The notes under the pieces: generated by a model
What the model saw: the letters and a program-made list of their open reading frames with translations, nothing else
What the model was told of the DNA's origin: nothing
Databases searched by the model: none
Assembly: GCA_037178675.1 (NCBI GenBank)
Contig: JAYMGJ010000215.1
Coordinates: 27,971-91,970, forward strand
Direction of reading: 5' to 3'
Source: Scleroderma bovista
Lineage: Eukaryota > Basidiomycota > Agaricomycetes > Boletales > Sclerodermataceae
Length of the DNA: 64,000 nucleotides
Position numbers and translations under genes: made by a program
Shown here: positions 1 through 64,000 of the stretch, one piece after another
Layout: each line of letters begins with the position of its first letter
Numbering within the stretch: the stretch's first letter is position 1

Positions 1-1076
1 CAAGAATTTCCGGACATCGAGAATCTTCTAGAACTCTGAGAGCGTCCTGACAAAATGCGGTAGGTTACAGCGTGCAACGCAGGAATTACCCGCACATACC
101 TGGACATCTGCCATGACATTCTCTCCATTTACCCATCCTTCTTCGATGGCAGATTTCACGGTCAGCTTCGGAAACACGCGTTCAAACTCTCTGGCAGATA
201 GCGACGCCTGTACCGAGGATGCACATGCCACGACCGTGGTACCGAGGAGACCACGAAGGGTACTCTGAAGAAGGATAAGTCGCGACCATGTGAGTTGCAC
301 AGCGGGATCGGAGTAACCTTCATTGTCACAAGGTCATCTGCAGAGGCAGACGCGGTTGCCCAGAGACAAAGATCCTTGACCAAACTGGCGATTTCACCTA
401 ATAATACACGGCCTTCATACTGAGTGACACCCTGTGCAATTGATGGCACGAGAGAAGTAATGTCGGTTATAATAGGGCTCGCTAGTTGAAGCGCAGTCTT
501 CTTCCCCAGCCTCAAACGTGGGATCGCTGGTTAACAGGGTCACCATCAACCTCCGGAGTGATTGAAAAGGCCGCTGACCTTTTGTGCATAGCACGATCAG
601 ATTAGTAAACCTTTGTACTGGTGCGGTTATTGGCTTTGACTGTATTTCTTCGTCGCCAGCATGGTAGTACCATTGTAGTTCTTCCATGGCCTCTTGTACC
701 ACAATCATGACTTCCTTTGCATTGCTGTGTAGGCCACAAGCGCGGACCAACCACTTAGCGTGGTCGTCAGGGCAAGCAAGCAGTGGAGGGAGAACGGCCA
801 AAGCTTCCTGGAAAGATCTTAGGGTAGCGAGGTGACTACTGGAGCACACTAACCAGATACTCTGTGCCCTGGTATGTTTCAATAGCGTCAGATAGTTCTC
901 TAAGCGTTACCGCGCTGTTTCCTGTCGCAGCGAGGGAAACTAGGTCAGAAACAGACCGGGTGCATTCCTTGAATGGTGTCACTACGGAAGACATCCCATA
1001 TGGTTGACCATACTTCATCATCGAGATCCAAGGGAATCCCGAGGGCGGAAAGAAGCAACTCTTTCTTTGAATTCAT
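1..1076 (-). CDS. Helical-repeat protein of unknown function (3' end near or beyond window edge)
   Basis: I do not recognise this gene. Reading leftward from an ATG at 1076 the protein starts MNSKKELLLSALGIPL and continues through several open stretches in changing frames, as expected for exons split by short introns (about 1076-975, 960-845, 830-500, 480-300 and 300-28). The residues are Leu/Ala/Val-rich and suggest packed amphipathic helices of ARM/HEAT type, e.g. LVRACGLHSNAKEVMIVVQE and LLGEIASLVKDLC. No catalytic motif or membrane segment is evident. The last open stretch ends at a stop near 28, but this may be intron sequence, so the true C-terminus may lie outside the window. An ataxin-10-like or other cytosolic ARM protein was considered; nothing decides it. 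Its neighbour, the IKS1 kinase, is on the same strand with its stop at 1656. Confidence 0.45.
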
Positions 1077-1655
1077 GTGTTTGAGTAGTCGAGTTCCAAG
1101 TTGGTTCCTTTTTTGGTCCACTTGGTGAGTCCTGCAACTGCTTACATACACACACAATACTGTTCTCTGTGCTCGCTTTTGCACTTGTTCTGTCATTCGC
1201 AAGTGCACCCTCTACTCAATACGTGTGCGTGCTCAGTTATATGCTTCGTTCCGTCCCTTGCAGCAGTGTTTTCCTCAGGGCGAGTTTTCTGCCTGGGAGG
1301 GATGAATGGAATTTAAATCATCCTCTCTGATCCAGACGCACCGTCGCTCATTGTTTCAGGCCTAACGCGCGTGGCCATCCGCGGTGAGCTTCTCAACGTT
1401 AGAGGCACTCGTTGTCTTCGTGTTACACGGGTATAATCGTGGCCAGACGGGTTCGATCGAAATGCAAAATGAAGAACATGGGAAGTAGGAAAGCGCAGTT
1501 TCCGTAGGCAGACCAAAGATTCGATGGAAGGAGAATCATTCCCTCCACAGCTTGAAGCTGCCAGATCGCGGGAACTAAAGATCCACACGGCTTATGGTAA
1601 AAACCATGTAGATTACTTATCCTGAAGGTAAAACAATGTGGTCAAGCCTAATGCA
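1077..1655. other. Intergenic, upstream of the helical-repeat gene
   Basis: This stretch separates the start of the leftmost gene from the stop of the IKS1 gene. One 91-codon open frame on the minus strand (1313-1588) shows no recognisable motif and no ATG-led continuation, so I see no gene here. It presumably holds the promoter of the leftmost gene and the 3' end of the kinase transcript. Confidence 0.4.
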
Positions 1656-4271
1656 CTAATAGTATGTGGGGTTCCCGGTATTCATCAAACAGACTTGTCT
1701 TCCTAACCATACCAAACCAACATGGACAACTCCAAGAACAAGCGATACTTGAAGTCGCTCTGAAAATGGATCTGCCAGAGCTGCCACCACCAACACTGTC
1801 AATAGACTAGGTCGCGCGCGGATCGCATCCCAGAAGGAAACGATGGAAATCGCCTTAACAGCTGTTAGTTCAATGTAACCTAGCGCCTCGACAAACCGTA
1901 CCTTGACCGCAAGGATGCATGCTTTGATGGCTCTTATCCAAGCATCCTTTGTCGTGCGCAGCCCAGTTGCCTGAGTTAGCTCTGTCACAACGCGTTTGGA
2001 GAATGTCTGCCTAATGGTATCTGATGAAATTGGTAGCGACAAACGCTTGAGTGGGGATTTGCCATTTGTATCAGGGTTAACATTTCCAGAGTCAACGTTA
2101 TCTTGGCCACTTTGTTCGCCTGTCTCTGATGCGGGTGCGATGGCTAGCGGTCCATCGGAAACGATACCGGTATCAGGTTCCTCCAAGGTTCTTCGGACTG
2201 GGATCAGAGAAGTTCTCGGAGAATCAGGAGCCGGGGAAACGGGATTGAACTAGAGAATGGTCAGTAAAGCTACAGGATACTCGACATACAGGACTCCCGT
2301 ACTCTGCCTTCTCGAATGGCCCCTAGAATCCGCTCACATGATGGTCTACCAGAAGGCGTGACGCTGAGAAGGGTCTCCAACAGAATAATGAATGCTCGTG
2401 GAAGACGTCGAGACTCAAAAGTCGCAGATAAGGACGGCGTTGTTCTAAAGCTAAAAAAAAGAGGTCAGTGCACCCACATTTGGGAGACGGGAACCTTTGT
2501 TTACCCAGAGTAGCTCAATATCTCTTTCTCTAGCTTATTCAGCTTGTCAGCGTCATCAGCTGCGCTTCCCTCTTCCTCATCCGATGCATGGCGGTAAGGC
2601 AATTGGAAGAATATCATTTTGTGAAGAATCATTCCGAGAGACCACATGTCGGATTTTGAATCGACTTGCTTTAGAAAGCCGGTTTGTGGAGAAGGCAAGG
2701 ATTCAGGAGAGGCATATTCAAGCCTTCGACAGGTAGGTATAACGTATCGCCACCATACTGATAGTCACTTACGTCCCAGTGTTCCCTGAACGAGACCCAG
2801 AAGACTGAAGCATGTCGCGAGAAGTACCGAAGTCAGAAAGCATAGCACGGGGACTAAACATAGTGGGTGTCAGAGTGTGGATCAGCCAATTGAAAGGTTC
2901 AAGTGCACTTACATAAGTTCGCCTTCGTCGTGGGTCAACAAAACGTTTCCCGGCTTCAGATCAAGGTGTAGGATCGACTTGTTATGCTGTCCAGGAGCGT
3001 AAGGTAAAGGTAAGAAGGGACAACCATTTCACAAACTAGAAAAGCTAGGCCTTCCACCACGTCGGAAAACAAACTTTGGACTTCTTCTGCACTCAGAAGG
3101 TGAACGGCCTTCCATGATGGTCTCCCGGGAATTTTGGAAGCCGTCTTATTTTCCATTTCTCGGCGGAGACGCTCGCGCTCCTCTGGCGGTGCACGTTTCA
3201 TGGCGCGGAATGCTCGTATCCGTGCAGATGGCGTGTCCGAGGGGAACGAAGATGACACTGATTGCATATGTGGTAACTTCGACGATCGTCCTAAACGAAG
3301 ATCGATGAGGTCGTCCAAGCTAACAATCATTTCATTAGTAACCACAAGATATCAAGGCCTTTGACCTGCGTACCTCCCACTTTCCGCCCATTGCATGAGC
3401 ACGCTGAGAAAGATATCAAGTTATCGACCGCGAAATCATGCCATCATACTCAACTGTAGCGTTGGAACTTTTGGACCGAATGAAGAGAATTGGCAGGATT
3501 CGAGCCACGCGTGATGATATGTAATGATATTCCGATGGCGGAGCGTCTCCAGCAAACGGATCTTTCAGTTCGCTTCAAGTGGCGTCTCACTGGGAGAGGA
3601 ATCCTTGCACGAACCTCACGCAAGATGCTCAAGAGATATGAGTGAGATTCTCCTACCGCAATCTTCTTAACCGCAAAATGCCCTATGCAGCTCATGAGAT
3701 TGGTCGAACAATTCGTCAAGAAATATGATCCATACCTAGCGGGTTACCGTCTAACATGTGCTATCATTCATTAAATAAGGCAGAGCACACACTTAATGCC
3801 ATTACCGACCTGACAAAGATACACGCTGCCGTTGGCACCCATACCCAATCGGTATTCTTCTTGAAAGAACTTCTTAAAGTACCCTTCTGCCAACGTTTCT
3901 CTTGGAAACGCAGACCGTGCACTACCACTTTCCAGGGACGGCGGACTGGAGGGGCGCGATGTCTCATTCGACATAGCCAACAATTGAAAGTAGTTCGATG
4001 CTCGAGAGTATGGTCCTTTGTGTGCACGATCCTCCTCAGCATCTTGATCTTCGAGGCCAAAATCTGGAGGGAGCGGCCGACGGCAGTAAGGGCAGGGGAA
4101 GGTGGTCCGTTCTGGTACACTGGAAGATTTGTGTATTGTAAGTGCATGTGAAGTGGGGTTGTACAGTACGACTTGGTTCGAAGCGTGGAGGATGGGCCGC
4201 CACTCATGCTCTGGATGTGGGAGAGACACTAGTGCTTGGTCGGGTGACGGGGGTTGACTTTCGTTGAACAT
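1656..4271 (-). CDS. IKS1: IKS1-type serine/threonine protein kinase with C-terminal membrane segment
   Basis: Ser/Thr kinase of the fungal Iks1 family. Reading leftward: the N-terminus holds the family block HEWRPILHASNQVVLYNPTS and a CPYC pair (about 4220-4090); then the glycine loop GMGANGSVYLC (about 3800) and the ATP lysine in FAVKKIAVGESHS (about 3670). The catalytic loop is HLDLKPGN (about 2965), the metal-binding loop LSDFGTSRD (about 2850), and helix F is KSDMWSLGMILHKMIF (about 2650). A serine-rich tail follows and ends in hydrophobic segments (SLLTVLVVAALAD and a Val/Leu/Gly-rich run, about 1800-1700), which suggests tail anchoring to a membrane. The start is placed at the ATG at 4271 because an in-frame TGA lies upstream near 4357; a further 5' exon cannot be excluded. 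Several short introns interrupt the gene. The catalytic loop carries Leu where most kinases have Arg (HRD to HLD). The substrate is not evident. Confidence 0.85.
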
Positions 4272-4663
4272 CGCAGACACTTGAGGGTCAAGAGACAAGT
4301 CCGTTGCTCGGTGATAGTAGCCCTCAATTACGTCCAAATGCGTACGGCGTTGTCATGGACGGACATGCACCTGGGCAGTGGCTGGTAGCACACTCGCCTA
4401 CTCCTACCCAATGTGTCACGGTCTCCCTCGTATGATGGCAGTCTGAAAGGCTTCAGCGGACGCAGAGAAAGGAGAGAAAATTTTGACGAGTTCGTGTACT
4501 AATTCCTACTTGTACTAGTCCCCAATAGGAAATCAGTACAAAGTGTGGCAACGTTGCCCTTTTCGGGTCCTATCAAACCACCTCTCGGTCAAATTTACCG
4601 CTCATTCTTGCAACTCGTTCTCTTCCCTACCGTTCCTTTGTCTCCCTTCGCACGTTATTGCCC
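4272..4663. promoter_or_regulatory. Divergent promoter region between IKS1 and the DUF7137 gene
   Basis: About 390 bases separate the two divergent starts. Pyrimidine-rich stretches (about 4545-4650) precede the DUF7137 start. No individual factor-binding site or TATA box could be assigned by eye; the promoter role is inferred from gene orientation only. Confidence 0.35.
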
Positions 4664-5402
4664 ATGGACGACTTGTTGGAGATGCTGGAAAAACGTCAAA
4701 ACAATGGAAATCAAGGAGGTGGCGGGCAGGCAGGTGGTGGACAGCAGGCATCCACTCAGACGGGTTCGCAGACGGGCTCACAGACAGGGACAACAAGCTC
4801 CAATGCTATGCCCACGATACCTCAAAGTGCCCCAGCTGGTCTTATTACGATCACTCAACCACCGCAGCAGTCAACTTCGTATTACAAGATTGCTCCAAGT
4901 CAGTTCATCACCTTCGGTTGGAACTTCAGCTACATTTTAGCAACTCCAACCCATCTTACGGTGTCGGCCGTGTGCGAGAACGGGAATACATACCCTGTTG
5001 GTCCCACAGACGGCATAATACCTGGAACCGCTACCAGTGTCATTTGGGACCCTTACACTTACCAGACATCGCATCCCAACTTACCGCTGGCACAAGCAAA
5101 GTACAACCTAAGAATTTGGGGTGACCAGGGCCCAAACGCTCCCCGTGCGCCAGGATATCTGACTCCAAATAGTGCATTGGAATTTGCGCTATACACGCCC
5201 CAGGCATACACACCGATCAGTAGCGGTATGTGACTACTTTTGCATCTTTGACAGCCTGTTCATTCAATCTCTTCAAGGCTGGTCGTGTGGGGGTTGCTCT
5301 GGGGCAATGTCACAATACATTTCACATCCTGCCTTTGCTGGTATTGTCGCAACCCTTCTTGTCATGTTTTTGTCAGGCTCGGCACTCCTACGTCGCCTAT
5401 GA
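4664..5402 (+). CDS. DUF7137-type membrane-anchored protein
   Basis: Two exons, 4664-5225 and 5278-5402, separated by a 52-base GT-AG intron. The protein opens MDDLLEMLEKRQ, followed by a Gly/Gln/Thr-rich repeat linker (several GSQTGSQTG-like units). A beta-rich globular domain of about 120 residues comes next, containing ITITQP, FGWNFSYI, WDPYTYQ and LPLAQAKYNLRIWGDQGPN. After the intron a short Trp-Ser-Cys-Gly-Gly-Cys motif precedes one C-terminal hydrophobic segment (AGIVATLLVMFLSGSALL) and the stop. This order (linker, DUF7137 domain, single C-terminal transmembrane helix) matches a fungal family of unknown function likely sited in the secretory pathway. A classical signal peptide is not visible from this ATG, so a short upstream exon may be missing. 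Divergently transcribed from the kinase. Confidence 0.7.
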
Positions 5403-7682
5403 ACTTACGTGCGTTGGGACCTCTCTTTGCGGTAGGGTGACTTGCCACCCCCATTGCACTTCGTACATTAATTCCTCTTACTACGGACATAACGGACAAT
5501 TTTGCCCGCAACCCCCATGCAATGCTGTTGGTTCCGAGTTTATTGACATTTTCGTCATTGTTTACGCAACGTTCCATGATACTTCTTATATTTGTTCTTA
5601 AAATGATATCCACACTGCTGTTGGACTGAAGGCTTCGTCAACGACGGCTGCCCACGGATACTATCATTTGACCAGGTATAAAAAATTGAGTCAATAGAAC
5701 TCATAATGCTGCAAGCCTGTCACAGTTCAGATAAGTTGGTTTCAATTAGGTTTTGGTTTGAGCCTGATCCAAACTGCAGATTCAAAACATACAAGTCCCT
5801 TGGGTAGCATAATGAAATTTTTCGAAGTTGAACGTTGTAACATTCAACGCTTTCACTCAAACGCAGGATGGATATTTGTATCCACGATGTCAGTGCTCCT
5901 ATTTGATTAGGAAATCGCCGCGTGTGAGGCCAATCTGGTCGATCAAACAGTCTGGGAAAGAGGCCACAGATCTAAGCGCCATAACTTTAAGTGGGCCTGT
6001 CTTAAGCGCTTGCACGGACAACAGATGGCGGGATGCTCGTGGTGCTCGACGACACGAGAAGTCGTGCACACGCCTTGGTGATAATGGCACTCACCCCAGG
6101 ATCGATTAATAGGCAGGCGTTCGAAGAGCAAATTTTGCGTAATTATATGTGTTCAAGGTTCACGTCTGCATGGGCATGGAATAACAGCACGGAACTTGTC
6201 ATACCCTCGGAGACGGCGAGACAGGTCTTATAAGAATTAATCCTGAGATTCGGTGTCAAAGGCCTAACTGATCAACAATCTAAATCAGAAAGGCTAAATA
6301 CCGCGGACGTCGTGGTGCTCAGAACCAGATTGTAAGGCAGGACCTAAGGCCTAAGTAGTAGAGTGGCTTTTGGATCTATTGTTCATTGAGTTTTGAAGGA
6401 AAACCAACTGAAGTTCAAATCAGGCACAAAGTGATTACCAGATGCAGGCATTAGTAATAGTATACAACATCGCGACCACTTTGCAGCGACGTCGAAGGCA
6501 TTCACACGATTCTGACAACCATCGCAGGTCGACCAACATGCGGCCCCACTGTGTAATGCCATCACGATTGCTGTAAAAATCGTCAATCATGCCTGTTGTC
6601 AAACAAATGATTCTTGCAAGGACGAAAGAGAAGGAAGCCACTACAGTAATCATGGTGCACCAATGCACTTGTCGTGCCCCCCACTGGCCTAGTAACAGGT
6701 TATGTTGAGATGTAGGCATGCCTGTTGTACCGCAAGTAAATCACCAGCATTCGAACCCGGGAGCCAATAACACGGTGCCACGGTAGGTCGCACATCGAAG
6801 ATGACAATAAGCTGACACATGTCAGAAGGATACTAGGGTGTTTGTCAAGGAGGCCCTTGTATTTGACCATTGCCACGCTGGGGTGTAGACTGCAGCTTAA
6901 TGGACCTCGGACTGGTAGGTGGACGTACATGTGTGCTGGCAACTCCCCGGGCTTCGTGTCCCGCAATCGGTGATTTCAGGCTAGTTTCGACGTTCCTCTT
7001 CCCTTTTAGCCAATCCAACCAGACGTACTCATCGACAACAAGACATGGTCTACGTTGCTGTACAATACCTGATGCCAGATTAGTACCTCCTGGCCGCTCC
7101 ATGGTACACCCCAGTTACTGGATAGGGCAGTCATCAATCAGTCCCCGATTGCGAGGTTTCCCGTCACGGCTGAAATGAAAGCGGATTCCGCCGTTCGGGC
7201 AATATTGGTATTCCGGGATCTTTATTGTGGGGATAAATAGTTCAAGCTTCGCATCGACCTACCTCGTTTTGAGGCGCCTTGGAGTAATTGTGTCCACTGC
7301 CCACTACATTTCAGTTGGATCGTCAGGTTTGTATCCTAACCTTAATTTCTAGATTGAACCCTCTGGCTGACAACTCTCTGACCCTATCGCACTGTCGGTG
7401 ACACCCTGTCAGCTCATCGCCAGGGCAACCCTCATCTAATTCCTCACGGAGCCAAGGACAGGATATACCAGCCGACAGCAGCAGTATCTGCTTGTCCTCC
7501 CCCCAACTCCAGCAGCGATTGAAAATCCATTATCAAAGTATTGAGGTGAGGATAACCCTGAATGGCGATGTCACATTAATCCGGCTTAGCTTTTGCATTT
7601 CGCCAGCTCAACTGTAGAAAAACATTCATCACCACACTCTTCTATAGTTTTGAGTTTGGGAGGCCCCATCACCAATGAGAAT
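5403..7682. other. Long gene-poor stretch
   Basis: About 2.3 kb without a supportable gene. Open frames are short, overlap on both strands and show no recognisable domain. A 102-codon plus frame near 6870-7178 and its minus-strand shadow look like chance. A T-loop-like string near 6745 does not fold into a tRNA (see rejected items). The last ~200 bases probably contain the promoter of the next gene. Confidence 0.4.
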
Positions 7683-8705
7683 ATGCGTCAGTCCGTCGAC
7701 GATAGCAAGCACGCCCCAGACCTTCCCTTGGGGGATTTGACACAAAGTCCCTCAATGTTACCCCCTAAACATCATCGCTCCGCTAAATTGATTTGGTCAA
7801 TGTCTGGTTCTGTGTTCTCGATGGTGGAATCCGCTGCCATATCGTCGCGTTCCCCATCATCTACACCTCGCAACGAGGCAATTAGGTTCTCATCGAAGAC
7901 ACCGCTGCCTCGGCCGTCAAAGCCACCTAATAATGCTGACATCACATCTTCCATTCAGCGCACCAGTGGCAGAAGTTCGAACCAGAGGGCGCCCTCACCA
8001 GTCCCCTTATTCCCCATTAACGAATCAATTATACCTCCTGCGCAGCCACCGATTCATCTCAAGCTACCCCCAAGACATAGGCGTAGCTCCTCTGTTCCCT
8101 TTGAACAGATGGCCAACTTGCGTCCTCACACTGCACACGGAACGTCCCCTACGGCGAAGTGTTCCAAGGTCGAAATACTTTCTCCAAATCCAAATCCGAA
8201 GGTGCTTAAGCGACCCACATCTTCAAGTGGGGGCATACGGGCTCGCACTTTCTATAATACACCCCAATCCTCTCCGGGGCGATTACCAAGTGGCCACAGA
8301 GCCCCTGTCTCACAAGAATCATCCGAGTCATCGTCATCACCCACCTCCCCGGGCTTCAGGTCAGCCTGGACATGGACACCCCCCGATAGTTGGTCAGGGC
8401 CTCCCACCAGCGGGGAAACCCCAAGCAAGGAGCTTAGAAGAAGCAACAGCAAGTCGGAAGTGAAGGCCGGAAACCAATTAATTCCGCGTTTTGCCATATT
8501 GTCGCCGTCATTCTGGAAACTTTCGTCCTTGGTTCGTGGAGCCCAAGGTGATGCAAGGAGATATTATGTGAATGAGGTGCCACGAAAGGAGCAAGACCGT
8601 CAGGGCGTCCTTGTGACCGTGCAAGGGCGAGATGGGATGACAGAGAATGCTGCTGTGATTGATGTCATTCCTCAGTTGAGGACGCTGAAAAGCATGACAC
8701 CTTGA
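7683..8705 (+). CDS. Ser/Pro-rich low-complexity protein, unknown function
   Basis: A single uninterrupted frame of about 340 codons from the first ATG (MRQSVDDSKHAP) to a TGA at 8703-8705. Composition is dominated by Ser, Pro, Arg and Thr, with repeated basic-Ser patches (RHRRSSSVPFEQM, SSPTSPGF, RRSNSKSE) that look like phosphorylation-prone disordered sequence. The only ordered-looking part is the C-terminal ~80 residues: IPRFAILSPSFWKLSSLVRG, an Arg-Tyr-Tyr-Val motif and a terminal VIDVIPQLRTLKSM. No enzyme motif, transmembrane segment or zinc pattern is visible. Such proteins are common orphans in basidiomycetes. The unbroken length and coding-like composition support a real gene; the function is unknown. 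Its stop is followed by ~1.7 kb of gene-poor DNA. Confidence 0.6.
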   Translation: MRQSVDDSKHAPDLPLGDLTQSPSMLPPKHHRSAKLIWSMSGSVFSMVESAAISSRSPSSTPRNEAIRFSSKTPLPRPSKPPNNADITSSIQRTSGRSSNQRAPSPVPLFPINESIIPPAQPPIHLKLPPRHRRSSSVPFEQMANLRPHTAHGTSPTAKCSKVEILSPNPNPKVLKRPTSSSGGIRARTFYNTPQSSPGRLPSGHRAPVSQESSESSSSPTSPGFRSAWTWTPPDSWSGPPTSGETPSKELRRSNSKSEVKAGNQLIPRFAILSPSFWKLSSLVRGAQGDARRYYVNEVPRKEQDRQGVLVTVQGRDGMTENAAVIDVIPQLRTLKSMTP

Positions 8706-10444
8706 AGAGTCGTGTATGTGATCACGGTGGAATAGAGCGGACAGTTGTGGGTGCAGAGATCAGCCGAAGGTTAGTATTGTTTCGCAAATCTTGCTCTCTA
8801 GGTTGTGTACGTATCATTCTCCATCCAATATCTGTATTATAACAATCACGCCATCGCATTCACATTATTTGAATCTGGTCCATTTGCACCTGACGAATTT
8901 GTATTGTCTATGCGAAATAGAATTGTTGGACACTTTAGAATCGATCATTGACAATAAACTTGGTCGGCTTTGGTTACACACCGATATGTAGCAGGACAGA
9001 TAATGTTTTAGGTGACTTACAAGTCACGTTATGGACCACCGACTATATCTGGAGGCATCCTGTATTAGTTCGGTGCAGCAACGCGGTACAAAAGCATCGC
9101 AGAGCACGAGATAATTACATAAAACCAACTGCGGGTGGCTCGATTACTTCGAGTGTCGCACCCAGGTCACCCAATTATACATTTGGAAAACACTGGATAG
9201 CACTGGTGACTTACAAGATACATACAGACAATCGCAAAACGTGGAGGATAATCAATTACCACCACTGAGCGGGCACGCAGCATACGATGTCGCTTATCAT
9301 GTATTGTTAATGACGAGCTGCACATGCATCAAAAGTTGAGGAATTCGAAATCATTGCATTACTCCTTCGTAGAGGTTGATGATCTCTACCTTGAAGCCAA
9401 CTTGTCGGAGGTTGGCGGTTAAACACCGCGACGTTGCATTACATAATTCATGTGGATTTGTTCACGGTGCTCGAGTCACTTGCAAAGCCTTGCGGAGCCA
9501 AATTCGTGAACATCGTTCAGCCTACTATCTTTCTACAGCACCGAACACTGCTCTTACAGGAAAATCGCACATCAGGAACAAGGTAGAATGTAATGGTGGA
9601 CCCACATCATGGTACAAATTGGGACAGCGACTTCGCGTCTGGGTGACGCGGAGTATTGGAATTCAGGCTTTTGCAGTCCGCGGAATCACCATCTTCGGAC
9701 CACTGCCGATCCTCGACATAATCATTCTATCAAGAATATTGGCTTTGAGCCTTGGTGAGTTACTTAAATCGCACCCTTCGGCTTCACTGCCTTTTGTTGT
9801 TCTGAAAATGGTAAGCCTTGTACTAAGGCGTGCACTGGTGAGGACCAGTGGTGATGATGCATCTGCCTCAGCGAGTTCGAGCTTGATGAGACACTCCTTG
9901 CTCATTGCCGCTACTATACTATGCGCCTACACCTCGTCGCCACACTAATACACGTATCTCGCTCCCCGACCGACTTCCCGCCGCAGCTTTTGAGCACGTA
10001 TAGCTATGCCGTCAAAGCAGTGGTAGTGCTTCGGCCTTCGTACGTTACCACTTTGCTCCGTCCGTCCCTCACGACTCAAGGGGGCCATCGTCCTGGATGG
10101 AATATTCCATGCGTCGCCTGTCACGGTGCGCTTCGCGACTCGTATACTGCATTATGTTTTAATACCCGCCATGTCTGCGCATTTCACACAGCCTCCGGCC
10201 TCGGAATTTCAGTCTGGTGACTGCTGCGATGTGATTGGAGGATGATGCTACCAAATTGGTGGCGGTTGTACGTCTTAGGGGTTGTCAAAGCGTACCCACT
10301 GCAGCAGTGGCGCGCTTGGTTTAAATGATTTAAATCACCAGTGCAAGTCCTTCGTAGCGCATCGCCAGCCGTATCTTCCCGCCGAACGTCAGTACATCTG
10401 TCTTAGCGGCAAGCAGTTGCTAACGCCTTAGTTTTAAGCCTCCA
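8706..10444. other. Gene-poor stretch
   Basis: No gene could be supported. A 190-codon open frame (9376-9948, +) lacks recognisable motifs and its composition is not protein-like; the opposite strand is also partly open. AT-rich patches occur around 8850-9000. The final ~200 bases precede the ATG of the next gene and presumably contain its promoter. Confidence 0.4.
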
Positions 10445-12068
10445 ATGGATCCTGGATGGCCCCATTTTACTGGGAACAGCAATCTCCCTCCCTTCGACTC
10501 CTCCAGTGAACCAGGTCCCAGTCAGCCTCGCTCTCGCTCTCGGACCGAACAGTGGATTGGCGATCAAAATGTAGGGTACCCGTATAATTTTCCCCATCAA
10601 CAGCCTGGCCAAGGCGATCTCCACATGCAGCCGGTAGGAGAGATGGTAAGAGGTTATGACCAACTTGTTCTGGATGAGCCTTTGAACCCCTTCGTTCACG
10701 CAGAGCACCGGCTTCGTACAGCCTCTTCACAGCGATGTTTCCTTTCAGCATATGGGATACCCGTTATACCCCCCCTCAGAAAGGGCCGATATCCCAAGTT
10801 ATCCGGTCCGCATTTCTTGCTTTCTTTGCACTTCATGTTGGAACTTACATTCGCCCATCAGACAGATAACCTGTTTTACCATTATTCCCCACCACATGTC
10901 CCCACCATCACTAACCCGGGTTCCCAATTGGGTTACCAGGGTGCCAATATACCCCAGTTTCACATTAACCCAGCCGGGTTTTTTGGTGAAACGGTTCAAG
11001 GCAGTCGCTCCAGTGCACAACTTCCTGCGGTTCCTTCATATCACCCTCCCCAAGTTCCAACCTTCGGTACGGGATTCAGGGAAGGAGATGCCACTACAAG
11101 TCAAATTGCCCAGCCACTGCGGAGCGACATCCCATTTCTGGATCCTCTGTATGGCCTTGGGCCCGTAAGATATGATTCTCCTTACAATAGGCCTATGGAG
11201 GCTTCAATGGATATTCAGGGTGCAGGCCCTTCCTCAACTGCAGGGAACATGTCACGGTTTTCTCCTGAGCGAGCGGATGCTACAGTGCTCTATGGAGATT
11301 CCACGGTTCGTGCTCCATTTGCGCATCGGTAGAGACAAGTATAATTGTTTGACAGGGGGAGGTCATATTTCCCCGAAATGACCCTATTTTCCGTGCTGAG
11401 GGTGGTCCTTCTGCACCTTCCTTTACTGAAGGTACTTCTCCCTTACCGGCACGTGTCGCTAGCGACACCAGAAACGTCCTCGGTCGGGGTCCTCAAGTCC
11501 CACAAGAACAATATGCCATTATGGCAACCAAAAGTTATTTCAGCCGAAATGATCCTATTACTTTTAATCTCAAGAATTCGAATGTTCAGGGTATTCCGAT
11601 TATGGATGCTTTGGAAGGCGAAGGTTGTCACCTTGTGGGTGCCAAGGATTCCATCAATAATTTAGACAAGACCTCCACAAGTTTACGCATTCTGGTATGT
11701 TTCATCGACTACCGCATGCATACATTTATTGATGTAGCATAAACAGTGGCCTGGTTATCATTCGTGGTCAAAGACATTCCCGACGAAAACGTGGAAAAAG
11801 CCGCGTACCCTCCTTACTCGTGCACTTCTCGCAAAAAGGGTGGCGGTACTAATTAAGAAATTTTACGACGAGGTTAGTCGTGTAATATTCTCTTGAACCT
11901 CATTTGATTTTGTTGCAGAGGTGTAACGATCGTGTCGATGGATCAAACAGGGAGTGGAAGATTGGCCCTGATGGAATCCAGCTCGATGACGTCGTCCTTG
12001 TTTCACTTTGTCACGTCTCTCAAGGAAGTTGGCAACCTGTTCTGTGCCTCAAAAACCCTCGTCCTTAA
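10445..12068 (+). CDS. Agaricomycete orphan protein with conserved Trp-rich C-terminal domain
   Basis: Six exons give a continuous 453-codon frame: 10445-10645, 10704-10805, 10862-11305, 11356-11694, 11747-11872 and 11919-12068. All introns are 46-58 bases and GT-AG. The N-terminal two thirds are disordered and rich in Pro, Gln, Ser and Tyr (MDPGWPHFTGNSNLPPFDSS; later many Pro-Tyr and Pro-His pairs). The C-terminal ~100 residues are ordered: WPGYHSWSKTFPTKTW, a basic helix LLTRALLAKRVAVLIKKFYD, then WKIGPDGIQLDDVVLVSL and SQGSWQPVL near the end. I recall this W-P-G-Y ... S-x-G-S-W-Q-P arrangement as a recurrent C-terminal module of uncharacterised mushroom proteins. The basic helix and acidic/disordered N-terminus would suit a nuclear or DNA-associated role, but that is inference. 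The frame only closes with these introns, which supports the model. Confidence 0.65.
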
Positions 12069-12645
12069 GCCTCTCGATCGCATTACCACAAGTCAGGACC
12101 CTATAATTCGTTCGCACGTGCACTGGCTGCACCCATTACCCATAGGATCGCAGACCCTGCGCTCTCCGTCGCATTTTTTATTGATCATAAATGTATTCAT
12201 TCATCTTCATCGGTAATCCACATCCCAGATCGACGCCTATTCTCATACATCAACTCACTTTGTAGCGCCAGCTGTATTCCCTTCGTTCGCCCGAGCCAAT
12301 GATTTCGGCTCCAAGACATTGTTCGCATTTATAAATACCATTTTCTCGACTACCTACCACATCTTTATCGAATACCGTAAATCTGAATTTACCTTGTGAT
12401 CAAAGGTTCTGCTGATCGGAAGCTGATCGGAAGTTCGAGACTCCGATCATTCCATCCGGAAGCCGGTCGCACTATCACTTTTCCTAAATCTTTCCGTGGT
12501 TAAAACTCTTCTGTCGTGGCATCTCTCGGTCCCATATTCAGACCACTCTTAGTCGAATTCCCTTAAGCAATTTGCACACATTCTTTTACTGATACGGTGG
12601 ATAGCATATAATCGTTCAGGCTAAAGTTAACGTTTACCCACATTC
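12069..12645. promoter_or_regulatory. Intergenic region upstream of QTRT2
   Basis: About 580 bases between the orphan's stop and the QTRT2 start. It contains short repeated strings such as the doubled AAGCTGATCGGAAG/GAAGCTGATCGGAAGTTCG near 12415-12440 and is otherwise unremarkable. A promoter role is inferred from position only. Confidence 0.35.
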
Positions 12646-14594
12646 ATGGAGACGTTTTCTCAGCCAGAGAGTCAATCAAGAGTCGCAGGCCCCAATCATG
12701 TCCCTACGCTATCCTTCAATCACACCGCATCGTGTCCCAAGTTTGGTCCGCGATTTGGGCAGATCACCCTTAGTCGACCAACGACTGTGCAAGACAGTGG
12801 CACCCCTTCGTTTGACGCGTCTCCTATCACGATTGATACTCCAAACATACTTGTCGGCACTTCACGCGGTGTGGTCCCTCATCTCTCGCGTGATCATTGT
12901 AATTCTGCGGGGGCTATTAAATGGATCAACGTGCCTTTCGAGTCTTTGTGAGTTTTATGTTCATAAGGACCACTTTTCCTACTATGTTTAAACCACTCAG
13001 TTTGGAGCAGTCACCCCCAATCCCAATGTTACAGTCTGGGGCAAACCCGCTGCATACTTTTTTGGGTTTTGACACACGGAAGCATATCGTGTCACTTTGC
13101 CTTCGCGATCCGATGGATACGCGTGAGATGCCACCAAATGGGAACACTCATATCTCTGCGAACTGTGTACGAGGTGTCAGAAAGGTTGGTCAACTATTGT
13201 CCTTGCAATCTTGTGTGTATTACATCTACTCAAGTCAATAGGTGACTCCTGCTGATTGGAGGAATTATGTATACAAATTGCAGCCCGACGTTGTCTTTGC
13301 CCTCAGTGATACGCCCTTTACTGCGCCACCGCACTCGCAGAAACGCGTGACAAAGAGCATAGATCGTAATGCGGCGTGGCTCGCGGATTTGCTTCGACCT
13401 CTTGATGGCCATGATTCATCACCGGATTCAGAACGACTCTCCCAGCATTCACTCAACGTATTTGTCAATATGGCTGGGGGTACGTCTGTCCCCGCTCGGG
13501 AGGCGTTTGCACATAGCCTTTCGGAGACCCTGTTTGGACCTGAGCTCCAGGCCGTTAGTCCCCTCAAGCACCTCGATGACGGTGTAGCTGGTTACTCGTT
13601 TGATCTCGCGGCGTTACGAGGCACGGTACTGCAGCCTCTAGCACCACACCGCCGAACCCCGCCTGCCAGCTTCCTGGAGCAAGAAGTTCCGGCTATGATA
13701 CAGGACACCAAAGCGCTGGCGGAACTGCCAACGCCAGGGAGTAACATGTTTCAGAACTCATTTCCTGTTCCATCGAGGTTCTCTGTACCGTCCGTGCCGC
13801 CGGATGTAGTGCCACTGCTCCAGGCATCTCTTAAGGGACTTCAAGCGAGAAAACCGAGACTTGTTACTGCTGCACGCTCTCCACATGAAATTCTTAAACT
13901 AATTCGTGATGTCGGCGTGGACATTTTCGATTCGGAGTTGGCGATCTCTGCTGCTAATGTTGGTGTGGCATTAGATTTTGTGTTTCCTTTGCCTCCCACC
14001 GAGAATGAAGTAGTGAAGGGAGCGGAGAAGAAGGAAGTGGGACATAACTTGTATGATCCAGTCTACGTGCACCAGTTTGGAAGGCTGTCGGACTGTTTGG
14101 CCGGAGCTGCAGAGTCTCATCTATCTTCCCCTCTCATAGTGTGCCCTTGCATCGCGTGCTCGCCTCGCTCTCCAGCTTCGTACGTCCTTCACAGCAATGT
14201 TGACGTAGAGTCATCTGTGGAGAATGGTCGGAGTGAGAAGGAGTTGTACAGGCCGCCGCACAGCCGTGCGTACCTGCATCACTTGTTGCGTACTCACGAA
14301 ATGTCAGCACACACACTTCTCGTGGCGCACAATCTCGCTGTTCTGGACATATTCCTTGCCGGGGTGAGGGGTGTTCTTGTCGATGGAAATCGAGAAGAAG
14401 AGGGCGAAGGCGAGGATAAGATTGCCCGGTTTGCACTGGAGGTTAATAGGTTTGAGCGTGCATACGATGAGAATATGGGAGTAATCTCTGCCGCGAGGAA
14501 AGACTGGGGCGATGTTGACATAGCGAGGGGAAAGGGCAGGTTGGCTCGAGAGAGGGAGAAGCAGGCGTTCGCTGAAGCAGAGGCCCGGGGTTGA
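12646..14594 (+). CDS. QTRT2: Queuine tRNA-ribosyltransferase accessory subunit 2
   Basis: Three exons (12646-12947, 13001-13184, 13242-14594) give a 612-residue protein in one frame. It belongs to the tRNA-guanine transglycosylase family and most resembles the non-catalytic eukaryotic partner QTRT2, which pairs with QTRT1 to exchange guanine-34 for queuine in GUN-anticodon tRNAs, reportedly at the mitochondrial surface. Supporting blocks: NILVGTSRGVVPHLSRD near the N-terminus, LQPDVVFALSDTPF with HSQKR (barrel region), DGVAGYSFDLAALRG, and the zinc signature C-P-C-I-A-C followed by LLVAHNLAVLDIFLAGVR, giving the Cys-x-Cys-x-x-Cys...His set of the family. The C-terminus is charged (LAREREKQAFAEAEARG). 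Inserts of Ser/Pro-rich sequence make it longer than animal QTRT2. No catalytic QTRT1 is in the window. Fungi generally salvage rather than synthesise queuine. Confidence 0.88.
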
Positions 14595-14749
14595 CCAGTC
14601 TTCAGGGGTTGCTATATACAAAAAAGGAAATCTTACTCACATGCGACTCTTCTCTATTGTCGACGACGATGATTTCCTCGCTCTTCTTTCCAGGGCCTTG
14701 TGTATCATCTACAATAAGAATACAGAATGAACCATGTTTCACGGCTAAC

Positions 14750-15680
14750 ATGGCTTGGATGAGATGTCGACCATTCTCGTGGAGCTCGTCTAGGCAGGCG
14801 ATACAGCAAGACCACTACGCAGCACTCTCCGTGCCCAGGACTGCCACGAAAGCGCAGATAAAGGTGTCGCAACGCTTCATATGATGTCTGTTCGGTTCAT
14901 CAATTGACGCTTGTGTTTCAAGTCGAATTTCTACCACGTAGGTTCTGACACCAAGTCGGTTCGAGCTCCACGCTGACTATGTGAGCAGCTGAGCAAAAGA
15001 TACCACCCAGACGTGGCAAAAGACGCTGATTCACGAAGTAAATTCCATGCTGTAAGTGAGGCATACACTGTGCTCGGAAACGATCGAAAACGGTACGTTT
15101 TGCGACGCTGGGTGCTTTCAATAGTACGCGAATCTGACTTGCAGATTTACCTCTACGTAGGCGGGAATACGATCGAAGTTTAGGTCACTCCTCCTTTGGG
15201 ACCGTTGGCACGCACCCACAAGCAACAACGACCCGACCATCGCATCAGCGTGGTTCGCGGAATTTCTGGGCGCATCAACAGCATTCACGATCCAGGTTCC
15301 AGGCGGGGCAAGGCCACCATCCATCGTCTGCAGCACAACACCCGCATACGCCTGCGCAGCGTCATAACACCAATAATCCATTCCAGAATCCATATGTACA
15401 GCGCGCCACTGGATGGCGGAGTACAGATTCGGGTGGGTCAGCATCTGGCGCTACTTCGCATGCTCGTGGTGACGCTAGAAGTTGGCCGTCACAAGACTCA
15501 GTTGATGCCAGTGGAAGCAATGGGTTGTATGGAGCGCATGTAAAAACGGAGAAATCGCGAGGAAGCGACGCTCCTGTGACTCAGAACTATATTAGGGCGA
15601 CGGATGTGCTTGCGAGAGTTGGGGGTCTTGCAATGCTGTGTTCCTTCGCCATGTATGTTGCCGGCGTACTAAGCCGATAA
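14750..15680 (+). CDS. J-domain (DnaJ-like) co-chaperone with C-terminal membrane anchor
   Basis: Exons 14750-14863, 14923-14937, 14989-15092 and 15161-15680 give 250 residues in frame. The N-terminus (MAWMRCRPFSWSSSRQ) is short, basic and Ser-rich, like a mitochondrial presequence. The J-domain follows at once: DHYAALSVPRTATKAQIK, then a Tyr-containing segment encoded by a 15-base exon, then LSKRYHPDVAKD with the HPD motif that stimulates Hsp70 ATPase. VSEAYTVLGNDRKRREYDRS closes helix 4. The middle is a Gln/His/Ser/Asn-rich linker. The C-terminus has one hydrophobic segment, LARVGGLAMLCSFAMYVAGVL, three residues before the stop, so it is probably tail-anchored. An alternative upstream ATG at 14667 is in frame. 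The likely site is mitochondrion or ER surface; the Hsp70 partner is unknown. Confidence 0.8.
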
Positions 15681-16296
15681 CTCTTGTAGATTCCTTTAAC
15701 CTACATGCACCAGATACTACGAGTTGCTAATAGTTGGATAACTGTGTAATTGAATCTACGGTACTCTAGTGGCAGGGAACGACAAGTACTGTTGCACCAT
15801 ATGCTCCTAATAAAGGACTATGGGTTCGAGCTGAAAACTGGAATATTGGCGTTGGTCTCGTACTGAGTGTATCGGAGGCGTGATTTTCGGAAACGGTCGA
15901 GGTTATCATTAAAACTTAATGAGAAATTTGTGCGGTGGCACTGGGTCTCTCTGCTGAAGACGGTCACACCAACGGCCTGTTGTGCCACGGGATCTGAGCA
16001 CTGGCGCCCGTGACTCGACAAGACGCTGTCAAGGATGGCACGACGGTCGAGGAAACTGGAACCGAGGCAAGTTGTTCCTTGCTCTTCGCATGCCTTTGAT
16101 CAGGGACGTCGAGTCAAGTGGCGGTGAGGCCTGAAGCTTGAAGGTCCGTCATTTCTGGAGTCGCCGGCGTTTACCTAGGCTCGATTGAGGTGGCATTAAC
16201 CACTAGCGGTCATACCAGAACTGTGGTAAGTACTAACTTAGGAGCTTTCCGACACTAGACGCGTCTGCTGACTCTGCTATTTCTTGACTGAGTACA
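15681..16296. other. Intergenic upstream of the HET gene
   Basis: No coding potential with recognisable motifs was seen on either strand. The region separates the J-protein stop from the HET-gene ATG at 16297. Confidence 0.4.
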
Positions 16297-18891
16297 ATGC
16301 GCCTTATCAGCGTGAAAGCTGTTCTTGATATCCAAGGGAGTGTGGACGTTGACTCTGAAATCGAGGTCTTGGTTGAGCTCAACGAGAATTCGCCATATGC
16401 CATACTGTCTCATTGCTGGGGTGCACCCAAGGAAGAGGCGCAGTTCAAGGAGATGGAGGGCCTCGCACGCATGGACGCAGCTACGAGAGGGAAGATCCTC
16501 CAGCGCAGTGGCTATCAGAAAATCCTCGGGAGCTGCATCCAGGCTCGCAAGGATCAGCTTGACTGGCTGTGGGTCGATTCCTGCTGTATCAACAAAGAGA
16601 GCAGTTCCGAGCTATCTAAAGCAATCAACTCAATGTTTCGGTGGTACAACAAGTCAGAACGATGCTATGCGTACCTCCACGACGTCGACGACTCTACTTT
16701 TCCCGTTGAACACAACAAAGGCCGATTCAACGAGTTCAACGGTCATCCAAAGTGGTTCTCACGTGGCTGGACTTTGCAAGAGCTCGTTGCACCCAATATC
16801 GTCCACTTTTTTAACCAGAAGTGGGAGTTCATCGGTGATAAAGAGAGCCTTGCGACTGCTCTGCAGGATATCACGCTCATTCCCACCGATATCTTGAGCA
16901 ATTCATCTGCTGGGATGTCGTTTCTGAGGGTGTCCATAAATTCGCCAGGTTCCATTTTGACGACATTGTAACAATCTCGAAAGCAGCTCGGATGGTCTGC
17001 TAGAAGGCTGTTGGACCATCCATTTCTCCATGTGTGGCCCCAGGCAAATATGCTCTGGTCGTTGGACCTGCGAATGATTTCCTCCTGCAGACGGCGAAAC
17101 GCGTTCTTCCCTTCCCCGTACAGCATCGGCATGTGAACACCTAGGAGCCCCAACAACGAGTATGCTTGGTCCTCTTCTCGCGTCGTCTTCCGGTCTGCAG
17201 CCCATGACATGATTTGTGCAACGCTGGGACGCTTCGAGGATATTCCATCTGCCAGGATATCAGACAAGCGGCTCCGCACGTTTAGCGTCACCAATGCTGG
17301 CATAGAAATATGGCTACCTCTCGCACGTTGTAGTGGCTCCGCGTCCCTCTTCAGAGCCAAGCTGGCGTGTCGTTCAGAAAGCTGGACCCCGGTGACCATT
17401 TTCCTGGTGTGCGTTGAATCCAACTATTCCCGATATTTTGGTCAATTTGAAACATTTTATCGTGCAAAGTTCCATTTTCAGCGGGTCTTTCTTCCCTACC
17501 CTGATGACGCAGACCACGGCAATTTCACGTTCGAAATGGACGTGAGAACACTGTCTTCTGATGGTTTCTCGCAGTACTGTGTCTATCCGGACGATTTGGA
17601 GTTTTCAGACGATTCCATGACCTTGTCGAATATCAATGATTGTGCCGTCATCGTCTACAACCACATCCAAAGTCACACTGGCTTCGCAGTTGCACTTCAT
17701 TACTGTTTTGGTCAACATCTGGTAAACGTTTCCTATTACGAAACTTCGGAGAAGTGGCGAGAGTATGCTCAGGAAGTACATCAACTCGGGCGAAAGGAAT
17801 GCCTGGAAGACATCCTCCATGGAATTAAAGCACGGCAACGTGCGGGTATTAAACACATCCATCAGCCAGGATCCATTCGTGGTGTTAGGCTGACTTATGG
17901 AGGACTGTCAGGATCACGGAATCGCTGCACAGTTACAATCGACGTTACCAAGTGCGTGGGTTGTTGCAGACCAAATTGGCAAGGATTGGATGATGTTAGT
18001 ATCTTTTCTGCACAAATGCCTGAATCTGACTGCCCGGGCCACGCCCTCAAAGTTTGATGCGGGTCCGCTTACCCTTGGGCTTATGAGGGATGCTATTCCT
18101 TTGTTCCCCATGTGCCCAGTGTATAAGCTGCTCGTGGGTTCATCATGTACACGGCTTTTACTCGCCGATACTGACGTGGAAATGAAGGTGAGCGAGTGCA
18201 TTTGTTTGGGGTTTAGGCTAACGAAAGATAGCTGGGCGACTATGGCTCCTTTCAAGAAAACGGAAGCTTCGAACGTGAAGGCAACATTTTCGACCTGGTT
18301 ACCACGCTTGGAATACGCACAGGGTCATTTAACCCTGTTGAGCATGAGATCCGCCATGCAGATGGTGGAACGCTGGAGAACGGCTGTGTGAAGTCAGTCG
18401 CATATGACTGGGGATTTTGCCGTCTTCTATTTCTTCGAAATCCCACCGGCTTGTCTATTCCAGACAACCAACATATCATCTCCTTGCTGAAAAGCCTATC
18501 TATTCATCTTCCTGACAAAGCTCTAGTGACGGCTGTCGTAAAGTGTTCAGAGTGCGATTCTAAAGAAGACCACCGAGGTACCGTTGTGACATCATGGCTG
18601 CAATATGCTGGGAACAGTAATCCATGGAAATATCTGTCGTTTTCAATTCCTGGTTTAGAGTCCGCACATGACCCTCCTGGTTCTTGGAAAAAGCTTCCTA
18701 CTACTACTCCGTTGTACACCATAAAGACACCCCTAATTTGGCTTCAAGAGACTGCAGATAGGGATACGAGGACACAGTTCAAGGAAATCAGGTAAGTTCG
18801 CCGACTTCGTCGACTGCTCGCAAACGCGGATATTAGGTGTGCTAATACCACACTCGCGACTTGGGGTGTAGGGATAACTTTCATGCAATAG
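16297..18891 (+). pseudogene. HET-domain (incompatibility-type) gene disrupted by an internal inversion
   Basis: HET-domain proteins trigger fungal non-self recognition and cell death. The ATG at 16297 opens a typical HET module: YAILSHCWGAPKEEA, then WLWVDSCCINKESS, FRWYNKSERCYAYLHDV and WFSRGWTLQELVAPN, then ITLIPTDI. Right there the plus strand leaves the family pattern and stops at 16971. The next family block (MSWAADRKTTREEDQAYSLL, MPMLYGEGKNAF, SIFAWGH) lies on the minus strand between 17261 and 16888. Beyond 17261 the plus strand resumes with DKRLRTFSVTNAGIEIWLPL and runs to 18057. Later blocks (LGDYGSFQENGSFEREGN near 18231; GLSIPDNQHIISLLKSL near 18450) follow after one or more introns, and a short last exon may end at 18891. 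As it stands the transcript would encode a truncated protein of 224 residues. C-terminal exon borders are approximate. Confidence 0.8.
16888..17261. other. 374-base inverted segment bounded by GATATC palindromes
   Basis: Both ends are the six-base palindrome GATATC (16888-16893 and 17256-17261). The minus strand is open through the whole segment and encodes the part of the HET region missing from the plus strand. By coordinate arithmetic, the flanking plus-strand frames on both sides and the inverted frame fall into one and the same reading frame if the segment is flipped; that frame has no stop from 16297 to 18057 (586 codons). Because the ends are palindromes, flipping would leave no scar. 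This is direct sequence evidence of inversion; whether it is biological, allelic or an assembly artefact cannot be told here. Confidence 0.85.
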
Positions 18892-19110
18892 TCGACTGGG
18901 TACGTTCTCTCTTGATCATGTGGCCAATATTCGACCTGTAGATGGAATTTACAGGTGGGGGAACCAGACAGCCCGAGCAGGGAGATGAAAGCCTGGGCTG
19001 CCATGGCTTTCTTAATGGACATATTTGGTGGATGGCACTTAACTGCATTTGTGGGCATTATCATCCTTTCATGACATCTACTAGTGCTTCACATTTTTGA
19101 AATTTGTCAG

Positions 19111-19586
19111 ATTGGCCGTTTGGATTTCTTCGACGAACTACCCTCAATTGTGGCTACTGGATTCGGAGGACAGCACACTGTCCCGACTATTCTTCCTCCT
19201 GCCACGTACGAAGAAAAGAGGCAAAGGGTACTTCGGTGTGTCCAGTTGATCAAAGCGACCCTCGACGATGAAGAGTGGTATTCAACGTTCGCGTCAAAGC
19301 TCAAATCTAAAGTCTTTGGTGCGGAGGTAAGTTTACTCTCTTGTTTTTTACCCGAGAACGACCGTTTACGGTGAAACAGTTACTTCGCATCACCGGTGTT
19401 ACATTCATGGAGTCACAGGGTATATCTCGAAATCTACGAGACCCCTTCTCTCGCATCAGGTCCAGTGTGAAAAAGAATGATAGTGGGGAAGGTGATGAAA
19501 ACAGGTTTGACTCGTCTCCCCAACCCATTTACGATGCATTAAGTCCAAACGGAGGCGACACATGCAGTTGCTCGTACACGAAGTAA
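19111..19586 (+). CDS. Unidentified two-exon coding remnant or 3' part of a gene
   Basis: Two open blocks join in frame across a 53-base GT-AG intron: 19111-19326 and 19380-19586. The first reads IGRLDFFDELPSIVATGFGG..., then a charged helix YEEKRQRVLRCVQLIKATLD and WYSTFASKLKSKVFGAE. The second reads LLRITGVTFMESQG, RDPFSRIRSSVKKN and an acidic/Ser tail. The frame before 19111 opens at a good 3' splice site, so 5' exons should exist; a small open stretch with MKAWAAMAFLMDIFGGWHL near 18986 might be one. I do not recognise the family. It could be a small separate gene or extra exons of the HET gene. Coding-like composition and the clean splice are the only support. Confidence 0.35.
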
Positions 19587-20727
19587 AGGCCCTTCGAAAC
19601 AGGCTAGGCGGTGTAACTGACAGTAATGAACTACGAGCCTTAGAGGAAGACGTCACGGGCAAGGTGACTAATGTCAACAGTCCCATCATTAGATCCTCGA
19701 ATCACGTACCCCAAAGATTACACTAATATGCTGGTGCGGTGTCCGATTTGAAGTCAAGCAGCTGCTCAGAAAGGCATGTGAATTGTCCTTCATTTTCCTG
19801 ATTTGTTGCTAATATCAATCAGTTTATTGATCGCATCGTAAATGACATGGAAGTGAGCGTTAAAGTGCGGATGACTCGGTCACATGTAAGTTAGTCTGGT
19901 GTCCCAGAACCAAAGGGGTGACTGTCCTACCACCACCAGCTTTTGCGAAGCATCGGTATGTTCCTCCTGAGTGTCGCCAACGAGCGATTGGACGACGACC
20001 AGCGTCCGTTGGTACGGTGCGTCATGGTATCGAATGTACGGCAGTAACATAGACACTGAGTACGTTTGTTTTGGTTGTAGCATAACATTAGATGCAGAGG
20101 CAGGGATCTCGAAGTACCAATTATTCCTCGCTGCGCGGTCTGTACGCATTGCCCAGATAGGTGATAACCAAACTTTCACGGAGGAGGAGCAGTCCTAGAA
20201 TCATAAATTCGATACATGTGGCCATGTTGGTTGTATGCATGTTACGATATCGTATTCGTTGTCAATTCCCCACTAGTCTGGGGTTTATTGTTTCTAAAGC
20301 GAGATCTGTGGAGCATACCTGAACAATATGTGGATAAGCATGCATGAATCGCATGGCTGCCTCTCGCGAGTTGGGATGCAAGTTCTGAGATGGAAGTGGG
20401 TGTCTGGAAGGAGCGCAGAATCGAAGAGACGTCTCACGAACGCTCTGGTGTCGGCGGTTTCACCAGGACGTCGTCCTTTGTCCTGGATTCAGACCCGGGC
20501 TGTCTGCAGTGATCCAAGCATGAGACAAGATATCCACGTATCAGAACTAAACCCAACTCGTCGGCGACCAGAAGAAGCCGATGTATTTACTACCGGCGAT
20601 GAATGAGAACTAGTAGCCTTTCGCAGGACAACCATGCACAATCACATGCCAGTTCAACTTCATATGATGCCCACTCTGGCAGAGGCCCTTGATTCTCCAT
20701 TTCGTATCTGTCCAGCTTGTCAGACAG
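19587..20727. other. Intergenic upstream of the ABC transporter
   Basis: No supportable gene. Short open frames on both strands (for example 20328-20606) lack motifs. The last few hundred bases presumably include the promoter of the ABC gene. Confidence 0.4.
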
Positions 20728-23618
20728 ATGGCAAGCTCTTCGAAGTTGATGTGCAACGGCGCCCAAGTCCGCTCTGACATCTCACGACGGCTCGAACAGC
20801 TTCTCCGTAACCCATCGACCCGCCGCTCGTTGCTACTCCTCCTCACATCTGTCCTCGTCGTTCGTGGGGCTGTACTTCCTCCATATCGTTGTGGCAAGTC
20901 CTTACAAAAGGCGAAGTCAAGTAGGAAGGAGAAAGTGACCGCCTCATCTTTGCAAAAGCGAGATCGAGAACAGCATTCCTCTGATGCACAGTTCTTTCCT
21001 CTCAACCCATCACACTCATCAGCAACGCCAAACGGACATTTTCCAGTGCACTCCAGATCGAAAGGTGTACCAAGTACATTCATCTACCAGCTCCGCTCGC
21101 TTCTACGCATCGTCATACCCTCCCTTCGATCGAAAGAGGTCTTTCTCCTCGCCGCACATTCTTACTTCCTCATCCTTCGTACCGTACTCAGTGTTGCTGT
21201 TGCGAGATTAGATGGGAAGATCGTTAAGGATCTTGTCAGCGCGGACGGGCATGGGTTTATCAGGGGTCTGGGTCTGTGGTTCGCGCTTGCAATACCGAGC
21301 GTATATACGAATTCCATGGTACGTCCATGACATGTATATATACTACAAAATCTAATCCATATCGACATGCTCGTACCCTTTGCTTTGCGTAGATCCGACA
21401 TCTCCAATCAAAGCTCGCACTGAGGTTCCGCACCCGTTTGACGGAGTATATTCATGACCTATACCTTTCGCCACATCCACACTTGAGGTATTACCGCGTC
21501 CCACTTCATGGCGTCGACCAATACATTACGGCCGACGTCGAGGCGTGGTCGGAGAGTGTTGCTGGAATATAGTATGTCATCCGTGCAACTGTAAAGGTCA
21601 TTGATATCGATTCATCTACAGCGGAAATTTGATGAAGCCATCACTCGACCTTCTTTTGTTCACGTCTCAGCTTGCGACGGAACTTGGCTTCAGGGGGACC
21701 GTGCTGCTCTTCGTAAACTACTACCTTACAATCAAGGTATGTCGCCCTTTCTAATACACGTGCGTACGATGTATCATGGTTTCAGATTCTTAGCGCGGTC
21801 ACCCCGGCGTTTGGTCAGCTTTCTGCTGTCGAGGCTCGTCTCGAGGGTGAGTACCGCGCTGGCGTGAACAGGGTAGGTAGGGAGAGCGAAGAAGTCGCGT
21901 AAGCTTGAAATCCTACCTTACTTTCCTCCAATGCTAACTATTGCGTAGATTCTACGATGGCGGCGCGCGAGAACGCGATATCCTCACCCGCGTCTATCTT
22001 CGTCTCATCCGTCACGTAAATTCGATTTACAAAATCCGCATCGCGTACGAATGGACAGAGGACTTTGTCATTAAATATCTCTGGTCAGCGGCTGGGTACG
22101 GTCTCATCGCGGTCCCTCTACTCTTTACGCGCAAACGGCGGATTGAGGATAAAGCAGGGTCGAGTTCGAATAGGGACGGGGTTATTGCGGATCGCACAGA
22201 GAGTACGTGGTCTCTTTCCCCCACGGTGGTTGTGATATCTCACCGGGGTTGTGCGATACAGCATATATTTCAAACAGGCGGCTTCTGATTTCCCTCGCAG
22301 ATGCAGGGGGACGGCTTATGTACGCATACAAGGACTTGGTGGAGGTCGCTGGCCTCACTGGACGGTAGGCATCTAGCATGCTGCAGTGTATTGTACATTA
22401 ATGACCATGTTGCTCAGATTGTACACCCTTATGTCTACGCTACACCACCTACCTCGACTTCCTTCTGCGCTTCCCGGTGATGGTAACACTTTTGAGGTCA
22501 AAAACGCCGATGTCTGTATTCCCACTACAGCCTTACTCGTGTCTGAATCGCACAAAACTCTCACCGATGACACGTATGAGAACGGGGTGATTCCGGATTC
22601 ACACGGCAGTTCTTCCACCCTTGTTCGCGCCCTGAGCGTGAAGCTGTGCCCCGGCATGCATCTAATGATCACGGGATCGAACGGCGTTGGGAAGACTGCC
22701 ATTGCGCGCGTGCTCGCTGGTCTGTGGGCACCAAGCGGGCCTCTTGCTTCTGTCACACGCCCGTCATCAGATATCGCGGGTGACAATGGCACAGGCCATA
22801 GGCCGAGACCTGGCGTGTTCGTCGTTCCGCAGCGAGCATATATGGTTGCGGGATCATTGCTGGAGCAGGTGATCTATCCCCAGTCATTAGGGATATTTTA
22901 TGCGGAAGGCGGCGACGTTACTGAGTTGCAAATGATATTGGACGCTGCACATCTAGGATACTTGGTTGAGCGAGAAGGGGGATGGGAAACGGTGAAAGAG
23001 TGGAGGGACGTGTTGAGTGGGGGAGAGAAACAGAGGGTGAGTATTGGATCACGAGCGTACACTGTGTATGTACTGATCTGCGATGTACAGATGGCGCTAG
23101 CACGCGTGTTTTATCACCGACCCAAATTTGCGATCTTGGATGGTAGGTTGTTGTTTTTACACGTCTTGAGAAGATCGTGTCATCTGACTGTGCGATCTGC
23201 ATGTCCAAATAGAGTGCACGAGTGCGGTATCTAGTGATGTGGAGGGTCAGATGTACGAACACGCCAAGTCGCTCGGTATATCCTTAATTACTATCTCACT
23301 GCGGTAAAGTGTCCATCCTGACACGAATCTGGGACAAGTGCCGCTGACATTTTCTATCCCAGACCATCACTGACAAAGTACCACACACATCTCCTCACAC
23401 TAACTGGCGATGGCTCGGGAAGCTGGACGTTGACGTCTATTCTGAACAGCTCGTCTGCATCCACACCTACAAACGGAGTCGGGCGTGAAGAAGTGGGATC
23501 ACCAGTTGATGGTGACAAGGAAATGGAGCGTGTGTTGGAAGAGATAAAGACACTAGAAAAGAAGTTGGAGGAAGCGAAGAGGTGGGAAAGTCGACTGGAA
23601 GAATTGAAGAAGCAATGA
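20728..23618 (+). CDS. PXA2: Peroxisomal ABCD-family half-transporter (long-chain acyl-CoA importer)
   Basis: ABC half-transporter of subfamily D; yeast Pxa1/Pxa2 and human ALDP import long-chain acyl-CoA into peroxisomes as dimers. From the ATG at 20728 there is an N-terminal basic stretch with a hydrophobic segment ([16 protein letters not shown]), then the ABCD transmembrane region with [20 protein letters not shown], and, after an intron at 21319-21392, [20 protein letters not shown] with the tyrosine-rich [12 protein letters not shown]. The EAA-like region is [18 protein letters not shown]. The nucleotide-binding domain has Walker [19 protein letters not shown], a Q-loop region [20 protein letters not shown], the signature LSGGEKQR, and Walker B FAILDE with [11 protein letters not shown] split by an intron at about 23142-23211. 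A coiled-coil tail ends the protein ([16 protein letters not shown]). All catalytic motifs are present. PXA1 versus PXA2 is not certain. Confidence 0.85.
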
Positions 23619-24078
23619 TTTTACAGGTGTACGGGTGGAATGGCAGGCCGAGCTGACAGTAATTATTTCAATATCCACCTTCGCATTACAATCGGTATTT
23701 CAGTAATAACTACTTTCCCTTAGAGAATGTAGAATTGGTGAGAGCTTAATTATTCTTTAAATCTCTGGTAGAAGGTATAGGGAGAAACATCCACGTATTG
23801 CTAGTTGGTATCAGGCAAGTATGAATCTGGTACCGTCACAAGAAGTACGGGGGGCCAGTGGTCATCAGTGTAGACATTGAATAGTTCGCGATTGTTGTGT
23901 TGATGGGTATGACAACGACATATGTACATTCCATCATACCAGCCTTTTCATTTCTATGTACATGATTGGCGTAGTCTTTTTGAGTACGCCCCTGGCCTAC
24001 CTGTAGGTATATTTCTTGTCACACTTCGCAGCATTATTTCCACCCAGGCCATCCCTTTCGTGCCGCACACGAACGCAC
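23619..24078. other. Intergenic, convergent 3' ends
   Basis: Between the ABC transporter (+) and MATE copy 1 (-), both ending here. No gene or repeat recognised; AT-rich around 23660-23780, consistent with 3' untranslated regions. Confidence 0.4.
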
Positions 24079-26484
24079 CTAATGCGACTCGTCGGCTGGC
24101 TTACCCCCAGCCCTCTCTCTCGCCTTGGTAGCTTCAACCTCCCAATCAGCTCGCACGATCCCGATCCACACCGAGAGTATAGAAGAATACATCAGCGCAA
24201 CCATGAGCCCAATCCAAAGCCCAGCGAGTTGGAAGTCAAAGTGGAATGCAAGAAGAATACCGATCGGGATGCCAAGGATATAATATGCACTGCTCGGGGG
24301 AGAGAAAGACCAAGCACCGAGAGACGGTACCGGCAGGCGCGGTGAGGAATTGGAGTGAGAATACCAAAACATTAATCAGCCTCGGTCCTGTCAGCGACAA
24401 TTAACCTACCTCAAATTCAACCATGCACCTATCACTTGCATACCTCTCGCTCTGAGGACTCCACCGCCAACATTGTTGGTCCCGTCGAAAACCTGGTACA
24501 CAGCGGTAATAGGTAGGACAGACGCTACAATGGAGACAACCTCAGGGTCGTTATTGAACAGGTATGCCCATTTTGTGCGGAATACGAGAAACATGGTGCT
24601 GGATTCAATCACCGCGGCAGAGAAGACCGAAATGAGGAAGGAAATGATTTTAGAAGGCGAGACCATGTAAGAGGGAAGAATTAATCACGCAAAACATACC
24701 TCCAAATACATCCCACAGCTACGGCAATAGCCATCGAAGCATGGGTAACGATCCCAGCCCGACGAGCTTTACCCTCTCCAAGAAGATTTCCGACCCTATT
24801 TTTGCATCGTAAGTGTGGAAATAGACCGGGGAGCTTGGAATAGGAACCAAACAAAGAAACAACTCACCGGACAGATGTAGCCGCACCCAACGCAAACGGT
24901 GCCTGAAAGGTGAACGATGCAGATAAGAGGAGTACCGACTGCGCTGCAAGTGAAACTGGACCGAGACTAGAAAAAAAAACTCAATTAATACGATTTCGCC
25001 TGACCGCGTACCATATCATGCATGAACTAATGGATGCTTACAAGCTGGCAGCCACTAGAAGCTTGTCAGCTTCGCCATAGGTTGTCGAAGACTGCCACTT
25101 ACATCCAATCAATTCCCATGACCACCATGCCGATGCAGTCTGAACTGACATATTATTCAGAACAGATAGCATTCCTAGAGCGAATCTATCAATACAAGCG
25201 GGACTCACCAATTCCTGCTATGCCCAATCGGGCAAGTAAACCCCACCTTTGCCACACACCGCGTCCGATTGGGGTCCAGGCCGTACGCGGGACAAAGTAA
25301 TAAGCGTATAGGATAGATGCAAGCAACACAAGGTTGAGGGAGAGTGAGGTCGCGATCGGTGCTCCTCGGAAGGAGAGTCCCAATGGATACACTGTTACCA
25401 TGTACCATAAGACAAATGTCAATTTTCAGTAACATGAGTTCTTCTGGAGAAGGGGTCAATAGCGCACCAAAGTACCAATTGAGGAAAGCATTGAGGGGTG
25501 CAATAACTACAGTGATTCTTGCCGGGACATCAAAGAGCCCTTGGCAGTGGAAGTACCGCCTGCCGACAGGTACATGTAATTATGGAGCAATGAAGCTATA
25601 GCAAAGAGCGTGCCTGGAGATACCGATAATGCTATACGCCGGAAGGCCCAATGATGCATATTTGAGGTAGACAGCGGCGAGATGGGCCACCTCGGGGTCC
25701 TGCTTGAGGAAGAGGAAAATAGGTTCGGCATTGAACCATATGGCAAGGATGGGCTTTGGGGACGGTTAATTCGGTGTGTGTTGGATGCATGAAAGAAACT
25801 GTGACTCACAAGGAGGCCAAATGGGGTCATGAGGGCTATAATTATTAAGGCCAGGTAAGATGGAAGCAGGGAACATAAGGCTTACCCACTCTCTGCGTCC
25901 AAAGACCGACCATGTGTGGAGAGTCAGATGTCCATGCCGGAGGCAAGAGGGTGTCGAGAACGGAAGCGAAGCCTCGCACGATGCTATACCCTGTGACGGA
26001 GGCGGTCATCATGCCAAGCGTCGCAGCAGCAAGGGCAACGGTGGACAGATGCCCTATGCATATAACGGTCACGAGGAGAAAGGAATGTTCGAAGATTTGT
26101 GCGCTGTGATAGGAGGAGTGAGTAAGATATCAATATATGTGAGGAAACGTACGCAAAAACGGGGATGGAATAACCTATAAGGATACGCAATTCTTGGTGG
26201 AACATCTGAGTTGATGGTATCTGTTCGCTAGAACGCGCAAGGCCGCCACTGTCGTCGATGGTTTCGTGGACGAGGGGGGCGGGAGCGTCGGGAGCGTCCG
26301 ACTGGAGGAGTGGAGTGTGCTCTGAGATATGTAACATGCTATCTCTGGGATGGCAGGAATCACCCTTGTTGTTGGTGACGCCGGGAACGACAGAGTCGGT
26401 ACGATGACGATCATACTCATGAGAGTGGGACGGGAAGCTACCACTCTGAGGGACCGACTGCGACGTCGACAGCTGGTTCGGCAT
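24079..26484 (-). CDS. MATE-family multidrug/toxin extrusion transporter, copy 1
   Basis: The start is the ATG at 26484 ([15 protein letters not shown]), matching the other two copies. A hydrophilic N-terminal tail with the conserved [10 protein letters not shown] string precedes the first MatE repeat, [17 protein letters not shown]. After an intron come [40 protein letters not shown] and [20 protein letters not shown]. Further exons carry the remaining helices: a Pro-rich region near 25400-25200 ([20 protein letters not shown]), [20 protein letters not shown] near 24580, and the last helix pair ending [20 protein letters not shown]. This is about 12 transmembrane helices and at least 9 short introns. 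MATE carriers export organic cations or metabolites in exchange for H+ or Na+; yeast Erc1 is a family example. One of three close paralogs here, oriented opposite to the other two, and adjacent to the GS-like ligase. The substrate is unknown. Confidence 0.85.
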
Positions 26485-27314
26485 GGCGAAGTGGATCACG
26501 GTAGAGATGAAGAACCTGTGGCGATTTTGGTCAATGCAATTTGAAGCAGCCAAGTTAGCCTATCCGACTCGGCAAGCTGTGCGACCATCATGTTGCCACT
26601 GATCGTACTAATGATACCAAGGTATGTCCGTCTGTCATCACACTGCATTGAACACCTGTTTTCTTGTATCAGTTATGTAGCTCGGACACAACGGAAATAA
26701 TGGGTTCTCAGTAAACGGTGTCGGAAAAAGATTGAACTTCGGGCCCGATCTGCAAACGAAGTCCCCTGTTTGGATTAGCTAGGTTCAACTTGTTCAACCA
26801 GGTTATTTGTCACGTGAAGCAGTTGAGCAACGATCGATCATTTCACTTCAAGTGCATGTAAGATTATTAGCATGATGGTATGTGGATTCTTTGACCCCAT
26901 GTAGGACTAGCAATTCTAGGCCTTCTGCGATAAATCCCTGCGTTAATAATCCAATTACATACACAATAACTGATCCAATGTTCACTAGCATCTCGGTATC
27001 AAGGAAATACTCATTCTCACTTGTCAATTTCATGTAAGTTGATTCCGAAAGCCCCTCTTCCCCCTGGATATGTATTCGCATTGTACTGACATAGTTCGCG
27101 CCGTGCGACATTCCGACACTAGTACCAGTGCTTGTGGGACGGTGACTCTTCGCAAACACGTACAATTTGGACTGGTAAAAATATCTGCTTACATAGGGGG
27201 CTCTATTTGTGTGGAGGAGCCTGCAAGATAGTCCTAGTACATTCAAAAATATATCAATATACTCCTACAAGCGCAAAATGGACAATGTCATAGTAAGAGC
27301 CTAAGGTGCACGTA
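26485..27314. other. Intergenic between MATE copy 1 and the GS-like gene
   Basis: About 830 bases, 5' of MATE copy 1 and 3' of the ligase (both minus strand). A 132-codon minus frame (26848-27246) has no ATG start and no recognised motif. No gene is called. Confidence 0.4.
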
Positions 27315-29108
27315 TCAATATGTCTCTACAAGCCGAGCGATAGTCACAGCTTCCTCCTCATCCTCCGGTTGCATAAATCTCTCCAGCGTCTACAAAACGA
27401 TCGCGACTCAGCCCAGTGAACGACCAACAACCATCGGTCAGTGGCTCACCTTGTTCACAACAACAAACTTCTTCACTACATCTTCCCCGATAAACTCCCC
27501 AATCTTATGGTCCTCTAACAAACACCTCCTCGCACTCTCCACATTCAACGGAAGTTGCTTCGTAATCCCTTTCTCAGCCCGCTCTGCCTCACTCATCTTA
27601 GCCGCCGCCAGCTCCCCACAACGCTCCATCTCTAACGCAAGCCTATCCCTGATCCCAATAATACCAGCACTCAGTAGACCTGAGAGCACAAAATATGGGT
27701 TCGCAGTACCATCAACCGACCTGACTTCAAGGTTGCGCGAGTGCGGTGAACTAGGGTTCGCGAGCCGCACAGGCGCTTCCCGGTGGTCGATACCCCAGCA
27801 GACCCATGTCCCGCCAGACCAGATGCCGTCCTGCATTCGCGCATAGGACTGGGGGAGTGGGAGTGTGAATGCGATGACGGAAGAGATGTGCGTCATGAGT
27901 CCAGCTAGGAAGTGGTATTCGTGTGTTGTGAGCAAGGAGGGGTAGCTTTGTGAGGGTAGGGGGGATCCTGTGGTGGGATGTACAGAGATGTGAGTATGGG
28001 CACCGTTTCCCCCTGGAATGGTTTGAGTACCCTTATGCGTATGAGAAGAGGGATATAGTAATCACGGAGGACATACCGTCAATGTGCAGTCTGGGTGCGA
28101 GTGTCGCACGTAAGCCGTGTTTTCTCGCGATATTGTAAATTGTCTCTCGTGTGTGCACCAGTGCATCGGCTGCCTCGAGGGGGGAAAGAGGGCCTGTGAC
28201 AACCTCGTACTGCACGGGCAAGAGACGAGCCAGAGTCAGTAGGGCATCGTCCGAAGTGAGCGTGTAACTACAAAACTCGGAGAGAACCAACCTGCCCAGG
28301 GGCTGATTCAGAATGGAACATCTGAAGCTCAATGCCAGATTTGTCAAGTGCTTCTGCGATCTCCTCGAGTATAGTGAGCTCTATTGTACCCGTTCCGAGT
28401 GCGGCGGGACTGCACCACACATGATTGTTCACGGTATCGATGGGGTTGGTCGATTTGAGGAGTATGAACTCTGTCTCGAAGCCGACGAGGAATTGTATGT
28501 TGAGTTCCTGCTCTGCATATCTATCCGTATTACATCATCAGCACACATACTGGCTGACACAATGCACCACTCTAAGTACTTCAAGATCCGCTTTAAGTTT
28601 GTCCTAGGACACAGGGGTACATCAAGCCGTCCCCCAATAGACGCCTTCTCCTCGAAAAACCCAAACACAGACGCATGTCCGGGTGTATACCCACACAGCC
28701 TGAGGCTTGAGAGATCCACTGCCACGAGGTATTCTCCCTCTGCGGAGAACCCCTCTGCCAGCCTCGTGAGAACGAAGCCAAACATGGCTTTGGGGACAGT
28801 GACGCCAGGACGGGATGATTCGAGGAGTTTGTTGAAGTGGGAGACGGTCAGTATCTGACAGCCCCCCTGATTGCAAAAATCGACCCAATAGACACGAACG
28901 AACTTGACGCCAAGATCTTCGAGTTGGCGGGATTTCTTGCGGAGAGTACCTGTGCAGACAGTCGAAGGGGTGTACTTGACTCCGAAATCGATGGTGGACA
29001 CGGCTGCTGCCGCGGTGGGTGGAACAATGGAACCGTTGAGCTAGTAGTGGTTGTATCAATTCGGTGGTCGAATTGCTATGAAACACTTACATGCAGTGTA
29101 TCGATCAT
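27315..29108 (-). CDS. Glutamine-synthetase-like ligase (FluG C-terminal type)
   Basis: Fungal protein of the glutamine synthetase fold, closest in style to the C-terminal half of FluG. GS-fold enzymes make an amide between the gamma-carboxyl of glutamate and ammonia or an amine, using ATP. The first exon is only six codons (29091-29108, MIDTLH), joined across a 50-base intron to 29040. Blocks in order: FVRVYWVDFCNQGGCQIL, VPKAMFGFVLTRLAEGFSA, LVAVDLSSLRL, then FETEFILLKSTNP, the metal-site motif FHSESAPGQYEVVTGPLSPL, TRETIYNIARKHGLRATLAP, a HxHxS loop, the nucleotide-site loop PQSYARMQDGIWSGGTWVCW, then EAPVRLANP and NLEVRSVDGTANPYFVLSGL. The last exon, 27389-27315, encodes TLERFMQPEDEEEAVTIARL and the stop. 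Catalytic blocks are intact. True ammonia-fixing GS is less likely than an amine ligase. A decayed copy lies at 44.5-46.3 kb. Confidence 0.85.
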
Positions 29109-31196
29109 GGTTACGGTTTTTACGCACAGTGATGGTTAGTAGTAAAGACAAATGTGGGTTGAGACGGATGACTGCAGGTTCATTTATGACACCCTATTCG
29201 GATCCCACAGCGCTGCGCCTCGTTGTCCCAGAATTGAGTTCCGTCGCCGTCGGCGCAAGACGAAAGTGACTAAGTGCAGTTGATAAGATAACGCATTCTT
29301 TCTGCTTTGGGACTAAGGGCGCCTAAGGATGACAACATTTGACACCCCGCGCGACCCAAAGTACCTCCTCACCAAAGGGATACGACTTTGGATTCTTTGG
29401 ATTGGTATCGATTCCCCAGTGCATTGCAGCAAGTTGCATACAATAGACAATACTCACATGTTTCCTCTTTAATTTTTGGAATGTAGCCAATAAATGATGG
29501 CGCTACGCCCTGCAACCAACCATACCTTATTTATATGGCTGCGAATCGACGGCGAACTTGACCCCGGCACTTGAGGCGTGGCCATGCATCACATCGTACG
29601 CTCCTCGTAGCTCATTTTAGCAGTCGCTGGAAACAGGATCAAAAGGATCAAAAGGGCATTGTTTGGCGGCATACCAGTAGGATGGAGTTTGGATACCCTC
29701 CCTATGTAAGCTGGCAGATAGGCTCTTGTAGAGGAATATTAGGGCTTTGGAGGACAGGAGTGACGCTTATATATAAGATCGACCAACCAAGGACGGATCC
29801 GTAGGTTCGCAATTCGACGAGTACGTAGAAATCGACACAGAGATGAGCAGTGTCTAGTCACGAGCACTCGATAGTCTCCTAAGCCAGACCGTAGTGAGAG
29901 AGTTGCCGAGGAGAGTTCGGCGGGTGAAGAAGTTTTTATATATATCAGTGCCGACGTGAAACAGTGGGTGTTGTCGAACATCGATGTTCCTTCCCGTCCA
30001 GCGACGATGATCCTTACCAGACGCGCAGATGGGATGGAAAATATTTCAGTGTACAACAAGAGCGTGCACTCCTCCAGCCGGTCCTTTCATCATTGGTGGC
30101 AATGTCAGTCATGCGCAATCTAGCGAGCAAACTTTCTTTCTCTGTCTCAGTGCATCTCCCCAGGCTCCTCATAACTTGCCCACTCCCACTTCACCAGTCG
30201 TCAATTACATGAAATACAGTCGTAACTGCTTTTATTGGCGCCGTAAGTTATATTTCCCATTCAGCATGTGCTGTGCCAATGATTCCCCGGGCCGAGCCCA
30301 CCCTTTTGATATTGTTCTGACAATCATTGACAATGTTCAAAGCTGAACTCATCCTTTCGGGCTCATATAAATAGGACGCATCACCTTGCTTCCCGCATCG
30401 TTGCGCCTCCCTTCCAGGATAAGTATCAACTCTGCATCTAGGCATTCTTTCTTCAGCATTTTATCAGGGTCCCATACCATGGTTTTTACAGTTTCAAGGA
30501 CCTTTTAAATTCATCCCAGTGAGAATCATCGCTGTTGTTGCATCCTTGAATTCAGTGCTTTTCTTGATTGCCATCTTCGTACATTATTGACCCCTATGTT
30601 GAACATTCATTACCAAACCTGCGTTGCTTTGTCTCATTGCGATTATCCACTACTAAGGCTGAAGTACCCAATTTAAGTGTGATGACAACAGGGGCCATGA
30701 ACAGCTCTCAGGTCAGTACAGCGAGGGGAGGGAATGCAATAGTCTGAACTTTGAAGAGTCTATGATTCAGACGACTGTGATTACAGAAAGTTAAACCTAC
30801 ATGCCACATGCGATCGCGACGATAGGGGACTCAAACATTGCTGCTAACTGTAAGTATTGAAGAAAATACTGATGCCGCCATATCGATGTAATTCAAGCAG
30901 TGTTCAAACATATTAGACACTACTTTTGGATCATGATGGCCCCTGCTTAGTCCAACTCCGATGGGTTCTGAACTTACTGATTTTTTGAATACTTGAGAAG
31001 CACTCTGACAAATTACATCATGATGGAGACGAAGTTTACGACAAAGCTTACTCACTTAACCAAACGGGAACTTCTGCTCGGCTAGTACGTGTTGCAGATC
31101 TGGGTGACCCTTTCTAAGCTGGGCCACCGTGTCTCCCAGGAAGTTTTAGTACATAGAGCAGTCTCTGTTCTGGGTTGGTTTCAGCCCATGGTGAGG
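29109..31196. other. Gene-poor stretch between the GS-like gene and MATE copy 2
   Basis: About 2.1 kb without a supportable gene. It is a divergent intergenic region, so promoters of both flanking genes should lie here. A short Ala-type direct doubling (GATCAAAAGGATCAAAAGG, near 29637) is seen. Open frames on both strands are short and motif-free. Confidence 0.4.
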
Positions 31197-33623
31197 ATGT
31201 CGCACCAACACTCGACATCGCAGTCACGTCCTCACGACTATGCCATCCTTGCCCACTCTCAAAATGACCGTACTTGTCATTGCCGAGACTGTGCGCCCAG
31301 CATTCAAGCCAATGACGATAATGAACTATCTCCTCCCCGTGGCATTCCAATCAGACCCGTTACCAACATGGCAGATATCTCTGAGCACACCCCACTTATC
31401 GGGCATGACCCTCCCATCCCTCGTATACACCAAACTTCTGATGACAGTATCTGCAGTGAACAGTCCGGCGAGCGGATACCCTCAACTCGGATGTTCTGCG
31501 AGGAGCTGAACGTTCTCACACGATACTCCCTTTCAGTCTTTGCGTACGCACAAAAATATCTAATATCTACTGAAGGCTTTTTCAACCTTGCGTCCGTCAT
31601 TTGCATAGGGCATCTGTCCACAGTTTCTCTCGCAGCTGGCACACTTGGCATGATGACTGCATCTGTCACCGGATATGCCATTGTACAGGGTTTTGCTTCC
31701 ACTCTGGATACCCTCTTGCCTCCAGCGTGGACATCGGATACTCCCCACATGGTCGGTCTGTGGACTCAGAGGACAGGTCAGTCTTACATCACTTCACCGT
31801 CTTCTATGGCTATGCTCACCTATTCCACCAACAGTCATCATGACTATAATCGGCCTTATTGTAAATTACCGTTCCTCTTATCTGCCCAAAATGGGCTAAA
31901 TTAACCTGCCTCCAAGCCTATTCTCACCTTGTGGTTCAATATCGAACCAATCCTCCTGCTTCTCAAGCAGGAGCCCGAGGTGGCCCACCTCGCTGGCGTC
32001 TTTCTCAAATATGCAGCATGGGGTCTTCCTGCGTATAGTTTCAACTGCATAATCAAGTACGTTGTTCGCGCCTCATCAGTATCCCGTACCGACGCGTATC
32101 CATCGCTAGACGGTACTTCCAGTCTCAAGGACTCTTCGCAGTCCCAGCAAGGATCACCCTGATCGTTGCGCCATTCAACGCGTTTCTCAACTGGTTCCTT
32201 GGTATGTGATTGACTAGTCGAAGATTTGCGTAACCGAAGTCGTGTTGTTTGTCTAATCACACTAGTGTATCCGTTGGGACTATCCTTCCGAGGAGCACCG
32301 ATCGCGTCCGCGCTCTCCTTCAACCTGGTGGCACTCGCACTGATTTTGTATGGATACTTCCTTGTCCCGCGTACAGCCTGGATCCCGATCGGACGCGGCA
32401 TATGGCAGGGTTGGGGTTTACTTGGCCGATTGGGTATCGCAGGAATCGGTATGTGTATCCCCTGAATTGCGGGTCCATTAAAGCCAGGAATGCTGATTGA
32501 TTTCTTTAACATATTAGGCCAAATCGCATCAGAATGGTGGACATGGGAATTAACAGCTTGTAAGTAGTAGTCTTCGACTCCATATGGTGAGGCTCATGGA
32601 CTGTATGGATATCTAGTTATTGCAGGCTTGTGAGCATTTTTTATCTGCACACGGTGTAGGAGATGGGATTTAATTGATTATTTGTTGTGCAGGCTGGGTT
32701 CCGTCACGCTGGCTGCACAGTCTACGCTCCTTGTCACTGTCTCGATTGCATATCAAGCGCCGTTTGCGATGAGCGTCGCTACATCTGTCCGGTTAGTGCT
32801 CTTCATTCTGGTTTCAACTCCTGGTCGTTCCATGGTCCAACTGATTTATTCCCCCCACAATGAACCGATAGTATTGGTAACCTTCTTGGTGAGGGCAAGG
32901 CCCGTCGGGCTAAAGTTGGCGCCCAGGTTTCGATTGTCCTTGGCGCGATTATTGGATGTACTTGGTGGTATGTGCTCCTTTAATCCATCTATATCGGTTT
33001 CCTTACCTGGTGGCCTTTTCGCCCCCAATCATTACTTTACTATTTTTGCTCTCCCTCCACGCTGACCATCTAGCACGACTCTCCTCATATCCCGCTCAAA
33101 ATGGACTTACCTATTTAACGATGACCCCGACGTCGTCTCACTCGTATATGCCGTGATACCGCTCACTGCTCTCTCCCTTGTGTTGGATGCAATCAATACC
33201 CTTGCGGCTGGAGTCCTTCGAGCTAGAGGAATGCAGATGATGGGTACGTTGTTCAATTTGAGGTGGGTAACCCTTGTTTGGTGCTCAACGTAGAGTGACG
33301 CTGACATTCGTGCCCACTCTCCGTCCGTCTCCAACTCTTCATGCTGCCCTATCATTGTTTTGTGTTGCTTGGTTTCACATTTATCGTGCAGTGGATATTA
33401 TGCTTTCGGTCTCCCGCTGGGTTTCCTTTTCACCTCCTACTTTGGCTTCCACCTTTCCAGTCTCTGGGTCGGATTGTCGGCTGGTCTGTTGTTTTCTGCC
33501 ATCGTGTCGGTGTGGATCGCAGTTGTGCGGGCTGATTGGGAAGTCGAGGTTAAGAAGGCAAGAGCGAGGGTCAAGGAAGAAGAGGTGGGCGCACATAGAA
33601 AAAGAGGAAGGATCCACACATAA
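31197..33623 (+). CDS. MATE-family transporter, copy 2
   Basis: The start is the ATG at 31197 (MSHQHSTSQSRPHDYAI), aligned with copies 1 and 3; an in-frame ATG nine bases upstream is possible. The N-terminal tail contains ADISEHTPLIGHDPPIPRI. The MatE part follows: [78 protein letters not shown], and, after introns, WFNIEPILLLLKQEPEVAHL with YAAWGLPAYSFNCI. Then come [20 protein letters not shown], a region near 33110-33240 with YLFNDDPDVVSLVYAV, and the terminal SLWVGLSAGLLFSAIVSVWI and [20 protein letters not shown]. Many ~50-base introns break the frame. All helical blocks found in copy 3 are present, so it looks functional. Same strand as copy 3, 2.3 kb upstream of it, divergent from the ligase. 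Confidence 0.85.
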
Positions 33624-34379
33624 ACCATTTGTGAATATCTTGATGAAGTAAACCCACCAAATGAAAGGCACAAGCACTTGTGCAAATGGAGTCATAGTAT
33701 CTACAACTATCATACTTGTTGTGAGAGAAAACCTTTAGGCCTAATTAGACCACCCTTCGATTGTTTCTATTCTTAAGTTCTCAGTAATGGCCCCAATTGG
33801 TGCTGTCCCTGTTCACTTTGTTAGTGCAGTCGTGGGCTTACCTCCCAGAACGTTGGTCTGAACTGTGCAATTACTACAAACACAAACGTTTGGATCGTCG
33901 CTACTTGTTCTTTGCACGCCAACCGGACTCCATCAACGCCTGTCCGTTGTCCCCTACTTCGCCATTCCTAAATCCCTATCTCCAGAGTACATCCGGTCCC
34001 AGGAGCGCTGTTCGAGGTCGGAGTTGCAACCCCCGATGCATTTCCCACTGCTTGGTTATTTGGTGGGCAATCGATACGCCCTCCGAAGATTCGCATTTCT
34101 GAAATCGTAGCTTGTCTTTTGAAACAAGAGCACAAATAGCGGTGGCACTTTTCGGTGTCGTGTAACTCGCATCTAGTACGGATCCTGGTGGGACACACCT
34201 TTGGATGGCGTCTTTGGTAGAGTACCATAGCAGAAAATAGTATGCTTTGAGTCCATCGGCGCCAGTGGTTATATTTGGCTTCTTGGCCAACAAGTTAGAT
34301 CGGAATCGTGGAAACGTGTGACTGATTCTCCCTTGGGAACCCTTTTGATTTCGTTACCCGCGTTCGTCCCTCTTACCTG
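33624..34379. other. Intergenic downstream of MATE copy 2
   Basis: No gene recognised. Open frames on both strands are short; none resembles MATE sequence with confidence. Confidence 0.35.
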
Positions 34380-34800
34380 ACAGGTCCGACCGTGATATGT
34401 CCATCTGTCCGTCCTCGTATTTCGCATAAAATAAGCCGGTCTGTTCAATTGCCTCGCTTGTAACGTTTGTCCTGCCTTTGACTGCTTCCATTGGGAGTGA
34501 TGTCCTTAGGGCGGGAGTGAATACAATTGGTAATTGGACAGTTGAATCTGATGGTAGACATTCCGATCGTCTTTGTCACTGTCATATCTATATCTTCTTT
34601 CGGTTATCTCGTCACATACCTGGCTTTCTCGCAGTGTGCACGCAGTCCATTGATTCCCTGGACACCCCTTTTGACGTTTTCCTTACTTTCGAGTTTCATT
34701 ACACGCGGCTCTGCATTGGATTACTGGCCGCCTCTTCCGCAATCTCCGTGTGGTTCGGGTTCGTGCAGGCGCCGGAGGGAAGGGAACCGAGAAAGTAAGG
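34380..34800 (+). pseudogene. Decayed 3' fragment of a fourth MATE copy
   Basis: Broken frames keep the order of the last MATE exons. Near 34495-34560 there is VLRAGVNTIGNWTVE, in the place of [17 protein letters not shown] in intact copies. Near 34655-34770 there is TPFDVFLTFEFH..., then LCIGLLAASSAISVWFGFV, matching [11 protein letters not shown]... and [20 protein letters not shown] of copy 3. Stops and frame changes lie between them. No upstream MATE blocks were found, so it is a 5'-truncated relic between copies 2 and 3. The match was judged by eye. Confidence 0.5.
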
Positions 34801-35952
34801 GAATCAGGCGAGCGCATGGGGACCAAAAACAGAAGAGTTGCGGGGAAGAGTCTGTTGAGAAATCTATGACAAGTGAGGATATCATGATAACGCCAGCGAT
34901 AAATTGAAGTGCAGATACCCGGTTCAATCGCAAATGAATGAGAAGTTCTCTTCGGGCGAGGAAGATCGACGACCTATTATGCAAGTCGTTGTCGTATCCG
35001 TAAACGGGGATATGTAGGAAGATTGAGCGATCTTTGATACCTGCATCCAGATCATTATCTTTCTCTTCATTTTGACAGAAGCTTGACTCTGATGGTATAG
35101 TGCGCTCCCCTCTATTTTCTTTTCTGGCCCCGTCGGCATGGTTAAATATTCCGTGGTTAAAGGCCACCTCTGCGTATTGAACTCCGAATTTCTTCCCTCA
35201 AATGGGCAACCAACACCGCCTTGTAATCACCGGTGGCTATTTCTATCTCTGACTGGTTCATCGAGTAGTACTGCTGGTCGCCGTCAATATGCACTCCTGA
35301 AATGAAGAATGTATTTGCATTCAAGACTAAGATTGCCCATGTATGTACTTACATCGAATCGGTCTGTTCTTGTCGTTGATTTCGCCTGGATTCGGACTCG
35401 ATTATCGATAGCCTTCCTTCCGGAAGCAACCCTGGGAAATGGACTGTCCCTGGGATGGTATTACTATCAAAGTTTGGAGTTGAGGCGGAGTTCCTGTTTC
35501 GTAACCACCATGATCATATCCTCGAAATCAGTCTACATAGGTCGAATGCCACCCTCGACTCGAAGGAAGGGAAACAGATTGCCCAAAGATGGGATGGTTC
35601 GCGTCTCGCTGAGTGGGATCCTGCTTTTGTATCAGGAAACAGGCTGGATTGGCGTCATTGCGCTGTTTGACTGTCTGGACACTGGCAAAAATTAGACCCA
35701 TGGACGAAGGGCGTAGAGCGAACGTGGGTATGAGTTACTTGCCCATTCAGACTTATGAGCAGGACCAGCGTCAGACCCACCACGTTGAACGTTTCTAACA
35801 CCGAAGAACAATTCGTCGCCACCATGTTGAACGGCGACAATGTGGATCCACCAAATACATACAATTAGCTGATTGATGAGTCAGTTTTTTCTTGAGTACT
35901 TCTGCCGGATGCTGCTCGTGTGATCAGTCGCAGAGACTCTGTCTGACCAGCC
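34801..35952. other. Intergenic upstream of MATE copy 3
   Basis: No recognisable gene. A 128-codon plus frame (35309-35695) has no motif or clear exon structure. The region presumably contains the MATE copy 3 promoter. Confidence 0.35.
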
Positions 35953-38334
35953 ATGTCATCGCTCCAGCACTCGACACCACAGTCGCTCCCCCACGACTAT
36001 GCCATCCTCTCCCACTTCAATGAGGACTCTCGTCCCTTCCCAGACGTTCACAACGAAGAGCCAGAGTCTTCCCATCCACGCGGAATCCCTATCAGACAAA
36101 AAAGTAGCGTGGCAAGTGTCTCTGAGCGCACCCCTCTCCTCCGCCAGGAACCTCCCATTCCTTGCATTCACGAAACCGTCGACAAGAATGTCTGCATTGC
36201 CCAGGTGAACGAGCCAACACCCTCAGCAGCAATATTTCGCGAAGAACTTGGCATCCTCGTGCGTTACTCCCTCCCGGTGTTTGGGTGCGTCGCAGACATG
36301 CCACCATTTAAATACTCCATTCACTCGCTTCTCTTTGTGACAGCACGCATATATTCGAGTACTCCTTCATTCTTGCATCCGTCGTAGTCATAGGGCATTT
36401 ATCCACTTTGGCCCTTGCATCTTCGACACTTGGCATGATGACTGCCTCTGTCACGGGATATAGCATCGTGCAGGGCTTCGCTTCTGCTCTCGACACCCTC
36501 TTACCCCCAGCATGGACTTCAGATACGCCACATATGGTTGGTCTCTGGACCCAGAGAATGAGTAAGCCTAGCTTGTTCTGCCTTGTTCCTACCGCAGTTT
36601 ATCCGTACCATTAGCCCTCATGACCGCATTTGCTCTGGTCGTAAGTCTTGGTGTCTCAAACCACTTACAAGTTTGTTGACTTGACTCCTCCCAGCCTATT
36701 CTTGCCATATGGTTAAATGCTGAACCTATCCTCCTCATGCTCCGTCAGGACCCCGAGGTAGCACGTCTCGCGGCTCTCTATCTCAAATGCGCTTCATGGG
36801 GTCTTCCTGCGTATACCTTTAACTGCATATCCAGGTCCGTCTTCCTCGTACCATTTTCTCTCATCTACTGTAGTGCTGAGCCTTGTTACAGGCGATATTT
36901 CCAGTCCCAGGGACTCTTCACGGTACCAACCAAAATCATCCTTGTCATTGCACCCATTAATGCCTTCCTTAATTGGTTCTTTGGTACGCAATCGGCCCGT
37001 CTTCCGAACAAGTGCTTATTACTAAAACTGGTTCGTACTAGTTCATCCTCTCGGACTTGGCTTTCCAGGGGCGCCGATCGCGACATCGCTCTGCCTCAAT
37101 CTTGTGTCGCTCGTATCTATCGTGTACGCTTACCTCTTCGTTCCGCGTACAGCGTGGGCCCCACTCGGAGATGGCGTATGGAACGGGTGGGGAGTACTCG
37201 CTCGGCTTGGTGTAGCGGGAATCGGTGAGTCACCGGGTTCCGCCCGGACTCCAACGCCCTGGAACACTCATGTTCCCCATTTATCATTGCTGTGCCAGGT
37301 CAAATTGCATCGGAGTGGTGGAGTTGGGAGCTTGTAGGGTGTAAGTGGCATTCTGTTTACTCCGTTACATGAAGGGGATGCTGACTGAGGTGCTACGTAA
37401 TTCGCAGTGGCTGCAAGTCTGTGAGTAGTCATCACAGCATCATGTGATAGAGTGGGCGGCGCAAAGCTTTGCTGATCGGAAATCTACGATAATCTAGTCT
37501 TGGTCCAATTACGCTTGCCGCGCAATCGGTACTGCTGTTATCTGCCTCGTGCATGTATCAGGCACCGTTTGCTCTAAGTGTGGCTACATCCGTGCGGTAG
37601 GTTGCTCCATATTCGGTGTTTGGGAGCTTTTGATCAACCCGAATGGTCAGGATTGGCAACCTACTTGGTCAGGGTAAAGCACAGCGGGCTGGGCTGGTCG
37701 CCCGGATATCCATTTTCATGGCGATATCCATGGCGGGTATTTGGAGGTACGTTATGCCTAATTCATTCAGGTAGATCATGTCCGATCTTCTTGTTTTGCC
37801 GTGCGGCGTCTAGTACTCTTTTCCTTGTATTCCGCAATAAATGGGCATACCTATTCAACAACGATCCCGAGGTTGTTTCGCTCGTAGCATCCATCTTGCC
37901 TCTTGCTGCACTCTTCCAGGTATTCGATGGAATGAGCGGCGTTGTGTCTGGAATCCTTAGGGCAAGGGAGATGCAGGTGGCTGGTGCATTGTTAAACTTG
38001 AGGTAGGTGGATCCCGAATACGTTCAACGTGGGGCTTAGCAATGCATTGATGGTGACCCTCTCTTTTGCCTTTTTTGTACTTCTATTGTGCTGTGTCTCC
38101 TGGACTTGCTTTCGGTTCAACAGCGCATATTATCTCCTTGGTATCCCTCTGGGACTTGTACTTGCCTTCCACTTTGGTCTTGGCCTTGCGGGCCTCTGGA
38201 CAGGGTTGACGGCAGCCTTGGTGTACTCTGCAACGATCGGAACGTTCATCGGGGTAGCACGAGCGGATTGGGAAGTCGAGGTTGAGAAAGCGAGGGGAAG
38301 AGTAGGGGGCAAAGGGATGATGCACACGGTATAG
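35953..38334 (+). CDS. MATE-family transporter, copy 3
   Basis: The ATG at 35953 opens [19 protein letters not shown], nearly collinear with copy 2. The N-terminal tail has [18 protein letters not shown], then [17 protein letters not shown]. After an intron come [40 protein letters not shown], then [20 protein letters not shown] with [71 protein letters not shown] and [16 protein letters not shown]. The last exon carries [20 protein letters not shown] and ends [16 protein letters not shown]. The order and length match a complete 12-helix MATE carrier with many short introns. Substrate unknown. It lies just upstream of the P450 pair, which is on the opposite strand and convergent with it. Confidence 0.85.
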
Positions 38335-38949
38335 GTGCGTGGAGCGGAACGTTCCGAAGGTAGAGCGAATCGCTGAAGCGAGAAACCAATTACAGGACGA
38401 CGATACTGACGACAATGGTCAACGTAAATCGAGCAAGGAGCGGTCAAACGCCCCATCGAAGAAAGTCTTACCGTGATATCATCCTATGTCATATCTGCTG
38501 ACGCCGAAACGAAGCTCGAATGTTTATATCTAATTCTGTATATTGCGATTAAACGGTGATCTCGTGGAACATCCCATGCCTTTCCTTTCTGATCTGTAAC
38601 AGCGACACCGAGGCAATTCTAGCACCGCATCACGCACCCCCCAATCGACGTATACATCTCCGTGATTCCCTTGCTCACTCTCCACATTTCGCTGACTTCG
38701 TCACCAAGGTTGCTCGCGGAAGCCGGTCTCAATCAATGCGTTGGGCCAACGTCAGTGTTGTAGTATTTCTTAATGTTCGTTCACTCCTGGCTACTGCTGT
38801 TTTAGTGGTATATCTTGTAGGTAGATCGGTTCATGAAAATCTGACATGCACCATCTATGCATATACATATGCCACGCATACACTCGCACTGACTACCCTT
38901 CACCACAAACCTTGATGATTTCCTTGCCCAGGCTTTCAGCTCCACTATA
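38335..38949. other. Intergenic, convergent 3' ends of MATE copy 3 and P450 copy 1
   Basis: No gene recognised. A 119-codon plus frame (38556-38915) is motif-free. Confidence 0.35.
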
Positions 38950-41445
38950 AAGAATTGGTGTGATACCATTCTGGTCAGAGAGTAAGTACTGATACCATGC
39001 GAGCATTCATCCCTATCAGGTTAAATATAGTAGAAGTGGACATAGAATTCACGAAACTGATTTCAATTGCAGCGCATACCCTGCTCATCGAGCCCAATCA
39101 ACCACCATACCGTTTAACCCGCAACGGTATCTTGGCGCCATCTTCCCCGACGAACTTGGGTCTTGTAGGCAGCATTCCTTGTGCTTTCACCACTTCCATG
39201 TCCAGCCCATCTCTCATTTCGAACACAAAATTTTTCACCAATACCCACAATACAGTCTACGAAATTAAGAATTTAGTTGTGAACACCCATACTGTAGACA
39301 TAGCAACATACCTTGATTTCAGCAATGGCAAACACTCTCCCTATACAGGCCTTTGGGCCATCCCCAAATGTTACCAAGTGGCGGTACCCCTGCAGTTCTC
39401 GCGCCTGGGCATTTGTTTCTAGCCATCGTTCTGGCCTAAACTGTTTCGCATCTGCGCCCCACAGCGCCTCCAATCGATTTACAGTGCCGACCGGAATAGT
39501 AATAAATGTCCCCCGCGTTACATAAATGTTGTGGACGACTTCACCGGACTTGGTACGCACTGGTTGTGACAAAGGAATAACATCGTCCTCCTTTGCCTAC
39601 AAAAGCAACATCAACGACGACACAACATGTTCAAGCAATATGTGTACCATGCGTATTATATCTGGTGAGCCAGTGGGGTGCAACCGCAAAACTTCATGCA
39701 CCACGGCATCAAAGTAAGGAAAGCCTTTGGAAATCTGGTCATATGTCGGTTCACTATCGAAGGTCAAGATTTCCTCTCGCAATCTTGTTTGGGTATCGGG
39801 ATGTCGGGCGAGTTCGAGCAGAGCCCAGGTCATGCTCGCTGGAAGCAGATGTCACGAACAAGTGGGACGACTTCAATGGGCACACTCACCTGCCACTGGA
39901 TCGTACGCTGCAATAATTAAAGTCATGAGCTGGTGAACGAATGAGTGAGATTAGTATATAGAGTAAAGGACATCGCTTGCTTACTAGTGCGAGGAGTTCT
40001 TCTTTGGTGACAGGTGTATTGGACTCTTCCTTCACTGTTTTGACTGTGGTGAAGGTCAGGGACGCGCACAGGTAGCAGAAGGGGGCGCACTCAGCATCCC
40101 AATGATAGAGTGGCCTTCTTTCCCATCTAAGGGATCCTCGTCTTTCTCTCTTTTCGCCTTCTCAAAAAAGGTTTTGCTGATATCTTCCAAAGATTTGTGA
40201 AACTCATCCATTGATCCGCTTATATTTATTGGAATGAGAAATAGTGCAGGGAACCTTCTCAGGAGGAGCAAAATCCCAATGTAAAGAGAATCTTGCATGA
40301 AGTCGTCGAAAAAATCGAAGACAGCAGTGACAGCACTTTTTTTACCATCCAAACTAGCAAAACCATGCGAAAAACCGGCAAGACCAATTGAGTCCAGCCT
40401 AGTTGGTGGTAAATTTGGGATAACACCATAATGCAAGCAGGGCTGAACTCACGACACTTGGTTCATCCTTTGCAGAGTCAACTTACTTAACCATCGAGAA
40501 AACTACATTCAACGGAGCTCACCAATTCTGCACCTCGATGATGGTGCTGCCACCGCCTTCGGCATCAATTATTGCCTCCCATGCAAGTTTCAACTAATGG
40601 ACGTCAATTAGAGCGACTACCAAAGATGTGCAGATATCCCCGCTTACTTTGTGAGAAGCATCGTAGAAAACCGACGACAACTTTCGAATGGAAGTGGAGT
40701 TGAATGCTGGCGCCAAGGATCTCCGCTGCCTAAACGCAAATCAGCGACCTTCGTGTTATCACTGAATATGAAGAGACGGGAACTATCTATACCTTTGGTG
40801 AGCCGCGCCATCGGCCCACACAACACTTTTTCCGATCTGGATACTCTGAGGTGAAGGAATATGCAATACATTGAGGATGCACGTACACTTTTCGCAATGA
40901 TGACCTTGTCTGCCTCTGTAAGCACGTATGACCATGAATCCCTACCAAAGAGGTGGGCGACAGCTTTGGGATCACATAAGACAATCCTCCTTTGCCCAAG
41001 CATCAGGGGGATCTCGTAAGCTACACCATACTCCTGTTTCCATGCCTCATATACAGCCGTACGGTCGGGGGCCTCATGGATGACCTTCTCCGCGCCAAAG
41101 AATCCACAAGATGGTCCCTTCAGTCTCGTGGTTCCCGGTCTCTTACGATTTGCAAGATAGACCACACGCAGGGCGCCAATAACTGCAAGGCCAATAACTA
41201 GGTCAACGACACACGGTACTGAGCGAATGACCTCCAGTACGTTCTCGAAAGTGAGCGAGAACATGGGATGGGGCCGTAGTCGAGTCGCCAGTGACAGAAG
41301 AACTAAGAGAAAGTGCTGGAGTGTTGTTATTCCTCCAAGCTTCTTCAGTTCCTAGTACACACTGGAAATCAACGGGAGGCACGGCAGTAATCATTCGGCA
41401 TGATCCAGTGTCACAAGGCTATGCCGGAAGCAGTATATCATGACG
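38950..41445. repeat. Tandem duplication, unit A (contains P450 copy 1)
   Basis: A ~2.5-kb segment repeated as unit B about 2.84 kb further on. The left edge is marked in both units by the shared string ATTCTGGTCAGAGAGTAAGT (38970 and 41811), and the right edge by GCCGGAAG..AGTATA (about 41424 and 44250). Exons are near-identical, introns and flanks more diverged, with small indels. Both copies are in the same orientation, pointing to unequal crossing-over. Confidence 0.8.
39098..41264 (-). CDS. Cytochrome P450 monooxygenase, copy 1
   Basis: Class II-type fungal P450, read leftward from the ATG at 41264. N-terminal membrane anchor: VVDLVIGLAVIGALRVVYLA. Later blocks: EIPLMLGQRRIVLCDPKAVA with HLFGRDSWSYVLTEADKVI (B/C region), IIGML and VTKEELLAL before the I-helix. 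The I-helix reads AAYDPVA, joined across an intron to SMTWALLELARHPDTQTRL. The K-helix ExxR is VVHEVLRLHPTGSPDIIR, and the PERF-type motif is FRPERWLE. The heme loop is FGDGPKACIGRVFAIAEIK, with the axial Cys and Lys where Arg/His is common. The last exon (39270-39098) encodes MRDGLDMEVVKAQGMLPTRP and ends in RVKRYGG. The I-helix lacks the usual acid-Thr pair (A-G-Y-D-T-T in relatives; here A-A-Y-D-P-V). At least eight introns. Substrate unknown; the heme-loop style resembles mushroom-expanded P450 clans. Confidence 0.85.
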
Positions 41446-41789
41446 GTCAGTGAAAACCAGTCGGAGAGGGAACGATTGTCTCCCATCGAATCTTGAGGAG
41501 ACTAGTGAAAACCGGACTGGTTGGTGTTTGGATTTTACAAAACCAGTGTATATATCTCACCTCAAACCTCGATACATTCCCTTGCCAGGCTTCCAGCTAT
41601 ATGACCGCTACGTGGCAAACTCACAAGACTATGATTGATAGTTATTAGTTTTGATATATTGATTGTTCTACCTACAGATAAATACATCGTAGTCATGCCC
41701 GTATACCCATCGCATTTGGACCTGGTTCGCACCCACCGAACCATCGTGGTCACCCCAATCGTCCCAGCGCGCTAATTCTAAAACTATCA
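41446..41789. other. Spacer between the tandem P450 units
   Basis: About 340 bases unique to this junction, with no coding signal recognised. It separates the 5' flank of P450 copy 1 from the start of unit B. Confidence 0.4.
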
Positions 41790-44273
41790 AGAATTGGCAT
41801 GATGCCATTCTGGTCAGAGAGTAAGTACTGATACCATGTGAGCATTCAATCCCTATCAGATTAAATATAGGAGTGGGCATAGGTACACCTTGAATTCACG
41901 AAACTGATTCAATTGCAGCGCATACCCCGCTCACCGAGCCCAATCAACCATCATACCGTTTAACCCGCAGAGGTATCTTGGCGCCATCTTCCCCGACGAA
42001 CTTGGGTCTTGTAGGCAGCATTCCCTGTGTTTTCACTACCTCCATGTCCAGCCCATCTCTCATCTCGAACACGAAATTTTTCACCAATACCCACAATACA
42101 GTCTATGAAATCAAGAATTTAGTTGTTCGTGCCCACATTAGACACGGCAGCATACCTTGATTTCAGCAATGGCAAACACTCTCCCTAGACAGGTCTTTGG
42201 GCCGTCCCCAAATGTCACCATGTGGCGATACCCCTGTAGTTCTCGCGCCTGGGGACTGACATTTGTTTCTAGCCATCGTTCTGGCCTAAACTGTTTCGCA
42301 TCTGCGCCCCACAGCGCCTCCAAACGATTCACAGTGCCGACCGGAATAGTAATAAATGTCCCCCGCGTTACATAAATGTTGTGGACGACTTCACCGGACT
42401 TGGTACGCACTGGTTGTGACAGAGGAATAATATCGTCCTCCTTTGCCTACAAAAGCAACATCAGCAAGAACACGACATATTCAAGCAATATGTGTACTGT
42501 GCGTATTATATCCGGTGAGCCAGTGGGGTGCAACCGCAAAACTTCATGCACCACGGCATCAAAGTAAGGAAAGTCTTTTGAAATCTGGTCATATGTCGGT
42601 TCGCCATCGAAGGTCAAGATTTCCTCTCGCAGTCTTGTTTGGGTATCGGGATGTCGGGCGAGTTCGAGCAGAGCCCAGGTCATGCTCGCTGGAAGCAGAC
42701 GTCACGAACAAGTGGGATGATTTCAATGGGAACACTCACCTGCAACTGGATCATACGCTGCAACAACTAAAGTCATGAGCTGGTGAATGAATGAGGGAGA
42801 TTAGTATATAGAACAAAGGACATCGCTTGCTTACTAGTGCGAGGAGTTCTTCCTCGGTGACAGGTGTATTGGACTCTTCCTTCACTGTCTTGACTGTGGC
42901 GAAGGTCAGGGACGCGCACGGGTAGCAAAAGGTGGCGCACTCAGCATCCCAATGATAGAGTAGCCTTCTTTCCCATCCAAAGGACCCTCGTCTTTCTCTC
43001 TTTTCGCCCTCTCGAAAAAGATCTTGCTGATATCTTCCATAGTTTTGTAAAGCGTATTCATTAATCCGCTTATATTTATTGGAATGAGAAATAGTGCAGG
43101 GAACCTTTTCAGGAGGAGTAAAATCTCAATGTAGAGAGAACCTTGTTTTAAGGCTCCGAAGGAGTCAAAGATCGAAGTGACATCTTTTTTACCATCTAGA
43201 CTGGCAAAATCATGCAAAAAGCCGGCAAGACCAATTGAGTCCAGCCTAGTTGGTGGTAAACTTGGGACAGCACCATAATGCACGGAGGGCTGAACTCACG
43301 ACACTTGGTTCATCCTTTGCAGAATCAAACTAGTTAGCCTTGGAGAAAACTACATTCAACGGAGCTCACCAATTCTGTACCTCGATGGTGGCACTGCCAC
43401 CGCCTTCGGCATCAATTATTGCTTCCCATGCAAGTTTCAACTAATGGAGGTCAATTAGAGCGCTACCAAAGATGTGCAGATATCCTCCGCTTACTTTGTG
43501 AGAAGCGTCATAGAAAACCGACGAGAATTTTCGAATGGAAGTGGAGTTGAATGCTGGTGCCAAAGATCTCCGCTGCCTAAACGCAAATCAACGACTTCAC
43601 GTTGTCACCGAATATGAAGAGGCTGGCACTATCTATACCTTTGGTGAACCTCGCCATCGGCCCATACCACACTTTTTCCGATCTGGATACTCTGCGGTGA
43701 AAGAATATGCAATACACCGGGGATGCACGTACACTTCTCGCAATGATGACCTTGTCTGCCTCTGTGAGTGCGTACGACCATGAATCCCTACCAAAAAGGT
43801 GCGCGACAGCTTTAGGATCACATAAGACGATGCTCCTTTCACCCAGCAGCAGTGGGATCTCGTAAGCTACACCATACTCCTGTTGCCATCCCTCATATAC
43901 GGCCGTAGGGTCGGGGGCTTCATGGATAACCTTTTCCGCGCCAAAGAATCCACAGGATGGGCCCTTCAGTCTTGTGGTTCCCGGTCTCTTACGATTTGCA
44001 AGGTAGACCACACGCAGTGCGCCAATAACTGCAAGGCCAGTAACTAGGTCAACGACATGTGCTGAGCGAATGACTTCCAGTACGTTCTCGAGAGTGAGGG
44101 AGAACATGGGATGAGGCCGTTGGTAGTCGAGTAGCAAACAAAAGCACCAAGAGAAAGTGCTGGAATGTCACTTTTATCTCTCCAAGCTTCTTCGGCTCCT
44201 ACTGGAATTCAACGTGCAGTAATTATTTGGCATTATCTGTGTCACACTATGCCGGAAGTAGTATACCATGACG
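41790..44273. repeat. Tandem duplication, unit B (contains P450 copy 2)
   Basis: Second copy of the ~2.5-kb unit beginning at 38950, same orientation. The relationship covers 3' flank, all exons and introns, and about 160 bases of 5' flank, after which the sequence changes into the decayed ligase copy. Confidence 0.8.
41944..44107 (-). CDS. Cytochrome P450 monooxygenase, copy 2
   Basis: Near-identical paralog of copy 1, starting at the ATG at 44107 (MFSLTLENVLEVIRS). Anchor VVDLVTGLAVIGALRVVYLA; EIPLLLGERSIVLCDPKAVA with HLFGRDSWSYALTEADKVI; LTKEELLAL-type segment before the I-helix; again AAYDPVA and SMTWALLELARHPDTQTRL; ExxR in VVHEVLRLHPTGSPDIIR; FRPERWLE; heme loop FGDGPKTCLGRVFAIAEIK. 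The C-terminal exon mirrors copy 1 and ends RVKRYDG. A two-residue insertion precedes RELQGYRH compared with copy 1. Exon-intron structure is conserved and no disabling change was noticed, so both copies may be active. Amino-acid differences cluster in the region between anchor and I-helix (about 43280-42900), where P450 substrate contacts often lie. Substrate unknown. Confidence 0.83.
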
Positions 44274-44459
44274 CTTGGTCCGGACTCCGATATGATGGCC
44301 GTGTAAGTGTCCAAAAAAGGAAAGTGTTACACGCACAGCTTGAGCTTCTCGAGTCCTCAGGCCAAGCAGGACTTGGACAATATCTTCCCAATATTAATGG
44401 TTCTGGTAACCCGGATCACCATGACCACATGCAAATAGTACCCTCTCCGACTCTCATCC

Positions 44460-46274
44460 CCGCACACTAGTATCAGGGTCGTCCGTATCCGTTGGGTCGA
44501 CTTCTAATAAGCTGTCACATCCTATCTCTCTCCTACTTCAACAACTCATCGTAGTTCGGGTGTTATCATGTTTACCTTGGTTTGGGTCCAGACTCGACAC
44601 CAGAAAAGGGGGGAAGTATCTCTTGTCATGGATCGCTGGAGTTTTAGGCTCTGTGAATATGCACCCGATCCGAAGGCAAGGCCATAAGGCATCTATTTGC
44701 AGGCGCACCGTGACCACGTACCGCTGTGTCCCAGCACGAACCTCGAGAGGATCCTGAAGTACGTATATATATGTGTGTGCTTATCGAGGAAATGCTAATG
44801 AGATATCAGGAAGAGGGACTCAAATCTTCGCCAGCTTTGAGACCGAGTTCCCACTCCTCAAATCGACCAACCCTCTCGAGGTCGTGAACAATTGCGGGAT
44901 TTGCAATACTAGTTCGGCCGGGCATAACGAAACCCAAAGTACTCGAGAAAATCGTAGACACAATTACCACATCCGGCATCAAGCTTCAGGGGCAGGTTAG
45001 TTCTCCTCGAGTCTTATTCGGACGCTACTTCAGGGGATTCCTTGTTGATACTGACTTTTATTTGTCCTGCACAGTACGAACTTGTCACAGGGTCTCATCC
45101 CCGCTCGAGGCAGCTAATGCACTGGTGGACACGCGGACGGTCTGTCAAACACGGCTGCATTGCGTGCGAACCTCGTACCTACAGTGCTCATTCATGGCGG
45201 TATGTCCCACCATCACCAAACGTCTGACACACACACTTCTACTCATACCCATGCAGGCAGTAGCAGTGCACAAGCCCATATCTTCGTGCACTCCACCACA
45301 CGCCGATCCCTGTTCACCTCTTCACGACGCTCGAATACCACTTTCTCGCGGGTCTCGCCTCTTTTCTGTCACTGTATTGTAAGGAACTAACACGACTTAG
45401 CTACGCAACTACGATATATTTTCGATCTACGAAGCACTCGAGAGGGCCCGGGCGTTGGTGAGGACGCTTTCCGCGGACCTCGGGGTGAGTTATGGTCGGT
45501 ACCGGGCAACTGATATCGATCGTCCTGCGACCGGCAAGACCCACAAAGGGCAAGGCGGACGTATGTCATCTACGACGCACCGAAGCGGCCAGGTTAGATC
45601 CCGCGCCCTATGTCCTGAGGCACGGCCCTCTCAGTGCTTTTCCGCCCCTTGTATTGTAGCTTTGACACTTTCCTTGTACCTTAGGTAAGTACATTGTCTG
45701 CTCGGACGTCGAGCCACTCGCGCTTTGACGTCATTAGTTACTGTACTTAAGCCCTCGAGCTGTAGCAATCCGATTTCCCCCAGTTCCGTATCTCACGTCC
45801 GAATCCTCAAGTCTAAGCAGTCACAAGTTTCCCATCGTATCTACAGCGTTCACCGTCTAAAGTTCCGAATCTCTCTCGTCTTCCGCCTCTCGTCTCTCTT
45901 CCCTTGTCCTCTCGAACACCCGAACCCGCACTTTCCCCTACAGTATTCATGCTTTCCATACCCCGGTGCTACACTGAACGTCCGGCGACTCACGTATCTT
46001 TCGCCTTAGAAATTGGGTTCGCTGTGGGTTTGACCACCGCCGGGTGCCCGTGTGGATATAGTACCTAGTTGACCAAAAGTGCGCCACTTTGAAGTCAGGT
46101 TGGTCGATGGGACCGCTAGTTCGTATCTCATGCTCTCTGTGCTGGTATTATTTGGATCATGAGGAGTCTTGCGGGCCACGGGGGACAGCTCAGATGAGCG
46201 ATCATGAGAGGGTTGACTAAGGGGTGGCTTCCGTCGACGAGGTTGTGACTGTCCCTCGGCTTGTAGAAACATGA
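44460..46274 (+). pseudogene. Decayed copy of the GS-like ligase
   Basis: The plus strand carries, in correct order but in broken frames, pieces of the ligase at 27.3-29.1 kb. VRIRWVDF (about 44475) matches VRVYWVDF. MFTLVWVQTR and FRLCEYAPDP (about 44570-44670) match MFGFVLTRLA and LRLCGYTPGH. DHVPLCPSTNLERILKYV (about 44715) matches DVPLCPRTNLKRILKYL. FETEFPLLKSTNPLEVVNN (about 44835) matches FETEFILLKSTNPIDTVNN. YELVTG and SPLEAANALVDTR (about 45070-45140), then AHIFVHSTT (about 45280), match QYEVVTG, SPLEAADALVHTR and THISVHPTT. HFEVRLVDGTASSYLMLSVL (about 46090) and VTVPRLVET with stop at 46272-46274 match the C-terminus. Multiple stops and frameshifts make it non-functional. About 600 extra bases sit between the HxH-loop and nucleotide-loop regions. 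Confidence 0.8.
45400..46005. other. Extra segment inside the decayed ligase copy
   Basis: In the intact ligase only about 100 coding bases separate the blocks found on either side of this segment. The additional sequence has no recognised coding content, and no clear terminal inverted repeats or target-site duplication could be identified by eye. It may be an insertion or an old non-autonomous element. Confidence 0.35.
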
Positions 46275-46567
46275 TACCGATGTCCGTACATTGGTTCTCA
46301 CTGCTACTGTCACATACCACTGTTAACCTTCCCTGATACCAGGCCAGTTTCTGAAAACTAGACTAACCCTCCAACAATAAAACTTCATTGTCACATTCTA
46401 TATATAAACACATAAATTGGACAGCATGTATCTGAAAGCAAAAACAGCAGGGCAAAAAATGAAACTGTGGCTAGCATGGATCCCTAATGATCAGTACTAT
46501 GATGTAGGGTTATTACATTACCAATGCACCCAAGAGTGACTCGTTAATGGACAATACAATATGAATC

Positions 46568-48771
46568 TTAAATTTCTACAGAGGCGTCACCTCGCGGCTC
46601 GATGGGCAACAACAGCGCAATAAATCCAGTAAGGATAAATAGTGCTCCAGAAACCAGTATAGGAAGAAATGTATTTATGTTAGCATATAACGCAATGATG
46701 GATGCCTGCATTTGGTACTATATCACCACCGTGCACTTCTGAAACATCGCCGAAACACGCACCACGATATTGCAGATGCAATATGCACTGAAAACTATCG
46801 CGAAACCTGTCCCCCTAGCTTTGATAGGGAACAACTCGATAGATAGGGCGTATAACACGCCACATGCAATGACACAGACATAACCGACCACACAGTTCCA
46901 TCCATTAATAGCATTATATGTGGCTGCAGTCGTCGATAAGAGACCGAAGACACCGGTTAGAACTGTGAACGATGGGCATCACACTCAAATGGTTTGAATT
47001 AATGGCGCAGACCGACCAGTGAAGATAGCAAGGGTTCGCCGCCGGCCAATTATAGGAACTTCGACCAGATAACCGGCCATCAACGCTGCTGGAATATGAA
47101 GGAAAGCCGAGATCACTTGCTATAATGCCCCTCAGTACTAGATCCTCGGGGATGATCTATAACTCACATCACGATATAAAGTAGACAGAGAATAGATGCC
47201 ATGTGCCGCTCCTTGGGTTTGCAGGCTGATCCAAGGACGTTAATTTTTACAGGCGCGACAACAACGGCCGAGACATACTAGTAGGTCTGGAAATTGTAAT
47301 ACCTGCAAAACAATCAGACATAGCATTACGCACATGATGGGTCACCTACAAAGGAGTTGCAAGACCCATCAAAGCTAAAGTAATAACGATCAGCCCTTGT
47401 TCCGACTGGGAAAAGTATTCCTCACCCCATAAAACGATCAGGATGCTAGTCGAGCGTGTCCGCACCCGTGTCGCGAACAGGGGCCCTACGTGACTGGCGT
47501 GGAATTCCGCAAACTTCCTCATCGTAGACGGAGATGTGACCATCTTAACATCACTCTGAACTTCGGAGTCCCCACCGAGTATTTCAGCTTCTTTAAGGTG
47601 CGCCACAGTAAGGTTACTAATCTTTCCGTTGATGGTCGCCACTTTATGCACCACAGCTACTGCGTCTTCGTCTCTCCCGCGAGACATAAGATACGTTGGG
47701 CTCTCCGGCAGGTTAAAGGCGAAGAGTCGGAAGACCCATATTACTATCATAAGCCCACCTGTAGCCAAGAAGCAATAACGCCAGCCTTTGTTTGACGAGG
47801 CGGGGCATGGCGCCGGTGCAGGGGGACAAGAGAAGTTACTCATCAGTGGCCAAGCGAGCTTATGGAGTCAGCAGAAAATCGAGCGCATTGATTCCAACTA
47901 ACTCACCAAACTACCGACCAGGTCACCCAATGACCACCAGACGCCTAGCACAGTCAACATATACCGATGTGATGTAGGAACAAATTCTATTGGCACATAA
48001 ATTTCAGGTGTCCTCTAGTAAATTTGGGAAGGGGCCACCTACCAATAAAGACAGTTAAATCAATAGGGAGGTTCCCACCTATTCCGAAAGACAACACGGA
48101 AATGCATATACATAGCGTAGTATAGTTGGGCGCTGCGGCAGCGATGAGAGAAAAAACAGCTGTAATAAGGGTGGTGAGGTGGAAGGACCACCTTTGGTTA
48201 CGTGAGGCGACGGTTCAAACACCCAATTACGAGGAGTCTTACCTACGCCCCCACACGTCACAACCAACGCACCAAAAGATTGCTCCGACTAGTAGTCCGA
48301 CGGCATGTGCGAGGACTATCCACTCTCCTTGGACACCGAACTCACGTGTAATTGATGTGTAGGTTAATGCTTTAACCAGCTAAATGGATGGATACGGATG
48401 AGACCAACTCGTTGGTGATGCTGCGAAGGTAGTGCTTACTAGCATTAGTTCATCTCTTACCGATTCTCAGTTAGAAATTCGAAAATAGATCAATAAATTC
48501 AAAGATCTCACGAAGTCCAGCCAATCCCAGCCATGATGAATAAATACCACTGTGGACGATGTATGAATTATTACGACGGGAGGCGTACTATAGACAAACT
48601 AACCTGGAACTTTCCCATGTCTATTTCTTGAAGGGCATCATTAAGAATCTTTGCCTTCGCATGATACACAGGGTCCAGCGAGCCTGCGGTGTAGTGGGCT
48701 TGTAGTAAACCCCCTGGCTTTGCAACGGCTCTCCTGTCGTCGGAGGTCTGAAACTCCTGAGATGAAGCCAT
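46568..48771 (-). CDS. MFS transporter (SV2/sugar-porter-like general substrate family)
   Basis: Start ATG at 48771 (MASSQEFQTSDDRRAVAKPG). Blocks in order: YHAKAKILNDALQEIDMGKF, WYLFIMAGIGWLDF, VGAIFWCVGCDVWGRR (the MFS signature loop between helices 2 and 3), WSFHLTTLITAVFSLIAAAA, GGNLPIDLTVF, RYMLTVLGVWWSLGDLVGSL, and WRYCFLATGGLMIVIWVFRL with PESPTYLMSRGRDEDAV leading into the central cytoplasmic loop. The C-terminal half is split by several introns (46.6-47.4 kb), and the protein ends with helix FLPILVSGALFILTGFIALL, PIEPRGDASVEI and a TAA at 46568-46570. This matches the fungal MFS group related to synaptic-vesicle-2/sugar porters, proton-coupled carriers of organic solutes in the plasma membrane. 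It lies at the right edge of the transporter/ligase/P450 block. Substrate not deducible. Confidence 0.83.
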
Positions 48772-51542
48772 GTGAAGTAGAAGTAAATTGATTGCCAGTT
48801 AGAAAGCATTCCTTGGGTATTTAAGTTGCGGTGGTCCTTCGTTGCTGTGGATAGGGAGTGCGAGTGATTGACAATCGAGTCCTGGTCAACGTTCGACGTT
48901 CCGACCGTTACCGCCCCTGTGCACTGCTTAACAACGGAAAGCCTTATCACGCATCCGGACAGCCAACATCAGTAGCTCGAGCTAACGGTGTGCTTCGTGG
49001 CTTCTCCGTGTAGCTGGTTGTTCGGGTAGAAGATTTTAATTGCTCAGCCTTGAAAGCTTGACCTTCTAACTCCAACAACACTCACCTTTTCTTCCTCGCC
49101 GTGCCTTCTAAACTTTTGGATTGTCCCAAACAACATCATTTTATGCTCTGTTTATTTACCCAGTTCATTCCAACCGGCACGTTAAGTAACACATACATCT
49201 TCGCACGTGCATGTTCCTCACACAAGATACCCACCATCTATGACGGCGCTATTAGTCTGGTAGCACAGCCTCGGGGGGATTTCCCATAGCGTGTAGAAGG
49301 ATTCCGGCTATTGTCGGGCGTCTAGGATTGGAATCAACGAAATCACTCGTTCACTATGTTGGCTAGCGACACCTCAGTGTGGGGATTCACGACTAGTGTA
49401 CTTGAACTAAGTACCTAGCGACGTCTGGCACGAAGCTATCAGCCTGCAGACCAGAATTGACGAACGATGATCAATGTACATACCTTACCTCAGTGTTGGG
49501 GATCAACAACTATGGTACAAACAGCGACAAATGGAACATCAAATACAAGAACACGTCATCCGGTGGATTCCAACATGCCCGCATCAGCCGGACACGGCGA
49601 AGGAAAAATGCCGATGAAAAGTGAAACGTGAAGGAAAAACAGCGGACAACGTGAAGCTAACGGAAAGAAAGGTACGGAGAATAACAAGAATCCGCGGTGC
49701 AACGACATGTAACGAGAGTGGTCGTGCTGGACGTTGCTGTCGCTGTTGGCGTGGTGTCGGAGCTGACCTTGTCACCTTGGGCATGGTTATGGTAGACCGT
49801 GGCAGTCGTTGGTAGTTGTAATATGTAACCTAGTCGTAGGTGTATCCCACCTGTATGGCGCAATATCTGCACACGTATTTTTCACGGCCCCGCCACCGCG
49901 CTCTCGAATGCGGAGGGCTGAACGCCAAGGAAGTCTGCTACAAGAGCGAGGGTGTCTGTGTTTCGCATGACCGCAGCGTCGACGTCGCGAGAACGGTCGA
50001 TTGTGAATTCGAGGCAGCAATATTGAATTTGACAACGTGTCGTTTTGAAAGGCCGATTATTTTGACAGGGACTGTGAGTTGTTCGAATCGGTGCGCATCA
50101 TCGTCTCTGAAGCTGTTTGGACAAGTATCCTATTGCACCTTTTCCTGCAAATGTAAATGATGTCTCTCCTCCGGTGATGTACCTACGACAAGGTAGTGGA
50201 ATATGCGGATTCCAGTTGCGTTCAGAAGGCACAGCCGTAACTCTGCTCCACTCTAAAGAGTAATCGAGTGTTTTTATCCCGCACAGTCTATGGCCACAAT
50301 CTGTGAACTGCAATTCTGTGTATTTGCCCAAACGGGAAGCATTCGGATTGAAAAGTGTGCGTACGTTTCCAAACATTTCAATGACGGAGTCAGTAGTGGA
50401 CACTTGGTTTGCAAATTTGGATCCTTTTCTGCCTGGATTGGAGACGGGAGCGTGCGAGGAGTGATTTGATGGCGAGATGTCGGATTTCGGATTTCCTGCT
50501 CGCAGTTTCTCCGTTGTCGTGGTGCATTGAGCATGCTAAAGTGGAGTGTATGTATCTGTGATTAGTACATACTTGAACAGCACGGACTGGTCCTGCCCAG
50601 TCTGTCTCATATACTAGTATGCATTGCTCTCCAGCTGAAAGATGTGTGGTGGCAGAGAGATCCTCCCTGGAGTGGTGTCTCTGCATACTTGTGCAAGACT
50701 AAGTCTGCGTTTGACGAGACATATTTGTGTGGATGCGGAATGTTTGCGTACATAAATGTTATCAGACATGAAACGCTCATGGACAGAATGGATGATGACA
50801 TTTTCGCAAGGAGTGAAGAGGGTTGTCAAGTCTGAGATGAATTTGAGGTTGGCCGGTGAGATGGAGAATGGCAGCGATGTGAGGCTACTAGTTATAGTTA
50901 GGACCTGGAGGTCCTTACCGTACAACGCAGACGGCGCGTAGCTTGTGTCGAGGAGTTAACGAAGAATGGGGATAATGATCCAATGGATCACCTCCCTTTG
51001 GATGCCATCTTTGAGTCAATTGAAGTTTGAGCGTCCCAGACTCCCTCTTGATTTCAACCTTTCTTTGTTGATCAGTCCTTCGGAGTCTCCAACACACCAT
51101 CAACACACCAAGTTCCTGCTTCGAGTGCATCAGCAAGGTTTACCAACGCTCTGGTATGCTCTTAATGGTGTGGAGTTGACCGCATCGCGTTATTTCAACC
51201 AAGGTAGGTCACGGTTTTCGATCTCTGGCGCTTATGTAACAAATGTTTCCACGATTTTGATTCTTCCGTGTCGGTGCGTCTAACCACCTCATCACAACGT
51301 TTTATGGATTTGGTGGGTGGCCAAATGACACTGGTAAGTAATTGTCTCGCAATATTCAATCTTGGTACATGTGCTGTCTACCCCCACCATTGGCAAGTGC
51401 ATGTACTAACACTCATTGACCTCCACATGCACCACTGCGTCTCCTGGTCGTTTCTACCCCCCCAGGAGAACGTCTTCTATCCCCGAGCTGTTTACAACCT
51501 CTGTGCTTGTGAGCGATCCTCTATCAACCTCACTTCGGGCAG
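48772..51542. other. Gene-poor stretch with possible degenerate coding
   Basis: No gene is called. The minus strand at 50098-50941 has several overlapping open blocks of 60-103 codons with coding-like composition (for example SISPANLKFISDLTTLFTPC and RLGKYTELQFTDCGHRLCG) that might be exons of an unrecognised or decayed gene; I could not join them convincingly or find an ATG-led first exon. The remainder (48.8-50.0 kb and 51.0-51.5 kb) shows only short, motif-free frames. Confidence 0.35.
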
Positions 51543-52016
51543 ATGCAGCCATGGCAGTGGAACCCACTCCCTTACGCTGCCATCCCCCGCTCTCGTCGAT
51601 TCAATCCCATCACCGCCTCCGCCACTTGCTCTACCAAGGCTGCTCGCTGGAAGTTGCGTAACGAAGACTCAGACTCAGACTCAGACGACGATGACTTCTA
51701 GCCCATTGCCAGCAGTTCCAACAATACCGATCCCCGCTGTGGAACTATCCGCAAGCAGCGCATTGAATCGGAGCAAATGAGCCTCAATGAGCTCAGGGAT
51801 GGTTATCACCATCTCAAGTTCTGTACCAACTTTGCAAGCGAGCGTCTACATCATTTATTCAGCACCGCCTATTTGAAGCACACATGGACGAAGAAGACGA
51901 TACGGATGCAGCTCAGCACGACGATGCGGGTGCCAGCGGTGCAGGCGCGAGTGGAGCAGGGGCACCGTGTATCGCAGGCGAGTTCTGCGCTACAGCAGTG
52001 GGGGGATAGAAGTTGA
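51543..52016 (+). pseudogene. Probable bHLH transcription-factor pseudogene
   Basis: One frame runs from an ATG at 51543 to 52016, interrupted only by a TAG at 51699-51701. Before the TAG: STKAARWKLRNEDSDSDSDD, an acidic Ser/Asp tract. After it, in the same frame: PIASSSNNTDPRCG, then IRKQRIESEQMSLNELRDGY and HHLKF. I recall a basidiomycete bHLH basic region and helix 1 of the form RRQRIESEQRRRDELRDGYARLK. Here the three arginines of ESEQRRR, which contact DNA, read Met-Ser-Leu, and helix 2 is not recognisable (the sequence continues CTNFASERLHHLF). Loss of the basic residues plus the in-frame stop argues for a dead copy. The family call rests on this short motif, so it is moderate. A 5' part could lie upstream in another frame but was not found. 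Confidence 0.45.
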
Positions 52017-52798
52017 TTGGCTGACTACGCTAGCGCCTCACATTTTGGACGCTTATGTAATGACGTAGGATGTGGAGAAATAAAAAACAAGAACCGTTGA
52101 AAGAAGGAATAGACTGCATCATGGCAGGTGCCTTATAATTGTCGTAAGTAGTGATCGGGCCGCCACTGCATCAGGAGGTGCCCCCTCCCACCCCTCACGT
52201 CATGTTCATACAGGCACATGTTATCAAGGGGAACATGGTGAACCGTTGGGGGACCTTAAGTCCTGGCCGCCGATGGGGCATTCGCGCGCTCAGGAAGTAG
52301 TGGTCACGACCACATGGGACATTAGAGTTACACAGCATGTAAGGTGCGAAATAGGACATGATACCCTCAAAGTACTATATTAATTGAAAACAAAAAAGAC
52401 TGGGTTCGGGGGCAGATTCCCCAACTTGTTCGACTTACTGAGCTTGCAAGACATATGCTATAATATGTAAGTAATTACCTTGTTGGAAGTTACGATTTTT
52501 TTGACTTCTTGAGTTATAATTTCGGTAATTGCCTTATAATATGGAAGTTAGCATGTTTTTCAGCCTGCTTTTCCAAGAAGAGTACAATGAGTACAAAGAG
52601 TTCCGAAAGGAAAAAAAAAAAAAAACGTGTTGATTTGCTGATCGTGGCGGCCATCTTTGTGTCATTTTGCAACACCGGTCAAGTGATAGTAGCCCACGGA
52701 AAGGCATTGGTCCAGTATTTAAACAGGGCACCACAGATATAGATACAGGTCGTTATTTCCGCTTCATTCCTCCTCGATTCGGACAGCTTAATTAGCAG
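52017..52798. other. Intergenic upstream of the DUF6533 gene
   Basis: No gene called. A homopolymer run of about 16 adenines lies at about 52611-52626. The missing first exon of the DUF6533 gene may lie in the right part of this stretch. Confidence 0.35.
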
Positions 52799-54495
52799 GA
52801 ACACTCAAACCTCTTTGATGCCCTCTCAGTTGTGGGTGCCTCTCTTACTTCGCAAATATCCAACATTAACTATCAAGCCCTGGATCCCAGAGACATTTAT
52901 GTTTCATTTACTATTGCAGCTCACAGTGAGTCTCTTACACCCTGGTTTTTGTTGCGCCCACCGCTACTAGACGCTGAGATTTGTGTGCAGCTTTAGTATT
53001 ATATGACTACGCACTCACGATCGCACGAGAAATCGAGCTATTCTGGCAAAGGCCCAAAAATTCATGGGCGTTTACTCTCTTCATCACCAATCGATATCTC
53101 GTTATCCTGGGCCAAACCCCTCTCCTGCTGTATTTGTTCTGGACGCCAAAAACTCAGTCGCACTATATTGTAAATTGCATCTCTTATTGACTTGTGGTCC
53201 AACCCATGTTCTGACGTGCAACCATTTCTTTTCTGAAACTAGTGGTGAGACTCTGATCCCAGTTCAATTCCCCGTTGGTGACATAGCAACTCATCAGGTG
53301 TAATTCCCTACTCCTTTGTACAGAAGTGGTGGTCACGGTCATCCAGATCATTGGATCGGGTGTGTACTTCATTGTTCCATCTCATGTTCATTGTTGTAAT
53401 GAACCAAAGTTATCATGGGGATACGTGTCCGCGCTCTTTATCAAAATAGCCGGCCAGTTTTGATCTTAATTGTGGCGTTTTGGATTAGTACAACAGTTGT
53501 TGGCTGTGTACGTGTGTTCCCTCGATGCACGATCCCCTGCCGACGACTGAAAAAGCAACGAAAAGTGGGCGGTGCTTTCCAGCATTTTCACTCCGACGGA
53601 TTCGAGGGCTCTTATTCCTCAGTTACCGTCGCCCGGGAATGTCGGCTGTCCCTCCAGTTTGAATTTGTCATCTGAGCAGTGAGCTTTCTCTGTGTTGTCT
53701 GCATCGATGAGGGTTGATATCCTACAGGAGCGTGTGTATGTCACTCCAATCAGACTCCAGAAACGAAGATTCTGACAACTTTTTTTTCGCCCACCGTCCA
53801 TAAAGACTTGGCAGTTGCATGGAGCACACAGCTCGTTTTTGACACCTTTATCTTCCTACTTACCCTCATGCGGTCACTGCATATTCGGAAAGAAAGGAGC
53901 CGGAGTATAGTAGAAATTATACTGCGAGATGGTGTGTCTTTCGAACTCGGCCTTCTGCTGAAACTTACATTAATGGGTCGTTAGGTTCTCTATATTTTGC
54001 GTACGTTGAGGACTTTGTTTGGGGAAACTAATGTTGCTGAAGAGACGTCACCCTTTCAGGATAATGTGCGCAGCCAATGTTGTGAACATAATTGTGTTAT
54101 TGGTGAGTCGTACTACAGTCGTGTCTCTCCCTGCTTTCCTGATGCGACTTGGGTTAGGTGGCAAAAGTGAGTTTTCGGTGACATCGCGGCGTCATGAAGC
54201 AATGTGGGCTGAACCATTTCTTCCAGAACCCACTCAAAGGCGTCACTGCGAGCCTATCCAACGTGTTAGTCTCCATTTTATTCGAAATGATGACTGAGAA
54301 ACAGAGTCAATCACCATCAGGATCTCTGCCATATTGATTTCAAGGCTGATGTTGAACCTTCGGGACCCAAAGGTAACGAATCCAACGGGATATTTATTGT
54401 ATCCATTATCGCATGCAAATATGGTATTCGCCGCGCGACCTGCTGCCACGGTGATTGGCGCTAGCACTGGAATAGTGTCAGTGAGAGTGCCATGA
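52799..54495 (+). CDS. DUF6533-type multi-pass membrane protein (5' exon not placed)
   Basis: Basidiomycete-expanded seven-helix-like membrane family of unknown function. The first placed exon (52799-52925; HSNLFDALSVVGAS...DIYVSFTIAAH) joins across intron 52926-52990 to the family signature VLYDYALTIAREIELFWQRP and SWAFTLFITNRYLVILGQTP. Further blocks are VVVTVIQIIGSG joined to IMGIRVRALYQNSRPVLILI and VAFWISTTVVG (about 53330-53510), then FDTFIFLLTLMRSLHIRKER with SRSIVEIILRDG (about 53840-53935), NVVNIIVLLV (about 54080), and LKGVTASLSNV joined to ISAILISRLMLNLRDPK (about 54230-54370), the usual C-terminal motif of the family. A stop follows at 54493-54495. The block order fits an intact gene with 6 or more introns. 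An in-frame stop just 5' of 52799 shows that at least one upstream exon with the ATG is missing from this model. The part between 53150 and 53330 is poorly resolved. Confidence 0.6.
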
Positions 54496-55075
54496 CAGAC
54501 ACTGATATTCGTTGGGAGTGTGGAGCGTGATTACACGTGGTATGTGCAGTGAGTATGCTATCCGCAATACACCCTCAAGCTTTGCATAAATCATCAGATT
54601 GTATCCACATTACATCATATAGCCTTGTCTCCACTTATTTATTTATGTGTTATTGAAAATCCTTGCTTGATCCTGATCACACGGGCTCAAAGCTCAAAGC
54701 TAAGAGGGAGAGGACTGGCAATACAATTGCATGTAGAGTCGCAGTAGGTGCGGGAAGGGCGGGAAAACCTGTCGAGAAAATCCTGGTGTATTCAAAAAGG
54801 ACCACGAAACCCCATGAATGCAGAAATGAGCAAGAGTGATTATGATCATACCAAGCAGTACTCTGTGGGCTCTCGTGTATGCTGCCTGCGCCTCATGACC
54901 ACCGAAAGAACTCTACCTCTCAACTGCATACTCAGAGGGTGAATACAAGCACTGCTAATTATACAGGAATGCGACAGTGGGTGCGTGTGCGTGCGGGATG
55001 ATACATACATACAAGCAAAACTTTGCAATAATAGACGGATGCAATGAATATAAATATTGACACGAAAAGAAACCA
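54496..55075. other. Intergenic, convergent 3' ends of DUF6533 and SIN1 genes
   Basis: No gene recognised; AT-rich in part, consistent with 3' untranslated sequence of both flanking genes. Confidence 0.4.
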
Positions 55076-57964
55076 TTACGTGACGTGTTTGCTCCGTCGA
55101 GACTTATTGAGGGTGCTGGATCGCTCCAAAGTGGCCTTGAGCGAACGTATCGCATGTACGATTTCACCTGGAGGGGACCACCCCATCTTTCATTAGCCCT
55201 TTCCCAGAGGAAAGATTAGTGCGAGCGCCTACCTGCAAGCTTGGGTGTGTCCGCCTCAAAGTCATACCGCTTATTGCGGCTGTCGCGCTGCACGACGATC
55301 TTGAACAGTGACGACGACTTCTGCGATTGCTGGCACACGATGACACACTTGACGTGAAACGAGACGGTTTTGCCACTATCGAAGACGTTCTTGGCTTTAT
55401 TGGCGGCAGGCATGATCTATAACCACCAGGAGCGTAAACGTCAGCGATTGGGTCGGCAGGAGAAAGGAAACAGAGGATTCACGTGGATATATACGCCGTC
55501 GATAGCGAATGTGCGTTCTTGGCGCGAGAGCATGGGCGTCTTGCGGTAAACGGTATATCGCTGGGTGAATAGGAGTATTTAGCACGGGATCTTCGTGACA
55601 GGTGAAGAAGGTAGCACCGACCTTGTATGCGGCCGTGTAATCCGTAGCTGCGCTTAACTGCATCTCCGGTACGTCAGACATTCGTTTAAAGATCGACGCT
55701 TTGGACACATGCATCAGTACAGTTAAGCAATTTTACAGACTGATGCATACCATTAGGATCGGTCGTCCGCGCAGCACGACTCTCCGGTTCGATTCCGAGT
55801 TGGGGAAGCATCGATCTCTTGACGAGCGTCAGCTCGCGCTTGCCCTCAAGCGAGGCCACGGTGCGATCAAGATAGATAAGGATGTTGAGGTCGTTAAGGA
55901 TCAGTGCATAATCTTTGGGATTGGCCAGTCTGCGTTTGCGGCACAAGAGTTCGAGGGCTTCTTGCATGTACATCCCTGCGGAGCTGGAGGACGCGGCAGT
56001 GGGTTCAGTGCTGCAATATCGATCGGAGACACGTGGACGACTTACACCGGGATCATAGTCGAGACGTGCACGGCGTCAACAGTGTCCGCGACTCTGATAC
56101 GCAGGAATATGGTTGGTCCGTGGGCCGAAGATGGACCAAGTGACGAAGATAGAACTGGCGTCGTGCCAAAGAGAGTACTTGCTTCGGGAGCAGGAGGGGG
56201 CGGGGGAGCGAGTCCAGACGCAGGTACGGTAGACCCCTTTCCAGGAGCCGTAATAATGCGCGATGGACGACGCTGTATCTTGCTCTCAAGTTGTTCGTTT
56301 TGTTGAACTACGAACTGTCAGTTCAATATAAACCGCAATAGAAAGAATGGACGAACTTTGAGTGGGAGTTGCAGCGATGATTGCGAATGCATCCAAGTTG
56401 AATTTGGAGATCTTTCCAGTTCGGTCAGGGGCTGTGGAAAGCGGTGGCTTTGTGAAAACTCGGGATCGTGTGACATGGCATACTTACGAGGAAAATCTTC
56501 GTCTACCTCTCCATCGTCTTCAGCAATGCGCATGACCCAGCCCACTGCAGCTAGCTTTGGATCATTCTCATTAACACCTTCGTCCAGCTTCGGTAGCCAG
56601 CTTTCCTCCCAATAACTCCACAATGCAAACCCGATGACCTCTTCTACTGTAGCGTCCTTTCGGACGCTGAGCACCATGGCTTCACCTCTCGGCTGACGTG
56701 CTCGTGGGAAAAATATTTTGACGTCCATGGCAGCAGACTCGCCGCGGCCCGATATGGCTGCATACAACTCACTAAATGGGTTGGAAGAGCCGCCGGAAGA
56801 TGCGAGCATTTTTGACAGTGCAGACACCTGAGGATGTGACGGGGGTACAGGTTGTCGAGAAAAAGTCATTTCGGAAAGAGGTGCGTCGATGATAGGCTGA
56901 GATATCGATGCCCCTCTTCTGCGGTTTTCTATCCTGGGGGGGATGGTGACCACGATTTGGTTCGGCGGTGGCGGTGGCGGCTTGACGATCTCGAAATGAG
57001 AATCGATGAATTCTGTATCTGCAGAGTGCGGTTGGTCGTCGTGACTTTCATCTGTGCCATGTCCCTCGGAAACGGGGCTGAGTCGTGAACGATTTTGATC
57101 TACATATGAAGATGAAACGAGGGTGGGGAGATGCGATGGTACAGATGGAGATAATCCTACTTCTGAGGGGCTGTCGATTCCGGAAGTGCGCGTTGCGGCA
57201 AAGTCGCTTTGTGATGATGGATAAACGACGTGCAATATGACTGATCGTAGATAAACTCACGGGTCGAATTCGTCGCCTTCGTCCATGATGTCGTCTCCAA
57301 GTTCATCGGTATCGAAATCCTCGTCGTTGTCGTCCTCGAGCGATCCATCTTCCTCGTCTGACGACGATAGATCGGGGTTCAGGTTTCTGGTTACGACAGA
57401 AAGTGGCTTCTGAACAGATGCTGGTTGGCCGCGACGGGCCATCATACGCAACCGTCTCCTTGCTTCCATTTCTGCAGCACCCTTGAACTTTGGGATGAAT
57501 TGTACTTCCTTTGCTGGCGGGTCTGGTGGACCGACTTCTTCTTTTGGAAGGGGTGGAGGTGGAGGTGGAGGAACTGGCTTGCTTGACATCTGGGATGCGC
57601 GCTTCGAAGTCGACAGGCGTCTCCCGTTCACTCTCATCCCCAATGCCCCGGACCTGTTTCCCATGATCGTTTCGTGGTGTCTGAGGCCAGTTGTCTTGGA
57701 CGGCTTGTCTGTTTCGTCGTCCGATATGGGAGGACTTGGTGGGTTCTCTAGTTCTGGCCAGCGGTGTGTATCTGCGAGGGATGCAGCAAGGATGTATGGA
57801 TTGGAGGTGTAGGATGGACTGAATGAGATGACGCGTCCGCCATACTGATCGTCGACATTGCGGAGGTAGGACAATCGCAGACTGTGTACTAGATATCTAT
57901 TACAGCGATGAGCACAAGTCGGACAATCGCATGGTACATACCCTGGGTCGTTGACCAGTGACAT
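55076..57964 (-). CDS. SIN1: TORC2 subunit SIN1/AVO1
   Basis: Scaffold and substrate-recruiting subunit of TOR complex 2, acting at the plasma membrane. Start ATG at 57964: MSLVNDPG, interrupted by an intron (about 57941-57898), then YLVHSLRLSYLRNVDDQYGG. A long disordered N-terminal part follows with poly-Pro (SSKPVPPPPPPP) and acidic tracts (DEEDGSLEDDNDEDFDTDEL). The CRIM domain, which binds the AGC-kinase substrate, lies at about 56780-56480: GESAAMDVKIFFPRARQPRG, VRKDATVEEVIGFALWSYWE, WVMRIAEDDGEVDEDFP. A Ras-binding-like region follows (MYMQEALELLCRKRRLANPK, DYALILNDLNILIYLDRTVA; about 55973-55830). The C-terminal PH domain has YKRYTVYRKTPMLSRQERTF and ECVIVCQQSQKS-like SSLFKIVVQRDSRNKRYDFE, then AGEIVHAIRSLKATLE, and the protein ends SRRSKHVT with TAA at 55076-55078. 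The domain order is canonical. The start lies 497 bases from cyclin B, divergently. Confidence 0.88.
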
Positions 57965-58461
57965 TGCCTGTACAGATACTAGGCTGTAACGAGCCGAGTA
58001 GTCTCTGCTTAGCTAATCTACCAGGTTGGAAGTTCCCCTGTCTCATCGATTGAGAAACACTCCTTCTACGATGTCCTTTCCAGCGGTAATAAATCACAGC
58101 TGGCTACCCATTGCGTTCGATCTCAAGTCTTCCGATCAAATGTGCATGTAAGCATCCACGCGCCCGCCGCGTTGCCCTGGCATGGCACCGACAATCCCGC
58201 ATCCCATGAATGCGAGTCCTTGAGTCCTCTGGGTGAGGGGAAAATGCCCTCCTCCGTCGTCCACGGTTGCCATTGTCCTGAGTGATTGATTCCACGTGAC
58301 CCGACGCGTCCGCGTTTATTTGCTGTTGTTTTGTTGGCTAGTTGAAAATGGGTAATGTCGGACTCGGATGTGCTCTGCGACATCGACCATCTCATCCTCT
58401 TCCTTGCCCTCCAATCTGTTCGTAATACACCGTAGTTGTTCTCTGGATATCCCCCCCGTTT
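57965..58461. promoter_or_regulatory. Shared divergent promoter of SIN1 and cyclin B
   Basis: A 497-base gap separates the two divergent ATGs, so both promoters must fit here. ACGCGTC (MCB-like, ACGCGT) is present at about 58303, and CACGTGACC at about 58290. In fungi, MCB elements bind G1/S MBF complexes; its role here is inference from one hexamer. Confidence 0.45.
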
Positions 58462-60291
58462 ATGTCTTCTAATATCCCTGTAAGCCAACTGCTCGATAAC
58501 ACACCTCGATCACTTCACTTTCTCTCATCCACAGACAAGGCGCGTTACGCGGCAGACCCGCGCAATCGCCCAGAAGGATAACGAAAATGCCACAGCCCGT
58601 ACCACCCGTACCACCACCCGCTCAAAACCTCCCTCCAACTCGGGCGCATTGCCACCTCCATCGAATGCACTTAGTCGGGCCACAGCGCCGACCCTTGCCT
58701 CGAGGGCAAAAGTAGGCACCAAAGATGAGAACAAGGTAGATGCCACGGCTCAGGGCAAGCGAAAGCGTGAGGCATTAGGCGAGGTCACAAAAAACGTCTC
58801 CAAGAACGTTGCGGTGGCATCCAAGGAGGCATCCAAGGATACCAAGGCGCACAAATTCGACGGTGTGGTCATCAAGACTTCCGCCACAAGTCGCCAGCCA
58901 TTACGTACAGTTGCAGGTCCTACCGCTCGTCGTGGCACCAAGACGGCAGCTGCCCCGTCCCAGATCCATCCGCTGGACGAAATCAAGAAGCCGGTCAAGG
59001 AGGTGGCCAGGGCCCTGACCATAGAAGCCCCGCCGCAGGAAATGAAGATGGCCGTCGAGGAGGACCGTGTATTTAAGAAACGAAGAACGTCCTCCGAGGC
59101 TCCAGAAGAGGTCAAGTCCTTTGACGAGCAACACGAAGTCGCTCAGGCGCTCGAACTGGGTGTCGATAGTGAACCAGAAGCCGACCCGAATGGCCACGAC
59201 TGGGATGACCTCGATGCCGAAGACGTAGACGATCCACTCATGGTCAGCGAATATGTATCCGAAATATTTTCCTACATGAAGCAAACCGAAGTAAGCACAA
59301 ACGCCCACATTTCGTTCATCAACTGACATCCACCATTTATAGTTGACCACCCTTCCCAATCCCGATTACATGTCGAGTCAAAAAGAGCTCGCGTGGTCTA
59401 TGCGAGGGATATTACTTGACTGGCTGGTCCAGGTCCACGCACGCTTTCGTTTGCTCCCCGAAACGCTCTTCCTCTGCGTTAATATCATCGACCGCTTCCT
59501 CTCCGCTCGTGTGGTCTCGCTAGCCAAACTCCAGCTCGTTGGCATCACCTGTCTGTTGCTCGCCGCCAAAGTCGAAGAAATCGTCGCACCGTCCGTCTCA
59601 CACTTCCTCCACTGCGCCGACTCTTCCTATACTGAGGCTGAGATCCTTCTCGCTGAACGTTACGTCCTCAAGACGCTCGATTGGAACCTCGGCTACCCTA
59701 ATGTTATGCATTACTTGAGACGCATAAGCAAAGCGGACGACTACGACCTTAAGGCACGGACCGTCGGCAAATACCTCCTCGAGGTTGCAGCTCTGGAGTG
59801 GAGGCTCCTCGCAACGCCGCCTTCATTAGTCGCTGCTGCCTCGATCTGGTTAGCTAGATTGATTCTCGGTCATGACAAATGGGTGAGTCCTCCAAAGTAT
59901 ATCGTCGCCTCTTGTGCTAATCCCACCCCAGACGCCCAACCTCGCCCACTACTCAACATATGCCGAGAGTTCCCTGATCCCCACAGCAAACCTGATGTTG
60001 AACTACATTCTCAAGCCGATACGCCATGAGTCCTTTTATAAGAAGTATGCCGGCAAGCGGTTTTTGAAGGTGAGTGCGACGACTGCACATGTCACGTCGA
60101 CTCATTTCGCCTAGGTCAGCGTGTGGGTGCGGGAATGGGTGCTGGAGCGGTGGGAAGAGGGGACACAAGTGTCGCTCGCACACGACTTGCCCAAGCTGAA
60201 GGCCTTGAATCGCGCGGAGCGCGCACGGTTGGAAGCTGCAGGTCTTGTCAACCGGGAGCTCGACGACGAAGACCTACTGGCCCGATCATAG
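58462..60291 (+). CDS. CLB: G2/mitotic B-type cyclin
   Basis: Five exons (58462-58479, 58535-59290, 59343-59882, 59932-60069, 60115-60291) give 542 residues in frame. The first exon encodes only MSSNIP. The N-terminal half is basic and Ala/Lys/Thr-rich; a destruction-box-like RxxLxxV string is REALGEVTKN. The acidic stretch WDDLDAEDVDDPLMVSEYVS leads into the cyclin fold: YMSSQKELAWSMRGILLDWL with VQVHARFRLLPETLFLCVNI, IDRFLSARVVSLAKLQLVGI, AAKVEEIVAPSVSHFLHCAD (the MRAILxDW...KYEE region), then the second fold ERYVLKTLDWNLGYPNVMHY, YLLEVAALEWRLLATPPSLV and the C-terminal cyclin domain ESLIPTANLMLNYILKPIRH. It binds and activates Cdc28/Cdk1 for entry into mitosis, in the nucleus. The tail WVREWVLERWEEGTQ ends in LDDEDLLARS. 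Cdc13/Clb2-type is most likely. Shares its promoter with SIN1. Confidence 0.9.
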
Positions 60292-61418
60292 TAGCAGTGG
60301 GTCACGGCATATTCCCCTTCATTAGGATAACCTTGCCTATCTCTATATCATCCACCCAACCGATTAGCTCATGCACTATCAGGGATACCTTATATCACGC
60401 GCATTTTATCACCATTTTTTTTTTCGTTTTCTCCCCAGTCCATTTCATCCCACGCATCCAACATTATCCTGTGCAACCTCCAACATCCTCACGATCTACA
60501 TTTCACCATCATGTTTTATTCTTGAGAAATGTTATCTGATGCGTCCATTCGCGCCCTCACTATATGATATAGCCTCTCCCTCTCCATGCCGCCTCTCCGC
60601 TGCCTCTCCGCCTTCAGTACTGTATGCTCTTCATGCGTTTGCGTGCGTCAGTCATGCGTCTGGTCTTGGTGCTCGCTGTGGCTGCGATGCTAAGCCTGGT
60701 GTTCAAGGTGCCATTGCCGGTGGCTGCCTCATGCTGGTTCCTTGGCTCCGTTCGTACTGACAACACCGGTTCATTTCCACCCACTCGACCATCGATTCGA
60801 TTCTCCGCATATCACTCAAGTGCTCCTCCCCCCATCCTCCCCCTCCCTTGTACTGTGGTCGTTGGCGTCTCTGGGAGTCGTCACTGTCGCTATTCACATT
60901 CTATTAGTACGACTCGAGGTACATGTATGGATCGGATCGTTCTCTGTAAAGCGGGATGTACTGGATCCGTTTGTGACATACATACACAATAGGTATATTT
61001 TTTTATAGAAATTTATGGACTGTATCTTTTGCTGCGTGGGCGGACCGTGCATCTGGGCAGTGGTCCCCCCAAATACGTATATAAACCTATAGACAACCGT
61101 GACTCGGACGCTATTACTAGTCGAGTCACAGTTCTTCAGACCAGTCTACAATCGGATAAAGGCTTGAAGTCACAGCGATCGACGCGATCGACGGCGGCGT
61201 GCCGCGATCACGTTGCGTTCAGAACTAGACCTCGTCTGAGTAGACACCGGCGCTCAGCATCCTCTCAACGTTTACTCAATGTTTTTTTAGCTCACCTCAG
61301 CGCAGAGAACTATTCCATTGCTGAGCCCTTCTGTGCTTGCATGCACTACTGAGACATTCAACCCCATAACTTTTCCACCGGCCTGAAACTAGTGCGCTTA
61401 TAATCATCGAACACGGCC
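60292..61418. other. Intergenic between cyclin B and the histone deacetylase
   Basis: About 1.1 kb with pyrimidine-rich stretches (60310-60620). Overlapping open frames of up to 138 codons (60123-60539, 60371-60760, 60624-60992) are shadows or low-complexity and show no family motif. A palindromic GATCGACGCGATCGACG lies at about 61178. No gene is called; the promoter of the deacetylase is expected at the right end. Confidence 0.4.
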
Positions 61419-63055
61419 ATGCAGTGCAATGAGTCGGACGACTCAGAAAGCTCGGAGCCAAGACCATCGGGTTCACGCGTAGGCTACGTCGTCTCAGAGG
61501 GGTTGGCCAAGGCAAGTTCATGCCACACCAGCCCGTTAACTGTCAGCATAATAATCGGGTCGTGGCATTTCCGCCTTGCGGCTTTCATCGCACATCATTG
61601 CAGGTATCGTCGCTCCTACCTTCGAACCGAAACAGATCCCTCTTGGTCCATTCACTCGTCACCGCACTCGGCCTCTTCAAAGCTGTCGATCCGGGTGGCC
61701 GAAAATGTATCCAGGTTCTACGTCCCCGCAAAGCAACCACAAGTGAACTGCTCACATACCATACGCGTGATTACCTCGAGTATGCGTTGAGCCCGTCCAG
61801 CGACTACCAAGACCAGTCTCAAGTCGCGGAGTTTGGCCTCGAAGATGTACGTCCATTTCTGCATTGCCTCGTTCAATTACGAAGTGGCAGGGGGAATGAC
61901 TCGGAGTATGTTGTAGGATTGTCCCCCGTTTCGCAATATGCACGAATATATTCAACTCGTTGCCGGGGCAACGCTGACAGCAGTGGACGCGCTGAAGAAC
62001 GACGTATGTGATATAGCCATTTGCTGGGATGGCGGAAGGTTGGGTCTTCTCGTTTTCACCAATGAGAGATACCCAATTTGATTTCAAAGGCATCATGCAC
62101 AGAAGGCCAAGGCGTCTGGGTTTTGCTACGTCGCGGATTGCATACTGGCTATTCTTTCTTTGAAACGGCCCGTCCCCTCTCTAGTACCGATGCGAAGACC
62201 GCGCGTGATGTACGTTGACTTGGATCTGCATTTCTCAGATGCAGTCTCGCAAGCATTTTACAATGCGAGCTCTGCTGTGTCCTCCCAAATTTTGGTACTA
62301 ATCACTGTTCCTCGTATATCTATTGGCGATTTCATAACTCTTCTCTGTAGACGTTGTCTATCCACCATGCGTCCCCAGGGTTCTTTCCTGTCTCCGCGCT
62401 CTCGGGCCTACCCAACCCTGATGACCCCGCATTCGATCCATTCACGCTGTCGATTCCCCTGAAACCTGGTGCTTCCGGCCGAACATTTGCTCGAATATGG
62501 CCGATAGTCGAATGCATCAAGGACATATTCAACCCAGACATGGTCGTCGTCGAGTGTGGTCTAGATGGACTTGCTGGTGATCCGATGGCTACGTGGAACT
62601 GGTCCTTGGGCGGTGTCGGATCCCTTGGATGGTGCATCACCCGGATATTACATGACTGGGATGGTAAAAAGCTGTTACTCGGTGGCGGTACGTTACACGC
62701 TCTCTTGTTCTCTCCGCCTGGCAAGAAGATAAAGTCGTTGATTCAAGGAGGCTACAATTCTACGAATGCATCGCGGGCCTGGGCATTTTTAACTTCTGTC
62801 GCAGTAAGGAATCATGCCTTGGGGAGGGGGACGAAACACTGACTTACGTATTTAATGCGACGTTGCTAGATTGGAAAGCCGCTCCCGCTGGAAACAGATA
62901 TACCAGATCATCGTGCCCTTCCTTTGTATCAGCCGTCCTTCACACTCGACGTTCCCTCTGGAAATATGCAAGACCAGAATTCGGAGGATTACTTGAGAGA
63001 TGTGGAGCAGTGTTACAGACGAGTCCAGATGCACCTAGAACATAGACTGTCGTAG
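61419..63055 (+). CDS. HOS1: Class I histone deacetylase, HDAC8/Hos1 type
   Basis: Zn-dependent lysine deacetylase. Exons 61419-61511, 61604-61846, 61917-62038, 62090-62294, 62351-62687, 62748-62803 and 62870-63055 give 413 residues in frame. Blocks: VGYVVSEGLAK joined to VSSLLPSNRNRSLLVHSL (HDAC8-like start), NMHEYIQLVAGATLTAVDAL, ICWDGGR joined to HHAQKAKASGFCYVADCIL (the active-site His-His), MYVDLDLHFSDAVSQAF (zinc ligands Asp and His of D-L-D-L-H), SIHHASPGFFP, VVVECGLDGLAGDPMATWNW (third zinc Asp), and LLGGGGYN with the catalytic Tyr. The C-terminus resembles HDAC8: IGKPLPLE...IPDHRALPLYQPSFTLDV. Usual enzymes read D-L-D-L-H-H-G-D; here the last three are F-S-D, yet all metal ligands remain, so activity is likely. 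Intron 1 (61512-61603) begins with GC, not GT. Likely a nuclear or cytosolic deacetylase; Hos1 acts on cohesin Smc3 in yeast. Confidence 0.88.
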
Positions 63056-63629
63056 GTACTGTGTAAGTACAAATGCATAGATATTGACCCAGCACACCTT
63101 CCTTGGGGATCAACCTTAGGATTACTGTCGAATCTGCTGGAATGTGGGCTGCTCTGATCGGATTCGAGAGAAATTGGTCGTGGAATTGTGTGATTTTTGT
63201 TAACTAGTGCGCCCCCCCATGTACTCAAGTACGAGGTAGGCAGTAGTGACACCATCATCTACTAATTATGCAAAAGAAATCTTATTGCGTTTCCTTCTCT
63301 TACATCAATCTTTTGATGTCGCAAGTGTGCGCACAGGCAAATGCGTGGTACCAGGGTAGGAGACTATATGGACGAACCGGGTTTCACGCTTGTAGACAGT
63401 AGAGCAATGAGGAGCTGCTAATGCCCACCGCCACCAAACCTTCACGGGATTACGTAAGGTCATTCACTACCACCAAGTAGTAGACTCACTACTTTTTGGT
63501 GAGTTTAATACTGCTGCACCATTGGCCAAGCTGGCCAGCTTGTTATGCCCCCGTCACCTGTGTACAATATCTCCTAAACGCGTTTCTTACCTGTCTTTCC
63601 ATCTATCATCTGTTCAGCTTGGAAAATCG
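63056..63629. other. Intergenic upstream of tRNase Z
   Basis: No gene recognised. A short near-palindrome CCACCAAGTAGTAGACTCACTACTTTTTGGTG-like structure lies at about 63470-63501 (arms CACCAAGTAGT and ACTACTTTTTGGTG), of unknown meaning. Confidence 0.4.
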
Positions 63630-64000
63630 ATGCTCTGGAGCACGTCAGTGTTGAGCACCCTATCATCCGATACGGAGCCATCTATAGTCGTTACCTTCGA
63701 TTCTGCCAAGTATCTGTTTAACGTCGGGGAAAATACTACGAGGTCGTATCTCCAAAGCCGGCAAACATGGAGGAAGACGCGGGCTCTGTTCGTCACTTCT
63801 GTTGGCACCCAAAGAACGAGCGGTCTTCCAGGTATTTGTGCTATTCTACCAACTCTACAGTGACTGACGAGGTTACATTATTAGGTCTACTGATGACATT
63901 CGCGGATGCAGGGCGATCAAAAGTACATATTGCTGGCCCTTCCGGACTGTTGCATCTCATGGCCAGCATGCGGAGGTATACCTACCGGTGAGTTCGTGTC
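63630..64000 (+). CDS. TRZ1: Long-form tRNase Z (ELAC2/Trz1), N-terminal part only
   Basis: tRNA 3'-end endonuclease that removes 3' trailers in nucleus and mitochondria. The gene runs off the window. Exon 1 is 63630-63831 and exon 2 is 63885-63987 (donor GTGAGT at 63988), in frame across a 53-base intron. The start MLWSTSVLSTLSSDTEPSIV fits the first strands of the metallo-beta-lactamase-like N-terminal half; next come VTFDSAKYLFNVGENTTRSY (equivalent to the FNCGEGVQR stretch), RALFVTSVGTQRTSGLPG and LLMTFADAGRSKVHIAGPSG with LLHLMASMRRYTY. In long-form enzymes this half has lost the metal-binding HxHxDH motif, which lies in the C-terminal half outside the window. The in-frame sequence before 63630 is also open, but the family start fits this ATG. 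Confidence 0.85.

Follow-up and report, generated by a model that had tools for sequence, protein, structure and literature searches.

A predicted HET-domain gene of Scleroderma bovista is broken by a 374-bp inversion in the 64,000-nucleotide stretch of DNA analysed here (hereafter, the window), and the locus is present once more in the same assembly, there with the segment in the opposite orientation. We favour, with moderate confidence, an explanation in which the segment was flipped once, by polymerase template switching between short and imperfect inverted repeats, in one of two HET copies that are likely to be allelic.

Results

The inversion and the gene it interrupts

Searching the genome from which the window comes (51.8 Mb, 850 contigs) at the DNA level, we found the HET locus a second time, on contig C601 (10,674 bp). 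Relative to this copy, the 374-bp stretch 16888-17261 is reversed in place in the window: 370 of its 374 bases are identical in the opposite orientation, and the flanks are common to both copies (Table 1). The initial annotation, made from the letters of the window, had described an exact in-place inversion with both ends at GATATC sites and had placed the missing middle of the HET gene on the minus strand. Both statements are confirmed independently by C601, which carries the same 374 bases in family orientation between the shared flanks. The three frames that it described as free of stops are indeed open (left, 16288-16971, plus strand; segment, 16743-17423, minus strand; right, 17137-18057, plus strand) and, when the segment is read from the opposite strand, they add up by simple arithmetic to the single 586-codon frame that had been proposed. 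The claim of two bounding palindromes survives in part: GATATC is indeed found at both junctions of the window, but the two probably did not exist beforehand as a pair, as the right-hand site of C601 reads GATGTC. Because of this difference we rejected, in its original form, the idea that recombination acted on two palindromes already in place.

Table 1. Positions of the HET locus features in window coordinates
Feature	Position	Strand	Remarks
Match to C601	13358..18886		Collinear, apart from small gaps, the 374-bp segment and 1,990 bp inserted in C601
TATT, empty insertion site	15844..15847		In C601, a 1,990-bp repeat element with TATT on either flank
ORF of the inverted copy	16297..16971	(+)	224 residues; PF06985 at residues 34-134
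Two bases of an AAAA run	16519..16520		Kept in the window, missing in C601 (frameshift)
Inverted segment	16888..17261	(-) coding strand	Encodes the conserved middle of the predicted HET protein; opposite orientation on C601
Left junction GATATC	16888..16893		GATATC in C601 too
Right junction	17256..17261		GATATC in the window, GATGTC in C601
Later part of the HET gene frame	17257..18057	(+)	Inversion separates it from the start codon

The reading of the window copy also bears out the truncated product announced by the initial annotation: residues 1-200 of its open reading frame align with the database homolog P0001, and the next 24 are translated from the flipped segment before a stop is reached. 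The left piece of the gene matches the Pfam HET family PF06985 (E 3.4e-15; 57.1 bits, against a curated cut-off of 22.5), whereas neither the flipped segment nor the right piece had a match in Pfam. The HET match covers profile positions 1-93 in the window product, compared with 1-95 in P0001 and 1-93 and 1-97 in other intact homologs. The window copy is thus predicted to keep the HET part of the protein but neither its conserved middle nor its later part.

The second copy is frameshifted

Over the 5.5 kb shared by the two copies, the aligned pieces are 96-99% identical, with a divergence of 0.4-1.1%; the next-best identity after C601 is 82% among the 78 matches listed (from the best 40 of 126 candidates). 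The 2-bp deletion of C601 shifts the reading frame within the HET part, and this copy therefore offers no working alternative state of the gene. To judge from their reading frames, both HET copies appear to be disabled by separate lesions. The C601 frameshift could possibly be a sequencing error, an explanation that is less favoured because only one of 20 gaps recorded in five contig pairs is a one-base homopolymer change. Across the coding stretch 16297-18057, eight SNPs distinguish the copies and five of these change amino acids. By comparison with P0001 and P0002, the derived residue is in the window in two cases and in C601 in two others, the fifth change being the codon at the right junction.

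C601 also differs from the window outside the gene. The 1,990-bp insertion (C601 6199-8188) lies on the upstream side of the HET gene, at a distance of about 450 bp. It is an element whose inverted ends match each other (GGGGAATACAGAG...), and parts of it are found again elsewhere in the genome. Past window position 18886, C601 (its positions 1-3134) enters a high-copy repeat and the contig ends inside it; this repeat has at least 53 matches listed (from the best 40 of 217 candidates), in dozens of places and at 89-99% identity.

The window order is derived

HET genes with a related middle part are abundant in this genome. The translated middle segment has at least 150 matches (the best 150 of 208 candidates) and the N-terminal HET part likewise at least 150 (the best 150 of 198 candidates). 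The family listed here is large, and a few of its members carry internal stops; it is comparable with that of Podospora anserina, for which 132 HET genes have been reported (PMC10890737). We examined the loci behind the first 30 of the 150 middle-segment matches, leaving out the window itself: in all 29 (C601 and 28 others, some of which are probably allelic pairs), both junction regions lie within one unbroken protein match. We also paired each middle match with an N-terminal HET match situated no more than 1.2 kb away, using position and strand. Among the 150 + 150 matches listed, 123 of 124 paired loci have both parts on the same strand and the window alone has them on opposite strands. One of the same-strand pairs looks misordered, in all probability through a neighbouring HET gene having been mistaken for the partner, and C601 is missing from the 124 pairs since no HET match on it is among those listed.

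The same order prevails in the databases. When the segment was aligned to HET family proteins and homologs with the window order were sought, as the initial annotation had suggested, six homologs (P0001-P0006) were found to cross both junctions, all of them in family order. P0001 has 594 residues and is 94% identical over the part searched; P0003 comes from Scleroderma citrinum and P0004 from Astraeus odoratus. When residues 170-224 of the truncated product were used as a further database query, no record with the inverted tail emerged; P0005 and P0006, the two taken from its six candidates, are both in family order. As C601, 28 of 28 other loci, 123 of 124 pairs and six database homologs all share the opposite order, we consider the window copy to be the derived one. 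Compared with P0001, and judging by protein letters alone, P0005 and P0006 appear frameshifted towards either terminus, apparently at places other than in C601. They would then be further broken members of the family, which hints at repeated independent loss.

Alleles or duplicates

A search with window positions 1-16000, a region that includes a TGT-domain gene (best match P0007 at 96%; best named match Scleroderma citrinum Foug A at 90%), gave C601 as its sole match. The TGT matches point to a likely relative of Scleroderma, a genus of ectomycorrhizal earthballs. Four other contig pairs, picked for their similar-looking HET matches, diverge by 0.4-0.6% over 19.2 kb. Given this similar divergence, the assembly seems to place each haplotype in contigs of its own; C601 most likely represents the other haplotype, with the allele of the other nucleus. 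Among the options left by the initial annotation, an allele confined to one nucleus of a dikaryon is thus the one most likely to apply. In a study of two other Scleroderma genomes, separated alleles and predicted secondary haplotypes were reported for one of the two (PMC11704682).

It is very unlikely, in our estimation, that the two copies are instead recent duplicates, one of which was inverted afterwards. C601 is only 10.7 kb long, breaks off inside a high-copy repeat and has an inserted element absent from the window, all of which would suit a duplicate. Against this stand the upstream neighbours, including the TGT-domain gene, which both copies have on the same side, and the level of divergence, which recurs in other contig pairs of the assembly. 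On the other side of the locus, the first part of the 183-kb contig C239 (1-6149) matches window positions 22226-28347 at 99.2% and the match then ends; the haplotypes may differ structurally from position 28347 on, or one of the contigs may be misjoined.

Junction letters and short repeats

The right-hand difference between GATGTC in C601 and GATATC in the window amounts to a Met/Ile difference in the protein. The codon encodes Met in P0001, P0005 and P0006, and Ile in P0002 and several more distant paralogs, so that Met is the likelier, if not certain, state before the inversion. From the GATGTC of C601 and the Met of these three homologs, we infer that the inversion event itself probably created the second GATATC. 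In the ancestral form, as represented by C601, the two arms fit at five of six bases. Random pairs of junctions drawn within the HET gene (200,000 trials) fit at five or more of six bases in 2.3% of cases and at all six in 0.17%. No inverted repeat of 10 bases or more was listed at the two junctions in a repeat search, and by BLAST the arms resemble each other, imperfectly, over no more than 12-13 bases. GATATC itself is common in the window (33 occurrences, compared with 15.7 expected from shuffles), and four of these sites fall within the inverted HET gene. Direct repeats also occur near the ends of the segment: CAGGATATCA is present at 16864 and 17253, the second copy lying across the right junction, and TTCATCTGCTGGGAT at 16902 resembles TCCATCTGCCAGGAT at 17244. 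We assigned these direct repeats no role in the inversion mechanism.

Discussion

Template switching would account for the inversion as follows. During replication or break repair, a growing strand ending in GATATC would re-anneal to the opposite strand at the right-hand GATGTC, where five of six bases fit. The segment would then be copied backwards up to the GATATC of the left site, after which the nascent strand would rejoin its own template at the right site. Such a path would leave the letters of the left site at both ends of the segment, as observed in the window. A plain cut-and-rejoin would be expected to keep the variant at one end, and the presence of GATATC at both junctions thus fits templated copying. 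Template switching between non-identical short inverted repeats has been described to homogenize the arms and invert the spacer (PMC8604942), and imperfect repeats are reported to have been turned into perfect ones in this way (PMC8755829).

The signature of copying at the right site nevertheless consists of a single base, and a G/A polymorphism predating the inversion is possible, given the Ile in P0002 and in several distant paralogs. The same residues lend some plausibility to a different origin, two double-strand breaks repaired by end joining. The right site's change from G to A would then be an independent mutation or an older polymorphism. If both sites already read GATATC, the repeats would have been perfect, a fit that random junction pairs rarely attain. 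However, end joining needs an extra change at one particular base while the copies differ by about 1% or less, the change runs precisely in the direction that completes the repeat, and a plain cut-and-flip would have left the variant at one end. We regard this origin as unlikely.

The sizes involved are a further difficulty for template switching. In the yeast study, spacer inversions were seen only with arms longer than 9 bp, in a survey covering spacers up to 70 bp (PMC8604942). Plain template switching has also been considered hard to fit to very short or imperfect repeats, for which microhomology-mediated break-induced replication was proposed (PMC8755829).

One may also ask whether the inversion belongs to the genome at all. 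The blunt cutter EcoRV recognizes GATATC, and a chimera produced by digestion and religation would therefore resemble the window, whose junctions lie exactly on such sites, both reading GATATC. The true haplotype would then be uninverted, the segment having been flipped in vitro or during assembly. Several observations make such an artefact quite improbable: the flipped segment carries the bases of its own haplotype (4 differences from C601 in 374), the window contains no Ns, and a 6-base overlap would be too short for reads to be joined. Moreover, no inverted piece of at least 30 bases and at least 88% identity was detected in the 19.2 kb of the four other contig pairs.

The initial annotation had raised the prospect that the inversion toggles the gene between two products, one full-length and one truncated. 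The finding of both orientations in one assembly would be in line with a recombinase-driven, reversible switch, as would the repeated flipping of a two-base spacer in yeast SPO75 (PMC8604942). Yet the repeat is only six bases long, and the uninverted C601 copy is frameshifted. The frameshift of C601, its own SNPs and its insertion together indicate that the two orientations belong to different copies. We looked for a recombinase in 14 of the 17 ORFs of at least 160 aa that overlap positions 8000-27000 and found none, although genes split by introns would escape such a scan. With the other copy frameshifted and no recombinase in the scanned ORFs nearby, we rejected a switch, the probability of which we consider negligible.

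What the truncated product does, if it is made, may take several forms, as it may be inert, interfering or unleashed, and loss of function is the default expectation. The HET domain spans about 220-240 residues and its overexpression is enough to induce death, according to a review (PMC12881547). Since the window product keeps the whole Pfam HET match and is close in size to this death-sufficient domain, the inversion could conceivably have created a HET-only allele, unleashed or dominant-interfering, in one nucleus of the dikaryon beside a frameshifted partner. We hold this to be decidedly doubtful. Most HET genes do not control incompatibility (PMC12881547; PMC10890737).

In literature listings on HET-domain genes, inversions, dikaryons and microinversions, no paper on such an inverted HET allele appeared. 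The locus provides a natural inversion resolved to the base, whose uninverted form is present in the assembly as well, and its two junctions make an easy marker. If our interpretation is correct, the span of a templated inversion would exceed more than tenfold that of the microinversions considered here from PMC8604942 and PMC8755829, and a gene of the self-recognition type would have been lost in two different ways in one individual. One would predict a double loss of this kind if full-length HET alleles carry a cost or can be spared.

Like other fungal genes with a HET domain (PF06985), the window gene combines an N-terminal HET match with a long later part; any role of this locus in cell death or incompatibility is putative. 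As regards the inversion, the closest parallel is REG2 in yeast (PMC8604942), where, as proposed here, an imperfect inverted repeat became perfect and the spacer was inverted within a coding gene. There, however, the yeast spacers are of a few bases and the arms are longer, whereas in the window 374 bp lie between 6-bp arms and the reading frame is destroyed. The published human-chimpanzee microinversions (PMC8755829) measure 17-33 nt, in contrast to the 374 bp of the window, where both forms are present in one genome and a gene is broken. Mutations of this kind are known; the size of the present one is unusual.
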